56,511 nucleotides of DNA from a virus, in IMG/VR virus record IMGVR_UViG_3300032291_003763, positions 1 through 56,511 of that record. One strand, 5' to 3'. The notes under the pieces are model-generated. The model was not told the DNA's origin. It saw only the letters and a program-made list of their open reading frames with translations, and searched no databases. Below are positions 1 to 56,511 of the stretch, one piece after another; position 1 is the first letter of the stretch; the number at the start of each line of letters is the position of its first letter. The translations under genes and the position numbers were made by a program.

Positions 1-430
1 TACCACCAGTGTAGTTGGCAGTGCTGTCAGTATCCTTGGGCACTGTAGAGTATGCAGTAGCAATTGTGAATGGGCTCAACGCTTCTTGGCCAGCTGTTAC
101 GCTAGTAGCAGCAGCAGAAGTGTCAGTCAAGCTCTGAGCATAACGCACACGCAGGGTGTGGATTTGACCAACTGGACCAGTCATGGGCTGAACACCAACC
201 AACTCGTTAGCAATAACTGTTGGCATAACACGACGGATAACTGGCAGAATCACACGGTTAAGTGTAGCGATGTTACCAGATGCAGTAGAACCTGCGCTAG
301 CAGATTCTTTCAAATAGCGACGTGTATTCTCGAGGATTACATTCATGCTATTGCGTCGAGTTCCATTAAGACCTTCTAACAGTGCCTCTTTGGTTTCGCC
401 CCAACGACTTTCTAATAGTTCTTGTGACAT
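1..430 (-). CDS. 23: Major capsid protein gp23, N-terminal part (cut by window edge)
   Basis: This is the precursor of the main hexameric shell protein of the T4-like head. It reads leftward from an ATG at 428-430 and stays open to the window edge, so only about the first 143 residues are present. The translation contains the block IATLNRVILPVIRRVMPTVI followed by ANELVGVQPMTGPVGQI, which is the well-known conserved N-terminal region of T4-like gp23. A good ribosome binding site (AGGAGA on the minus strand, around 435-440) sits just upstream. It is the last gene seen in the 20-21-22-23 head block, as in T4. In the family, the N-terminal stretch before the conserved block is removed by the gp21 protease during maturation. 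The C-terminal part lies outside the window. Confidence 0.95.
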   Translation of the reverse strand, partial: MSQELLESRWGETKEALLEGLNGTRRNSMNVILENTRRYLKESASAGSTASGNIATLNRVILPVIRRVMPTVIANELVGVQPMTGPVGQIHTLRVRYAQSLTDTSAAATSVTAGQEALSPFTIATAYSTVPKDTDSTANYTGG

Positions 431-449
431 TTAAGTCTCCTTGTTAAGA

Positions 450-1538
450 TTAAAGACCTGCCAGGCGCTTGAGGTCAATCACGTTGCTGCGATCTTCCGA
501 CACACTGGGAACAGTATTTTTATCACCAGTTACTGCGGTGACTGATTCTGCAATTACTTTACGGGCTTTTACAGATCTGTCTTCCAACACTGCTGGTAGA
601 TATTTTTCAAAAGCATTTTTCAAACGGGCAGTTTGAACGCTTTCGAGTAAATTACGCATGACTTCTTGCTTTTCCCGGTTTAAGGGACGTAGCAATTCAT
701 CCATTGTGCTTTCACGCTCATTGGATTCTTTGATCATACGCAGTTCACGTTCTTTTGACTCCACCACGGTCTTTGCAGTACGGGTGATGTCGATTGCTTT
801 ACGCAATTTCTGATCTTTCTCAGCAATGATGTCATACAGTTTACGGACTTCTGCCTTCTCATTGAGATGGGTAGCACCGAACTCTGCTGCATACGCTTCG
901 AAAATTCTACGACCAAAATTGTTCTCACGAGCAACTTTGATATCTTCTTGTAACTGATTCAACTCAGACTTGAGATGACGACTAACAGCTTGACTCATTT
1001 TTTGAGCAGATTCTTTTACGAAACGGCTCTTTAACTGTTCAAGTTTGCCACGTGCTTCGCGTACCAGACGTACCTTTGTCTCTACGACATCGCGTTTGTC
1101 TTTGGCGAATTCTGTGATTTCACGTGCCAATGCTTGCACCACGAAGTTTTCGAGTTTTGCAACTCCTTCGGTGTGCATTTTGCGGTCTCGGCGCAGTTCG
1201 CCAATTTCTTCTGCAAGTTTAGAAACCATAAAGTTGTTGAACTTTGTAGCTGATTCTTTCATTTTGCCTTGGAAACGAACGCGATCTTCCGCCAGTGCTT
1301 GCTTCTCAGCAGCTACTTGCGCAATTTCTGCGGCCAAACCTTCTGTTACCATCTTGTCTAGGGCTTCTACCATCACTGTCTTGTCATGCTCGTAGCGTTG
1401 TGCAAACTCTTCTCTGAGTTCTCCACGTACCTGTTCACGGGCTTCGTTTAGTTTAGATTCCCAAGCTTCGTTGAGTTCTTGACTAACATCTTCCGTAATT
1501 AGGCCACTATCAAGCAGGGGTTTAATTGCATCAAACAT
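450..1538 (-). CDS. 22: Prohead core scaffolding protein gp22
   Basis: Probable main scaffold of the prohead core, around which gp23 assembles and which gp21 later digests. The 362-residue product is highly charged and almost entirely predicted coiled coil (roughly residues 15-300, rich in E, K, A, Q and R with heptad spacing). It has no enzyme motif and ends in a short polar tail. It is longer than T4 gp22 (about 269 residues). The call rests mainly on this composition and on position between the gp21 protease and gp23, the invariant T4 order. The ATG at 1538 is preceded by AGGAGAACC. The protein starts MFDAIKPLLDSGLITEDV, which resembles gp22 starts in marine T4-like phages. Confidence 0.85.
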   Translation of the reverse strand: MFDAIKPLLDSGLITEDVSQELNEAWESKLNEAREQVRGELREEFAQRYEHDKTVMVEALDKMVTEGLAAEIAQVAAEKQALAEDRVRFQGKMKESATKFNNFMVSKLAEEIGELRRDRKMHTEGVAKLENFVVQALAREITEFAKDKRDVVETKVRLVREARGKLEQLKSRFVKESAQKMSQAVSRHLKSELNQLQEDIKVARENNFGRRIFEAYAAEFGATHLNEKAEVRKLYDIIAEKDQKLRKAIDITRTAKTVVESKERELRMIKESNERESTMDELLRPLNREKQEVMRNLLESVQTARLKNAFEKYLPAVLEDRSVKARKVIAESVTAVTGDKNTVPSVSEDRSNVIDLKRLAGL

Positions 1539-1550
1539 GCCTGGTTCTCC

Positions 1551-2189
1551 TTAGATTTTGAGATCCCGAATGAGTCTTTTAACTTCATTCTTTAGGTATC
1601 TCTGCACTTTGTCGCTCTCGCCAGATTCCCGTGCCATTTCCATCAGCTTATGACCGTGCTTCATGTTCATAAGACCTTCATAAATTGCTGTTGGATACGC
1701 ATTGGGTGCGCTGGGTTGTGCAACCACATCTATAGTGACTATTTCAAAGTCACTTACATGTCCTGTTCTGTCGTCCACGTTGCCGCTGCCACGACTGCTG
1801 ACACCAAGTTTTACACCTGACGTGATCAGCGTTTTAATCAATTCTCCCATGGGAGTTGGCAGGATCTTCAACTTACCACAACCAGCATGTCCGTCCATCC
1901 ACATGTTTTCAACTGTGTGACACACACGGTCTAAGTTGATCTTTAGATCATCTGGATGGTCCACTTCACCTAACACGGAATTACCGCTGTGGATCTGTTC
2001 GTTGATGGTTTCTACTGCCTTGATAATTTCGTGTCGGGGATAGGTACGCCCATTTGCATTCTCCTTGTTGCCTTCAATGCAAATGCCTTTGAGGTAGAGA
2101 TGCTTTTTACCAGACATATCCGACTCTTCTAAGACTTGGATATTGGCCTGGCTAAAAGTTAAATCTTCTCTTAGGTACGTAGATCGCAT
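1551..2189 (-). CDS. 21: Prohead maturation protease gp21
   Basis: Serine protease of the prohead core that cleaves gp23, gp22 and itself before DNA packaging. At 212 residues it has the length of T4 gp21. Motifs fit the herpes-assemblin-like phage prohead protease family: His78 in GEVDHPDD, Ser131/Ser132 in GVSSRGSGNV, and an acidic residue in the strand TIDVVAQPSAP around residues 152-162. The family N-terminal motif GICIEGNKENANGRTYP (residues 35-51) is also present. It lies between the acidic core protein and gp22, 12 bases from gp22, so the genes are probably co-transcribed. Assignment of the exact catalytic acid is inference. Confidence 0.93.
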   Translation of the reverse strand: MRSTYLREDLTFSQANIQVLEESDMSGKKHLYLKGICIEGNKENANGRTYPRHEIIKAVETINEQIHSGNSVLGEVDHPDDLKINLDRVCHTVENMWMDGHAGCGKLKILPTPMGELIKTLITSGVKLGVSSRGSGNVDDRTGHVSDFEIVTIDVVAQPSAPNAYPTAIYEGLMNMKHGHKLMEMARESGESDKVQRYLKNEVKRLIRDLKI

Positions 2190-2193
2190 CTAA

Positions 2194-3033
2194 TTAACCC
2201 TTACGACCGCGTGGTAGTGGGCTAGTATTGTTTTGACCTTCGCTGCCGGCGCCCATTTTAGGCTTTGGTGCTGCTGAAGGCTTTTGTGTGCCTTGTGCAG
2301 GTGTGTTGCCGACTTTGCCGATCAAGTCTTTGGTGTTGTTGCTGTAAGCAGATGTGTCATGATGTCCACCTTCGGCTGCACCAGTGTGTACTGGACGGCT
2401 GGCCATGCCTGCTTGTCCGCTGTTGGCTGCATAGGTAGACTTCTTGTTTACGCCGCCTTCTTCACTGGTCACTGGCTTTGGGGCTGCTTTTAAACTCACA
2501 GCTTCCATCATGCCTGGTTCCATTTCGTCGGTGTCGTCCATTTCAATGGCGTCGCCGCCTTCGTCAGGACCAAATCCGTCGCCGTTGCCCATGTCGTCAC
2601 CGCCCATGAGGTCTTCAAACTCGGCCATCAACTGGTCCAGTTTGTCTTCTAAATTCATGATGTCGTCTTTGGTAGCTGGTTCTTCGCTGCCGCCTTCGTC
2701 ACCCATGCTAAATTCTGCTTCATCGTCAGCTTCGACATCGTCAATAAAATCATCAGCAGCGTCGCCGCCCATGGCTTCATCGTCGCCTTCGGCTTCCATG
2801 TTCATGTCAGATTCTTCTTCCATTTCTACATCAGCCATCAAACTTTCGTCGCCTTCTTCGAGGTCTTCGTCAGCTGATTCTTCAATATCTTCAGCTTCGT
2901 CGAGCTCTTCTTCAGCCATGATATTTTCATAGATTTGACGGCTTTTTTCCACAACAATGTCGTGGAATAGTTCGCGGGCTTTTGCCTCTTCGTCATTGAT
3001 TACATATTCAATCAATTGTTCAAAACGGTTCAT
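2194..3033 (-). CDS. Acidic prohead core protein (gp68/67-like position)
   Basis: Probable prohead core component. The 279-residue protein is extremely acidic from about residue 40 to 170 (runs of D and E with M and G) and then becomes basic and P/G/K-rich to the C-terminus. The first 40 residues (FEQLIEYVINDEEAKARELF, then IVVEKSRQIYENIMAEEE) form a predicted helix resembling the start of gp68-type core proteins in marine T4-like phages. It sits between genes 20 and 21, where T4 has 67 and 68. The ATG at 3033 has a GGAG ribosome binding site at 3042-3045 and a late-promoter element at 3065-3072. Whether it replaces 67, 68 or both cannot be settled here. Confidence 0.65.
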   Translation of the reverse strand: MNRFEQLIEYVINDEEAKARELFHDIVVEKSRQIYENIMAEEELDEAEDIEESADEDLEEGDESLMADVEMEEESDMNMEAEGDDEAMGGDAADDFIDDVEADDEAEFSMGDEGGSEEPATKDDIMNLEDKLDQLMAEFEDLMGGDDMGNGDGFGPDEGGDAIEMDDTDEMEPGMMEAVSLKAAPKPVTSEEGGVNKKSTYAANSGQAGMASRPVHTGAAEGGHHDTSAYSNNTKDLIGKVGNTPAQGTQKPSAAPKPKMGAGSEGQNNTSPLPRGRKG

Positions 3034-3064
3034 ATGGGAAACTCCTATAGGTAAAGTGTGCTGT

Positions 3065-3072
3065 TATTTACA
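3065..3072 (-). promoter_or_regulatory. T4-type late promoter element (TGTAAATA)
   Basis: On the minus strand this reads TGTAAATA, one base from the T4 late -10 TATAAATA. It lies 31 bases upstream of the ATG of the acidic core protein, with a ribosome binding site in between. The element sits in the loop of a 5-bp inverted repeat (GTGTG at 3056-3060, CACAC at 3071-3075). No -35 box is expected for gp55-dependent promoters. Confidence 0.5.
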
Positions 3073-3130
3073 CACAAGGAGAAAAACACCAGGTTTAAGG
3101 GGTGAAAAAGGCGTATAAATGTAAAGTTTA

Positions 3131-3349
3131 TTACATTGGCGCAGCAGGAGGAGGTGCGTACTGTTTTTTGACCAGTTTGAGTTTCTCCTTGAACTCATAC
3201 ATTCTCACGTCATTCATCTTTCTCAACTTGTTGAGTTGACGCAGTGTGAGACGAGTTTTTCGCAAATCACTTTCTTGCGGCTGACTGTTGTCTTGCGACA
3301 AGTCTTGATACGCACTGGGTTCTTTGTGAAAAAATTCGTTTAACAGCAT
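3131..3349 (-). CDS. Small basic prohead-region protein (gp67 position)
   Basis: 72-residue protein between the portal gene and the acidic core protein. The middle (residues 29-62: KTRLTLRQLNKLRKMNDVRM and on) is basic, helical and probably amphipathic. The C-terminus is a short P/A-rich tail. No catalytic motif is visible. T4 has the small prohead core gene 67 at this locus, so a core or portal-assembly role is plausible, but sequence similarity to gp67 is not evident to me. It starts 8 bases after the portal stop, with the late-promoter octamer TATAAATA overlapping that stop. Confidence 0.6.
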   Translation of the reverse strand: MLLNEFFHKEPSAYQDLSQDNSQPQESDLRKTRLTLRQLNKLRKMNDVRMYEFKEKLKLVKKQYAPPPAAPM

Positions 3350-3354
3350 GTTGT

Positions 3355-3362
3355 TATTTATA
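3355..3362 (-). promoter_or_regulatory. Perfect T4 late promoter octamer (TATAAATA)
   Basis: On the minus strand it reads GTATAAATAAC, an exact match to the T4 late -10 octamer. It overlaps the stop codon of the portal gene and ends 5 bases before the ATG of the 72-residue gene. A start site at the usual distance would fall at or just inside that ATG, so it may drive a leaderless message or mainly serve the downstream core genes. Confidence 0.55.
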
Positions 3363-5151
3363 CGCCAGGTGTGGTTGCACCACCTGCAGGCATTGCACCA
3401 CCAGGGGCAGCAGGACCGGCACCTGGCGTCACAGGAGGGGCACCAGCGCCAACAGGTGCCATGCCAGCCACTTCTTCACCAGTCTGAATGTCGCCTTCCA
3501 GTGCTCCAGGAGTAATGCCCACACTGCGTAGGTCTTGGCCTGCATTGGTGCTCATTTCAGGGTCGTCACGTTCTTCGCGCCACAACTCTTCGTTTTCCAC
3601 AATTTCTTCTTCAGTCAGTCCCAAGAAGCGTTGCAACAAGAAACGCTTGCTCATGTAAGGCAATGCTTCTAACTGTGTAAATGCACCAATACGTGTGGTA
3701 TCCAACTCGCTTTGGCGATAGCTAGCAAAGTTTTGAGGTGCATTAAACTTCAAATTAAACAGGCTAGAGTCTATGTTAAACCCACGCCATTTCATAAACA
3801 TTTTGAATTCGTCGTCTAGTTTTTGCACAATCAGTGCTTGCAGTCGTTCGCAGTACTGATTGAAACGATATTCTTGGATCAAGGCAGTTCCCACTTTGCC
3901 GTCACTCATGGCACGGTCTGAGTCGTCTGGGCCAGTGGGCAAATAACTGCTGGGCACACGCAGACCACGAGCCATTTTGTTGTTGAAGTATTTCAAGTCA
4001 TCAATTTCGCCCAGGTTCTGTCCGCCCTGTAGAGTATCTACACTGCTGCCACGACCGTCTGCTCCCTGAGGGAAAAAGTAATCTTCGTTGATCGACAGTG
4101 GGTTGTATGACGCATCCATCATGTTGTTGCCGCCACCTGTCATAGTGGGAATTCTGCGTTGATGCATTTCATTCTTGACTCGTTCCACAAATGCCATGGC
4201 CAAGTGCGATGGCATGTTGCCCACGTCAATTTTGAAGATTCGTCTTTCAGGGGCACGGCTCACACGATAGATCAACACAGCATCTTCCAGCAGTTCTTTT
4301 TGCTTGAATACCTTGTAGATCTGCTCCAGTATGCTGCGTCCAAAAGGCCAGAAAACATCTAGGCCTTCATTCAAACTGATATGTACCACATGCTTGGCAT
4401 CCAAACAAACTTCGTTCATGGCAGTCATAAAACGACTGTTGCCCACGCCGCCACCTGTGCCGCCATTGGGCATGGTGTAGTTGGCATTGCCTGATATGGT
4501 GCCTGTCACAGGGTTGGTCATGTAGTCTGTGGTGGTTTTGGCTGCCACAGTCATGTTTTGAAAGTTGGGGTTGATGTCACGAATCACATACTGCTCAGGA
4601 CGCTTGCCTTCTGATTCGTTCACAATTACCCGAGCCACTTTGCTCATGTCTACCCACATCATTTCAAACGTTTCTGGATCACGCACAAACACTTGATCGC
4701 CGTACTTGATGGTGTTGCGAAACAGTTTGAATATGCGCTGGTCTAGTTTGTTTAATTTGATCCACTGTTGCAGTTGCTTTTTAATAATGCTGACTTCGTT
4801 GTCTGTGGGCTTGTCACGATAATCAAGTTCAAACGGTGTGCCGTTTTGCTCGTTCATCTGTGTGGAAAACTCAGCAATGATGTCCAAACAAGCATTGATC
4901 TCTGAGTCCATGTCCATGTTCTCGTACTGATTGTAGCGTTCAATACGATTGGGGTGTCCTGAATAAACTTCAGGCAGTCTTGAAGCATAGTTGCGGAAGA
5001 TAAAGTCCGCAGGCATGCCTGTGTCGTTGCCGTCATTTTTTGAGTAGCCAGGCAGGCCAAATTGGTTCCTGCCTGAGATCGGGCTCATCACACCTGAAGT
5101 GTCTGCTACCTTGAAGTACTTTTTCCAGCCGGGTTGTTTGGGTTCTGCCAT
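3358..5151 (-). CDS. 20: Portal vertex protein gp20
   Basis: Dodecameric portal at the head vertex through which DNA is packaged and to which the neck attaches. The product is 597 residues from the ATG at 5149-5151 (T4 gp20 is 524). A GTG at 5154 would add one residue, and ATG is preferred. Features typical of T4-like portals include the N-terminal block RLPEVYSGHPNRIERYNQYE, the segment NACLDIIAEFSTQMNE, and KYGDQVFVRDPETFEMMWVD. The region VSRAPERRIFKIDVGNMPSH is among the best conserved gp20 stretches. The C-terminus is a P/G/A-rich tail of about 50 residues, longer than in T4. It precedes the core, protease, scaffold and capsid genes as in T4. Confidence 0.95.
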   Translation of the reverse strand: MAEPKQPGWKKYFKVADTSGVMSPISGRNQFGLPGYSKNDGNDTGMPADFIFRNYASRLPEVYSGHPNRIERYNQYENMDMDSEINACLDIIAEFSTQMNEQNGTPFELDYRDKPTDNEVSIIKKQLQQWIKLNKLDQRIFKLFRNTIKYGDQVFVRDPETFEMMWVDMSKVARVIVNESEGKRPEQYVIRDINPNFQNMTVAAKTTTDYMTNPVTGTISGNANYTMPNGGTGGGVGNSRFMTAMNEVCLDAKHVVHISLNEGLDVFWPFGRSILEQIYKVFKQKELLEDAVLIYRVSRAPERRIFKIDVGNMPSHLAMAFVERVKNEMHQRRIPTMTGGGNNMMDASYNPLSINEDYFFPQGADGRGSSVDTLQGGQNLGEIDDLKYFNNKMARGLRVPSSYLPTGPDDSDRAMSDGKVGTALIQEYRFNQYCERLQALIVQKLDDEFKMFMKWRGFNIDSSLFNLKFNAPQNFASYRQSELDTTRIGAFTQLEALPYMSKRFLLQRFLGLTEEEIVENEELWREERDDPEMSTNAGQDLRSVGITPGALEGDIQTGEEVAGMAPVGAGAPPVTPGAGPAAPGGAMPAGGATTPGV

Positions 5152-5155
5152 CACT

Positions 5156-5163
5156 TATTTATT
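5156..5163 (-). promoter_or_regulatory. Late promoter-like element (AATAAATA) before gp20
   Basis: The minus strand reads TAATAAATAAG immediately before the gp20 start and overlaps the stop of the upstream tape-measure-like gene. It fits the relaxed NATAAATA form of late promoters in marine T4-like phages. It is very close to the start codon (4 bases to the ATG), so the message would have almost no leader. Confidence 0.4.
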
Positions 5164-8083
5164 ACCGGTTCATGTTGGCACGCAGCAAACGTTGGTTAAC
5201 TGTGTTTGCAGCATTTTTGTAACGTGTCAACTGCTGTAGGCGATTGCTGACCTGCGCTACATAATCTTCTGAGTCATCCTCTGAGTCATCTTTGGCCAGT
5301 GATCTATTCATAATTTCTGCGGCTGCACTACGCAAACCAGCGACCACAGACTGTTTTATGGAGTTTATCACAGACACACTGTTTGTCATATCAGTTTGAG
5401 CATTGATATCAGGAGTGACCATGTCTGACATGCTGCCATTGATGATTTCCACTGGCACTGATCCATTTTTTAAAGGGATTTCAAAAGAGGCATCTTTGCC
5501 TTGGTGACGCTGCACTGTGCCAGTGGCCTGAAATATACCACCTGTTGCTGCTGGCTGCGGCATCTCTTCCAAGTATCGTTCAAAGTATTTTTTCCTGTCA
5601 GCAAGCCCCATCATTGCTGGACCATTTACATATCTAGTAAATGCCTCAACATCACTGTACAGTCCAGGATAACGTTTGGCAAATTCTACGGCTGTGGTTG
5701 CTGCAGGTCCCAACTGCAATAAACTTTCAGGCTGGTCAGCGGCTCCAGCACGCTCGTAGTTGGCCCGACCTGTGAGTTGGAAAAATCCTCGACCACGAAA
5801 TAATGCACCGTCACCTGGTCGCTTGTTGCCAAGATTTTCTAACCCGTATTGATAACTGGGAGAATCTGCGTCCCCGCCATACACTAGGCTGCCTATTCCT
5901 TCTACTCCTTGGGTCACTGCTGTTTCTAATCTCTCATCCGGCACATCTTTCAATCTTTTAAAAGTGCGGCGCAGTCCTAGTTTGGTATAACCAAGATTTT
6001 CTGTCAGATACAAAAAACCACCAGTTTCTTTGGCAGCCTGGGCCATAATGGCAGCTCGTGCCACACGATCTGTTACCCCTTGACGATCCATTTCATCCAG
6101 CATGGCTTTGATACCATCCTTGGGATTGATAATTTTCAACAATGGCTCGTTTGATCCCTTACTAGTGTCTCCAGTGTCAGATTTGGACGGTACTGCTGCT
6201 GAGCCTGGAATTGTCACAGGTGCTGTGGGTGCTGTAACAGGTTCGATATTTTGTTTTGGTTTTTCTTTGAGTGCTGCAGGTGGCTTGACCACAGGTGGTG
6301 GTGGTGGCGGTGCAGGTGGCTTGACCACAGGTGCAGGTGGCGGTGGCGCTGGTGGCTTGACCACAGGTGCAGGTGGTGGTGGAGGTGGCTTGACCACAGG
6401 TGCAGGTGGCGGTGCAGGTGGCTTGACCACAGGTGCAGGTGGCGGTGCAGGTGGAGGTGCTGGTGGCTTGGCCACAGGTGGAGGTGCTGGTGGAGGTGCT
6501 GGTGGTTTGGCTGCAGGTGGAGGTGGTGCTGGTGCTGGTGCTGGTGGTGTGGTCAGTGCCCCAGCTCTCATTGCTGCTGCTATGCCTTCTGGTGTTTCTA
6601 GGTGGCCATCTTTTAATGGTGGAGTAGATGGCGTAGTTAGTTTTTCAATTATTTTTTCAAGTATACCAGTTGAATCTTTAGCTGCCTCACTCACAGTGTT
6701 TATTGCTGACACGGTGGTTTTAACACCATTTTGCATGACTTTTTGTGTGTCCAGCATGATTTTTTGCTGTGCCACAGTCACGGCTGTCATGTCTTGCAAC
6801 AACTTATCAGTGGCTTGACCTGACTGCACTCCTTGATTTTTAGCTGCCTCGGTTACCTTGGCTGCGGCAGCAGTTAGCCCTTGATCTTTGACAATGTTAG
6901 CTTGTCTGGCTGCTGAAGTGCTCAACAGCAGTTTGTCATTCATTTCAATTTTGCCCAGTTGCACACCCATCATATTGTAGGTGTCGGCTATTTTGACATT
7001 GACTTGTTGACTGCCTTCAATATCAGACATGGTGCCACGTTGCACTCGTTCAATGATATCTTGGCCTTCGCCCAGTGTGCTGCGTGTGAATTTTTGTGCT
7101 GCTTCAGTGTCCACAAAACCTGCCACAGCAGCCCGCATGCCCCGAGCAGCTTCAGGATTGGTGCTGGCCAATGTTTTGTTAAACTGCACCAAACGATCAG
7201 CTTCGTCACCGCGGCCTTCGGCTCGCAACTGTTGCAGTTTGGCTAGGAATCTTTGTTCGGCTAGAGCTTCGCGTTGCAGTGTTTCACGTTCTTTTCTAGA
7301 CACACCGGTGATTTTGGTCAGTTTATCTTCTTCAATCAAATAGTCACGATAATCAGCGGCCAATTGATCTGCATTGCGACCCTGAGTGCGAAAAAGTCTA
7401 GTTTGTAAAGCCAAAAATTCCACAGCACCTTCGTTTTGTTGCTGTTGTGAAATGCCGGCATTTTGTAAACCAGCTCTAAAAGGTACCATGGCTGCCATCA
7501 TGTCATCCAGCTGACGGCGTGCCTGTGGCACACTGCCACTCATAGCAGCCAAATCTTGACTGCGTTCAGCCATTTTTTGTATCACGCTGTCAAGCTCAAA
7601 TACTCCCACACCCAGTTTCTGCGAAGATTCGTACACTCCAGTCATGCCTTCTGCACCAGCCGCTCCTATACGCGACATGGCTTGAAAACCTCGGAATTCT
7701 GCATCAGCTTGCTGAGTCAGAGCTTTGGCCAACTCTGTAGTTTTGGCCACTATTTTTAACAGTGTGCCTAGTACTATGCCCAGTGGTCCGCCCATGCCAA
7801 TCATCATGGTGCCAAGGCCATCAGCAGTTTTGCCTGCTGCGTCTACCGCCCCTTCGAATGTTTTGGCTGCAGATGCACCTCGATAGGCATTGCCAACGGT
7901 TTGGCCAATCACATCTGACAGACCTTGCAAAGCCTGTCCTGCTCCCCCCACCACTTTGCCAAAATCACTGGTGCCTGTGGCTGCATTCAGCTGTAGTTGA
8001 GCTGTTCTCGGCAGCAATTCGCCAAAATCGCGCAGTTCTTGATTGATTTTGGCTTGCAGTTCTGAGTCTTTGTCAATGGCCAT
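5162..8083 (-). CDS. Tape-measure-like tail protein with GH19 lysozyme-like domain
   Basis: A 973-residue mosaic protein. Residues 1-500 are helical and A/Q-rich with a hydrophobic stretch around 90-112 (GMGGPLGIVLGTLLKI), as in tail tape measures. Residues about 512-602 are a repetitive proline-rich linker (PPAPVVKP-type units). Residues about 655-845 form a glycoside-hydrolase-19 domain: AQAAKETGGF carries the expected catalytic Glu, and FRGRGFFQLTGRANY is the family signature. The tail of the protein has a GG-(I/V)-F plus IPLKNG motif also found in its neighbour. The N-terminal half is clearly paralogous to the next gene (8095-10833), sharing FRTQGR, TGVxRKxRE and GGPLG. I infer a role as tape measure or hub-associated lysin acting on peptidoglycan during DNA entry. 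Confidence 0.75.
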   Translation of the reverse strand: MAIDKDSELQAKINQELRDFGELLPRTAQLQLNAATGTSDFGKVVGGAGQALQGLSDVIGQTVGNAYRGASAAKTFEGAVDAAGKTADGLGTMMIGMGGPLGIVLGTLLKIVAKTTELAKALTQQADAEFRGFQAMSRIGAAGAEGMTGVYESSQKLGVGVFELDSVIQKMAERSQDLAAMSGSVPQARRQLDDMMAAMVPFRAGLQNAGISQQQQNEGAVEFLALQTRLFRTQGRNADQLAADYRDYLIEEDKLTKITGVSRKERETLQREALAEQRFLAKLQQLRAEGRGDEADRLVQFNKTLASTNPEAARGMRAAVAGFVDTEAAQKFTRSTLGEGQDIIERVQRGTMSDIEGSQQVNVKIADTYNMMGVQLGKIEMNDKLLLSTSAARQANIVKDQGLTAAAAKVTEAAKNQGVQSGQATDKLLQDMTAVTVAQQKIMLDTQKVMQNGVKTTVSAINTVSEAAKDSTGILEKIIEKLTTPSTPPLKDGHLETPEGIAAAMRAGALTTPPAPAPAPPPPAAKPPAPPPAPPPVAKPPAPPPAPPPAPVVKPPAPPPAPVVKPPPPPPAPVVKPPAPPPPAPVVKPPAPPPPPPVVKPPAALKEKPKQNIEPVTAPTAPVTIPGSAAVPSKSDTGDTSKGSNEPLLKIINPKDGIKAMLDEMDRQGVTDRVARAAIMAQAAKETGGFLYLTENLGYTKLGLRRTFKRLKDVPDERLETAVTQGVEGIGSLVYGGDADSPSYQYGLENLGNKRPGDGALFRGRGFFQLTGRANYERAGAADQPESLLQLGPAATTAVEFAKRYPGLYSDVEAFTRYVNGPAMMGLADRKKYFERYLEEMPQPAATGGIFQATGTVQRHQGKDASFEIPLKNGSVPVEIINGSMSDMVTPDINAQTDMTNSVSVINSIKQSVVAGLRSAAAEIMNRSLAKDDSEDDSEDYVAQVSNRLQQLTRYKNAANTVNQRLLRANMNR
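6279..6550 (-). repeat. Proline-rich coding minisatellite (about seven units)
   Basis: About seven imperfect units of 30-50 bases, each containing (plus strand) GGTGGCTTGACCACAGGTG or a close variant, followed by a variable number of GGTGCA/GGTGGT triplet pairs. On the coding minus strand they encode KPPAPPPAPVV-type linker. Unit length differs by multiples of 3, keeping the frame, which suggests slippage-driven length change. The strong base bias opens long antisense frames on the plus strand that are not genes. Confidence 0.9.
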
Positions 8084-8094
8084 TGAGGGTCCTA

Positions 8095-10833
8095 TCAGTT
8101 GGCTGCAACGGCCAGCATTCGGCTGTCAATGTCATTGGCTTGACGTTGCATCACAATCAGCTGATCCAGTTGCGCTAAAATTTCCGCATTAAACACCTTG
8201 TTGGGCTGTGGCGGCTGTAACTTGTTCACAATGTCTTGAATCACAGACTGCAGATTTTCTGTGATATCAGTGCTCATTGAATCAACAAGATTTGTAACCA
8301 TAGACATGCTATCATCCGGTCGTGACACATCTTGCAACACCGCTGAGTCACGCATGCTGACCTGAACTGCACCATTTTTCATGGGAATCACTGCTTCGTC
8401 CTGGCCTGCTTCGGCCAATAACACATGTTGACCACCAGGTTTGGCTGCAAATACGCCGCCGTCGGCTGCTTTGATAGCAATGTGAACTGGATCAGACCGA
8501 CGATAATTTCCGCCCCATTCTAAACCAAAATCTGCCAATCTGATGCGACTGTTGACATCGGCTGCGTTGGATGCATCCACTGCTGAACCTCGATTGTGAG
8601 CACTGCCTTGACCGCCAAGGCTGACAGGCAAGGCTGGTGTAGTTATACCTGCTGCTGTTGGTTGGGTTGGGCCGCCGCCAGCTTCTTGCCATTTTTTGTA
8701 CAGTCGTTCTTGGTCTTGATCACTGCGAAACGCACTGGTCAACTGCAACTTACCGCCACCTTGTGCTTGATAAGCAGCCACCGCTTGTAGTATACGAGAT
8801 TGAAAGTCAGCTGATAGATATTCAAAATTTTCTTTGCTGCCAGAGGCCGATGAAAATTGAACCATGTCAGTGATTGGTTTGTTTGACTGTTCCTGAGGAG
8901 CAGCAGCAGCGGGCGGTGTACGAGTATTAATCTTGGGCAGTTGAGCTGCTTGATTTGCAGTGTCGGTGCCTTTGTCTCCTTGGCCAGTTTGAGAATTTGT
9001 TTTTTTAGGTTCTGCGTTGATTTTTTTGGTTAAATCATAGGCTTCTTTCACCTGTGGATGAGGAACATTGCCCATGCTGATGCTCAAATCAACTGCTGAC
9101 ATCTGTACCGGAGTCAATGGCTTGCCTGGTAAAACAGGTTGATTGGCCACTAGAATAGCACTGTTGACCACTGGAGTCGGTGATGCTTGTGCCTTGGGCG
9201 CAGGTGCTGCCGCCGGTTTGGGTGTTTGAGATTTGCTGCTGCCGTCAGGGTTCCATCCGCTGGCATATTTGGCATCCCACTGCTGTGCTCGCAGAGGATC
9301 GTTGGGTCTTGGTTTTACTGGTTGTGTGGCATCTGCTGCAAAATCTCTGCCGGCCTGAGCACCACTGGCCACGGCCAGTTCAGGCTGAGTCATTTCTGCC
9401 ACTGGTTTCTGACCTGCTATCATTCCTGCGGCTGCGGCCGCAGTTTCTGCAAACTTGCGCATGGCCGCTGCTGCCAAAGGAGCAGCTTTTTGCACTGTGG
9501 CCTGTAGCGACAGTGTGCTCTCAGTCAAGGCATTGTTGGCCGCAGCCATGTTCTTGGTCATGTCATCCATTTGACCAGCTGTCTGGTCTGCCACATCAGT
9601 CTGAGCCTTTTTGTATTGATCAAACTGACCTGACAACAACACAGCACGTGCCTGCTGTTGTTCTGCATAGCTGATGGCTATGGCATCGTTCTGTTCAAAC
9701 AATGCCTGTTGAGTTCCTTGACGATCACTGTATTCTACCACTCGTTGAGCAATCAGCTTGGCATATTCTACATCTGACAGAGTGCCTTTGCGCACTTGCT
9801 CTTGCAAGGCCTGCACATCCGCCAGGCCCATGCCAAAAAGTTTTTGTGATTCAGCACTGGTGAGATTGCCGCTTTGCAAAGCTCTCAGTGCTTTGGCAGT
9901 TTGTGGCAGTGAATCTGCCAGCAGCTTGTTGGCGTTTTCTAAATTTTTTGCCTGATCTCCCAATCCTCGATTGCGTAGATCTTGCAATGATGCTTGGTAA
10001 CTTTCTTCTTGCAACTCATCTTGACGCATTTTTTCGCGTGTTTTTCGATCCACACCAGTGACTCTGGTCAACGCTGCTTGTTCTTTGATATAGGCCTTGG
10101 CACCGTCGGCTAATTCTAGTGCTGTACGCCCTTGTGTGCGAAAATTCTGCTGCTCTATCTTGATGAACCCCATCAAAGCATCGCGGCGATCATCTTCGGT
10201 CATGCCCAGTTGTGCCATGCCTTGTTGAAAATCGTCCAGGCCAACATTGACCTCGGCCAAACGAGAACGACCTTCAAAAGCAGTGCCACCAAAAGTGGCC
10301 AATTCCCGACTGGCACCGGACATGAGTTCAAGATAACTACCAGCGTCCAACACATTCACACGCATTTTTTGCATGTCACTGAAAAGTCCTGTGAGTCCAT
10401 CGCTGGCAGTGAGTCCTGACTGACTTAGAGTTTGGAATGCATCATATTGTTTGTCTAATTGTTCATTGACTACCTTGGTGGCCTTGACAGCCTTGCCAAT
10501 CAAAAAGGTAATGGCACCCAAAAACAAACCCAAAGGTCCGCCAATGGCAAACAAGGCCTTGCTGGCCGAATCGGCTGCACTGCTGGCCGAATCCAAAGCG
10601 CCATCAAATGCTTTGAGTCCTTTTTCGCCACGATACATGGCAGTGGCAGTGCGACCCACCACGGCGCCCAGATCTGACACAGCTTTCTTGGCCGGTCCGG
10701 CCACTCGTTGTGAAAAGTCTTTGACTCCAGTTTGGGCATCTAGCAGTGCCTGTTGTGTGTTTTGAGAAATTTCACCATAAACTGCCAGTTCACGATTGGC
10801 CTGGGCCAGCAGTTCAGAATATTCTTGTTCCAT
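8095..10833 (-). CDS. Tape-measure-like tail protein with M15/VanY peptidase domain
   Basis: 912 residues from the ATG at 10831-10833; an upstream in-frame extension to 10902 would overlap the divergent gene and lacks conservation with the paralogue. Residues 1-450 match the GH19-bearing neighbour, including GGPLGLFLGAITFL (hydrophobic), FRTQGR, TRVTGVDRKTRE and TLSDVEYAK. A P/A/K-rich linker follows. Residues about 690-795 are a peptidase M15 (D-Ala-D-Ala carboxypeptidase/VanY) domain: LQLTSAFRSDQDQERLY, the zinc-ligand motif GSAHNRGSAVD and the final ligand in SDPVHI. The C-terminal motif AEAGQDEAVIPMKNG is of the kind seen at the ends of tape measure proteins. A late-promoter element lies at 10865-10872. 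I infer a tail-length or hub protein able to cut peptide cross-links. Confidence 0.75.
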   Translation of the reverse strand: MEQEYSELLAQANRELAVYGEISQNTQQALLDAQTGVKDFSQRVAGPAKKAVSDLGAVVGRTATAMYRGEKGLKAFDGALDSASSAADSASKALFAIGGPLGLFLGAITFLIGKAVKATKVVNEQLDKQYDAFQTLSQSGLTASDGLTGLFSDMQKMRVNVLDAGSYLELMSGASRELATFGGTAFEGRSRLAEVNVGLDDFQQGMAQLGMTEDDRRDALMGFIKIEQQNFRTQGRTALELADGAKAYIKEQAALTRVTGVDRKTREKMRQDELQEESYQASLQDLRNRGLGDQAKNLENANKLLADSLPQTAKALRALQSGNLTSAESQKLFGMGLADVQALQEQVRKGTLSDVEYAKLIAQRVVEYSDRQGTQQALFEQNDAIAISYAEQQQARAVLLSGQFDQYKKAQTDVADQTAGQMDDMTKNMAAANNALTESTLSLQATVQKAAPLAAAAMRKFAETAAAAAGMIAGQKPVAEMTQPELAVASGAQAGRDFAADATQPVKPRPNDPLRAQQWDAKYASGWNPDGSSKSQTPKPAAAPAPKAQASPTPVVNSAILVANQPVLPGKPLTPVQMSAVDLSISMGNVPHPQVKEAYDLTKKINAEPKKTNSQTGQGDKGTDTANQAAQLPKINTRTPPAAAAPQEQSNKPITDMVQFSSASGSKENFEYLSADFQSRILQAVAAYQAQGGGKLQLTSAFRSDQDQERLYKKWQEAGGGPTQPTAAGITTPALPVSLGGQGSAHNRGSAVDASNAADVNSRIRLADFGLEWGGNYRRSDPVHIAIKAADGGVFAAKPGGQHVLLAEAGQDEAVIPMKNGAVQVSMRDSAVLQDVSRPDDSMSMVTNLVDSMSTDITENLQSVIQDIVNKLQPPQPNKVFNAEILAQLDQLIVMQRQANDIDSRMLAVAAN

Positions 10834-10864
10834 GTGATTTTGCCTATAAGTACAATGTACTGAA

Positions 10865-10872
10865 TATTTATG
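10865..10872 (-). promoter_or_regulatory. Late promoter element (CATAAATA) for the tape-measure operon
   Basis: The minus strand reads CCCATAAATATTC, matching NATAAATA, 31 bases upstream of the ATG at 10833. It lies in the 47-base gap between divergent genes. Transcription would start near 10859 and run leftward through both tape-measure genes. Confidence 0.55.
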
Positions 10873-10880
10873 GGTAAAAA

Positions 10881-11723
10881 ATGAACCAAAACAGCAATCC
10901 ACTGCGTCAATTTTTTCGACAACCGCAGATCTATCTTAGACTGCCCAGTCAGGGCAACCACTGGCCAGAACACAGTCTTGAATTACCAGTCAACGGTGAA
11001 CTACCTGTATACCCCATGACTGCCATTGATGAAATAACTTACCGCACTCCTGATGCACTGTTCAACGGACAGGCAGTGGTCAATGTGATCCAAAGTTGTG
11101 TGCCGGCTATCAAAAATGCCTGGCACATGCCCAGCGTTGATACCAACAGTGTGTTGATAGCCATACGCATGGCCAGTTACGGGCATGATTTAGAAATTGC
11201 CAGCACCTGCCCCGGTTGCAACGAAAGCAATGACTATACCATGGATCTACGTTCAGTGTTGGATGCCATACGCATGCCCGAGCTTGATCTCAGTCTTGAT
11301 CAAGGAGATCTCAGTGTGTTTTTTGAACCTTTGAGCTATGAAACACAGAATTCTCACAGCCAACGTCAGTTTGAGCTGCAACAGACCATCAATTCAATCA
11401 CCAGATCAGAACTGACCGAAGCAGAAAAACTACAACGCATTTCTGACACTCTCAAAGAAATCACACAAATCACTGTGCGTGTGTTGGCTGCCAGTGTAAA
11501 GGGCATAAAGACCCCACAAGCATTTGTAACTGAAAAACAGCACATTGTGGAGTTCTTGAACAATTGTGATCGCAGCATGTTCAATGCCATCAAAGATCAT
11601 GTGGTAGACCTGCGCACTGCCAGTGATCTAAAACCCGTGGGCCTTAAATGCGTCAATTGCAGCCACGAATACCAACAACCATTGAACTTGGACATGTCGG
11701 ATTTTTTCGAGCCCGCCTCCTAA
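10881..11723 (+). CDS. 26: Baseplate hub assembly protein gp26
   Basis: 280-residue protein of the T4 baseplate protein family typified by gp26 (208 residues in T4), involved in hub assembly. The N-terminus has RQPQIYLRLPSQGNHW followed by LPVYPMTAIDEI and TPDALFNGQAVVNVIQSCVP, a conserved pattern in gp26 homologues of marine phages. Two CxxC pairs are seen, CPGC near residue 110 and CVNC near 257, a possible zinc-binding pair. Seventeen bases before its stop, the frame runs over T TTT TTC (11702-11708), a classic -1 slippery heptamer in the right phase, leading into the overlapping gp51-like frame. It starts 47 bases from the divergent tape-measure gene. Confidence 0.85.
   Translation: MNQNSNPLRQFFRQPQIYLRLPSQGNHWPEHSLELPVNGELPVYPMTAIDEITYRTPDALFNGQAVVNVIQSCVPAIKNAWHMPSVDTNSVLIAIRMASYGHDLEIASTCPGCNESNDYTMDLRSVLDAIRMPELDLSLDQGDLSVFFEPLSYETQNSHSQRQFELQQTINSITRSELTEAEKLQRISDTLKEITQITVRVLAASVKGIKTPQAFVTEKQHIVEFLNNCDRSMFNAIKDHVVDLRTASDLKPVGLKCVNCSHEYQQPLNLDMSDFFEPAS
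11702..11708 (+). other. Candidate programmed -1 frameshift site (T TTT TTC)
   Basis: The gp26 frame reads GA(T TTT TTC) GAG CCC GCC TCC TAA, so the heptamer is in the canonical X XXY YYZ phase. Slipping one base back continues as CGA GCC CGC and so on into the frame of the gp51-like protein, giving a fusion of 276 + 76 residues. Weak downstream pairing exists: TCGAG (11707-11711) with CTCGA (11725-11729), and a hairpin AGCAG/CTGCT at 11736-11749. Confidence 0.55.
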
Positions 11724-11761
11724 TCTCGAGCCCTGAGCAGATTGCTGCTACTGTAGAACGC

Positions 11762-11938
11762 ATGGACAAGGAGGCTGCGCAGATTCGAGAACAAAGTCTA
11801 CGTTTGACCTGGTACATGCGCGGCGGTGTCAACTATGATCAGGTCATGAACATGAGTGCAACCGAAAGAGAAATGATAAATCAATTGGCCAAAGAAAACA
11901 TCGAGACTACCAAGAAAACCAACTTACCATGGTTCTAG
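11762..11938 (+). CDS. 51: gp51-like hub assembly protein, probably made as a gp26 fusion
   Basis: 58 residues from the first ATG after the gp26 stop. The same frame is open from 11648, and the visible coding character (SSPEQIAATVERMDKEAAQ) begins before this ATG. There is no ribosome binding site at 11762, so production as a -1 frameshift product of gp26 is the more attractive model. The core pattern TWYMRGGVNYDQVMNM, ending in NIETTKKTNLPWF, is one I recall from small proteins placed after gp26 in marine T4-like phages and annotated as gp51-type. T4 gp51 itself is larger. The stop overlaps the next gene by 10 bases. Confidence 0.55.
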   Translation: MDKEAAQIREQSLRLTWYMRGGVNYDQVMNMSATEREMINQLAKENIETTKKTNLPWF

Positions 11939-12438
11939 ACCCAGAAATTGTACAAGCTGATATACTGGCATGGAGTGAAAATTTTGTAGAAGTTCCTCAC
12001 CCAGCCCTGGGCGGCTGGCCTCCTTGTCCGTTTGCAAGACAGGCCAGACTGAACAGCACCATACAAGTGCTGACTGGCACTGATCCGTATTTTGATTTAC
12101 GCAACAGATCACGCTGGGGCATGGGCAAATATGAAGTCATTGTGTATGCATACGATCCAGAAGATTGGCCTTATGAACGTTTTCATGTTGCAATTGAGTC
12201 GGCCAACACAGAGTTTTTGCTGGCCTGTGATATCCTTGCACTAGAAGATCACCCTGCCGATGTAGAAGATGTCAACGGTGTGATCATGAATCAAGGCAAA
12301 TATGCCTTGATACTGGTACAGAGTCTCAGCAAGTTAAACACAGCCGCAAAACAAATGGGCACAAAAAATTTTTATCATACTTGGCCTGAAGAATATCTAA
12401 CTGGACTGTTCAATCACAGAGTGGATCCAAGACCATGA
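11929..12438 (+). CDS. Conserved hypothetical protein with WPPCPFA motif
   Basis: 169-residue soluble protein that I cannot assign. The motif GGWPPCPFARQA near residues 23-35 (a Pro-flanked Cys) resembles NLCPFA-type motifs of DUF1415 proteins, but the rest does not align convincingly. The remainder is a mixed alpha/beta sequence with several W and Y and a conserved-looking end (KNFYHTWPEEYLTGLFNHR). The start overlaps the gp51-like stop by 10 bases and its stop overlaps the next start as ATGA, so the four genes 11929-14340 look like one translationally coupled accessory operon downstream of the hub genes. Confidence 0.75.
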   Translation: MVLDPEIVQADILAWSENFVEVPHPALGGWPPCPFARQARLNSTIQVLTGTDPYFDLRNRSRWGMGKYEVIVYAYDPEDWPYERFHVAIESANTEFLLACDILALEDHPADVEDVNGVIMNQGKYALILVQSLSKLNTAAKQMGTKNFYHTWPEEYLTGLFNHRVDPRP

Positions 12439-12869
12439 GCTTGACATTTGCATGCATTGACTTGTCCCAAGTCACTTATCAAGTTAGTCTTGATTCAGAA
12501 TTACTGGACCCTGTGCCTGTGGACGAAGTGCAGAGAGTGTATCGTGCTTACTGTGCTTACAAAAAATTTCACAGTGTGATGCCCATGATACCAGGACGAT
12601 TTTTGGTACCTGGCACTGAAGTTTGGGGTTATCAAGATCACAATCAACTGGTGGCCTGGAGCATGTATCGAGTATGGGATGCACACAGTGTGGTGTGTGA
12701 TCATCATGCCTGGGACTATCAAAATCCCCAACTACAATTGGGCATACGTAGTTTTAAAAACGAATGCGCAATCTATCGAGATCGCGGATTTAAATTTATG
12801 TACTTTGAATCTGTGGCACCCTACATGTTCGACATTGAAGGTTTCAAAATACTAGGGCCACTGGAGTAA
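12435..12869 (+). CDS. Hypothetical protein, possibly GNAT-fold acyltransferase-like
   Basis: 144 residues. The layout VWGYQDHNQLVAWSMYRVWD, then AWDYQNPQLQLGIRSF, and finally FKFMYFESVAPYMFDIEGFK is reminiscent of the strand-helix order of N-acetyltransferase (GNAT) domains: a self-description strand, a helix after a Q/R-x-x-G-like loop (QLQLGIRS), and a terminal phenylalanine strand. The classical acetyl-CoA loop is not clear, so this is a fold guess only. It overlaps its upstream neighbour by 4 bases and is followed 3 bases later by the amidinotransferase gene. Confidence 0.7.
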   Translation: MSLTFACIDLSQVTYQVSLDSELLDPVPVDEVQRVYRAYCAYKKFHSVMPMIPGRFLVPGTEVWGYQDHNQLVAWSMYRVWDAHSVVCDHHAWDYQNPQLQLGIRSFKNECAIYRDRGFKFMYFESVAPYMFDIEGFKILGPLE

Positions 12870-12872
12870 AAC

Positions 12873-13997
12873 ATGTATTCAGTCCACCAACACTGGGATC
12901 CGTTACGAGTATGCATTGTGGGTCGTAGTTATCCACCAGAATTTTATTCTTGGATCACAGTACCACATGTGAGAAGTCTATTTGAAAAAATTGCAATTGA
13001 GACTGAAGAAGATTATCAGAACATAATTAAAAAACTTCAAGAGTTTGGCGTTGAGATTCTACGTCCAGATTTACCTAGTGAAACATTTATCAACGGTCAG
13101 CATGTTCCTCCTCCTATGTCTCCGAGAGATTGGACTGTGATGATTGGTGATAAATTTTACGAAATCCATTCATCAAACTTTCAATCATATAATAAAATAA
13201 AAGATCCGTCTTGGCCCGAGTGTAATAACTGGACGGAATTTAATCAATTGCCTGATTGGATGCAACAAGAATGCATCAAAGTACATAATTTTGGTCTAGA
13301 TCAAATAGTTCGCAAAGAATACAACAAAATTTTTGATCATATTAAAGCACAAGGCAACACCATTGTCAGTAGACCAGACGACCATGTTAATGGTGCCATG
13401 TGTGCAAGAATTGGAAAAGATTTGTATTTTGGTACAAAATCTTACGATCAAGATATTATTGCTTACCAAAGAAAAATTGATGCAACATTCTCTACAACCA
13501 GAAATCACATCGTGAACACCAATGGACACACTGACGGAACCTACTGCCCTGTGGCTCCAGGATTGATCATAAGTTTATGGGATGTGCCCACGTATGCAGA
13601 TACATTTCCTGACTGGGAAGTGGTATATCTTCCAGGACAAAGTTGGGGTGCAGTAAAACCATTTTTGTCTTTAAAAAAGAAAAACAAAGGTCGTTGGTGG
13701 ATTCCGGGCTTTGAACACGATAATGAAGTTATCGACGTTGTAGAACAATGGCTCGGACATTGGACTGGATACGTTGAAGAAACTGTGTTTGATGTCAACA
13801 TGCTGATCATTGATCCAAAAAATGTCATGGTATTCAACTACAACAAGCAAGTATTTGAAGCCTTTGCTAGATATGGCATCACCCCGCATGTGGTTCCTTT
13901 CCGTCATAGATATTTCTGGGACGGTGGCATACACTGTATCACTAGCGATTTACACCGAGAAGGTGTGCAGCAAGATTATTTTCCACAGAGAGGTTAA
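12873..13997 (+). CDS. Amidinotransferase-family (guanidine-modifying superfamily) protein
   Basis: 374 residues. The C-terminal two thirds line up by eye with arginine:glycine amidinotransferase. HTDGTYCPVAPGLIISLWD (His219) corresponds to the H-x-D catalytic-His region, VNMLIIDPKNVMVFNYNKQV to the following beta unit, and GGIHCITSDLHREG (Cys355) to the active-site-Cys motif near the C-terminus. The segment ARIGKDLYFG matches the RxGxDxF block, but the residue aligned with the acidic catalytic residue just before it appears to be Met. Family members transfer an amidino group from arginine or hydrolyse modified arginines, and the substrate here is unknown. AT-richer than the baseplate genes; ribosome binding site GGAG before the ATG. 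Follows the GNAT-like gene and precedes a DUF6614-like gene. Confidence 0.8.
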   Translation: MYSVHQHWDPLRVCIVGRSYPPEFYSWITVPHVRSLFEKIAIETEEDYQNIIKKLQEFGVEILRPDLPSETFINGQHVPPPMSPRDWTVMIGDKFYEIHSSNFQSYNKIKDPSWPECNNWTEFNQLPDWMQQECIKVHNFGLDQIVRKEYNKIFDHIKAQGNTIVSRPDDHVNGAMCARIGKDLYFGTKSYDQDIIAYQRKIDATFSTTRNHIVNTNGHTDGTYCPVAPGLIISLWDVPTYADTFPDWEVVYLPGQSWGAVKPFLSLKKKNKGRWWIPGFEHDNEVIDVVEQWLGHWTGYVEETVFDVNMLIIDPKNVMVFNYNKQVFEAFARYGITPHVVPFRHRYFWDGGIHCITSDLHREGVQQDYFPQRG

Positions 13998-13998
13998 C

Positions 13999-14340
13999 AT
14001 GGATTTATACACAATTTGGGCAGACAAAGAAGATGGTATCTCAGACATTGACTGGGTCACAGGAATGAAAAGTTTTTTTGATCATCTGGTAGAAGAGGGT
14101 CGGATGGAAACCTACAGGATCACCCGTTGCAAGATGGGATTCCGTAGTATCGCTGATATGCCTGAATGGATGATCATCATGGAGTTTCGAGACATGGGCC
14201 AAATGGACTCGGCATTTAAACGTGTTGCCCCACTCAAAGGCGATCTAGAAGTCAAACATCAATCATTCAATCAGTTTGTCAGCGGAAATATTCAACATGC
14301 ATTGTTTAGAGATTGGCCAGATACCAATTTAGATACTTAG
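13999..14340 (+). CDS. DUF6614-like protein
   Basis: 113 residues from the ATG just after the amidinotransferase stop; an upstream in-frame extension lies wholly inside that gene and is not credible. The pattern MDLYTIWADKEDGISDIDWV, RITRCKMGFRS, MEFRDMGQMDSAFKRVAP and ALFRDWPD resembles a small bacterial family of ferredoxin-fold-like proteins that I recall as DUF6614 (Y-x-I-W-x-D start, Y/W-R-(I/L)-x-R-x-K-(L/M)-G-F, A-F-x-x-V-A, L-(Y/F)-R-D-(F/W)-P-D). Function is unknown. Its last codons (14332-14340) form one arm of a perfect 12-bp inverted repeat with 14391-14402. Confidence 0.75.
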   Translation: MDLYTIWADKEDGISDIDWVTGMKSFFDHLVEEGRMETYRITRCKMGFRSIADMPEWMIIMEFRDMGQMDSAFKRVAPLKGDLEVKHQSFNQFVSGNIQHALFRDWPDTNLDT

Positions 14341-14402
14341 AAGATCTCTAACGAGATCTGTTGATTTCACTTCGTTCATCAACTGAATGTCTTCTAAGTA
14401 TC
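14332..14402. repeat. Branched inverted repeat 1 (12-bp outer stem, two inner hairpins)
   Basis: GATACTTAGAAG (14332-14343) pairs perfectly with CTTCTAAGTATC (14391-14402). Inside are ATCTC-TAAC-GAGAT (14344-14357) and GTTGAT/ATCAAC (14360-14365 with 14378-14383). The result is a three-way-junction shape that includes the stop codon of the preceding gene. There is no U-tract, so it is not a plain rho-independent terminator. Confidence 0.8.
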
Positions 14403-14407
14403 ATCTA

Positions 14408-14476
14408 GATACTGTGGTCATAATTCACCGTATGCACGGTGAATTTGAGAGCATCATCTGAGTGACCGCAGTCATC
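14408..14476. repeat. Nested inverted repeat 2 (10-bp hairpin inside a 10-bp stem)
   Basis: The inner hairpin AATTCACCGT (14422-14431) / ACGGTGAATT (14436-14445) is perfect with a 4-base loop. The outer arms ACTGTGGTCA (14411-14420) and TGACCGCAGT (14463-14472) pair over 10 positions with one G-U and extend through GAT/ATC after a one-base bulge. The G-U instead of a Watson-Crick pair is suggestive of selection on RNA rather than on DNA. Confidence 0.8.
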
Positions 14477-14490
14477 TATTTTAAAGAGAT

Positions 14491-14544
14491 TTGTACTTGT
14501 AAAACACACAACTTCTTACGAAATTATATTTCATACAAGCACAA
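14491..14544. repeat. Inverted repeat 3 (11-position stem)
   Basis: TTGTACTTGTA (14491-14501) pairs with TACAAGCACAA (14534-14544) at 10 of 11 positions, enclosing an A-rich 32-base loop. It continues the stem series of the spacer. Confidence 0.7.
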
Positions 14545-14781
14545 CGGAGGCGGTTGACCGGTACCCCCTACTCTAGCTTCACATATCAACGGAACCCTAG
14601 TAATCCGAAATAGATCCAAATTCTATAAGCTGGGGTTGTATCTGTTTCACAGAGCCCCGACCATTTGTTGCCTTAAGTTAGCAATTGCCTTTGACGCCCA
14701 AGAATCTGAATTGGGTATTTCACCAATCCTCAATGGGAGTGAGCCATGTCGCTCACCACAGTGTCTTAATTGTTGCCTATT

Positions 14782-15792
14782 TTATATTAGATATGTGTTT
14801 TGTAGAGTGTGGAGATTTGGTTCTAAAAGATTGTGCAGTTGATTGGTATTTGTAAATTTTTCTAATTCCCAAGTTTTTAAGTTTAAATTGTGTTTGTATA
14901 TAAGACAGTGTTGTATGGCTGCTTCTTGTAAAATGTCAAGATCAAATCTTACCAGATCCATATGGTTTCCGTTGATGATATAATCTATAATGGTATCAAA
15001 GTACATGGCAAATGACAGTCGATTAACATGTATTTTTTTCCATTTGTTATAAACATCATTCCAGTGAGATTTTCTTGCGTGATCGATTTTAACTTCTAAA
15101 AAATCAAACAGTTGATCAACTGTTTGATCAAACATGGTATGCAATTCAAATATGTTAACGCTATAATGCGGAATTGTTAGATCAACATTGACAGAGATTG
15201 TTTCAGTAGAAAATGGGCGTATATTCAATGCTAAAAATTCTCGTTGATCCCAGACATGATTTAAATTTTGTTCTTGCCATATTTTATAACTGTCGGCAAA
15301 AAAGTATTCAATGTAATCTATCATTTGCTCGTCATTGGATAAATTTCTTTGGTCGCGATTCATCCATTTTCTAGACAGTACTCTGAATCTTGACGAACAG
15401 TTATACAACGGATGACTACTAGACAACACAATAATTTTTTTAAATTCTGGAATAATAGAAGATATTAATTCAGCACTGGGTTGATGCCTGCTGCCCAGAC
15501 CAGGACCTGGATCTGAAGATATTATCTCATCAATTAGATTGTGAAAGTACATGGTATGAAAATCTGAAGTACCAGTATTTTTCAAAGTGGTCAGTATATC
15601 TTGTGCTTGATCAATCTTCCAAATTTGATTTGGAAGAAACAAATGAGCATTGATGTCATTGGTCGGATCGTCGGGTATACTAGTCCAACTGTTGGTTTTA
15701 GCATGAAAATAATTTTTATGACCAGCCAAGTAGTGAAGGCTCCATGTTAAAAATGTGCCTCCTACTCCTGGATCAGTTAGAATCAATATCAT
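14782..15792 (-). CDS. Sulfotransferase-like hypothetical protein (paralogue of 22200-23117)
   Basis: 336 residues, AT-rich. The N-terminus ILILTDPGVGGTFLTWSLHY resembles the start of P-loop sulfotransferase-like proteins (G-x-G-G-T-F-L in place of the PAPS-binding loop). The middle has HVWDQREFLALNIRPFS and the end EAAIQHCLIYKHNLNLKTWE. The same three blocks in the same order occur in the protein at 22200-23117 (VWAKREFLSFWWWP; EATIQMILRDTHKLEIKCY), so the two are paralogues with low identity. Enzyme activity is not demonstrated by these motifs. Its stop faces the structured spacer, and its start overlaps the GIY-YIG gene by 20 bases. Confidence 0.6.
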   Translation of the reverse strand: MILILTDPGVGGTFLTWSLHYLAGHKNYFHAKTNSWTSIPDDPTNDINAHLFLPNQIWKIDQAQDILTTLKNTGTSDFHTMYFHNLIDEIISSDPGPGLGSRHQPSAELISSIIPEFKKIIVLSSSHPLYNCSSRFRVLSRKWMNRDQRNLSNDEQMIDYIEYFFADSYKIWQEQNLNHVWDQREFLALNIRPFSTETISVNVDLTIPHYSVNIFELHTMFDQTVDQLFDFLEVKIDHARKSHWNDVYNKWKKIHVNRLSFAMYFDTIIDYIINGNHMDLVRFDLDILQEAAIQHCLIYKHNLNLKTWELEKFTNTNQLHNLLEPNLHTLQNTYLI

Positions 15793-16225
15793 GTTTTATT
15801 TTTAAATTTTTTAAGTGATTGGCGTGTACCCGTACCTGGATGTGCCCGTTGTAATAGTCGTCTGTTTCCAACACCATGCGTGAAAATTGTTCTCTTGCCT
15901 CAATGTATGAACACTCTGATTTAGAACTACAATAGTAAAGTATTTCTCTAGAAAAGTTTTCGGCCCCCAGTTCGATTACGTCTGCGGTCAATGCCGGACT
16001 TGATCCGTAGTACTCACGCCAGTCGCTGTCAATCTTTGATCGTATTTTTTTTCGTTTCTTTGTGCCGTTTTTTTGTTTGACTGTCTTGTGTGTTGTTTTG
16101 CTAAACTTGGCTAATTTTTTGCCTATGTACTTGCGTCCAGATAGATTATTTGTGATTAGATAAACAAATCCCACACATTCTTGGGGCAGTGTCTCAACTG
16201 GGGTGTCTTGATAAAACCATGTCAT
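15773..16225 (-). CDS. GIY-YIG family endonuclease (Seg-like)
   Basis: 150 residues. GFVYLITNNLSGRKYIGKK (residues 19-37) is the GIY-YIG core in the form F-V-Y ... Y-I-G. It is followed by a lysine-rich loop (KTVKQKNGTKKRKKIRSK), then DWREYYGSS, and YIEAREQF as the candidate catalytic-Glu helix. The protein is short and ends soon after the nuclease domain, with no obvious C-terminal DNA-binding domain. Comparable T4 proteins are the Seg homing endonucleases. It is free-standing, not inside an intron. It overlaps the sulfotransferase-like gene by 20 bases; its mobility is inference. Confidence 0.75.
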   Translation of the reverse strand: MTWFYQDTPVETLPQECVGFVYLITNNLSGRKYIGKKLAKFSKTTHKTVKQKNGTKKRKKIRSKIDSDWREYYGSSPALTADVIELGAENFSREILYYCSSKSECSYIEAREQFSRMVLETDDYYNGHIQVRVHANHLKNLKIKHDIDSN

Positions 16226-16270
16226 GTGAATTTTGGAGAATTGCCTTTTGTGCTATAGTTATGCCTTCAG

Positions 16271-17128
16271 TTAGAATTGTGTTTGTTTTTGCCACTGTTT
16301 GTCAAATCTGGTTTGATTTTTGCTTGTACTACAAGTTTGTTTGCATACTGCGTTGGGTTCTGTGGTCCAGGTCTGTTGTATTTTTTCAAAATCTTCAACA
16401 AAATCTTGTTGTCTGCTGCCTAGCCAACAACAAGGACTCACACGCCCTTGTGCGTCTATGTAAGTGCTTTGTTCGTCAAGAGCATGACATGCTATGGGTC
16501 CCTGTGCTGGCTCAATTGGTTGCCAACCAGTGGGAAATCGCAGTGTTTCAGTAAATGCTCGTTTGGATACTTTGGCTCTAAACCACTTGAATCCCATGTC
16601 TTTAGCTAAACGTTCACATTCATCAACTTGGTGTTGATTGTGTTGATATACCAACATATCCCAATGTGCCGATCCCCCCGCAGCAATGTATGCCTCAACA
16701 TTGTGCATGAGTCTATGCCAATCAACTCCTTGGCGATATGTTGCATTGGTATATTCTAACCCATCAATGCTGAATACACAGTAATCTTGCGATTGATCAA
16801 AAATACGTCCCAGCTCATGCCACCATATGGTATTTTGCAATCCACCATTGGTGTTCATGCCCAGTACAATATTTTTGTTGACGGATCTAAAATAACGATA
16901 TAAGTCTAACGTGTATTTTCCAGCTGCTGGATCGCCGTAGTTGCCACACATGAACATTTTGTCAAGTGTTTTTATTTGCTCGTCAGGAAACAATTTTAAA
17001 ATGTCACGGACTGTTAAATGATGCTGCGATGTTTTATCAAAGGCAGCATCAGTTTCTCTAGCGCACAATGCACATTTGGCCTGGCACACGTCTGTGGGCT
17101 CAAGGTGCAGGACTTTGATATCACGCAA
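16271..17128 (-). CDS. Radical SAM protein with SPASM-like C-terminus
   Basis: 285 residues. CQAKCALC (Cys15, Cys19, Cys22) is the CxxxCxxC motif binding the radical-SAM 4Fe-4S cluster, and MCGNYGDPAAGK around residues 60-71 fits the G-x-x-G-E/D-P glycine motif. The C-terminal part has CHALDEQSTYIDAQGRVSPC with CW directly after, then VCKQTCS, a cysteine pattern typical of SPASM/twitch domains that hold auxiliary clusters in peptide- or RNA-modifying enzymes. The start is TTG at 17128: an in-frame stop lies two codons upstream and no early ATG exists. It overlaps the gp46 stop by 8 bases. No precursor peptide gene is seen nearby, so the substrate is unknown. Confidence 0.82.
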   Translation of the reverse strand: MRDIKVLHLEPTDVCQAKCALCARETDAAFDKTSQHHLTVRDILKLFPDEQIKTLDKMFMCGNYGDPAAGKYTLDLYRYFRSVNKNIVLGMNTNGGLQNTIWWHELGRIFDQSQDYCVFSIDGLEYTNATYRQGVDWHRLMHNVEAYIAAGGSAHWDMLVYQHNQHQVDECERLAKDMGFKWFRAKVSKRAFTETLRFPTGWQPIEPAQGPIACHALDEQSTYIDAQGRVSPCCWLGSRQQDFVEDFEKIQQTWTTEPNAVCKQTCSTSKNQTRFDKQWQKQTQF

Positions 17129-19205
17129 GATCTACATCCGTACTGTAACTGGTAAAGCCATTTTCTTTGACCACTCGCAGTATGTTTTCCACACGCCCGG
17201 CCAGCTCGTCCCGGTGACTCACAAGCCAGATGCTTTTGTGGCGTTCACGAGTCATCTTCTTCAACAATGCCAAACTGGCTTCTACACCCTGTGTGTCCAG
17301 GCCTGAATCAATCATCTCGTCAATGAACAAGATGTTGATAGGATGATACAAACTTTCCCACACATCACGGAATGCCCAACTCATACTAAGTATCAAACGA
17401 TTGCGTTCACCACGACTCAAGTTATCAAAGTCTAGTTCACGACCCAGTTCTTCAATACTAACACTCAAATCGTTTTGGAACTTCACTGTGTGTGGCAATC
17501 CAATACGATCCAAATAGTGTGTAAGTCGCGTGTTCAAGTAGCTCAAGTTCTGATCAATGATCTTCTTGCGAACAAATGAGTCTTTACTGGTCAACAACTT
17601 GAGCAAAAACTCTTGATGATCTTGTACTTTGGTCAGTTCATTGATCCGGTTGTAGTCAACCGTCTGCAGAGCCTGTTGTTGCATGTCTTCAATTTGTTCG
17701 CTGTAAGGATCAGTTTCGGCATGCTTGCTGGTGATCTGTTGTAGCAGGTTGTTGACCTGTGTGGAATGTTTGACGGCCTGTGCTTCTGTGTCGTAGTGTG
17801 TGACAGGCTGTGCGCCCAGTTCTACTGCAACATAACCCACAAGTTGTTCAGCATAAGGATCTGCTTCTGCTGATTTGTCTGTGATTTTTTGCTGTAGATT
17901 TTCTAATTCACTGCTGTGACGGATAGCTTCTGCTTCAGTCCGGTAGTGTGTTGTGGGCTTGATACCCAACTCACCCAGTGAACATAGTGCATCAGTATTT
18001 TCCATCCACTGACCGTTGGTGGCCAAGACTTGTAGTGCAGCCTCCTGCAAACTTTTACGTTTGGTTTCTAACACTGATTCATGAGCACCGTCGTGAAATT
18101 CTTGTCCACAGGCATAACACTTGTGTGCTTCTAGTTCAGCAATCTCCAATTTTAGTTTTTCAACTGTTTTTTGTTCTTTGTTCTCGTCGGCCACACAACG
18201 AGCAATGAGTCGTTCAAGTTCAGCAATGTCCCTAGCTTTTTGATTATACGCTGCTAGGTCTTGGTGTGCTTGTAGTTCTGCTGAGACGTCAATATGACTG
18301 AGTTGGTCATAACTGGCTTGCAAGGCAGTGATCTCCTTGGCTTGTGTTTGTTGCCAGGCAGTTTGGTATGCCAGCAATCGACCATGTGCATCTGCTTGTT
18401 TCTTGCGCTCATTCCATAATGCAAGATCCTTGTGTGCCAACAACTCTGCTTCAATGTTGACTCGAGCCAAGTCATCATATTGACCCACAAGATATGCCAG
18501 ATCACTGTTGTATTTCTTTTGCCACAGGCCCTGTCGTCGACGCAGACTTTCTATTTGTTCTTCAATGCGCTTGTTGGCTTCTTGCACAGCACGTACTCTA
18601 AACTCTTCGGATGTGATCGAATCTTTAGTGGCCTTGTTTAATTCTTTAATGCGGTCTGCACGTTCACTCAGCACAGTAATGCCCAACAACTGCTCAATAA
18701 TGGTGCGTTGCTCATTGGCTTTCAAACTCAAGAATGGTTCTGTGTAAGTGTTCAACGCCAAGATGTGCTTGAACATGTCGTGACTCATACCAAACACACT
18801 TTCAATGGCATCTTGTGTTTCACGGCTGTCTCCTTGCGCATCGTCTGTGGCAGTTTGTTCTTCGCTGTCAACATAAAAGCGCAACACGTTGGGCTTGCGC
18901 CCACGTTCAATCTTGTAGGTTTTGCCATTGACAACAAAGTCCAAGCTGACTAACATGCCTTTGCTATTGGTTTTGTTCACAAGGTTGTCCTTGCGAATGT
19001 TGCTCAATGCTTGTCCATACATGGCATAACTTAATGCATTGATAATTGTGGTTTTACCTGTGCCATTGCGGCTGCCGTCACCACCTAGGTCTAAGTTTTC
19101 ACCTAGCACAAGTGTAAGATCATTGCGGTCAAAGTCAATAGCCTGCGTGGCTGCACCCACACTCATAAAGTTTCGAACAGTAAGATTTTTTATATTAATT
19201 GACAT
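17121..19205 (-). CDS. 46: Recombination endonuclease subunit gp46 (Rad50/SbcC-like)
   Basis: SMC-type ATPase partner of gp47, which resects DNA ends for recombination-dependent replication and degrades host DNA. 694 residues (T4 gp46 is 560). Walker A is seen as SRNGTGKTT (Lys51). Long coiled-coil arms run from about residue 190 to 560, with a zinc-hook CYACGQ near 363. An ABC signature NLSRGERNRL lies near 597, and Walker B ILFIDEMID near 623. The start ATG at 19205 gives MSINIKNLTVRNFMSVG, the usual N-terminal strand. In this genome it is separated from gp47 by two inserted genes. Confidence 0.95.
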   Translation of the reverse strand: MSINIKNLTVRNFMSVGAATQAIDFDRNDLTLVLGENLDLGGDGSRNGTGKTTIINALSYAMYGQALSNIRKDNLVNKTNSKGMLVSLDFVVNGKTYKIERGRKPNVLRFYVDSEEQTATDDAQGDSRETQDAIESVFGMSHDMFKHILALNTYTEPFLSLKANEQRTIIEQLLGITVLSERADRIKELNKATKDSITSEEFRVRAVQEANKRIEEQIESLRRRQGLWQKKYNSDLAYLVGQYDDLARVNIEAELLAHKDLALWNERKKQADAHGRLLAYQTAWQQTQAKEITALQASYDQLSHIDVSAELQAHQDLAAYNQKARDIAELERLIARCVADENKEQKTVEKLKLEIAELEAHKCYACGQEFHDGAHESVLETKRKSLQEAALQVLATNGQWMENTDALCSLGELGIKPTTHYRTEAEAIRHSSELENLQQKITDKSAEADPYAEQLVGYVAVELGAQPVTHYDTEAQAVKHSTQVNNLLQQITSKHAETDPYSEQIEDMQQQALQTVDYNRINELTKVQDHQEFLLKLLTSKDSFVRKKIIDQNLSYLNTRLTHYLDRIGLPHTVKFQNDLSVSIEELGRELDFDNLSRGERNRLILSMSWAFRDVWESLYHPINILFIDEMIDSGLDTQGVEASLALLKKMTRERHKSIWLVSHRDELAGRVENILRVVKENGFTSYSTDVDLA

Positions 19206-19219
19206 AATGTATGTTTGAT

Positions 19220-20392
19220 CTACTCTAACTCATTTATTCTGTTCAAAGTCTGATTTAATAACGTTTTACAATAATAGTTATAATAGTGTGAAAAATTATA
19301 ATCTAACACATGTAACATGTCATTATACACGGCCTGACAGTCGTTAATCGACCATTTTGATATTTTATCTAGTTCGTTAACAATAAGTGACATCCTAATA
19401 CCTGGATCTACTTCGTTGTCGTATCTTTCGTCAAACCAGTTTTCGAATGTTTTAAATCCTATTGATTTTAAATATTTTAAACTATTTGTTGCGCCTACAA
19501 TAATAAAAGGCACTTTATGCCAAAAACACTTAAACGTTTTTTCGGTTAGATACGGATAGGGATAATCAAAAACTGACTCGCTGACTATGTTAACAAAACT
19601 TGATGAAAGCCAAGGTGCGGTAAAATTGTCTTGATTTGGCCCGGTTGTTATTACTGGATTCCTTACTAACTGAGATAACATAGAAAAATTTTGATAAATT
19701 TCAGGCATAAATTTACTTGTTATTTTATCATTGATTCTAGAAAATGGACTGGTGTACACAAATTCAATTTTGTTCTGAGATGCAACAAAATTTTCAACAG
19801 GATATTCTGTTTTATCAATGGAAATATTTTTATTTTTAAAATTATTCCAGGACATTACAGTTGATTCTTCGAGTCGATGGTCATGTATCCATTGTCTAAT
19901 ATAACTTCTATGATCTCGGGTAGTATTACTCATAAAACAAAAATGTTTTTTAATTTCACAATGTGAATGACTAACATTATTTTTGTTAGTGCTAATGGTT
20001 AACCGTGTTGAATAATTGTTTTCAAATACATGTATAGGCCAGTCAGACTTACAACGCAAGTTGATATTTGGTGTTATCCCATGATGATTAGTGAATAACA
20101 TGCAATATCCGGTTGAAATGTCAAGATCATTGAGTATTCTGATTAAATTTTCAATTGTAAAACCTAAGGTTGAATTTGGTATATAGTAATCAGTGTCGTA
20201 TAATGTAAAAATCAATCGTTCAGTGGGGCTAAAACAATAGTCTTTGTATTTTTGTAATTGATTCCATAATTGTAACATATCAAAATCATAATGAAGCAGA
20301 TTAACTGCTTCTAATACTTGATATCTCTGAGACAGGTCCTGACAGATCTCAGGCCAAATACCTGTATTGTTACTGAGAGTTACGGCGTCCAT
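19220..20392 (-). CDS. Glycosyltransferase-like protein (GT10/exostosin-type C-terminus)
   Basis: 390 residues, strongly AT-rich. The C-terminal block PYPYLTEKTFKCFWHKVPF, followed by IIVGATNSLKYLKSIGFKTF, resembles the Y-x-T-E-K-x-(F/W)-x-x-x-x-x-x-x-P-(I/V) block of fucosyltransferase (GT10) and exostosin-like enzymes, where the Glu and Lys contact the sugar nucleotide. The mid-segment HFCFMSNTTRDHRSYI could be the preceding recognition strand. The N-terminal 150 residues have no recognisable family. It overlaps the SGNH-like gene by 13 bases and lies between genes 47 and 46. Likely substrate unknown; a virion or host-surface sugar is an inference. Confidence 0.6.
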   Translation of the reverse strand: MDAVTLSNNTGIWPEICQDLSQRYQVLEAVNLLHYDFDMLQLWNQLQKYKDYCFSPTERLIFTLYDTDYYIPNSTLGFTIENLIRILNDLDISTGYCMLFTNHHGITPNINLRCKSDWPIHVFENNYSTRLTISTNKNNVSHSHCEIKKHFCFMSNTTRDHRSYIRQWIHDHRLEESTVMSWNNFKNKNISIDKTEYPVENFVASQNKIEFVYTSPFSRINDKITSKFMPEIYQNFSMLSQLVRNPVITTGPNQDNFTAPWLSSSFVNIVSESVFDYPYPYLTEKTFKCFWHKVPFIIVGATNSLKYLKSIGFKTFENWFDERYDNEVDPGIRMSLIVNELDKISKWSINDCQAVYNDMLHVLDYNFSHYYNYYCKTLLNQTLNRINELE

Positions 20393-21183
20393 AGTCGATC
20401 CATTAAATGAATTTCTTTTTCAATAGAGACTAAATTATGACTACTTGGTAAAAAATTGTTCAAAAAAGGAAATACATGTTCTTTTGTGAATAATAAATGA
20501 CCGAGAGATCCAGGGTGCGCCCCTAATGTTTTACTGAACCAAGGATGATTAATTTGGTGTAAAAATCCAATTAGTCCAGGCTCGTAAATATTTTCGCTTG
20601 CACAACTTGAATTATACAACCATTGACAAAGCGGAGTTTTAATTAATTTTTTGTCTAACACTACAGTTTTCTCTTGAACTAACTCTTTTTCGGTCATTGA
20701 CCAAATTGGGCTATCAAATGTAATATGATACTTCCAGTTATTTTGCTGGCACACCTGCTTGAACATGGACAACATCTGCAAGCTCTTGAGTGTAAAGTAA
20801 TCTTCGTTATAATAATTATGATAATATAATTCTTTTTCCATTGGAAACCAAGATCCTGTACACCAAAATCCTCCTGTTGAATCATGTTGCAATCTAGTTA
20901 CGGTGTGTTTTTCTTTGTTAAATTTTTCTAATAGGTCAGGAGAATCAATATACCAGTCCCATTTATCGATTGAAGTTAACATTATTAAAATAACAATGTT
21001 CAACTGAGGTTTCACTGACCATGCCGAACTTAACGCACGAAGTATAATGGCTTCGTTTCCCAGGCCTTTTTTGCCAATATTTACAAAGTTGGCGGCATAG
21101 GAACTCTGTACAATATCAGCCCATGTTGGCCACACTCCTGCTGTATTACTAGCACCGCTTATTATTACTGTTGGTCGATCCAT
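20380..21183 (-). CDS. SGNH-hydrolase-like protein
   Basis: 267 residues. The start VIISGASNTAGVWPTWADIV corresponds to the G-x-S/N block I of SGNH/GDSL esterases. NIGKKGLGNEAII around residues 36-48 fits block II/III (G ... G-x-N), and HPGSLGHLLF near residue 222 fits the final H-x-x-x-x-x-H block, in which His replaces the usual D-x-x-H. It overlaps the downstream glycosyltransferase-like gene by 13 bases and follows gp47 by 7 bases. AT-rich relative to gp46 and gp47. Family members remove or move acyl groups on sugars, consistent with a pair acting on a glycan, but this is inference. Confidence 0.6.
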   Translation of the reverse strand: MDRPTVIISGASNTAGVWPTWADIVQSSYAANFVNIGKKGLGNEAIILRALSSAWSVKPQLNIVILIMLTSIDKWDWYIDSPDLLEKFNKEKHTVTRLQHDSTGGFWCTGSWFPMEKELYYHNYYNEDYFTLKSLQMLSMFKQVCQQNNWKYHITFDSPIWSMTEKELVQEKTVVLDKKLIKTPLCQWLYNSSCASENIYEPGLIGFLHQINHPWFSKTLGAHPGSLGHLLFTKEHVFPFLNNFLPSSHNLVSIEKEIHLMDRLWTP

Positions 21184-21190
21184 TTTTTAC

Positions 21191-22207
21191 TCATAAGTTT
21201 TGATAAATCTTTAACAGTAACTTGTTGTCGTAGAATTCTGACTCAATGTTTGTGAGTTGATCTGTTACAATTTGATCCACACTTTCAAACTTGATCTCAC
21301 CGGGTGCCATGTCGGTGTCTACATCTGAGTTCTTGTTTGGTATCAGACTCATCTCACGCAGGTCATAATCTCGAATAAATGTTTCTTTGACAAAGTTGGC
21401 TTCTTCGTATGAAATCTCGATATCTAGTCCAACACGCACATGCATCTTGGGCTTAAGAAGAGACCCGGCGTTATCAATAAGATTGGCAAGTCCATACACT
21501 CTATAAGTGGGTTGATCAGTCCAGGCATGGTAAGTGGGCTCATGTCCCCATTCCAGAATCATCATGCCACGCTCATCGTCGCCGGCATCGGCATAGTTGT
21601 GCGGAAAACAGTTGCCAATGTAGGTAATATTTTTTTTGGTCTGACGTTTGTGAAAGTGACCGGTAAACACATGTTCAAAGTTTGCAAAGTCTTCTCTACG
21701 CACTTCGCCATGATCCGGCATTTCCACCATGGCGTTCATCAAGTAGCCCGGCAGTTCAAAGTGCCCGAACATGTACTTGCCAGTTAGTTTGGGTATCCTC
21801 TTGTGATCGTCACCGCACAGCCAAGGGGCAATAACAACATCACCACTATGAAACCAATCGTTGCATATAGTGACATTGGGTAGATGTCTTGCCCACTCCA
21901 CACTCTGTATATCACGTTTATCCCGATAATACAAATCGTGATTACCAGGAATAAAATAAACATGTTCAAAATTAGCATTTAGATGTTCCAGTGATCGAAG
22001 GCTGTAGTTGAGTGTGACAATGTTTAGGCTGGCTCGATTGTTGTGCCAGTCACCCAAGAACATGGCAGTTTCGCAGCCTTCCTCTCGGGCCTTGGCAGTG
22101 GCCCATTTTACAAAGGCCAGGCAATCTTCATTGTGCAATGTTGAATTAGATTTGAGGCCAAAATGGATGTCAGTGAACACGGCGGCCTTGCGGAATAGAT
22201 TAGACAT
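21191..22207 (-). CDS. 47: Recombination endonuclease subunit gp47 (Mre11/SbcD-like)
   Basis: Nuclease partner of gp46. 338 residues, practically the T4 length (339). Metallophosphoesterase motifs are all present: TDIHFG (Asp13, His15), GDWHNNR (Asp53, His55), PGNHD (Asn89, His90), GHFELPG (His149) and GHFHKR (His184, His186). The start ATG at 22207 overlaps the 3' end of the upstream sulfotransferase-like gene by 8 bases. The usual direct neighbour, gene 46, is here displaced 2 kb downstream by the SGNH-like and glycosyltransferase-like genes. Confidence 0.95.
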   Translation of the reverse strand: MSNLFRKAAVFTDIHFGLKSNSTLHNEDCLAFVKWATAKAREEGCETAMFLGDWHNNRASLNIVTLNYSLRSLEHLNANFEHVYFIPGNHDLYYRDKRDIQSVEWARHLPNVTICNDWFHSGDVVIAPWLCGDDHKRIPKLTGKYMFGHFELPGYLMNAMVEMPDHGEVRREDFANFEHVFTGHFHKRQTKKNITYIGNCFPHNYADAGDDERGMMILEWGHEPTYHAWTDQPTYRVYGLANLIDNAGSLLKPKMHVRVGLDIEISYEEANFVKETFIRDYDLREMSLIPNKNSDVDTDMAPGEIKFESVDQIVTDQLTNIESEFYDNKLLLKIYQNL

Positions 22208-23117
22208 TAAACGTTAACTCTCGGAGATTGGTTGAATTTGTGGGAAACGTGTTGAGATTATAGCATTTTATTTCTAACTTATGGGTGTCTCTAAGAATCA
22301 TTTGGATTGTTGCTTCGTCAACTAAAGTTAAATTATATTCAGACCAATCAACGTAATGTTTGTTAACTACGGAGTCGATAATCTTGTTAACCAACCAGTC
22401 TTTGTTGATATGTTGCTGTAAATTTTTCCAAGTATTGCAAACATTAACCAATTCTTCATATGGGTGTTGCAATTTCAATCCCAAATAATCCAGTATGGAC
22501 ACAACAGATGTAGCACAGTCATCACGTAGCTGACTTAGTGTTACTGTGTGCATATTTAAATTTTTATGTTCAGGATAACTATCCCAGACAGGATTTTTTT
22601 TGTAAACATCTAACCAACCATGTTCACTTAACCGGGCAGGCCACCACCAAAAACTTAAAAATTCTCTTTTGGCCCACACATCTGCAGAGTCCCAACTGGC
22701 CACTCCCCATTGCTTTATGTTTTCTTGTATTGTGTTTTGGTAAGGCAGTAACCAGTCGGGACGAACCTTGGTCCATTTGTTGTTCCATGCCAGCATTAAA
22801 CTATCTCGGTCGGGAGTTAAAAACACAGTTCGATCTGAAGTAACATTGACTTCTGTTAAGACTTGCAATAGATTGTACTGTTGATCAATAACTGGATGAA
22901 GTCCAACTATTCTAGCTCCATCGGGAGTAGATCGACAATACTCCTTATATTGTTGAATTCCTTGACATTGTGTATGCAGCATTCGATGAGAGTTACCGTT
23001 CCAATCAAACGGCTGCAAGAGCTCCTCACCAAGTCCAAAGTATCGAATACACCAATCAATCCAGTGGCCATAACAGCCACTGGCATACACAATTGTAATT
23101 GAATCTACGGTGCTCAT
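22200..23117 (-). CDS. Sulfotransferase-like hypothetical protein (paralogue of 14782-15792)
   Basis: 305 residues. The N-terminal ITIVYASGCYGHWIDWCIRY is similar in layout to the G-x-x-G-T start of phage sulfotransferase-like proteins. VWAKREFLSFWWWP in the centre and EATIQMILRDTHKLEIKCY near the C-terminus match blocks in the 14782-15792 protein. The final part (CYNLNTFPTNSTNLREL) is a motif I recall in hypothetical proteins of marine T4-like phages. The function is not proven. It lies between gp55 and gp47, with a sigma70-like promoter (23124-23152) immediately upstream, so it may be expressed early together with gp47. Confidence 0.6.
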   Translation of the reverse strand: MSTVDSITIVYASGCYGHWIDWCIRYFGLGEELLQPFDWNGNSHRMLHTQCQGIQQYKEYCRSTPDGARIVGLHPVIDQQYNLLQVLTEVNVTSDRTVFLTPDRDSLMLAWNNKWTKVRPDWLLPYQNTIQENIKQWGVASWDSADVWAKREFLSFWWWPARLSEHGWLDVYKKNPVWDSYPEHKNLNMHTVTLSQLRDDCATSVVSILDYLGLKLQHPYEELVNVCNTWKNLQQHINKDWLVNKIIDSVVNKHYVDWSEYNLTLVDEATIQMILRDTHKLEIKCYNLNTFPTNSTNLRELTFNV

Positions 23118-23123
23118 CTACCT

Positions 23124-23152
23124 ATTATACTACTCATCAAGACTACTTACAA
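23124..23152 (-). promoter_or_regulatory. Sigma70-like promoter (TTGTAA-17-TATAAT)
   Basis: On the minus strand, TTGTAA (23147-23152), a 17-base spacer and a perfect TATAAT (23124-23129). It overlaps the end of gp55 and lies 7 bases before the ATG at 23117, so a start site at the normal distance would leave the message nearly leaderless. Confidence 0.55.
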
Positions 23153-24026
23153 CCGGTCCGGACATGGCGGCCATGCCAGCCTTGCCAGAGTTCTGACGTG
23201 TCCATGAAGGATTCAGCCCGTTCATTTCAAGAATGTCATCACGGATATTTTGATTTTTCTTTTCAATGTTTAGGATACGAGTAAAGCTATTAGTGATAGC
23301 GGCAGTATAATACGCAAAAGGGTTCTGCGATTTTGATTCGTCGAATTGCAGTCCAATTTGACTGAGTTGCAGCAGAGCTTGTCCCCGCATTTCTTCGTTG
23401 TAGGTGTATCCACGCCAATTGCTCCTTGTAGCATATCTCTCACACAGTTTCATAAACATCATGGCCAACTTGCGTGTCATGTTGCCATGATCCTTGCAGA
23501 ACTCGCCCGACTCCAAATCGCCCCGCCAGTGGCTTTTGCCCACCAACACAGGCGTTTTGTTTTCGTCTAATCTATAATGCCAAAACGGGGGAAAGTTCAC
23601 TCGCATGTGTGTGGGGTCTAACACAACATCCTCTACCAGGTCTGCCAACGGGTCTTCTACAACATCGTCCAGGTCCAAGATGTCTTCGATCTTTTTCTTT
23701 TTGGCAGCAGTTTTGGGCACTTTCTTGGGAGCCATGGGTATGTGTTCCCAGGTCATGACGCGAAAAACTACTTCTGTATTTGGTATTTTTTTAGGATCAA
23801 TCACTTCACCTGTTTCTCGTTTGTGGCGGTCTGCACGATTGCGGCGTGCTTCTGCAATGGTTTTTTGATTGATTTTACTCACCGACGGAAGGATCATATC
23901 AAACTGATGATCAGTTGCAGGATCCTGAAACGAGCAGTAGGTGTTTTTACTAAGATGTATTTCTTTCAAGATGTCACGGTTGTTAAGGTAGTTAACCTTG
24001 GCTGCGGGTTTTGCGATTAAAGTCAT
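23130..24026 (-). CDS. 55: Late-transcription sigma factor gp55
   Basis: Sigma-like factor that directs host RNA polymerase to NATAAATA late promoters. 298 residues against 185 in T4. The conserved core is at residues about 195-285: RYATRSNWRGYTYNEEMRGQ, then QIGLQFDESKSQNPFAYYT, followed by AAITNSFTRILNIEKKNQNI, closely matching gp55 of marine T4-like phages. The N-terminal LNNRDILKEIHLSKNTYCSF is also typical of the family. Residues 100-140 form a K-rich then D/E-rich insert absent from T4. It heads the 24.0-14.8 kb leftward block, behind a consensus-like early promoter, and is adjacent to the 47/46 module as in T4. Confidence 0.88.
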   Translation of the reverse strand: MTLIAKPAAKVNYLNNRDILKEIHLSKNTYCSFQDPATDHQFDMILPSVSKINQKTIAEARRNRADRHKRETGEVIDPKKIPNTEVVFRVMTWEHIPMAPKKVPKTAAKKKKIEDILDLDDVVEDPLADLVEDVVLDPTHMRVNFPPFWHYRLDENKTPVLVGKSHWRGDLESGEFCKDHGNMTRKLAMMFMKLCERYATRSNWRGYTYNEEMRGQALLQLSQIGLQFDESKSQNPFAYYTAAITNSFTRILNIEKKNQNIRDDILEMNGLNPSWTRQNSGKAGMAAMSGPVVSSLDE

Positions 24027-24052
24027 CGACAGTTTTCTCCAGATATGTACTT

Positions 24053-24080
24053 ATTGTAGCATGTTTACAACATTTGTCAA
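24053..24080 (-). promoter_or_regulatory. Sigma70-like early promoter for gp55 (TTGACA-16-TACAAT)
   Basis: Minus strand TTGACA (24075-24080), a 16-base spacer and TACAAT (24053-24058). Start expected near 24046, with a CTGGAGA ribosome binding site before the ATG at 24026. This is a near-consensus host-type promoter, fitting early or middle expression of the late sigma factor. Confidence 0.65.
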
Positions 24081-24111
24081 CCTCTTCTTAAACTACATGG
24101 TTTTTGATTTG

Positions 24112-24119
24112 GGTAAATA
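24112..24119 (+). promoter_or_regulatory. Weak late promoter-like element before gp48 (GGTAAATA)
   Basis: GGGTAAATAAG lies 16 bases upstream of the gp48 ATG in the divergent gap with gp55. It keeps the TAAATA core but deviates at the first two positions of TATAAATA. It is the best candidate for starting the long rightward baseplate operon. Confidence 0.35.
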
Positions 24120-24135
24120 AGATGTAGGAACAAAA

Positions 24136-25194
24136 ATGGCCATTACAAACTTTCCAGCTGAGCAGAATCCCGCAGTAGATCCAGAGCTGCCGCAGCCTGC
24201 TGGGCAACAACGGATTACCACACCATTTCCGGTCAACACAACAGTTGCACAAACTTCTGCCAGTGTTTTAAATGCTATTGCAGCAACAGGTGGGGCATTA
24301 AATGCCAATACACTTCAGTCTTTTTTGGCCAATCAAGGTGCCGCAGCTGGTACACGTTTGCGTCAGCAGCAGGCTCTGCAGGCCAGCTACAATCAACCCT
24401 CCAATGGAGACTGGCGTGTTAAAATACGTCTAGCACCTGAGTCTACCTACCTTTACAGAAGTGCCCAGCCAGGAATCTTGGCACCACTGGCTGCCAGTGA
24501 CGGGGTGATATTTCCCTATACTCCCAGCATCAGCACATCTTACAATGCCAACTATGATGTTACTGATCTCACACATTCTAACTACCGTGGTCAATTTTAC
24601 AAAAACAGCAATGTGGGTGATATCACTGTGACCGGCACGTTCACCGCACAAGACACTGTGGAAGCTGAATACGTGTTGGCTGTGATACATTTTTTCAGGT
24701 CAGTGACCAAGATGTTTTACGGCCAAGATCCCGAACGTGGCACGCCACCGCCCTTGGTCTACCTCACTGGTCTGGGACAATTTCAATTCAACAATCATCC
24801 TTGTGTGGTACGCAGTTTCAACTATGCCTTGCCCACTGACGTGGACTATATTCGCACACAACCCAATAACTTTGGTAACTTGTTGAATCGACGCACCCGA
24901 GAAATTACTTCACCATCCAACACAGTGGCATCCGTGCTGAGTCGGCTGGCCAATGCACGAGATATTTTGGGCAATATCTTGCAAAAAGGAGCCAAGCCCC
25001 CAGCAGGATCGGACTTGGCCAACACTGGATTGACCAGTCAGGCAGTGAGCAACACCAATCAGGCCACCTACGTGCCTACCAAACTGGAGATTTCTCTCAT
25101 CCTATTGCCCATTCAAACTCGCAGTCAGGTCAGCCAACAGTTTAGTTTGAAAGGATTTGCCAAAGGTGATTTATTGAAAGATGGGTTCTGGTAA
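24136..25194 (+). CDS. 48: Baseplate tail-tube cap protein gp48
   Basis: Cap that joins the baseplate to the first tail-tube ring. 352 residues (T4 gp48 is 364). The conserved core begins DWRVKIRLAPESTYLYR, with PGILAPLAASDGVIFPYTP, then NYRGQFYKNSNVGDITVTG and YVLAVIHFFRSVTKMFYGQD, the tube-like fold region shared by gp48/gp54 of T4-like phages. The first 80 residues are A/Q/T-rich and probably flexible. Its stop overlaps the gp53 ATG (TAATG), indicating coupled translation. Confidence 0.85.
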   Translation: MAITNFPAEQNPAVDPELPQPAGQQRITTPFPVNTTVAQTSASVLNAIAATGGALNANTLQSFLANQGAAAGTRLRQQQALQASYNQPSNGDWRVKIRLAPESTYLYRSAQPGILAPLAASDGVIFPYTPSISTSYNANYDVTDLTHSNYRGQFYKNSNVGDITVTGTFTAQDTVEAEYVLAVIHFFRSVTKMFYGQDPERGTPPPLVYLTGLGQFQFNNHPCVVRSFNYALPTDVDYIRTQPNNFGNLLNRRTREITSPSNTVASVLSRLANARDILGNILQKGAKPPAGSDLANTGLTSQAVSNTNQATYVPTKLEISLILLPIQTRSQVSQQFSLKGFAKGDLLKDGFW

Positions 25195-25493
25195 TGGCCA
25201 ACTATGACGCAACCAGTCCCTACTATACCACGGGCTACAGCCAGTTTTTTCTGGATGTAATGAACAATCGTGTTATACCTCAGGAAAATGATGATGTGGC
25301 TTTTGAAATCAATCTCACTTATCAATACAGGCCTGATCTCTTGGCCCATGATCTCTATGACGATGCTCGACTATGGTGGGTGTTTTATCAACGCAACCCC
25401 AACACACTGACTCGACCGCCCTTGGACTTTGCTGTTGGTGCAGTGATCTATCTGCCAAAGATTAGTACCTTGAAATCAGTGCTGGGATTCTAA
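25194..25493 (+). CDS. 53: Baseplate wedge protein gp53 (short, LysM-like)
   Basis: 99 residues, half the T4 length (196). TYQYRPDLLAHDLYDDARLW, then WVFYQRNPNTL and FAVGAVIYLPKISTL form the compact gp53 core of marine T4-like phages, which has a LysM-like fold and clips baseplate wedges together. It lies between gp48 and a large baseplate gene, with overlap upstream and one base spacing downstream. Confidence 0.82.
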   Translation: MANYDATSPYYTTGYSQFFLDVMNNRVIPQENDDVAFEINLTYQYRPDLLAHDLYDDARLWWVFYQRNPNTLTRPPLDFAVGAVIYLPKISTLKSVLGF

Positions 25494-25494
25494 C

Positions 25495-28335
25495 ATGGCC
25501 ACTATCAACTTGCTTGGCTCACCCACTGTGTTGCCTCCCACAGCAGAAGAGCAACGGCGACAAATATCAAATTACCAAAGCAGTTCTGGTGCAGGCAAAA
25601 ACACAGGTCAAGCCTTTGTAAACGCCACCAACACGTCGGTGCTGTCGGCCATCAGTCAATTCAACCCTGGTGTACAGCAAACAGTGTCAAAAGAGGATCA
25701 GGCCAGAACCAACACCACACAGACTCAGCAACAAACTGTGGCAACTGGCAACGTTGATGCACTGGGCTTGATAACTCCTCGACCCAACATTCTGGATCAA
25801 TTTGCCAGCACTGTATGGTCAGCTTCGGTGTATTTGTTGAGTCCAGCACAGTACACCGAACTAGTACGAAGTCAACAACGTTCAGTCAATGGCTACAATC
25901 TGCTGTTTCAAACTGGTGGTGCTGGTGTCAATGTGGGCGGGCGTCAAGGTCGTGGCAGCCCAGTTGGTCAAGCACCCGGCAACAACGCACCCGATGCTGG
26001 CAGAAATCCAGCATTTGGTCAAGATTTTTATATTGATTCTGTGGAGTTTGAAAATCTTTTGCCTGGCAAAAGCACTCAAGCCGCACACAGTGTTTCCAGA
26101 CTGAAATTCACAGTGGTCGAACCAGGCAGTATTACCTTGTTGGATCGTATGTATGCGGCTGTGCAAGACATGGCTCAGGCTCTAGACGAAACTGGGGCAG
26201 TAAACTACACAGCCACACAGTACCTCATGGTCATGCGCTGGTACGGTTACGACATCAATGGCAATCTCATTGAAGCTCGCACTGCGGCTGATGATCGCGG
26301 AGTCAGCGACACCAAAGCCATAGTGGAAAAATTTATTCCTTTTTTAATTAGAAAAATTGACTGGAGTGTGAGTAATCGTTTGGTGACCTATGAGTTTGAG
26401 TGTGCGCCAGTGGGACAAAGCGTGGCCGGCGGCACCAACCGAGGTACTGTGCCTTATGATGTACAGTTAAGTGCGCAAACTGTACAGGAACTGTTGAGTG
26501 GCGACACTGTGTATGCCAGCTTGAGCAGCAGCCAACAACAAGATCCTTCAGGAAGAAGAACAGCCGCAACTGATCCTAGATCTTTCACAGCAGTCAACGT
26601 GGCAGAAACTCCCAGAGCCGCAGCTCCAGCCACACAAGCAGCGGTGCGGGCAGTGGACAATGCTATTGCTGCCAACGGCACGCCTCCAACCAAAACCAAT
26701 GCTGCACCCACAAACAAAACCACACTCAAAAGTGGTCTGGCTTCAGCCATGACAAAATTTGCACAGGACCATGTAGATGTAAAAAAAGCGTATACCAAGG
26801 CGGACACTTACACAGTGATCTTTGACGCATCCGCCAAAGAAATTGCTGATGCCACTATTGTTTTGCCGGGCGCCAAGATCAATCAAGCAGCCACGCCCAT
26901 GGGAGTCAGTGCCAGTGTCAATGCCAATCAGGCATTATCTCCCGCAGCCAATGGCATGGACATCAAGGCACAAAACTACAGTATCACGGCTGGCATGCAG
27001 ATGGTACAGGCCATTGATTTGGCTATTCGCAACAGCAGTTACATTTGGAATCAAGGGCTGTATATCATTGACAAGTATGGCAAACAAGTGCCCAATCCCA
27101 ATGCTGGTCAAAATAAACCAATCAAATGGTACAAAATCAATCTTCAGGCCACTCCAGGTCAGTATGACAAAGCCAGAAATGATTTTGCCTATAACATTAC
27201 CTATGTGATCAGTGCCTATGAAATTCCCAACTTTGACAGCAAATATTTTCCATTGGGTAAATTTCGTGGTGTACACAAGCGATATCCCTATTGGTTCACA
27301 GGCGAAAACACAGCAGTGCTAGATTTCACAGCCAATTTCAATGCAGCCTACAATATGACCATATCTGGTGGTCCTGATCAAGAAAGTGCTGATGCACAAC
27401 TGCGCCGCCGACTAACCAGCAATACCAAAGACATTATAAAATACAGCTATGCACCTCGCAGCAGCGAAACTGCACAGGGAGGCCCAGTCAAAGGCACTGA
27501 GCAACAAAGCAATGCTGCTGAGTATCTGTATGCTATTGATCAGCCAGGCGGCAGTGAACTTAGAATCATAGGAGATCCGGCATGGATTCAACAAGGTTCT
27601 TTGGTGGGAGGAGTCACTCCTGAAGAATTCAGTACAAGTGCATTTGGGCCTGATGGTACCATAAACTTTGATAGTAGTCAGGTGTTGTTTGAAATTGCCT
27701 GGCAAAGACCCGAAGACTATGACCTCAGCACTGGCGTGGCCAATCCTTATGCAAGACCGGGCAACACTCCCGGCCAACCACAACAAACCAATGTGTATCA
27801 GGCCACTCGAGTGGTCAGCGAATTTCGTGGCGGACGATTTGAACAAGTGATCACTGGACTGTTGTATTATATTCCAGTGCCCAACAATCACAGTAACCCA
27901 GTCACACTACAACCTACTGCCGGCGGAGGTCAGAGCACTGCACAGTTTGCTGCCACAGACGAACGGCGACTTGATCTCAATCGCACACCTGACACTTACT
28001 TTGCTCCAAGAGACAGCATAGGCACTGGTGTGCGAGCCGATGCATTGACTGCTGGGTTGGCCGTGGCTCGCAGTGCTGCCGCTGTAGTCACTGGCACCAA
28101 ACCAGCACCAATATTTTCCACACCTGATTATTCAGCAGCAGCAATATCTGGCACAGCATCACCTGCAGTGTTGATTCAAAACACTGTGGGACTGCAGAAT
28201 CCGCCAGTGCCAGCATCGGGTGGAGGAGTGACCTTGGGCACAGTGGCTGACACAGCACCAGTGTCACTGAGAGGTGCTGCGGTGATCAATGCAGCAGCAC
28301 TACGACCACCACAGGTCATGGCCAAAGATTTTTAA
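25495..28335 (+). CDS. Large baseplate structural protein (hub-adjacent)
   Basis: 946 residues, without enzyme motifs. Residues about 90-310 include TVWSASVYLLSPAQYTELV and VEFENLLPGKSTQAAH, then LKFTVVEPGSITLLDRMYAA and FIPFLIRKIDWSVSNRLVTY. This pattern of short beta strands with E-P-G-S-I-T-L-L resembles the hub fold of gp27/VgrG-like proteins, and the gene sits directly before the gp5 spike, the hub position. A Q/A/T-rich segment (roughly 335-425) separates it from a second beta-rich domain (430-800) and a flexible A/P-rich end. Assignment as the gp27 equivalent is inference from position. Coupled to gp53. Confidence 0.6.
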   Translation: MATINLLGSPTVLPPTAEEQRRQISNYQSSSGAGKNTGQAFVNATNTSVLSAISQFNPGVQQTVSKEDQARTNTTQTQQQTVATGNVDALGLITPRPNILDQFASTVWSASVYLLSPAQYTELVRSQQRSVNGYNLLFQTGGAGVNVGGRQGRGSPVGQAPGNNAPDAGRNPAFGQDFYIDSVEFENLLPGKSTQAAHSVSRLKFTVVEPGSITLLDRMYAAVQDMAQALDETGAVNYTATQYLMVMRWYGYDINGNLIEARTAADDRGVSDTKAIVEKFIPFLIRKIDWSVSNRLVTYEFECAPVGQSVAGGTNRGTVPYDVQLSAQTVQELLSGDTVYASLSSSQQQDPSGRRTAATDPRSFTAVNVAETPRAAAPATQAAVRAVDNAIAANGTPPTKTNAAPTNKTTLKSGLASAMTKFAQDHVDVKKAYTKADTYTVIFDASAKEIADATIVLPGAKINQAATPMGVSASVNANQALSPAANGMDIKAQNYSITAGMQMVQAIDLAIRNSSYIWNQGLYIIDKYGKQVPNPNAGQNKPIKWYKINLQATPGQYDKARNDFAYNITYVISAYEIPNFDSKYFPLGKFRGVHKRYPYWFTGENTAVLDFTANFNAAYNMTISGGPDQESADAQLRRRLTSNTKDIIKYSYAPRSSETAQGGPVKGTEQQSNAAEYLYAIDQPGGSELRIIGDPAWIQQGSLVGGVTPEEFSTSAFGPDGTINFDSSQVLFEIAWQRPEDYDLSTGVANPYARPGNTPGQPQQTNVYQATRVVSEFRGGRFEQVITGLLYYIPVPNNHSNPVTLQPTAGGGQSTAQFAATDERRLDLNRTPDTYFAPRDSIGTGVRADALTAGLAVARSAAAVVTGTKPAPIFSTPDYSAAAISGTASPAVLIQNTVGLQNPPVPASGGGVTLGTVADTAPVSLRGAAVINAAALRPPQVMAKDF

Positions 28336-28344
28336 GGATCACAC

Positions 28345-29847
28345 ATGTCAGAAGAAATACAACGCAGTAGAGGTAGACCTCAAAATTACAAACCAGACCG
28401 CGGTGGCGCTCCCACTGAGTTTGGTCCATTTGCTGGAGTGGTCATGAACAACGTGGACGCTACCAGATCAGGACGACTGCAAGTGTACATTGAAGCATTT
28501 TCAGACGGCGACCGCATGGACAGCAACAAATGGACCACAGTCAGCTACTTGCCTGGATTTTTTGGTTACACTCCTGCAGGCAACACCGCCGCAGAAGGAG
28601 TGGGCGAATACACACAAAATCAAAATTCCTACGGCATGTGGTTTACTCCGCCGGACATTGGAATCACTGTGCTGTGTGTGTTTGTCAATGGTGATAGACA
28701 GTTGGGTTTTTACATAGGAGTTGTTCCAGAATCTGGCCTGGGTCACATGGTACCTGCCATTGGCAGCAGCAGCAACTATTTGGCTACCAATAAAAATCAA
28801 GAAACATATTTTTCTAATGCACCATTGTTGCCAGTCACTGAAGTCAATACTAACAACGATGTGTTGATCAACTCTAGCAGATTTTGGGACCAACAAAAAC
28901 CTGTACACAGTGTGGTGGCTCAGACTTTGTTTCAACAGGGTCTCAGCACAGACACCGAACGTGGTCCTATCACCAGCAGTAGCCAACGTGAAACTCCCAG
29001 TTCAGTGTTTGGCATATCTACTCCAGGCACACCAGTGTATCAAGGAGGCATGAAACCAGCAGACATTGCAAAAAAAATACAACAAAATCAACTGCGGCCC
29101 GAAGATGCTGCTGTGATTTCTCGCAGGGGTGGTCATAGCTTGGTCATGGATGACGGAGATCTCACTGAGGCCAACGCTTTGTTCCGCCTGCGCACAGCCA
29201 AAGGTCATCAGATCATGATGAATGATTCGGGAAATTTTTTGCACATTATGCATGCCAACGGACAAACTTGGTTGGAGTTTGGCCAAGAAGGCACAGTGGA
29301 TGTGTTTAGCACCAATTCTATCAATCTACGCAGTCAAGGAGACATCAATTTGCATGCTGATCGAGACATCAACATGTATGCAGGACGCAATTTCCAATGC
29401 CGTGCGCAAGAGAATGTCAAAATTGAAGCTGATATAGATCTCACAGTGACGGTGAAAAAAAATGTCACTGTGTACAGCAAGGCCACTGTTGGTATCAAAG
29501 CCGACGGTGCCATGTCCTTGCAAAGCGCCAACGGCAGTTGGCAAGGAGGCGGATCGCTTAAATTTCAAGCCGGCGGCATTGATTTAAATGGACCCTCTGC
29601 ACCGGCAGTGACTGTACCTACTCCTATACAAAAAACTCTTCTGGATGATGTAACCTTTAACAGCAGTCAGGGTTGGCAAGTTCTAAAAGATCAACTGAAG
29701 AGCATTGTGACTCGAGCTCCCACTCACGAACCTTATCCTTATCACAACAAAGGTGTAGCTGTGGAAACCAAGTTTGAGCCCGGCAAACCTACTCCACCAC
29801 CGGGCGCATCGCCAGTGCCAGCTGGTGTGGAGGTGACTGCCCAATGA
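28345..29847 (+). CDS. 5: Baseplate central spike protein gp5 (without lysozyme domain)
   Basis: Spike that pierces the outer membrane. 500 residues. Residues 25-150 are the OB-fold: FGPFAGVVMNNVDATRSGRL, WTTVSYLPGFFGYTP and WFTPPDIGITVLCVFVNGD, as in gp5/VgrG proteins. Residues about 265-420 carry the switch to a triple-stranded beta-helix with 8-residue repeats (SQGDINLHADRDINMYAGR and following). Unlike T4 gp5, no lysozyme domain with its E-D/C-T catalytic region is inserted between OB-fold and helix. It lies between the large hub-adjacent gene and an uncharacterised baseplate gene, whose start overlaps the gp5 stop (ATGA). Confidence 0.85.
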   Translation: MSEEIQRSRGRPQNYKPDRGGAPTEFGPFAGVVMNNVDATRSGRLQVYIEAFSDGDRMDSNKWTTVSYLPGFFGYTPAGNTAAEGVGEYTQNQNSYGMWFTPPDIGITVLCVFVNGDRQLGFYIGVVPESGLGHMVPAIGSSSNYLATNKNQETYFSNAPLLPVTEVNTNNDVLINSSRFWDQQKPVHSVVAQTLFQQGLSTDTERGPITSSSQRETPSSVFGISTPGTPVYQGGMKPADIAKKIQQNQLRPEDAAVISRRGGHSLVMDDGDLTEANALFRLRTAKGHQIMMNDSGNFLHIMHANGQTWLEFGQEGTVDVFSTNSINLRSQGDINLHADRDINMYAGRNFQCRAQENVKIEADIDLTVTVKKNVTVYSKATVGIKADGAMSLQSANGSWQGGGSLKFQAGGIDLNGPSAPAVTVPTPIQKTLLDDVTFNSSQGWQVLKDQLKSIVTRAPTHEPYPYHNKGVAVETKFEPGKPTPPPGASPVPAGVEVTAQ

Positions 29848-30884
29848 GTATTTACAATTTTGTAAATCCTGCCAATGGTCAAAACTTTGAGATCAAAGGA
29901 CCGCCAGGCCTGTCTCGAACACAAGCCAAAGCCATATTTGATCAACAAGTTCAGACTGGCAGTTTGGTGGGTTTCAACTCAGGTGATGTGCTTAGTGCTG
30001 CCACACAAGTTGTAGATCAATTGCCGGGTGCGCAGGCACAATTGTCTCAGGCTCTGTCAGGCCGCGGTGGAGATTTGACAGGGGTGATTAGAAACACACC
30101 AAGCACAGGTGACATTGCTGGTCAGTCGCAGTTGGTTGCAACTCGGTTGCAGAGCAGTGTATCTTTTGTGGCAAACCAGCTGCCAGTTACCAATGGCATC
30201 AACATAGCTGATTTTGCCAAACAAGGCACAGCTCTTGTGCCCATACAAAAACTGTCAGTGCCCGACGTGACCGCAGCCATGAGCTCAGTCAGTAAACTGG
30301 TATCACAACCAGCAAGTGAAATTTCTAACAATTTAGGAGTGGGCAAGTTTGGTTTTGATGCCAAGCAATTAGAGGCAGCTGGCATACTCAAACCGGGCAC
30401 AGCATCAACTTGGTTAAGTCAAGGCACTAACTCTTTGACCGATGTATTGAAAAGTCCTGCAGTGTACACTGGCAAAAATGGCATCAACAATCTAGATAGT
30501 TTGTTAAGTTCAGTGCCCAAACAAGATCAGATACAACAACAATTGATGAGTCAAGGACTCGGCGCTGTGAGTGCAGCGGGCATTCCTGTTGCCCAGTTGA
30601 CCAGCGGTCCTCTAGCTGGCCTGGCCAATGCAGCAGCAAAAAGTGTATCAGACACCTTGGCTTTGGCCAAGGGTTTGCCGTTGCCAGCTGGCATCAAATC
30701 CACATTAGACAAATTTTTGCGCGATGGTGCATTTGCTGCAAACTTTTCTGCATTCAAAGTTAACAATCCCATGAAAGAATTCATTGTGCCCGTTGCGGCC
30801 GTAGACACCACAGATCGAGTCACAGTGGATGCTGCCAGCCAACGCATTGTGGGCAACGACAAAGTTCCTGAATTTCAGTATTAA
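29844..30884 (+). CDS. Probable baseplate/virion structural protein, unknown
   Basis: 346 residues rich in A, Q, S and L. The N-terminus FVNPANGQNFEIKGPPGLSR, followed by TQAKAIFDQQVQTGSLVGF, reads as a small domain. It is followed by long, probably helical, low-complexity segments and a short C-terminal strand region (MKEFIVPVAAVDTTDRVTVD). No enzyme motif. Translationally coupled to gp5 by a 4-base overlap and followed by gp25, so a baseplate or spike-associated role is likely, but I recognise no named family. Confidence 0.7.
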   Translation: MSIYNFVNPANGQNFEIKGPPGLSRTQAKAIFDQQVQTGSLVGFNSGDVLSAATQVVDQLPGAQAQLSQALSGRGGDLTGVIRNTPSTGDIAGQSQLVATRLQSSVSFVANQLPVTNGINIADFAKQGTALVPIQKLSVPDVTAAMSSVSKLVSQPASEISNNLGVGKFGFDAKQLEAAGILKPGTASTWLSQGTNSLTDVLKSPAVYTGKNGINNLDSLLSSVPKQDQIQQQLMSQGLGAVSAAGIPVAQLTSGPLAGLANAAAKSVSDTLALAKGLPLPAGIKSTLDKFLRDGAFAANFSAFKVNNPMKEFIVPVAAVDTTDRVTVDAASQRIVGNDKVPEFQY

Positions 30885-30919
30885 AAAAATCTTGGTTCAA
30901 AATGCTGTGAGTTAAGCAC

Positions 30920-30927
30920 CATAAATA
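30920..30927 (+). promoter_or_regulatory. Late promoter element (CATAAATA) before gp25
   Basis: CCATAAATATAG fits NATAAATA and ends 5 bases before the gp25 ATG at 30933. A start at the usual distance would fall on the ATG, giving a nearly leaderless gp25 message. Confidence 0.45.
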
Positions 30928-30932
30928 TAGTC

Positions 30933-31307
30933 ATGACCACCTTTGTCGGCTTCAATACCATCGATCAATACAAAAAGTTTACACTCACAGACTTTGCATT
31001 GATTCAGCGAGATCTACTGAATGCATTCAACATTCGCCAAGGTGAATTGCCAGGACGTCCAGGTTACGGAACAGTGATATGGAACTATCTGTTTGAAAAT
31101 CAAGTTGAACAACTGCAACAAAATATTCAGCAGGAGGTGCAACGAGTGTGCGGTGGTGATCCTAGAATTGTGCTGAATGATGTACAGGTATTTCCACAAG
31201 AGAATGGTATCTTGTTGCAGATCGAAGTCACAGTTTCTCAAACTACCACAGCCGAAATACTCAGTATATTTTTTGATCTGCAACAGCGCAATGCCAGTTA
31301 TGTATAA
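30933..31307 (+). CDS. 25: Baseplate wedge protein gp25
   Basis: 124 residues (T4 gp25 is 132), a GPW/gp25-family sheath-nucleating wedge subunit. LIQRDLLNAFNIRQGELPGR, then PGYGTVIWNYLFENQ carries the family-defining helix and the R-P-x-Y-G-(T/S) turn. VFPQENGILLQIEVTV is the C-terminal strand. The Glu in ELPGRP corresponds to the conserved EPR-type core motif region. It precedes gp6, as in many contractile-tail clusters, with a 46-base gap holding another late-promoter element. Confidence 0.93.
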   Translation: MTTFVGFNTIDQYKKFTLTDFALIQRDLLNAFNIRQGELPGRPGYGTVIWNYLFENQVEQLQQNIQQEVQRVCGGDPRIVLNDVQVFPQENGILLQIEVTVSQTTTAEILSIFFDLQQRNASYV

Positions 31308-31326
31308 CTGCGTGGTTTTTGTTGTA

Positions 31327-31334
31327 CATAAATA
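31327..31334 (+). promoter_or_regulatory. Late promoter element (CATAAATA) before gp6
   Basis: ACATAAATAAAC lies 19 bases upstream of the gp6 ATG at 31354, a spacing that allows a short leader. It fits NATAAATA and is one of the best-placed late elements in the window. Confidence 0.55.
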
Positions 31335-31353
31335 AACAACAGGCACGATCATA

Positions 31354-34300
31354 ATGGCAACAACCACAAGACAAACAGCAATATTTGGCGTTGAGGACTG
31401 GAAACAGATCTATCAAACCTATCGCGAAGCTGACTTTCAAAGCTATGACTTTGAAACTCTACGCAAAAGTTTTATTGACTACCTACGCTTGTATTACCCT
31501 GAAACTTTCAATGACTACATTGAATCATCGGAATTCATTGCTCTACTAGACGTAATTGCATTCATGGGCCAGGCCCTGGCTTTTCGAACTGACCTTAACA
31601 CAAGAGAAAACTATCTAGACACTGCTGAGCGCAGAGATTCTGTGGTGCGTTTGGCCAATCTTGTCAGCTACACTGCCAAGCGCAATACCGCAGCTCAGGG
31701 CTTTCTCAAAGTGTTCAATGTAACCACCACGGAAAACGTGGTAGACTACAACGGTGTGAATTTGTCCAATGTCACTGTAAACTGGGCCGATGCCACCAAT
31801 CCAGACTGGCAAGAACAATTTACTGCCATTATCAACGCCAGTCTAGTAGACAGCCAACGTGTGGGTCGCCCGGGCAATCGACAAACTATTTTGGGTGTGC
31901 GCACAGACGAGTATGGCATTAATCTTGTGCCAGGTTTTTTGCCAGTGATACCTTACACTGCCACAGTGGATGGAGTCAGCATGCCATTTGAAGCCATGAC
32001 TTCAACGTCGGTGGGCGAAGACTATGTGTATGAACCTGCGCCGGTTCCTAATACCACATTTAATATTTTGTTTAAAAATGATCAACTGGGGTTTCAATCA
32101 GCCAACACAGGTTATTTCTTTTTGTTCAAACAAGGTATCCTGCAAAATCAAGATTTCAATCTAGCTGAACGCATTGCCAACCGCACTGTGGACATCAACA
32201 TTGAAGGCGTCAACAATGAAGACCGTTGGTTGTTTCAGTTGGATGATGTGGGCAATATTGCTCAACAATGGCAGTACACTGAAGACATCTATCAGGCTGC
32301 TGCTGAAAGAGCCACAGCTTTGCAGTCAATTTACACAGTGACCAGCCGAGCCAATGATCAAATCACCATGGTATTTGGTGATGGTGTATTTTCTCAAATT
32401 CCTGTGGGCACGTTTCGAGCCTATGTACGGGCCTCAAATGGGCTGCAATACATTATCAATCCTGAAGAAATGCAAAATGTAGTGTTGCCTATTTCTTACA
32501 CTGATCGCAACGGCAATCTACAAACCATTACATTCACCTGCGGCATCACTCGGCCAGTGTCAAACAGCCAGGCACGTGAGCCCATTGCTGCCATTAAACA
32601 ACGTGCTCCAGCACGTTACTACACTCAAAATCGCATGGTCAACGGTGAAGACTACAATCTATTTCCTTATACTGCATACAACTCTATTATCAAAAGCAAG
32701 GCAGTGAATCGTGCATCTATTGGTACCAGCCGATATCTTGACTTGGTTGACAACACTGGCAAATATTCGTCAACCAATACATTTTCTAGTGATGGTGCAT
32801 TGTGGCAGGAAAATATCTTGCCCACCATACTGTTTTCTTGGACCAACCGCAATGAAATTGCAGATGTGATTACCAATCAAGTACAACCAACTTTGACTCA
32901 AGCAACAGTCAAACAGTTTTACTATGCTAATTTTCCAAGGGTGACCAGTGCCACTGTTCCCATTGGTGTGACCTGGTTGCCTGGATACACTTGGAATCAA
33001 AGTACCACGCTGGCCAACGAAACCACAGGATACTTTAAAAACACCACAATCAGTACAACATTTCCCAGTGGCGCACCAATTCCCATTGGCGCCACAACTA
33101 CCACTATGTTTAAATATGCAGTGGTGGGCAGTTTGATTCAATTTGTGCCTCCTACAGGTTACTACTTTGATCGCAACAATCGACTGGCTCAGGGCACGCC
33201 CACTCGTGCAGGCGAAACTTTAGAGATTTGGGCCAGTTGTCAACAAATCATAGGTGACGGCAGCAACAATGGTGTTGGCAATCTGAGCACAGGATCGGGT
33301 CCTGTGACCATCAACAATTTTGTGCCCACAGGCGCAGTGGTCAATGCCATTATACCACTGTTTGTAACAGACTTGCCCAACTCTGTTGAACAGGCCATGG
33401 CCGAACAAATTTTGTTGAATCGTAATTTTGGTCTAGGCTACGACAGCAACGGTGACATTACAGGCACACCCTATACCTGGTATGTGATTTTACAACAAAA
33501 TTTATACAGCACACAGCAAAACGGAGACCCTGCTACTTGGGCACAGATTCCTGAATCGCCACAAGTAAACACTCCACCAAACGGCCTCGCCGGAAACAAC
33601 AATGGTATTAATTCAGATGCTTCCTGGCTGATCAAATTTGAAGTGCAAAATCAAAATTACACCATAACTTTTAGAGGGTTAAGCTATAGTTTTGGATCTG
33701 TACTACAGACCAGATTTTTCTTTTACGAAGACCAGTTGGTATATGACAGTAGAACAGGCACAGTGATCAAAGACTTTGTCAATGTGCTGTCAGTCAATAC
33801 ACAACCCAACAGCACAGCACCATTGCCCGGCGATGTGATAATGACCATTATTGGTCAGCCGGTGGAAAGCGATGGTTACGTTGATGATTTCCAAGTACTG
33901 GTGGGCTACAGAGACAGTGACAATGATGGAGTTCCGGATAATCCTGATTTTTTCAACGACATTGTGGGTCCAGTGACAGCGTCCGGACCATTTGTATTTT
34001 TCCAACAAACTGTGGATTTTGACAATTTGCAGAGATATCTATTGGTTGAGCCCGGGCGTGTAAATTACAACTACGGCACATTGGACCAAATTGAATTGGC
34101 CAAAACAGAGTGGTCTCCAGGTCAAGTATTTTATGCATATGCTCAAAATTCTTTTTATGAACTGTCAATTAGTACCACAGGAGTGCGAACAATTGTGAGT
34201 GTGTCAGGATGGTTAGCACAAGGCGGCCGCCAGGCTCTGTATTTTCAATATCGCCACAACAGTCCTCTCAGCAACAGAATTGATCCAGGAACCACTAATA

Positions 34301-34944
34301 TCATTGATCTTTATGTAGTAACTCAAAGTTATTACACAGCTTATCAAAATTGGCTACGCGATACCACAAACACTGTGCTACAACCAGAAACGCCTACCAT
34401 TGATGAACTCAGTACAGAATATCAAAAATTACAAGATTATAAAATGATTAGCGACACCATGATTATTAATTCGGTACAATTTAAACCTTTGTTTGGACCC
34501 AAAGCAGCTCAAGAACTACGAGCCACCATCAAAGTTATACGTGCTCAAAATTCCACAGCCAGCGTGAGTGAAATCAAAAGTTCTGTGTTGGCCGAAATCA
34601 ACACTTATTTTTCCATTGACAAATGGAATTTTGGAGATACCTTTTACTTCAGTGAGCTAGCAGCATATTTGCATCGACAACTGGGTTCTATTATTAGTTC
34701 TGTGGTGTTGGTGCCGTTAGACCAACAAAAAAGTTTTGGTGACCTATACGAAATACGCAGTCAGCCCAACGAAATTTTTGCCAATGGTGCCACCATTGAC
34801 AACATTGATGTTATTCAGGCTCTGACCAGCAGCAATTTACGCACTGCACCGGGCAGTGGTGTTGGCGGCGGTATAGCAACCACAGTAAATGGTACCAGCG
34901 CCAGTGGTACCAGTGTTAGTACCGGTGGCGGTGGAGGCTATTAA
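31354..34944 (+). CDS. 6: Baseplate wedge protein gp6
   Basis: 1196 residues, nearly twice T4 gp6 (660). The N-terminus YREADFQSYDFETLRKSFID and LRLYYPETFNDYIESSEFIA, then MGQALAFRTDLNTRENYLDT is the conserved gp6/BaseplateJ-like start. VYTVTSRANDQITMVFGDGV-like segments follow (the actual text begins IYTVTSRANDQ). The C-terminal conserved part is LRATIKVIRAQNSTASVSEI, then INTYFSIDKWNFGDTFYFSE. A beta-rich insertion of about 400 residues lies around 560-960. It ends in a G/S/T-rich tail whose stop overlaps the next start (TAATG). gp6 dimers form the iris of the wedge in the family. Confidence 0.9.
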   Translation: MATTTRQTAIFGVEDWKQIYQTYREADFQSYDFETLRKSFIDYLRLYYPETFNDYIESSEFIALLDVIAFMGQALAFRTDLNTRENYLDTAERRDSVVRLANLVSYTAKRNTAAQGFLKVFNVTTTENVVDYNGVNLSNVTVNWADATNPDWQEQFTAIINASLVDSQRVGRPGNRQTILGVRTDEYGINLVPGFLPVIPYTATVDGVSMPFEAMTSTSVGEDYVYEPAPVPNTTFNILFKNDQLGFQSANTGYFFLFKQGILQNQDFNLAERIANRTVDINIEGVNNEDRWLFQLDDVGNIAQQWQYTEDIYQAAAERATALQSIYTVTSRANDQITMVFGDGVFSQIPVGTFRAYVRASNGLQYIINPEEMQNVVLPISYTDRNGNLQTITFTCGITRPVSNSQAREPIAAIKQRAPARYYTQNRMVNGEDYNLFPYTAYNSIIKSKAVNRASIGTSRYLDLVDNTGKYSSTNTFSSDGALWQENILPTILFSWTNRNEIADVITNQVQPTLTQATVKQFYYANFPRVTSATVPIGVTWLPGYTWNQSTTLANETTGYFKNTTISTTFPSGAPIPIGATTTTMFKYAVVGSLIQFVPPTGYYFDRNNRLAQGTPTRAGETLEIWASCQQIIGDGSNNGVGNLSTGSGPVTINNFVPTGAVVNAIIPLFVTDLPNSVEQAMAEQILLNRNFGLGYDSNGDITGTPYTWYVILQQNLYSTQQNGDPATWAQIPESPQVNTPPNGLAGNNNGINSDASWLIKFEVQNQNYTITFRGLSYSFGSVLQTRFFFYEDQLVYDSRTGTVIKDFVNVLSVNTQPNSTAPLPGDVIMTIIGQPVESDGYVDDFQVLVGYRDSDNDGVPDNPDFFNDIVGPVTASGPFVFFQQTVDFDNLQRYLLVEPGRVNYNYGTLDQIELAKTEWSPGQVFYAYAQNSFYELSISTTGVRTIVSVSGWLAQGGRQALYFQYRHNSPLSNRIDPGTTNIIDLYVVTQSYYTAYQNWLRDTTNTVLQPETPTIDELSTEYQKLQDYKMISDTMIINSVQFKPLFGPKAAQELRATIKVIRAQNSTASVSEIKSSVLAEINTYFSIDKWNFGDTFYFSELAAYLHRQLGSIISSVVLVPLDQQKSFGDLYEIRSQPNEIFANGATIDNIDVIQALTSSNLRTAPGSGVGGGIATTVNGTSASGTSVSTGGGGGY

Positions 34945-37900
34945 TGGCACGTACTAGATCAGTAGATTTTCTACCAGAAATATTTCAAACTCCAGTCAAC
35001 AAGCAGTTTTTAGCAGCTACTTTGGATCAGTTGATTCAAGAACCCAAGTTCAAAAAAACACAAGGGTTTATTGGTCGCACTGTGGGTCCTGGGGTCAACC
35101 CCAATGATGCCTATGTGGTAGAACCAGGCAAAACTCGACAGGATTATCAACTTGAACCAGGGGTTGTGTCATTGAAACCCGACACCAATGTCATCAACAA
35201 CGTGATCACATATCCAGGGATCAATGATGCAGTGGCATTGCAAGGCGGCAACATTGATCGTGCTGACCTTTTGTACAACAGCGATTATTATACCTGGGAT
35301 CCTTTTATTGACTATGACAGTTTCATCAACTTCAGTCAATACTATTGGCTGCCCAGTGGTCCCAGCACAGTTGATGTGAATTCCAGTGGCGTGCCATTGC
35401 AACAAAATTTTTCAGTCACCCGGGGCACTGATTCTTATCTATTTTCTGGACAGACTGGTGCCAATCCCACGTTGTATCTAGTACGTGGCGGCAATTATAA
35501 TTTTGCAGTGGCTCAAAATGCAACTGAAACTGTGAATTATCGGGTGGCCAATGATGCTTCTTCGTCTTATCAAATTCAACAACAAACCAACCCCACATTG
35601 ACCTTGGTACGTGGCAACACCTATGTGTTCGAATTAAATTTGAACGGCGATTATCCTTTTTGGATCAAAACCGAACCCAGTCTTGGCACAGGCGATGCCT
35701 ATCAAACAGGTGTGCGCCGAAACGGCAGTGCATTTGGCGATATTACCTTTGTGGTTCCTCAGGACGCACCAGACACACTGTACTACACCAGTCAAAATTT
35801 TACCAACATGCAAGGTATTTTGCAAATTGTAGACGGTCAATCAGGTACCGGCCCAGGATTTTGGATACAGACTGCGCCAGGAATCAGTGGCACAGTGCCC
35901 AGCACACCCAACATCAGCAGCCGCAATGTGTTAGGAGTAATCAACAACGGCACTGATCTTGGCACAATTGAATTTGAGGTACCTTCTAAAACTGCTCAAC
36001 AATTTTATTACAATTTGCCCAATGTTGGGCCTGTTGACTTTCTCACCGATCTGCCATTCAATGAAATCAACAATCAACCATTGGCCACATTTATTCAAAC
36101 ACAAGGCGGCATTGACGGAGTTACCTATCTGCAAAATCGCACCTTGGTGTTTACCAGCACAGAAGAATCTGGTTGGGTCAACGGTGCCAGCACTGTTGCT
36201 CCAGCCGACAGATATCAGATATGGCAAATCAACATTGTGTCAGTGCTTGGTGTTGACGTCATCAATCTTGTAAAAATAGCCAACATTGGATTCAATCAAA
36301 AGTTCACATTGGCCTACGGTAACCAATACAGCAACACCAGTTGGTATAAAAATAATCTTGGTTTATTTCAACAGATACCGTTGTTGTCCGCAGTGACATC
36401 TGAATTATATTACCAAGACTCTACAAATCCTGATCTGTTTGGACGCATTGTATTGTTGGATCCTGATCAACAAAACACAATTTTTATAGACAACATCTTA
36501 GGTCAATCTGCATATACTTCTCCCAATGGAGTGGTATTTACTAATGGTCTCAAAGTGCGTTTCACTGGCGATGTGATACCCGCCAGTGCAGCATCTAATT
36601 CTGCGCAATTCACTTGCACTGCTACCACAGCCGGCAGCAACCTTATCACCTGCAGCAGCACAGCCGGCCTGTATGAAGGTATAGAAATTGTTTTCTCAGG
36701 TACCACAGCCGGCGGCATTGTGCCCGGTGACGTTTACTACGTGAAATCAATTGCGGCCAACGGTATTCAATTTAGTATCAGCACTGTGGTTGATGGTGCT
36801 ACTTATGCAGTGAGCACAGCCACCGTGGCCGGATTCACTGCCACCGCTACCAGCAACAATGAATTTTATGTCAGCGGTGTGGGAACAGCTATTGCATTGT
36901 TGCCTGTGCGAAATTTTGTTACTCCTGAAACTTATGTGGTTGATGCCAACGACAGTACCATTGCCACAGAGCCTGACGAAGTAGACTATCTCACCATTGA
37001 TCGTGCCAGCAATGATCTCAATGCTTGGACACGCAGTAATCGTTGGTTTCATGTGGATGTGATCACCGCTGCTGCTGGCTACAACAACACCGTGATTGAA
37101 CTGAACAACAACTATAGAGCCAAACGACCCATCATAAGTTTCAGACCTGGTATACGATTATTCAACATGGGTGTACAAGGCAAACAACCTGTGGACGTGA
37201 TAGATTTTGAAACCACAGATGCATTTAGCGAAGTTGAAGGTTCCACCGGCTATGCAATTGATGGCTACAGTTTGGTTGATGGATCACGTGTGATCTTTGC
37301 AGCCGACCTTGATCCAGATGTACGAAACAAAATTTACACTGTGCAATTTATAGAACCTGACAGTGTGCCACCATTGATAACACAACCTATCATTCATCTG
37401 TCATTGACCAGTGACGGTCTAGTGGTGCCCACTCAAAGCACAGTGTGTCTTGAAGGCAATGATCTCAAAGGCATTACATTCTGGTATGATGGTGTGGAAT
37501 GGTTGCAGGCCCAACAAAAAACGTCAGTGCAACAGGCTCCGTTGTTTGATGTGTACGATGCCAGCGGTTTCAGTTTTGCAAATACCAACAGTTATCCCAG
37601 CAGCACCTTTGTGGGCAGTAAATTATTCAGTTATGCTGTGGGAGACACTTCTGTAATTGATCCTATATTAAAATTCCCCCTGCAGTATCTCAACATCAAC
37701 AATGTGGGTGACATTGTTTTTGAAAACAATCTCTACAAAGATACCTTTGTGTATGTGGTAGACAATGTGTCTACCACAGCTGATATCAGCTCTGGTCTGG
37801 CCAGAGAATATGCCAATATCATTGATTATACAAAACTGATTGGCTGGCAGCCAGCTGCTGCTACCAGTCAACAGTATCAACAGTTTAGATTTGTGTACAC

Positions 37901-40900
37901 CGGGCAGACTCTGACCCTTGACGTGGCGGTGAGCACTACCACTGTGATGCCGGTGCTAAAAATATATGTGGGATCTAATTTTGTCTCTCCCAACGATTAC
38001 ACCTATAGGGTGGGCAGCCGCAGCACTGTTATAACTTTTGATCAAGAATATTTGCTCACTGATGTTATTGAAGTACTGGCTCTGAGTGATCAGAGTTCAA
38101 CAGTTGGATTTTATCAGGTACCTGTTAACCTTCAAAACAATCCACTCAACAGCAACAGCAACAGCTTTACACTGGGCACTATTCGCACACAGTATCAGAC
38201 TATATGTGAAAATTTGCCTGCATTGACTGGACCCATTGCTGGAGCCAACAACACCAGAGACCTGGGTAATTTAGTGCCCTATGGACTGACCATATTGCAA
38301 CACAGCGCACCTATGACCTTGGCTGGTTATTTTTTGCGCAGTGACCAATACAACATATGGTCCAGTATGCAGTTTAACAGCAATGAATATTTGAAATTCA
38401 AAGGTCAACTGCTAAACGCAGTCACACAACAAACCATTCAGTTTCAAGGCACCGCAGACGTTTTAGACACTGCATTGGCTGACATCACTCTGGGACGAGT
38501 AGAAACTCAGCCTTTTTACTGGAGCGACATGTTGCCTGCTGGTGCTGTGTATACCACGTTAAATTACACTGTATCTCGCACCACAACCAATACATTTGAT
38601 GTCACACAGGTTTACAACTACACATCAGCCAACTATCTTGGCATGAATGTGTATTTGAACAATGTGATTCTCATGCGTGACCGCGATTACACTGTGGCCA
38701 CTGATGGGCCTAGAATCACTGTGTTGATCAATCTCACTCTGGGCGATCAACTGATGATTCGAGAATATGCTGACACTGCTGGCAATTTTGTACCCAATAC
38801 ACCTACCAAATTAGGGCTGTATCCGGCCTGGCGACCAGAAATAGTCACCATTCAAACCACTTCGGGCGCTCAAACTGTGATCATAGGTCATGATGGCAGT
38901 CAAACCAGAACTTTTGATGACATACGCGATGATGTGTTGTTGGAATTTGAAACCAGGATTTTTAACAATTTAAAACTGGACGGAAATCCTGTGCCACTGA
39001 CTGCAACAGATGTGATTCCAGGTCAGTTTAGATCAACCGGTTATAGCCTAGATCAAATCAACAACATTTTGGGCACAGATTTTTTAAGCTACGTAGCTTG
39101 GAACAAACTGGACTACAAAACTCAAGATTATCAGGCCAACAACGAATTCAGCTGGAACTATTCTGACAGTCAAAGTCGACTTGACAACAACAGTGTGCCT
39201 GGCGCCTGGCGAGGTATCAATCGCTTGTATTACGACACACAACAACCTCAACTGGTGCCATGGGAACTGTTGGGATTTACTATCAAACCCAGTTGGTGGC
39301 AAGATCGCTATGGCCCAGCACCGTATTCTCAAGACAACTTGGTGTTGTGGGAAGATCTTGAAGCCGGTTATGTGGCTGATCCTGTGGCACCGTATTATTT
39401 GCCACAGTATGCAAGACCCGGACTGTTGTCTGTGATACCCACCGGCACAGAAGGTCAACTGCTGAGTCCGTTTGACTCAGTGATCAGCACATTTGATGCA
39501 CAGACTTTTAGAAAAAGTTGGAGCCTGGGCGATGGCGGTCCCGTCGAAGCTTCTTGGTGGAATTCCAGCGCCTATCCGTTTGCAGTGATGCGACTGCTGG
39601 CCCTGACACAAACTGCTAAGTTTTTTGCATTGTTTGCTGATCGCGACTTATACAAATTTAATTCTGATTACGGACAATATCTCTATGACAACAGATACCG
39701 ACTCAATGCCAACCGCATTGAAGTGTATGGCAACGGTGTCAGCAAGGCCAGTTATATCAATTGGATTGTTGACTACAATCGCCAGTCTGGTTTGGACAGC
39801 ACCAACGATTTGTCCAATGATCTTGACTTCATTGATGTGCGACTGTGCTACCGTATGGCCAGTTTTTCAGACAAACAATACATCAAGATTTACACTGAAA
39901 AATCCAGCCCCAATTCTGTTAATACCACTTTTTTAATTCCTGATGAAAATTACAACTTGGTATTGTATAAAAACCAACCTTTTGACCGGGCCAGTTACAG
40001 TGCTGTGGTAATTCAAAAATCTGGTTTGGGATATGCTGTGTTTGGTTACAGTACCAGTCAACCTTATTTCACAGTGCAACAAAGTATGAGTTCAGGCCTG
40101 TTGCAGACCTATACCGTGGCCGGAGTCACTGTAAAAGTGTCCACAGTTTACACTGATAACACAGTGAACATTCCTTATGGTTATGTGTTTGCCAGCACCA
40201 CGGCTGTGGCTGATTTCTTGTTGAGTTATGGACAATACTTGCAGAGACAAGGACTAACGTTTGAAGACAGCACAAATGGTTACATCTTAAACTGGCCACA
40301 GATGGTAACAGAATTTTTGTATTGGAGTCAACAAGGTTGGGACGAGTCTGCTCTAATTAATTTGAATCCTTTGGCATTCAAACTCAGTGTGACCAAGCCA
40401 CAGGCCGTGGTTGACAGCATTCAAGCACAGACCACTGACAACATTTTGTTGGACCAAAATCGTAGAGAATTATTTACACGTAATTTGATTATCACACGTC
40501 TAGACAACACATTCACAGTGGAACCGGCCAACGAACAAACTTTAAGTTTTATAGATGTAAAATACACGTCATACGAACACATGATTGTGCTGGACAATTC
40601 CAGTTTGTTTGGAGATGTAATCTATGATCCTATAACTGGAGCAAGACAAAGTAGATTGAATCTCACAGCAGTGACCACTACAGAATGGAATGGCTCGGTG
40701 GACGCACAAGGATTTGTGCTTAATCAAAACAATATTGAGGAATGGAGTTCTGACCGAACTTACACCAAAGGTGAGATAGTACTGTTCAAAGGAGCATACT
40801 GGTCCGCAGCCACTATTGTGCAGCCCACAGCAGTATTCAATGCCAATGATTGGATCAAAAGCGACACAGATCAGATACAACTGGGTTTGTTGCCCAACTT

Positions 40901-43900
40901 GGCCACCAAAGCCGACCAATTGACCAACAGTTACAACATCAATTCAGCCAATCTTGAAAGTGACAATGACCTGTTGAGTTACGGGTTGATTGGTTTTAGG
41001 CCACGAGAATACATGACCAGTTTGAATTTGGACGATGTCAGTCAGGTCAATGTGTACCGACAGTTTTTAGATTCTAAAGGCACAGTGCTCAGTGCAGAAT
41101 TGTTCAGTCAAGTCAATCTTGGCAAGGAAGCAGCTGACTATGACATATTTGAAAACTGGGCTGTGCAACGAGCAGTTTATGGAGCCAATGCCAATCGCAG
41201 CTATGTGCAACTGAGACTGGATCAGGCCCTGCTAGATGCCAACCCCAGTGTGATTCAAGTAATCAACACTCAACAGACCAGCAAAGCTGATCAAACTGTG
41301 CTGGTGTCCGAAATATGGCGTGAAAGTTTTCCTATCACATCACCAGACTTTTTGCCTACAACCACGGATCTGCCCACAGACACAGCATTGCCATCAGCAG
41401 GCTACGTGAATCTTGACGATGTTGATATCACAGTGTTTGATATCAACAACACTGACAGTTTGTCTGCCAGCATTGACAGCATTGGGGTGGGTACCACGGT
41501 ATGGGTGGCCAAGATCAATGACTATGACTGGGCTATCTATCGCACACAGGCTGTGCCAGGAACAATTTCGCATGTTTGTGATAATTTAGATGGCACAAGC
41601 CTGGTGATATTTACACAACCACATGAATTATCTGTTGGTGACAAGTTGATCATCAAATTTTTTGATCTAGAAGTCAATGGGGTGTACACAGTGCTCACTG
41701 TGCCCAGTTTGGAAAAAATCACAGTGGCCTTTAGTTTTACCGGTGATCGTACTGTGGTCAATGGCACAGGACTTGGATTCACATTGACAACACAGCGTGT
41801 GGCACAGGCCAGTGATATCTTGTTGTTACCTTATGCCAACACCATTGAGCCAGGAGCTCGAGTCTGGGTGGACAACAACGGCAATGGCTCGTGGGCTGTG
41901 TTAGAAAAACAAGAAGTGTTTTCTGAATTGTTAAGTGTGAGTCCTGCTGTCAAAGACATCAATCAGCAGTATGGCACCGCAGTGGCACAGGCACAAAATC
42001 GTTTTGCAGCCCTGGTAGGTAGTCCGTTGTATCGGTTACCTGAAACGTTTTCACAATGGAGTATTAACGATACTTACACACCTGGTGAAATTGTAGTGGT
42101 GCCTGACCCTGTGCAAGCTGAATTTTTCCAGTGTAAAAATGCTGTTGCAGTAGCAGGAGTTGTGAATATTTACAACACTAGTTATTGGACTCCTTATAAT
42201 ATTTCTGCACAGCCTCAACGAGGTGCAGTGTACGTGTATGTCAAAAACAACAGTGAAACTTATTCACCCATATCGCCGTTGGCCCCTGAAGATGCTGTGC
42301 TGAGCCTTGACGTTTTTCATGTCAGCGGCACCAGCACGAATGCCAGCATTTCAGGAACTGTTTTGACTCTGGGCGGCACTGTGATTGGCAGTTTTGAACC
42401 TGGTATGATACTCACTGGCAACAATGTTGTCAGTGATACTACTATTTTAGCACAGCTTACTGGCACTGCTGGACTTGCTGGCACGTACTCCATAAGTGTG
42501 GACTATACTGCACTGTCGCCTGTGTCTGCCACTGCGGTTGCTGCAAACGTTCCGGCTGTTAGAAATCTTGGTGCGGCACTGACTTTTGGCAATCAAGCAT
42601 GGGCTGCTGCTGGCGCCCCGGGCAGCCTGGGCTCCACAGGTACTGCGGACAATGGTTATGCAGTGGTTATCTATCGTGCTCCTGAATTGGGCGCAGCCGG
42701 CACCATACCTTTTGCCAATTGGCAACTGTTAACCAGCCCCAACTCAGTTATTGCCGCTGAAAAATTTGGATCAGCTGTGGCCATGAGCCAAGACGAACGT
42801 TGGTTGTATGTGGCAGCCGCTGGGAACAATGCAGTGCATGCCTATGCGCAGGTGCCTTGGGAAGATCAAAAAATTCGTGCTTTTTCAGACGGAGTCACCA
42901 AGTCTTATTTTATTGGCAATACCATACAGATCGATCAAGACACACAATTGACTGTGCTGGTAGAAGGCAACAAGCAAACACTGGGCGTGGATTACACTGT
43001 GACTGAACTGTTGACACAAGTGATTTTTGTCACTGCACCAGCGCAAGGTGAGTTCATTGAAATTGTTCGCACCAGCAGAATTTTGTTGGATCAACAAGTC
43101 TCTTATGATGTTGTTCAAAGTGCCACATCAGGCGCTGGCACTGGCGCCAAATTCACTGTGGTTTATCAACGCAATCAGGTAGGCCCCACAGTAAGTCAAC
43201 CCAGCAACACTGTTGGATCAGTTTCAGTATCAGCTGGTGGAGTCAATTACGTCGTAGGCAATACCATTACTTTGTCAGCTGCCAGCTTTGGCGGTCAAAG
43301 TGTGAATGGTGCTATTACCTTGACTGTGTTAGGTGTAGACGCCACCACTGGTGCTGTTTCTACATTCTCTGTGGCCTACACACCCACAGTGTTGGCCACA
43401 CAGTTTTCATTGAATGAATACCTGTACACTGTGGACAGTGTCTACAGTTTTTCAGTGCTGGTAGATGGTGTGTTACAACGACCAGGAATTGATTATGGGT
43501 ACAGTGGGCTCAATGACGACATAACATTTATTAATGTTCCTGTTGCAGGTGCTGCCATACTGATACGGGCTGAAAGCTATTATGAATACTGCGACACCAT
43601 AACCAATGTCAACAGTGTGAGTGGTGACCAGTTTGGATACAGCGTGAGCACCAGCACTGATGGTCGCCAAATATTGATTGGTGCCAATCAAACCACAGTA
43701 GATACTGATGATCAGGCCGGAACTGTTTATGTGTATGATCGCTGTGTGCAAAAATTTATCTATGGTACAGATGGCAGCACTGTTACGTTCACAGTGTTGG
43801 GCACAGTGAATAGCCCAGTGGCAGTATTGGTCAATGGTGAATTTTTCACCAACGAAATTTCAGCGGCCCCCAATGCTACTAACACTTTTACAGTGTCTGG

Positions 43901-46900
43901 CAATATCATAACAATCAATGGTAATCTGCAAGTGGGAGATATTATTGAAATTGAAACCAATGAATTTCAATTGGTACAAACCATCAATCAAAACATTGTA
44001 GAAAGTTTTGCAAATTATGGTCAAGCTCTTGATTTGTGCAGCTACAATTGCAGCATGTATGTGGGTGCGCCCAACAGCAGTTATCAAATAATCAAAGGCG
44101 GTGTGGTTGAACGTTTGGTCAATCAAAGTCGTGTGTATGGAGTCACGGCCTGTGGCAATCCTGGAGCTACATTGACTGCTGGAAATACCTTACGTGTCAA
44201 CAATCAAGACGTAGTGGTGCCTGGCACCTGGAACAACAGCTTGATTTACACTGTAAATACCGTGGTCTACAACACTGCCGACGCTGTTACAAGCATATAT
44301 TCTAGTCTGCAAAGTGTGCCAGCCGGTACTGCCTTGACCAACACATCTTATTGGCGTTTGATTCAAACCACTACAGTGTTGTCATCTGTGGACTATCGTG
44401 CGCTGGCTGCGCAGATCAACATTGATGTGCCCAATGCAATAGCATCTGTGGATGAACACTTGCATTTGACCATTGCAGTAAAAAATATTGCAGCAGCAAT
44501 GCCTGGCAATCTTTTACAAGTGGCTCCAGGCAGTATTGGCACTGCATTTGACGACATTGACTTTACCACTTTTGTTTTGACACAAACTATACAGAGCCCA
44601 TACCCAGTGGACTATGCTGGTTTTGGCAGCAGTGTCAGTATTGATGACACCGCTGTCAATTTGGTAGTAGGGGCACCACGCGGCACTTTATACTTGATCA
44701 CTGTGTTTGATCTCAACAACACAGATTTTGACGAAGGCGCTACCGATTTCTTTGATCAAGTTTTGCAAAGCGGTGCTGTATATACCTATGATTTATTGCC
44801 TAGTTCGGACGCATCAGTGACCAACCCTGACAAATTTGTGTTTGGACAACAAATTGACAATCCTGATGTGGCATCTTATGATCAATATGGAACCGCAGTT
44901 GATTACTCATCAGGTGTATTGTTTACAGGAGCACCTGGCAACGAATCTGAAGACAGCACATTGTCTGGCAATTTTGGGCGAGTATTTGTGAGTGTGAACG
45001 AAAACCGTGTGCCGGCCTGGACCACATTACAAAATCAGCAGCCAGTGGTAGATGTTCGATTATTGAATAACGTTTATCTATACGATGTGGTTTCTTCTGA
45101 AACCACACAATATCTGGACTTTTTTGATCCTCTACAGGGCAAAATACTAAGCGCAGCCAGACAAAACATAGATTATCTAGGAGCGATAGATCCTGCCAGC
45201 TACAATGTAGGAGCCAGCGGCATCAATGGCACCACCTGGGGAGAAAATCAAGTGGGCGAAGTATGGTGGGATACCAGCACAGTGCGATTTATCGATCCCA
45301 ACCAAGACGACATTGTGTATGCCAGCAGAAGATGGGGACAGGTGTTTCCAGGCAGCAGTGTGGATGTGTATCAATGGATTGTGAGTCCTACCCCACCGTC
45401 AGACTATGCTGGGGAAGGCACACCACTGACCACTCTCAGCTACGTGGTAAACTCTGTGTTGTCAAACGAAGGCGTGATCAATCTACAGTATTTTTTCTGG
45501 GTGCAAGGTATTACTGTGGTGGCCACAGCCAAAGGCAAAACTCTTCCAGTCAGTGCCGTGGCCAATTACATAGAAAATCCTCGCGCCACTGGTATTGCTT
45601 ATATGGCTGCTATCAATGCCAGCACCGTGGCCATTTACAACGTTGGAGACTTGCTGAATGCCAATGACACTGTGTTGAGCATTGAATTTGATCGTGAGTT
45701 GACCAATGCCAATGTACACACAGAATATGAATTAATAGCACAAGGCAAAGACAGTGCTTGGCTTAGCCAAAATCTTTATCGCAAATTGCAAGACAGTTTT
45801 TGTGGAGTAGACACAGCAGGAAATTTGGTTCCTGACGTGAACCTCAATGCTGGTGAACGATATGGTGTGCAATTTAGACCACGTCAAAGCATGTTTGTCA
45901 ACAGGTTTGCTGCGCTGAAAAATTATTTGTCTCGAGCCAACACAGTTTTGTCACGTTATCCTGTCAGCGAAAATCGATCATTTGATCTTTTAAACAGTCG
46001 AGACCCTGAGCCCACAGCAGGATCAGGCCAATGGAACAAACGAGTGGCCAATTTGGAGATCTTGGGATTTCAAAACATCTATGCAGTGGCCTTGGGTTAC
46101 AATTATCTTGTGGTCAGTGACAGCAACAATGGTGGCCTATGGACCATTTACACAGTTACTGAAACTGTTACTGTTGACGGAACGGTGCGACAACTTGTGT
46201 TAAGCCGAGTGCAAAATTATAACACTAGACAATATTGGAACTACATCAACTGGTATCTGCCTGGCTACAATACCAGCTCAAAAATCATTGTTGAAGTGCC
46301 CAACATTGCTGCCTTGAATGAATTGACTGTGCCGGTGGGCAGCAGTGTAAAAGTCACGGCCAATAGTCAGGGCAAATTTGAAATTTATCTGCGCACTCAA
46401 ACTGGTTTTCAACGTGTGGGTCTACAAGATGGTACCATTGAGTTCAGTGCTGTGCTTTGGAATTACGCTCTAGGACGTTATGGATTTGATCTTGAAGTTT
46501 TTGATGCACAGTATTTTGATCAAGAACCTGTGATCGAAACAAGAAAAATAATTCAGGCCATCAATCAAGAACTTTTTGTAGATGATCTTTTGATTGAGCG
46601 TAACAGAGCGTTGACTCTCATGTTTGATTTTGTATTGAGTGAACAGGGCGCACCCGAGTGGTTGGTCAAGACATCCTTGATTGATGTGGAACATCGTATA
46701 CGTGCGTTGTTGCCATTTCAAAATTACAGTAGAGACAATCAAGAATTTGTAGTAGATTACATTCAAGAAGTCAAACCATATCATGTGCAAATTAGAGAAT
46801 TTAATCTGCGCTATTCAGGCCGTGATGTTTGGCCTGGTGATGTGGCAGATTTTGACTTGCCAGCCTACTATAACACTTCTCTAGAAGTGCCTAGATATAC

Positions 46901-49900
46901 CAGTCCAATACTGTTGCCATACGAAGCTGGCACAGCATTCAACAGCGAAATCAACACACTCAGCAATTTGCCAGCCAACAGCACTGTATGGGACTCTTGG
47001 CCTTACAGTCAATGGTTCAATAATTATTTGTTGTCAGTGATCAGTGTCACAGTGATCAATGGCGGAACCGGCTATGCGGAAATCCCCACAGTTACTTTTG
47101 TACCCAATGCCAATGATCCTGCACCCATACAAGCAGCACAGGCCACGGCAGTGTTGAATGGTGCAGGTCAAGTGGTTGCTATCAACGTTACACAGTCAGG
47201 TTCAGGATATCGTAGCACACCCACAGTGACCATCACTGGCGGCAACGGCTCAGGCGCCACGGCCTATGCACAATTGGTCAACAATGTTGTCAGACAATTT
47301 CGCACAGTGATCCGCTATGATCGCTATCAGTATCAGTCAGCTGTGGTGGACTGGAATTCCAACGGCACCTACGAAAACGGCGCCCTGGTAAGATACCGCA
47401 ATCAGGTATGGTCAGCACAAAATGCCGACGGCAGTTCAGCTGTGATTGGGCCCACATTTGATTTAGAAAACTGGGAGTTGGTGGATCCAGCCACCTATAG
47501 CTATCCAGGCAGTACCGAGGCCACTGGCCTCACTGGTGTAGATCGCACCATGGGATTGTATGTGCCTGGCATCAATGAACCAGGATTGGAACTACCGCTG
47601 TTGGTCAACGGAGTAGACTATCCAGGAGTACAAGTTTGGGGAGATTATTTTACCAACACTGCCACGTTGGATGCCAATTATCAAAGCGAATTTGCAGACA
47701 TATATTTGGGCACAAGATTTGATGACATCAATGTAAACGGTGGTGAATTTGTTGGTCCTTATGAAGGTCATGCTCCTGAAGAACTAGTCAACGGAGCCGA
47801 ATATGACAGTCTAGATTTGAGAGTATACACCAGACCCGGCAGTGATTGGTCTGGTGATGGGCATGGCTTTGCCATTGCCAGCACAAGATACAGTTATGAT
47901 GACAATGTGACCACAGTGCTCAGCTGGGCCAATCTTGTGCAGACACCGTTTCAACTGATTGTAAGCAATATTACCACAGGTCTGGTGCTGACTGAAAATG
48001 TAGATTTTGTAACCAACTGGATAGACAACACAGTGGATGTGCTTGGTGGGGCAGACAATGGAGATATTATCAACATTGATGTGTACGAAATTGGGGGCGG
48101 CAGTCAACTATTTAGAAGCGTATACCCGGCTTCAGAAGTGATTGCCAACAACAACAAAATTCAAATTCCAGTGAACTGGGCAGAGATTTCTGAATGCAAT
48201 ATTTTTGTCAATGGGGAAATCATAGCCGCTCAACCATTGGCGCCTTACACCAACAGTGTGACATGGTCTATCAACAGCACATTTGCCAATAACAGCACAG
48301 TGTTCAACAACAATGAAATTCAATGCACTGCTACCACAGCAGTATTCAATGTGATCAACTGTTCAAATACTTCGGCACTGACTGTGGGCCAGCCCATTGT
48401 GTTCTCAGGCACTGTGTTTGGTGGACTTGTGGCCGGACAAGAATATTATGTTTTGTCAGTCCCCAACAGCATACAATTTTTAGTCACCGCCACTGCAGGC
48501 AGCACAGTGCCAGTGACCCTGACCACAGCAGCTGGCACAATGACTGCATCTCCCAAAGGCACTTATTATCGAGCCATACAAGCTGTGCCAGCTGGTATAC
48601 AATTAAGCAATACTCAATACTGGTTGCCGTTTGTGCCCAGCCAGTACACTGAAATCACCATCACTGCTGCCATCTCTGCTGGCGACGCATTGTCAATACT
48701 GGTGCTGGGCACTACTACAGTAATTCCAGTTACCACAACCACAGTGACCAGCAATGCAATTGCACTCTCAGCATCCACAAACTCACTGGTCGTAGGGCAA
48801 ACAGTTATCTTCAATGGCTACAGCTTGGGGGGCATTGCCACTGATGTGGTGTATCAGATTCTGGCCATTGTTGGCCCAGCTGAAATCACCATAACCCAAG
48901 ATGGTGCGACTCCTGTGGCCTTGATCACAGACACCGCAGACTGGACCAAACAATTGGTGGCCAAATTTATACCGCCAAATTTGGCCAGTTGGAGCACACC
49001 AGTGATCGAACATTTTGTTGTGGATGCAGGTATTCAGACCCTAGGTTCAGTCACAGTAAGTGATGTGCCTCAAGGAACCAATGCTGCCAACATGGTGGTG
49101 CTACGCAACGGTGTAAGGTTAACCGGTCCTGCATGCATTGAATGGACTGGCGACGACACCACTACAGAATTTGGTTTGCCGCAGCGACTGGGTGTGAGTT
49201 TTTCTCAAGCTACCATTGACCCAGTGACTGACATTCAGGTCTATGTCAACAATGTGTTACAACTGCAATCTTTTGGTGCCATTGTTGGCACATACAGTGT
49301 GACCAACTATGATGGCAGCAACACTCCAGGTCGCCAGATTGTATTTGTAAATCCACCTGCTGATGGTGATGTAATTTTGATTGCAGTGTCTACCTTGGCC
49401 GATTGTCTCTACGACTATGATCCCAGTGCACCAACGTTTGGTAATCAACTGCAAATTTTGCCAGCATTGAATATCAATGATTTGATTTCTGTGATCACCT
49501 GGAACGATACCAGTCAACAGCAGGCCTTGACCCAGGCATTTTATGGACCGGTGATCACTGGAACAACCATCACAGAAGGCTATGACGATACCAACTATGA
49601 CAGTGGCTCAGTATCCGGCGCACCTGGCAGCTTTGATTATGCTTTAGGCGTGCTTGTTGCTCAAAATAATTTTGATCTGGGTCGAATCAATGTCAATGCT
49701 GGTCGACTGTGGGTCAGCCTCAACGGTTTACGGTTGTTTGAAGGCGAGGATTTCACTGTGTCTGGTACTCAGTTGGTGCTGTCTTCTGGAGCAATTCAAA
49801 CCAACCAGGTGTTGACTGTGACTCAATTTACCAGCAGTGTGGTGCCTGAGGCAGTGGCTTTTAGAATTTTTCAGGACATGCGTGGAGTACAAGCTACCTA

Positions 49901-50582
49901 CAGAATGACCACAGCCACTACCACAGTGTTGACACAAGATGTCACTGCCACTGCTGATGTCATATATGTGGCGTCTGTGGATGGATTAACTGAACCTGAT
50001 CTGACAAATGGTGCATTTGGAGTGATAACTGTTGGTGCTGAACGCATTATGTACCGAGTGCGAGACACTGTGACCAACACAGTGTCAGGATTACAGCGCG
50101 GCACAGCAGGCACCGCAACAAATTCACACGCAAGTGGCACCGTAGTGTATAATCTAGGACCAGGCAATTTATTGAATCAAAATTATCAAGACTACGTGGT
50201 TCGCGATACTGGCATGGGCGACGGTACCACTGTGGTATTCTATGCACCCAACATTAATATTTCTGATTTTGGTGATTCTAGTACAGCGTATGTAGAAAGC
50301 ATCGAAGTGTATGTGGGAGGAATTCGTCAATACAACTATTCGCAGCCTGAAGCTCAATCACAGTATCGCTATATTGTGACAGATTTTGGGCCTTTGGCGG
50401 TGGAATTTATCACAGACAATGATCCTGTGGCTCCGTTGCTACCGCCAGCAGCCGGCAGTGAAGTTACAATATTACAACGACGTGGTGTGACTTGGTATGC
50501 ACCCGGGGTTGGCACCCCCAGCAATGGTGTTGCATTGCAAGAAACTGACACCATAGCCGCAAGGTTTTTGTGTGACAGATAA
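34944..50582 (+). CDS. Giant 5212-residue baseplate/fibre-like structural protein (gp7 position)
   Basis: One uninterrupted frame of 15.6 kb following gp6. The first 150 residues (VDFLPEIFQTPVNKQFLAAT, YYTWDPFIDYDSFINFSQYY) are a conserved start in large post-gp6 proteins of marine T4-like phages, so a gp7-like wedge role is plausible. The rest is beta-rich: a 75-residue module at about 556, 4462 and 4600; five W-x-Y-x-x-G-x-x-V carbohydrate-binding-like modules near 1933, 2370, 3095, 4135 and 4438-4550; and seven FG-GAP-like blades at about 2340, 2538, 2604, 2895, 3023, 3225 and 3313. A conserved helical region lies near 3640-3950 (FRPRQSMFVNRFAALKNYL; VKPYHVQIREFNLRYSGRDV). No transmembrane segment or signal peptide. 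Coupled to gp6. Confidence 0.85.
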   Translation: MARTRSVDFLPEIFQTPVNKQFLAATLDQLIQEPKFKKTQGFIGRTVGPGVNPNDAYVVEPGKTRQDYQLEPGVVSLKPDTNVINNVITYPGINDAVALQGGNIDRADLLYNSDYYTWDPFIDYDSFINFSQYYWLPSGPSTVDVNSSGVPLQQNFSVTRGTDSYLFSGQTGANPTLYLVRGGNYNFAVAQNATETVNYRVANDASSSYQIQQQTNPTLTLVRGNTYVFELNLNGDYPFWIKTEPSLGTGDAYQTGVRRNGSAFGDITFVVPQDAPDTLYYTSQNFTNMQGILQIVDGQSGTGPGFWIQTAPGISGTVPSTPNISSRNVLGVINNGTDLGTIEFEVPSKTAQQFYYNLPNVGPVDFLTDLPFNEINNQPLATFIQTQGGIDGVTYLQNRTLVFTSTEESGWVNGASTVAPADRYQIWQINIVSVLGVDVINLVKIANIGFNQKFTLAYGNQYSNTSWYKNNLGLFQQIPLLSAVTSELYYQDSTNPDLFGRIVLLDPDQQNTIFIDNILGQSAYTSPNGVVFTNGLKVRFTGDVIPASAASNSAQFTCTATTAGSNLITCSSTAGLYEGIEIVFSGTTAGGIVPGDVYYVKSIAANGIQFSISTVVDGATYAVSTATVAGFTATATSNNEFYVSGVGTAIALLPVRNFVTPETYVVDANDSTIATEPDEVDYLTIDRASNDLNAWTRSNRWFHVDVITAAAGYNNTVIELNNNYRAKRPIISFRPGIRLFNMGVQGKQPVDVIDFETTDAFSEVEGSTGYAIDGYSLVDGSRVIFAADLDPDVRNKIYTVQFIEPDSVPPLITQPIIHLSLTSDGLVVPTQSTVCLEGNDLKGITFWYDGVEWLQAQQKTSVQQAPLFDVYDASGFSFANTNSYPSSTFVGSKLFSYAVGDTSVIDPILKFPLQYLNINNVGDIVFENNLYKDTFVYVVDNVSTTADISSGLAREYANIIDYTKLIGWQPAAATSQQYQQFRFVYTGQTLTLDVAVSTTTVMPVLKIYVGSNFVSPNDYTYRVGSRSTVITFDQEYLLTDVIEVLALSDQSSTVGFYQVPVNLQNNPLNSNSNSFTLGTIRTQYQTICENLPALTGPIAGANNTRDLGNLVPYGLTILQHSAPMTLAGYFLRSDQYNIWSSMQFNSNEYLKFKGQLLNAVTQQTIQFQGTADVLDTALADITLGRVETQPFYWSDMLPAGAVYTTLNYTVSRTTTNTFDVTQVYNYTSANYLGMNVYLNNVILMRDRDYTVATDGPRITVLINLTLGDQLMIREYADTAGNFVPNTPTKLGLYPAWRPEIVTIQTTSGAQTVIIGHDGSQTRTFDDIRDDVLLEFETRIFNNLKLDGNPVPLTATDVIPGQFRSTGYSLDQINNILGTDFLSYVAWNKLDYKTQDYQANNEFSWNYSDSQSRLDNNSVPGAWRGINRLYYDTQQPQLVPWELLGFTIKPSWWQDRYGPAPYSQDNLVLWEDLEAGYVADPVAPYYLPQYARPGLLSVIPTGTEGQLLSPFDSVISTFDAQTFRKSWSLGDGGPVEASWWNSSAYPFAVMRLLALTQTAKFFALFADRDLYKFNSDYGQYLYDNRYRLNANRIEVYGNGVSKASYINWIVDYNRQSGLDSTNDLSNDLDFIDVRLCYRMASFSDKQYIKIYTEKSSPNSVNTTFLIPDENYNLVLYKNQPFDRASYSAVVIQKSGLGYAVFGYSTSQPYFTVQQSMSSGLLQTYTVAGVTVKVSTVYTDNTVNIPYGYVFASTTAVADFLLSYGQYLQRQGLTFEDSTNGYILNWPQMVTEFLYWSQQGWDESALINLNPLAFKLSVTKPQAVVDSIQAQTTDNILLDQNRRELFTRNLIITRLDNTFTVEPANEQTLSFIDVKYTSYEHMIVLDNSSLFGDVIYDPITGARQSRLNLTAVTTTEWNGSVDAQGFVLNQNNIEEWSSDRTYTKGEIVLFKGAYWSAATIVQPTAVFNANDWIKSDTDQIQLGLLPNLATKADQLTNSYNINSANLESDNDLLSYGLIGFRPREYMTSLNLDDVSQVNVYRQFLDSKGTVLSAELFSQVNLGKEAADYDIFENWAVQRAVYGANANRSYVQLRLDQALLDANPSVIQVINTQQTSKADQTVLVSEIWRESFPITSPDFLPTTTDLPTDTALPSAGYVNLDDVDITVFDINNTDSLSASIDSIGVGTTVWVAKINDYDWAIYRTQAVPGTISHVCDNLDGTSLVIFTQPHELSVGDKLIIKFFDLEVNGVYTVLTVPSLEKITVAFSFTGDRTVVNGTGLGFTLTTQRVAQASDILLLPYANTIEPGARVWVDNNGNGSWAVLEKQEVFSELLSVSPAVKDINQQYGTAVAQAQNRFAALVGSPLYRLPETFSQWSINDTYTPGEIVVVPDPVQAEFFQCKNAVAVAGVVNIYNTSYWTPYNISAQPQRGAVYVYVKNNSETYSPISPLAPEDAVLSLDVFHVSGTSTNASISGTVLTLGGTVIGSFEPGMILTGNNVVSDTTILAQLTGTAGLAGTYSISVDYTALSPVSATAVAANVPAVRNLGAALTFGNQAWAAAGAPGSLGSTGTADNGYAVVIYRAPELGAAGTIPFANWQLLTSPNSVIAAEKFGSAVAMSQDERWLYVAAAGNNAVHAYAQVPWEDQKIRAFSDGVTKSYFIGNTIQIDQDTQLTVLVEGNKQTLGVDYTVTELLTQVIFVTAPAQGEFIEIVRTSRILLDQQVSYDVVQSATSGAGTGAKFTVVYQRNQVGPTVSQPSNTVGSVSVSAGGVNYVVGNTITLSAASFGGQSVNGAITLTVLGVDATTGAVSTFSVAYTPTVLATQFSLNEYLYTVDSVYSFSVLVDGVLQRPGIDYGYSGLNDDITFINVPVAGAAILIRAESYYEYCDTITNVNSVSGDQFGYSVSTSTDGRQILIGANQTTVDTDDQAGTVYVYDRCVQKFIYGTDGSTVTFTVLGTVNSPVAVLVNGEFFTNEISAAPNATNTFTVSGNIITINGNLQVGDIIEIETNEFQLVQTINQNIVESFANYGQALDLCSYNCSMYVGAPNSSYQIIKGGVVERLVNQSRVYGVTACGNPGATLTAGNTLRVNNQDVVVPGTWNNSLIYTVNTVVYNTADAVTSIYSSLQSVPAGTALTNTSYWRLIQTTTVLSSVDYRALAAQINIDVPNAIASVDEHLHLTIAVKNIAAAMPGNLLQVAPGSIGTAFDDIDFTTFVLTQTIQSPYPVDYAGFGSSVSIDDTAVNLVVGAPRGTLYLITVFDLNNTDFDEGATDFFDQVLQSGAVYTYDLLPSSDASVTNPDKFVFGQQIDNPDVASYDQYGTAVDYSSGVLFTGAPGNESEDSTLSGNFGRVFVSVNENRVPAWTTLQNQQPVVDVRLLNNVYLYDVVSSETTQYLDFFDPLQGKILSAARQNIDYLGAIDPASYNVGASGINGTTWGENQVGEVWWDTSTVRFIDPNQDDIVYASRRWGQVFPGSSVDVYQWIVSPTPPSDYAGEGTPLTTLSYVVNSVLSNEGVINLQYFFWVQGITVVATAKGKTLPVSAVANYIENPRATGIAYMAAINASTVAIYNVGDLLNANDTVLSIEFDRELTNANVHTEYELIAQGKDSAWLSQNLYRKLQDSFCGVDTAGNLVPDVNLNAGERYGVQFRPRQSMFVNRFAALKNYLSRANTVLSRYPVSENRSFDLLNSRDPEPTAGSGQWNKRVANLEILGFQNIYAVALGYNYLVVSDSNNGGLWTIYTVTETVTVDGTVRQLVLSRVQNYNTRQYWNYINWYLPGYNTSSKIIVEVPNIAALNELTVPVGSSVKVTANSQGKFEIYLRTQTGFQRVGLQDGTIEFSAVLWNYALGRYGFDLEVFDAQYFDQEPVIETRKIIQAINQELFVDDLLIERNRALTLMFDFVLSEQGAPEWLVKTSLIDVEHRIRALLPFQNYSRDNQEFVVDYIQEVKPYHVQIREFNLRYSGRDVWPGDVADFDLPAYYNTSLEVPRYTSPILLPYEAGTAFNSEINTLSNLPANSTVWDSWPYSQWFNNYLLSVISVTVINGGTGYAEIPTVTFVPNANDPAPIQAAQATAVLNGAGQVVAINVTQSGSGYRSTPTVTITGGNGSGATAYAQLVNNVVRQFRTVIRYDRYQYQSAVVDWNSNGTYENGALVRYRNQVWSAQNADGSSAVIGPTFDLENWELVDPATYSYPGSTEATGLTGVDRTMGLYVPGINEPGLELPLLVNGVDYPGVQVWGDYFTNTATLDANYQSEFADIYLGTRFDDINVNGGEFVGPYEGHAPEELVNGAEYDSLDLRVYTRPGSDWSGDGHGFAIASTRYSYDDNVTTVLSWANLVQTPFQLIVSNITTGLVLTENVDFVTNWIDNTVDVLGGADNGDIINIDVYEIGGGSQLFRSVYPASEVIANNNKIQIPVNWAEISECNIFVNGEIIAAQPLAPYTNSVTWSINSTFANNSTVFNNNEIQCTATTAVFNVINCSNTSALTVGQPIVFSGTVFGGLVAGQEYYVLSVPNSIQFLVTATAGSTVPVTLTTAAGTMTASPKGTYYRAIQAVPAGIQLSNTQYWLPFVPSQYTEITITAAISAGDALSILVLGTTTVIPVTTTTVTSNAIALSASTNSLVVGQTVIFNGYSLGGIATDVVYQILAIVGPAEITITQDGATPVALITDTADWTKQLVAKFIPPNLASWSTPVIEHFVVDAGIQTLGSVTVSDVPQGTNAANMVVLRNGVRLTGPACIEWTGDDTTTEFGLPQRLGVSFSQATIDPVTDIQVYVNNVLQLQSFGAIVGTYSVTNYDGSNTPGRQIVFVNPPADGDVILIAVSTLADCLYDYDPSAPTFGNQLQILPALNINDLISVITWNDTSQQQALTQAFYGPVITGTTITEGYDDTNYDSGSVSGAPGSFDYALGVLVAQNNFDLGRINVNAGRLWVSLNGLRLFEGEDFTVSGTQLVLSSGAIQTNQVLTVTQFTSSVVPEAVAFRIFQDMRGVQATYRMTTATTTVLTQDVTATADVIYVASVDGLTEPDLTNGAFGVITVGAERIMYRVRDTVTNTVSGLQRGTAGTATNSHASGTVVYNLGPGNLLNQNYQDYVVRDTGMGDGTTVVFYAPNINISDFGDSSTAYVESIEVYVGGIRQYNYSQPEAQSQYRYIVTDFGPLAVEFITDNDPVAPLLPPAAGSEVTILQRRGVTWYAPGVGTPSNGVALQETDTIAARFLCDR

Positions 50583-50586
50583 CCAG

Positions 50587-50594
50587 GATAAATA
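50587..50594 (+). promoter_or_regulatory. Late promoter element (GATAAATA)
   Basis: GGATAAATAAAAG, just after the stop of the giant gene and 7 bases before the ATG of a 49-residue gene. It fits NATAAATA. A start at the usual distance would fall near 50600. Confidence 0.45.
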
Positions 50595-50601
50595 AAAGAC
50601 C

Positions 50602-50751
50602 ATGGCAAACACATCACAAGATCAAACTAAACCTCAAACTCAACCACCTGCAACACGCCGTCCCAACGAAACAGGCACCATCAGTGTACAGGCCTATATG
50701 AGAATTTTTGACCCAAAGACCCAAAAAACTTTGGTGGAGGGGCGAGCATGA
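50602..50751 (+). CDS. 49-residue protein related to the start of the next gene
   Basis: A small gene between the giant protein and the 201-residue structural protein, ending TGA at 50749-50751 in an ATGA overlap with the next ATG. The first 25 residues are Q/T/P-rich (KPQTQPPATRRPNETG). The end VQAYMRIFDPKTQKTLVEGR closely resembles residues 9-26 of the following protein (EGFIKIHDPKTGEVLVEK). It thus looks like a truncated duplicate of that N-terminal domain or a separate small virion peptide. A late-promoter element lies just upstream, supporting expression. Confidence 0.6.
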   Translation: MANTSQDQTKPQTQPPATRRPNETGTISVQAYMRIFDPKTQKTLVEGRA

Positions 50752-51353
50752 TTCAGTCAGGGCTGTGTAAAATTGAAGGATTTATCAAGATACATGATCC
50801 CAAAACTGGTGAAGTGTTGGTGGAAAAAAAGAATGCCATTCACTATGAAAACATCAGTTTGGCCATGGCACAAACGCTGAGTGATCGAAACACTGGTTAT
50901 ATCTACCAAATGGCATTTGGTAATGGCGGCAGTTCGGTGGACCCCACTGGTGTTATCACATATTTGCCCCCAAACACCACAGGACAGAACGCTGACCTGT
51001 ACAATCAAACCTATGCCAAGGTTGTAGACGACAATTCAGCAGCTGACACAGATCCTGAAAACAACAAGATGACTCCATTGCATGTGAGTGGCAACGTATA
51101 CAGCGATATTCTTGTGACCTGCTTGTTGGACTATGGCGAACCCCCTGAACAACAGGCCTTTGATAACTCAACCAATTTCAACGGTGAATTTGTGTTTGAC
51201 GAATTGGGATTGAAAACTTGGAATGGTGCAGCAGATAATTTGCGGTTGATCACCCATGTGATTTTTCACCCTGTACAAAAGAGTTTGAATCGTCAGATTC
51301 AAATTGATTACACACTGCGTATTCAAACGCTGAGCAACATAAATGCTGTATAA
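50748..51353 (+). CDS. Virion structural protein, baseplate/fibre attachment-like
   Basis: 201 residues. IEGFIKIHDPKTGEVLVEKK, then NAIHYENISLAMAQTLSDRN, then GYIYQMAFGNGGSSVDPTGV is a conserved start in uncharacterised structural proteins near the fibre genes of marine T4-like phages. The rest is beta-rich (VFDELGLKTWNGAADNLRLI; IQIDYTLRIQTLS). No enzymatic motif. Ribosome binding site GGTGGAGGGG before the ATG, 4-base overlap with the 49-residue gene upstream. It probably links fibres to the baseplate, by position only. Confidence 0.72.
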   Translation: MIQSGLCKIEGFIKIHDPKTGEVLVEKKNAIHYENISLAMAQTLSDRNTGYIYQMAFGNGGSSVDPTGVITYLPPNTTGQNADLYNQTYAKVVDDNSAADTDPENNKMTPLHVSGNVYSDILVTCLLDYGEPPEQQAFDNSTNFNGEFVFDELGLKTWNGAADNLRLITHVIFHPVQKSLNRQIQIDYTLRIQTLSNINAV

Positions 51354-51356
51354 ATA
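51349..51356 (+). promoter_or_regulatory. Perfect T4 late promoter octamer (TATAAATA) before the fibre gene
   Basis: TGTATAAATATGG contains an exact TATAAATA overlapping the stop of the upstream gene, with 21 bases to the ATG at 51378. The spacing allows a proper leader, making this the best late promoter of the window. Confidence 0.65.
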
Positions 51357-51377
51357 TGGCAACTAGGAACCTTTGAC

Positions 51378-53180
51378 ATGGCATATACAATCAATCTAAC
51401 AGACGGAACACTTTTTGCTACCATTGCTGATGGTACAGTGAACACCACAGCTGGGTTTGCGACCTCAGCACCACTAACGCTGGTGGGTAAAAACTACGCT
51501 GGCTACGGCGAGTTCTTGGACGAAAACTTCCTTCACTTGTTGGAAAATGGTGCAAGCACCACGGCGCCGGCAGCTCCATTGACCGGTCAATTATGGTGGG
51601 ACAAAACACTCAATCTGCTCAAAGTCTACAACGGTACAATTTTCAAAACCATATCAGCTGCCACAGCCAGCAGCACAGCACCCACCAGCAACGTCACTGG
51701 AGACCTGTGGTATGACACTGTAAATCAACAACTCAAAGTTTGGACCGGTGCAGCATTTTTGGTTGTGGGTCCGGGATTCTCACAGGCTCAGGGCACATCA
51801 GGCGCCATTCCAGAAACTATCTTAGATTCAGTTGGTGCCACAAAATATATTACAAGTTTGTATGTGAACAATGTGCGAGTGGCCATTGTGTATGAAGGCA
51901 GCAGTTTTGTTCCGCAGTCATCATTGCAAGCAGCATTTCCCACGGTGTTTTCTGGTATTACATTGAGCGCATCAGTGGCTGGTGCAGTGTTTGCTGGCAC
52001 AGCCAGCAACGCTGCTTTGTTGGGCAATCTCAACAATACTCAATTCATGCGGTCAGACACTGCCACAGCCACCACGGGCATCTTGAGAGTACAAAACAAC
52101 TCAGGTTTGTTTGTGGGTGCAGCCAATGTGTTCAACGTCAACACCACCTCAACCGACGCCAACATCAAAAGCAATATTTCTGGTGGCAATTTAGTTATCC
52201 AGGCCAACGTTGGTGGCACCACATACAACGTGGCTCAGGCCTTGGGCGCCAGCGGCACATTTGCGGTGAGTAACGCACTCACAGTTGGAACCACGGCCAG
52301 TGTGACCGGCAACATCACAGGTAGTAATTTGATCACAAGTGGATTGGTCACAGCCACTGGCAACGTCACAGGTGGCAACGTCAACACTGTTTTGGTTGCT
52401 GCTACTACATTAAGTGCCACTGGCAATGTGCAAGGTGGCAATTTACGCACCACTGGATTGATTTCAGCCACTGCTAACATCACCTCAGCAGCCAACATTG
52501 CAGGCACCTACTTTATTGGCAATGGTAGTCAACTCAGTGGTTTGAGTCTGGGCGTGTCTGTGACAAAAATTGAAAATACTACCAGTCAGGTCGAAATCAA
52601 TGCACCAGGCGGTAATGCAGCAGTCACAATTGGCGGTACAGCAAATGTGGTAGTGTTTACCTCAGGCACTGCATATTTTAGTGGCAACGTTAGTACAATT
52701 GGCATTGAAAAAACTGGCACCAATGCTGTAGGCAATATAGGATCTGCTTCCAACTACTTCAACCGTATATTTGCCACTGCTAGTACTGCGCTATACGCTG
52801 ACGTTGCAGAACGCTTTGCTGCTGATGAACTTTTGGAACCTGGCACAGTTGTGGAATTGGGTGGCACAAAAGAAATCACTCGTTCAACTCAAGACCTAAG
52901 TGAAAATGTTTTTGGTGTTATAAGCACAAGACCGGCTTACACCATGAACGGTGGTGCTGGTGAAGACGATACTCACCCTCCGGTTGCAATGACCGGCCGA
53001 GTTCCTGTAAAATGTATAGGTATAGTTCGCAAAGGTGATCGACTTGTGAGTGCCGGGCACGGAGTAGCCAGATCCGCACTGCCTGGAGAAGCCACAGCAT
53101 TTAATACCATTGGTCGGTCTCTGGAAAATAAACCAATCCCAGAACAGGGCATAATTGAAGCAATTGTGACTATCAAGTGA
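51378..53180 (+). CDS. Tail fibre-like protein with possible C-terminal peptidase G2-like domain
   Basis: 600 residues. The N-terminus INLTDGTLFATIADGTVNTT, then NYAGYGEFLDENFLHLLENG, then APLTGQLWWDKTLNLLKVYN is a baseplate-anchoring start found in fibre proteins of aquatic phages. Residues about 200-420 are a repetitive T/G/N/V-rich beta shaft (GNVTGGNV, GNVQGGNL, GNITGSNL units). From about residue 472 (ADVAERFAADELLEPGTVVE), followed by ENVFGVISTRPAYTMNG and VPVKCIGIVRKGDRLVSAGH, the sequence resembles the C-terminal peptidase G2/intramolecular chaperone type ending of fibres. Autocleavage is not shown. Followed 13 bases later by another tail protein. Confidence 0.75.
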   Translation: MAYTINLTDGTLFATIADGTVNTTAGFATSAPLTLVGKNYAGYGEFLDENFLHLLENGASTTAPAAPLTGQLWWDKTLNLLKVYNGTIFKTISAATASSTAPTSNVTGDLWYDTVNQQLKVWTGAAFLVVGPGFSQAQGTSGAIPETILDSVGATKYITSLYVNNVRVAIVYEGSSFVPQSSLQAAFPTVFSGITLSASVAGAVFAGTASNAALLGNLNNTQFMRSDTATATTGILRVQNNSGLFVGAANVFNVNTTSTDANIKSNISGGNLVIQANVGGTTYNVAQALGASGTFAVSNALTVGTTASVTGNITGSNLITSGLVTATGNVTGGNVNTVLVAATTLSATGNVQGGNLRTTGLISATANITSAANIAGTYFIGNGSQLSGLSLGVSVTKIENTTSQVEINAPGGNAAVTIGGTANVVVFTSGTAYFSGNVSTIGIEKTGTNAVGNIGSASNYFNRIFATASTALYADVAERFAADELLEPGTVVELGGTKEITRSTQDLSENVFGVISTRPAYTMNGGAGEDDTHPPVAMTGRVPVKCIGIVRKGDRLVSAGHGVARSALPGEATAFNTIGRSLENKPIPEQGIIEAIVTIK

Positions 53181-53193
53181 CAGGAAAACGCAC

Positions 53194-54159
53194 ATGACAT
53201 ATTCATCAGGGGGCTTGATCCAGGCCACAGACTACAACGGTTTTGTAAGTACCACAGCGGGTGCCAACGTCAACGCAACCTGGTCAACTGGTACAACATC
53301 AGCCGGCTACGGACAAACTGCTATATCAACAGTGGCGGCCGCAGGCACTGTAACAGCCACACAATGGGCCAGCTTGGTCAATACCATTTCTTCTATAGCC
53401 GCACATCAAGGCACCACAGTCACAGCCAGAACAGCGCCCACAGCAGGAACATTGATTTCGGTACTGGCTGCTGTTAACACCGACATCACCAACTGCTATA
53501 ACAATCGAGGCAATGCTGTTGCCAATGGCACACAATTTACTGGTTGGACCGGTACCAATAGCAAAACTGCGGCAACCTCAGGCAGCCCCTGGAGCATAAC
53601 ATTTACCAACACCGTGACTTTTGCATCAGCTGACGCTGCTAGATATTTTTTCAATGCTGGTGGACGTATCAAAATTGACGTGTCAAAAACTTCAACTGGT
53701 GCTACAGGCGATCCAGAATGGAATGACTTGGCCAACACCTTGTGCGGTGACATTTTCATCACCGGTGGTGATTACAGTCAAACCATTGCTAGTGTTGTGT
53801 ACACTGGAACCACCAAGTCGGGTGGCACAGGAACTCCCAACACCTTGGCCACAACCACTGGTTGGTTTGACCTGGGCGCTGGTTCAGCTGCCACTATTGT
53901 GTACAAACAGTTTGCGGACACAGCTCCTTACACTTCAAACTTTATCCAGCACAGTATTGCCAAAAATGCCGGTTCAACAACATTGACCATAACCACACTG
54001 TGGTCAGCTTCGGACGGCGACCCCATTACTGGTGGCACCGCAGCGTCAGGTGCTACACCAGGCACCGCACCCTGTACTATAGTGACCTATTTCCCGCCAT
54101 CAACAACCAATTTGACAAACACCTGGGGCACACCCACTGTGGCTGCGACCACAACTTAA
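53194..54159 (+). CDS. Virion tail/fibre-associated structural protein
   Basis: 321 residues rich in T, A, G and S. The N-terminus MTYSSGGLIQATDYNGFV, then STTAGANVNATWSTGTTSAG, then QWASLVNTISSIAAHQG reads as an attachment domain. The C-terminal two thirds are beta-rich with FTNTVTFASADAARYFFNAG, which resembles tip domains of environmental phage fibres. It is the last gene of the rightward late block: a hairpin terminator follows 5 bases after its stop. Receptor binding is possible but not shown. Confidence 0.68.
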   Translation: MTYSSGGLIQATDYNGFVSTTAGANVNATWSTGTTSAGYGQTAISTVAAAGTVTATQWASLVNTISSIAAHQGTTVTARTAPTAGTLISVLAAVNTDITNCYNNRGNAVANGTQFTGWTGTNSKTAATSGSPWSITFTNTVTFASADAARYFFNAGGRIKIDVSKTSTGATGDPEWNDLANTLCGDIFITGGDYSQTIASVVYTGTTKSGGTGTPNTLATTTGWFDLGAGSAATIVYKQFADTAPYTSNFIQHSIAKNAGSTTLTITTLWSASDGDPITGGTAASGATPGTAPCTIVTYFPPSTTNLTNTWGTPTVAATTT

Positions 54160-54164
54160 CCAAA

Positions 54165-54188
54165 AGGGGCTGTTGCCTCTTTACTTTT
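54165..54188 (+). terminator. Rho-independent terminator after the late block
   Basis: AGGGGC (54165-54170), loop TGTT, GCCTCT (54175-54180) with one G-U pair, followed by TTACTTTT. It sits directly after the last structural gene and just before a sigma70-like promoter, separating late and early transcription. Confidence 0.7.
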
Positions 54189-54208
54189 GTCTATTTCCCC
54201 TGTATAAT
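54180..54208 (+). promoter_or_regulatory. Sigma70-like promoter (TTTACT-17-TATAAT)
   Basis: TTTACT (54180-54185), 17 bases, perfect TATAAT (54203-54208). The ATG of the next gene is only 5 bases after the -10 box and has no ribosome binding site, so that message may be leaderless. Its -35 box shares bases with the terminator tail. Confidence 0.6.
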
Positions 54209-54213
54209 GCACT

Positions 54214-54522
54214 ATGGATACTGAAGCCTTGGTTGCTCACGCACGAGCAAGATTTGATCATGCAGCCGCTCGACGGGTGCTTAAAGAAAAGTACGAAGCA
54301 CGAATGGTGTTTGCCTACGCTGGCGGCATGTGGCGTGCTGGGCCAGAATTGCTGACTACACTGCTGGCCTGCGCACAGGACAAAGATATTGTAATTTTAG
54401 ATTTATACGAAACCCCGGTACAGATCACTGTGACAGATTTGTTTGCTCTAGCACACGAACGCTGGCAAGAACAAATGAATGCATGGAAAGTAGAATGGGA
54501 CGAACTAAACAAACGACGTTGA
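54214..54522 (+). CDS. Conserved hypothetical protein
   Basis: 102 residues. The pattern LVAHARARFDHAAARRVLKE, then MVFAYAGGMWRAGPELLTTL, then VILDLYETPVQITVTDLF and WQEQMNAWKVEWDELNKRR is one I recall from small hypothetical proteins of marine T4-like phages, without known function. It is probably a compact alpha/beta protein. First gene of the overlapping sugar operon behind the 54180-54208 promoter. Its ATG is so close to the -10 box that initiation may be leaderless. The last 28 bases overlap the next start. Confidence 0.72.
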   Translation: MDTEALVAHARARFDHAAARRVLKEKYEARMVFAYAGGMWRAGPELLTTLLACAQDKDIVILDLYETPVQITVTDLFALAHERWQEQMNAWKVEWDELNKRR

Positions 54523-55316
54523 CTCAAGGTGCGTTAATCTTTGCCTTTAACAATGAGGCAACAGACTACATTGCCATGGCTGCATGGTCAGCCCGGAACA
54601 TTCGCAGACATTTGAACTTGCCTGTGGCAGTAGTCACAGATGATCCTGCAGCAGCCGCCAAGCATGAATTTGAACACATCATTGCAACTGTAGCAGACAC
54701 TGGAGGCACAAGACACTTTGCCGACTACAATGCCAATGTGACTTGGCACAATGCCGGACGCATCACGGCCTACGCACTGTCACCGTTTGATCAAACCTTG
54801 GTACTGGATGCTGACTATGTGATAGCCAGTGATAGATTATTGCAAGTACTAACACTACCACAACAATTTGCAGCCTTCAAGGATGGATTTGATCCCAGCG
54901 GTATGACCAATCTTGAAACATTTGGTGCGTACAATATGCCCATGTGGTGGGCCACTGTAATGATGTTCCGGCGTGGCAACGTCAGCCAATACATATTTGA
55001 TTCAATGCAAATGATACGCAACAACTGGCAGCACTACCGAGACTTGTACGGTATTCATCAAAGCAACTATCGCAATGACTATGCCCTGAGCATTGCCCTG
55101 GGCTTGGTAGCAGGCGCTGAACAATCAGTGCATGAAATATTCTTCCCCATGCTCAACGTCATGCCAGAACACGGATTAACTTGTGTGGAACAGGATCATT
55201 ATGAAGTCACGTACACCAACTCTGAAGGCCGACTCAAAACTTTGAGTTGGGCTGGATTAGACTTTCACGCCATGTGTAAACGGCATCTGGAGGTGATAGT
55301 TGCAGCCCATGGATGA
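54495..55316 (+). CDS. Glycosyltransferase-like protein (nucleotide-sugar fold, DxD)
   Basis: 273 residues from the ATG at 54495; an upstream in-frame extension overlaps the previous gene without similarity to anything. GALIFAFNNEATDYIAMAAW forms the first Rossmann-like unit. LPVAVVTDD follows, and FDQTLVLDADYVIAS carries the D-x-D motif (Asp105, Asp107) for metal-nucleotide-sugar binding, as in GT8-like or related GT-A enzymes. NLETFGAYNMPMWWATVMMF may form the acceptor side. The neighbour at 55309 has the same layout, so the two are paralogues. The stop overlaps the next ATG. Target unknown; capsid, LPS or DNA modification are all possible. Confidence 0.72.
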   Translation: MGRTKQTTLTQGALIFAFNNEATDYIAMAAWSARNIRRHLNLPVAVVTDDPAAAAKHEFEHIIATVADTGGTRHFADYNANVTWHNAGRITAYALSPFDQTLVLDADYVIASDRLLQVLTLPQQFAAFKDGFDPSGMTNLETFGAYNMPMWWATVMMFRRGNVSQYIFDSMQMIRNNWQHYRDLYGIHQSNYRNDYALSIALGLVAGAEQSVHEIFFPMLNVMPEHGLTCVEQDHYEVTYTNSEGRLKTLSWAGLDFHAMCKRHLEVIVAAHG

Positions 55317-56070
55317 ACAAGGTTACTTAATTGTTGCTGTCAACAGCGACACAGTTGACTATCAAGACTGTGCCCGTGCCCTGGCCAAGACCATACGTTA
55401 CTGGGATCCGTCAGCACGTATTTGCCTGGTCACAGACAGCCCTTACACTGACCCCATATATGATCACCACAGACAACTTGTTCCCCAGGCAAATCCCTAT
55501 GCCAATGATGCACAACTGTTCCGACTCACACCATTTCGTGAAACCATCAAACTGGAAGCAGACATGTTTGTTGTATCACCTATCTCTCATTGGTGGGATC
55601 AGTTTAGACACCGTGATGTTGTAGTATCCACAGGCTGTAGAGACTGGCAGGATCGTGAGAGCACAGCAAGACATTATCGTCGCGTGTTTGATGCCAACAA
55701 CTTGTCTGATGTGTACAATGCCATCACATACTGGCGTCGCAGTGAAACTGCCAAGGAATTTTTTGGCTGGGTACGAGACATATTTGACAATTGGGCAGAG
55801 TTCAAAAAACTCATAAAGTTTCCTGATGAGACGCCATCAACTGACCTGGTGTATGCCATGGCAGCAGAGATCATGGGTCGGGATCGTGTGACCATGCCAT
55901 TCAGCACATATCCAAAGATAGTGCATATGAAACGACACACAGCAGGCACTGCCACGGAAGCCTGGACCAAGGAACTGGTTTGGGAATATCAGGATTGTCG
56001 CTTGCGAATACAAACAGTAGCACAGACAGGTGCGTTTCATTACAATGTCAAACAGTGGCGGGCTCAATGA
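55309..56070 (+). CDS. Second glycosyltransferase-like protein
   Basis: 253 residues from the ATG at 55309 (an upstream TTG at 55300 is less likely; GGAGGT at 55288-55293 serves either). GYLIVAVNSDTVDYQDCARA, then ARICLVTDSPYTDPIYD, and ETIKLEADMFVVSPI give the GT-A layout with E-A-D (Glu83, Asp85) replacing D-x-D. MPFSTYPKIVHMKRHTAG near residues 205-222 includes a His-rich C-terminal motif typical of metal coordination in GT8/GT6-like folds. Overlaps the previous gene by 8 bases and the next by 4 bases, implying coupled translation. Confidence 0.7.
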   Translation: MDEQGYLIVAVNSDTVDYQDCARALAKTIRYWDPSARICLVTDSPYTDPIYDHHRQLVPQANPYANDAQLFRLTPFRETIKLEADMFVVSPISHWWDQFRHRDVVVSTGCRDWQDRESTARHYRRVFDANNLSDVYNAITYWRRSETAKEFFGWVRDIFDNWAEFKKLIKFPDETPSTDLVYAMAAEIMGRDRVTMPFSTYPKIVHMKRHTAGTATEAWTKELVWEYQDCRLRIQTVAQTGAFHYNVKQWRAQ

Positions 56071-56459
56071 AAAAAGTGTTTGTCAACGGCACATTTGATA
56101 TATTACATGTGGGACACATTGCCTTGCTTGACTATGCAAAGAGCCTGGGTGACAAGTTGGTTGTAGCAATTGACAGTGATGCTAGAGTTAGATTGCTAAA
56201 AGGATCCCATAGACCTATAAATTCTCAAAATGAACGAGGCACACTACTCAGCGCACTCAAAAGCGTAGATGAAGTGTTTGTATTTGACACAGACGATGAA
56301 TTAAGAAGCCTCATTCAAGCGTGTGATGTCATGGTAAAAGGTTCAGACTACAAACACAAACCCATAGTTGGTCAAGAGGTATGCAAAGAAATAGTTTTTT
56401 TTGAAAGATTAAATGGATACAGCACAACAAACAAAATACAAGATATTGTTAATCGGTGA
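56067..56459 (+). CDS. Cytidylyltransferase-family protein (HldE C-domain/TagD-like)
   Basis: 130 residues from the ATG at 56067, coupled by ATGA to the previous gene. VNGTFDILHVGHIALLDYA holds the HxGH nucleotidyl-transfer motif (His14-His17) and VKGSDYK the second family motif. ERLNGYSTTNKIQDI is the C-terminal (I/Y)-S-T-T block. This matches the nucleotidyltransferase half of HldE/RfaE (ADP-heptose synthesis) or glycerol-3-phosphate cytidylyltransferase. The frame that follows is a PfkB-like kinase, the other half of HldE, so the heptose reading is favoured. In Enterobacteria both halves are one polypeptide; here they are separate genes. Confidence 0.85.
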   Translation: MKKVFVNGTFDILHVGHIALLDYAKSLGDKLVVAIDSDARVRLLKGSHRPINSQNERGTLLSALKSVDEVFVFDTDDELRSLIQACDVMVKGSDYKHKPIVGQEVCKEIVFFERLNGYSTTNKIQDIVNR

Positions 56460-56511
56460 TGACTGCAATGACGTTTACACATATGGCTATGTGAAACGCA
56501 TCAGTCCCGAA
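56413..56511 (+). CDS. PfkB/HldE-type sugar kinase, N-terminal 33 residues (cut by window edge)
   Basis: The frame starts at an ATG at 56413, 47 bases inside the cytidylyltransferase gene, and runs to the right edge. YKILLIGDDCNDVYTYGYV, then KRISPE matches the N-terminal beta strand and substrate-binding start of HldE/RfaE kinase domains and other PfkB sugar kinases (I-L-V-I-G-D-x-x-x-D ... R-(I/L)-S-P-E). Only 33 residues are visible. The context next to an HldE-like nucleotidyltransferase suggests a heptose-phosphate kinase. Confidence 0.75.
   Translation, partial: MDTAQQTKYKILLIGDDCNDVYTYGYVKRISPE

Follow-up and report, generated by a model that had tools for sequence, protein, structure and literature searches.

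A conserved structured RNA between convergent gene blocks of uncultivated T4-like phages

What occupies the 441-nt non-coding spacer (positions 14341-14781) between a plus-strand DUF6614 gene and a minus-strand gene of 336 aa in IMG/VR record IMGVR_UViG_3300032291_003763? We analyzed the whole record (56,511 bases, hereafter the window), which is possibly only a fragment of a virus and carries T4-like phage genes (portal protein, gp46/gp47-like SbcC/SbcD, and baseplate hub). A first-pass annotation had described about 440 bases of highly structured sequence, of exceptional size, between convergent genes at this site, and inferred either a new structured phage RNA or a cluster of processing and termination signals. 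The spacer is real, and no other non-coding gap in the window is as long, the median gap being 10 nt (ORFs of at least 80 aa); positions 14332-14340, which had been counted in, are the final bases of the DUF6614 gene. In line with the annotation, ARAGORN detected no tRNA or tmRNA in the window, and no ORF longer than 34 aa lies wholly within the spacer. The spacer folded better than 100 of 100 dinucleotide shuffles on both strands (z = −5.25 for the plus and −5.83 for the minus strand). The second largest gap (3034-3357, 324 nt), flanked by two minus-strand genes, folded only modestly better than its shuffles (z = −2.45). Elsewhere in the window, an ORF of 5212 codons (34944-50582, plus strand) is much longer than its neighbours and probably encodes a giant structural or adhesin-like protein.

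Relatives of the spacer

We scanned IMG/VR twice for relatives. An exact 23-mer from the middle of the spacer (GGAGGCGGTTGACCGGTACCCCC) was found in at least 120 contigs, against a chance expectation of essentially none, and about 90 distinct sequences could be aligned around it across some 400 nt. For the second scan we used a separate motif taken from the minus strand (GGCTCTGTGAAANAGATACAACC), which was present in at least 119 contigs. The exact 23-mer occurred in only 7 of the 103 new loci of this second scan, and the family profile matched all 103. Combined, the scans yielded more than 220 loci, a lower bound, every one of which was matched by a single profile. A covariance model built from 33 sequences recovered 86 of 86 tested loci (E = 1e-61 to 8e-7; these values are rough, given the short calibration). 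We also picked 77 loci by their gp26 protein, independently of the RNA; the RNA was present in 58 of them, including 41 of the 47 with at least 4 kb of downstream sequence, and always on the strand opposite gp26. RNA-bearing contigs reached more than 340 kb.

Searches outside these uncultivated viruses gave no convincing member of the family. Neither motif occurred exactly in any of 84,980 genomes of bacteria and archaea, and a cellular origin was rejected on this ground. Plasmids gave no match, and blastn with four queries against 50,697 phage records returned chance matches only. Among cultured jumbo phages, neither those that share the gp46/gp26 layout (PA5oct, Atu_ph07, Phosso, and Kaldavass) nor XacN1, which has a related gp26, gave a convincing homolog in profile and covariance searches. 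The phages that share the layout do have spacers at that site, some of them long. In the gp46-gp26 interval of Pseudomonas phage PA5oct (L123, 4340-4372), a sequence spotted by eye (AAAGGATGTTGCTCTGGTAGAAAAAGATCAAC) resembles the signature motif of the family; it is not supported as a homolog: the model scores it at 7.4 bits (E = 1.7), the other parts of the fold are lacking, and no intermediates were found when IMG/VR was searched for exact copies of this variant. In Sinorhizobium phage Phosso, an unannotated gap of about 1 kb near gp46/gp26 (L124, 3760-4774) contains many apparent hairpins and matches neither Rfam nor the family; it is possibly another structured RNA. Xanthomonas phage XacN1 has a hairpin-rich unannotated gap of 510 nt (L126, 3853-4363), likewise without an Rfam or family match.

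Covarying fold and coding strand

We assessed covariation against a tree-based null in which the substitutions of each branch were replayed at random sites. Sixteen column pairs reached E ≤ 0.5, of which 13 were Watson-Crick (12 of these at E = 0); of the three others, two belong to the repeats R1/R2 treated below and one adjoins a covarying pair. Among 63 diverse sequences, 91.6% of cells were paired versus 69.4% when shuffled, double changes were seen in 536 cells versus 155 expected, and the covariation score was 0.58 versus 0.17. The signal was lost when the partner was shifted by 1-3 columns. This alignment (39 pairs) was fitted to the model and is biased towards it, and the two pseudoknots (PK1 and PK2) lie outside the model. 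In an unfitted MAFFT alignment of 33 sequences, 95.3% of cells were paired versus 87.7%, with 24 doubly changed pairs versus 12.7.

Covariation analysis of related loci and an Rfam search had both been proposed as checks on the annotation. Covariation proved strong, and the window, the spacer, 13 relatives, and 5 isolate loci matched no Rfam 15 family at the gathering score, with GOLLD, ROOL, OLE, RNase P, tmRNA, introns, and riboswitches among the families tested; only three chance-level matches (E = 0.7-3.3) were returned. Nor is the family described in the literature searched, which did not cover non-open papers and preprints. These results support the reading as a new structured phage RNA.

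The conserved elements are listed in Table 1. The signature hairpin, whose inner UGUG/UACA and loop are nearly invariant, is the most universal motif of the family. The junction helix encloses the GGGGG/CCUCC hairpin together with a variable hairpin (14491-14544) that is unusually long in the window. In divergent members L033 (4127-4378) and L127 (3538-3798), an extra domain separates the signature hairpin from the PK2 region.

Table 1. Coordinates of the RNA, its structural elements, and neighbouring genes in the window
Feature	Position	Strand	Remarks
gp26-like baseplate hub gene	10881-11723	+	left anchor of the conserved locus; PF12322, phrog_150
DUF6614 gene	13999-14340	+	left neighbour of the spacer
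Hairpins P1 and P2	14342-14359, 14357-14386		covarying; T-rich sequence after them on the + strand in many relatives
Conserved RNA core	14399-14780	-	family HMM 14780-14353, 369 bits; covariance model 14681-14452, 197 bits
Repeat R2	14400-14406	-	AGAUGAU on the RNA; agrees with R1
Hairpin AAUUCACCGU/ACGGUGAAUU	14422-14445	-	retained in nearly all members
Repeat R1	14453-14459	-	AGAUGAU on the RNA; agrees with R2
Pseudoknot PK1	14474-14615	-	HB loop 14608-14615 with linker 14474-14481; 6 of 7 pairs with double changes
Junction helix	14485-14488/14571-14574	-	4 of 4 pairs with double changes, 99% paired, 63 sequences
GGGGG/CCUCC hairpin	14546-14568	-	carries the PK2 3' strand; nearly invariant G-U (A-C on +)
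Pseudoknot PK2	14553-14590	-	GUUGAU (14590-14585) with GUCAAC (14558-14553); compensatory variants
Helix HB	14598-14607/14616-14625	-	apical loop 14608-14615; 10 of 10 pairs changed on both sides, 63 sequences
Signature hairpin GGCUCUGUGAAAnAGAUACAACC	14632-14658	-	outer stem 14632-14635/14655-14658 covaries
Hairpin UUGC-UAACUUAAG-GCAA	14666-14685	-	covarying pair 14668/14684, E 0.5, tree-based null
5' domain	14693-14765	-	covarying pairs
5' domain closing helix	14693-14695/14763-14765	-	covarying pairs
5' domain inner helix	14697-14700/14734-14737	-	covarying pairs
5' domain hairpins	14710-14714/14723-14727, 14739-14743/14752-14756	-	covarying pairs
336-aa gene	14782-15792	-	right neighbour of the spacer
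GIY-YIG (SegE-like) gene	15773-16225	-	PF19835, E 5e-32; one gene away from the RNA
gp46 (SbcC-like) gene	17121-19205	-	same convergent block; phrog_77, E 1e-104

Both pseudoknots were supported by matching within sequences. For PK1, the within-sequence match was 7.1 bp, compared with 5.4 (sd 0.15) when strands were shuffled across sequences, and for PK2 it was 4.5 compared with 2.5 (sd 0.21). The PK2 test is conservative because some scores of 1 reflect a wrongly parsed CCG anchor. Compensatory variants of PK2 include GCGUA/UACGC, GUCGU/ACGAC, GAAAC/GUUUC, GUCGC/GCGAC, and GUCAG/CUGAC, among others.

The annotation had read its stems on the plus strand, whereas the conserved RNA is on the minus strand. 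Over 26 covarying pairs in 63 sequences, 258 cells were G-U and 36 were A-C when read as minus strand, and nearly invariant positions pair on that strand only: the 23-mer gives GGGGG/CCUCC including one G-U, and two nearly invariant G-U pairs of helix HB become A-C mismatches on the plus strand. Because G-U cells outnumber A-C cells and invariant positions pair only there, we assign the RNA to the minus strand; a plus-strand RNA was rejected by these counts and by RNAalifold energy. The 5' end lies near 14778-14780, where it meets or falls within the preceding gene's stop codon, and the 3' side lies near 14399 (approximate). The RNA is about 380-400 nt in size, with its 3' end undefined. A promoter search yielded nothing beyond chance.

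The extent of the RNA and its conserved helices had not been recognized correctly, although the individual stems quoted do exist. The 10-bp hairpin (14422-14431/14436-14445) is present, as is, by reading, the nested helix ACTGTGGTCA/TGACCGCAGT (14411-14420/14462-14471), which covariation did not confirm. The 12-bp outer stem can be found as a perfect 13-bp stem (14332-14344/14390-14402), but it is absent from close relatives, where a different sequence takes its place, and it falls outside the conserved fold. Termination signals fit the left edge only (hairpins at 14342-14386 followed by T-rich sequence on the plus strand) and not for the core of about 300 nt. A scan for intrinsic terminators gave a single site, at this edge (14342-14359, plus strand), versus 0.3 expected. 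P1 and P2 are probable terminators of the plus-strand genes; P2 (GAGCG..AGCGAA on the minus strand) persists in remote members as well and may double as the 3' part of the RNA.

The comparisons establish that the fold, including two pseudoknots, is conserved, that the minus strand encodes the RNA, and that each locus has a single copy at a fixed position.

Gene neighbourhood, paired repeats, and possible roles

The RNA follows the gp47-gp46-nuclease genes and converges on late plus-strand genes. Of 196 loci, 132 (80 of 104 and 52 of 92 in the two sets) have a GIY-YIG gene (PF19835) as the first gene on the 5' side of the RNA and on its strand, and 23 have a PD-(D/E)XK/RusA-like nuclease (PF24608, phrog_244) there; the remaining loci carry cargo instead, such as SGNH-like or sulfotransferase-like genes (named by eye from sequence). 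On the 3' side, DUF6614, gp51-like or gp26 genes, and assorted cargo were found. The RNA is retained while the neighbouring genes change. Judged by comparison of these loci, independence from neighbouring gene families and a wide distribution can likewise be regarded as demonstrated. In the window, and as a rule in relatives, the gene downstream of the RNA is on the opposite strand, except that some loci of the second set have unassigned same-strand ORFs downstream. The usual absence of a gene after the RNA on its own strand argues against a riboswitch or mRNA leader.

Two observations concern the neighbours themselves. A 374-aa protein encoded at 12873-13997 (phrog_25854, no function given) has the look of amidinotransferase-type cargo, and its relatives recur beside the RNA on either strand. 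In addition, GIY-YIG and RusA/PD-(D/E)XK nucleases are interchanged where the gp47-gp46 block ends; this suggests that the GIY-YIG protein possibly resolves junctions instead of acting as a selfish homing nuclease.

The RNA carries two copies of RGAUNA, R1 and R2, about 50 nt apart, with two variable positions and five states. In 136 of 137 sequences, or 91 of 92 once duplicates are removed, R1 and R2 had the same base at each of the two positions, and this covariation, which is not of Watson-Crick type, had E = 0 against the tree-based null. Simple gene conversion is argued against because the bases flanking R1 and R2 differ. The straightforward reading is that R1 and R2 are two sites for one partner. 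No such partner is known: the tree-based test found no third column varying with R1/R2, and no partner protein was found.

Our preferred explanation, held with moderate confidence, is that the spacer encodes a new family of large structured phage noncoding RNA, which has a fixed minus-strand position in T4-like phage genomes and acts in trans; the mechanism is inferred, without transcript data. The RNA would be transcribed as the tail of the gp47-gp46-nuclease block, an inference from its 5' end, which abuts the preceding gene's stop codon or overlaps with it, and would then either be freed or persist as a stable 3' end. That it works in trans, as a folded RNA, is inferred from the usual lack of a downstream gene on the same strand. 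Both RGAUNA repeats may be exposed and bound by one partner, either a protein dimer or one RNA or DNA sequence, for which the RNA could be a scaffold or decoy. A more far-reaching version remains tentative, and we consider it rather doubtful: that nearly all members of a large uncultivated T4-like lineage have this RNA as a component, and that one trans partner recognizes its two identical, co-evolving RGAUNA elements, the whole forming an RNP or RNA-decoy machine undescribed in phages.

The element could instead act in cis, as a 3' untranslated element or terminator cluster that ends and stabilizes the convergent mRNAs. Its site between convergent blocks, its 5' end at a stop codon, and the resemblance of P1/P2 to plus-strand terminators with T-rich tails are compatible with this. 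However, termination would not call for anything like the roughly 300 nt that lie past P1/P2 and contain two pseudoknots, concerted repeats, and loops that hardly vary, and the preceding gene varies while the RNA does not, which leaves this explanation unlikely. At some plasmid and T4 origins, structured primer RNAs prime replication via an R-loop, and a single fixed locus adjoining the replication/recombination genes gp46/gp47 would suit a replication element in which the RNA, or the DNA behind it, does the same; we give this only a slim chance. The change in GC skew is expected anyway at a convergent junction.

TnpB and IscB nucleases use an omega RNA, and the nuclease genes that so often stand just before the RNA invite the idea that it is the guide or cofactor of its neighbour. 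This is very improbable: two unrelated nuclease families, or cargo that is no nuclease at all, lie beside the same RNA, isolates carry the same GIY-YIG family without it, and neither RNA end has a variable guide segment. Least credible is processing of the transcript by a ribozyme, either self-cleaving or a self-splicing remnant: the invariant unpaired segments and two pseudoknots have a complexity like that of catalytic cores, but no Rfam ribozyme or intron family matched, no host gene is interrupted, and no splice-site or cleavage-site signature was identified.

Comparison with known systems

Only a few large structured RNAs are known from phages, and their roles are unknown. The RNA described here adds one that is abundant, occupies one fixed locus in a large uncultivated T4-like group, and shows unusually clear covariation with two pseudoknots. 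With so clear a record of the fold, structural work and the search for a partner can begin directly, and the concerted repeats are a concrete, testable lead to function. More generally, phage spacers in public viral data still contain whole RNA families missing from Rfam.

The closest counterparts in kind are GOLLD and ROOL, large ornate multi-helix RNAs of phages and prophages whose function is unknown (PMC12286853, PMC7567579). Like them, the new RNA is a large, multi-helix, elaborately folded phage RNA in a gene-free spacer. It differs in length (about 390 nt versus 600-800 nt) and in matching no Rfam family, and whereas GOLLD and ROOL are often near tRNA genes, the window has none and the neighbours are gp46, nucleases, and gp26. 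Its fixed position between gp46 and gp26 and its concerted RGAUNA repeats also set it apart. Vibrio phage ICP1 makes an abundant noncoding transcript of about 800 nt between gp139 and gp140 (PMC7567579), which is comparable in that an RNA comes from a large stretch without genes in the genome of a lytic phage; length and gene context differ, ICP1 was absent among the matches listed in the phage blastn searches, and no sequence relation was found. Omega and HEARO RNAs of TnpB/IscB/IsrB are also structured RNAs beside a nuclease gene, but here no TnpB or IscB was seen, the nucleases belong to two unrelated families, and a guide segment is lacking. Intrinsic terminators resemble P1/P2 in their hairpins with a T-rich tail on the plus strand, yet they explain 14342-14398 only and not the core of 300 nt. 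From sequence alone, no known system can be named whose way of working the RNA shares. Compared with these systems, the RNA is a new family of a kind already known, large structured phage noncoding RNA, and its paired repeats are unusual.
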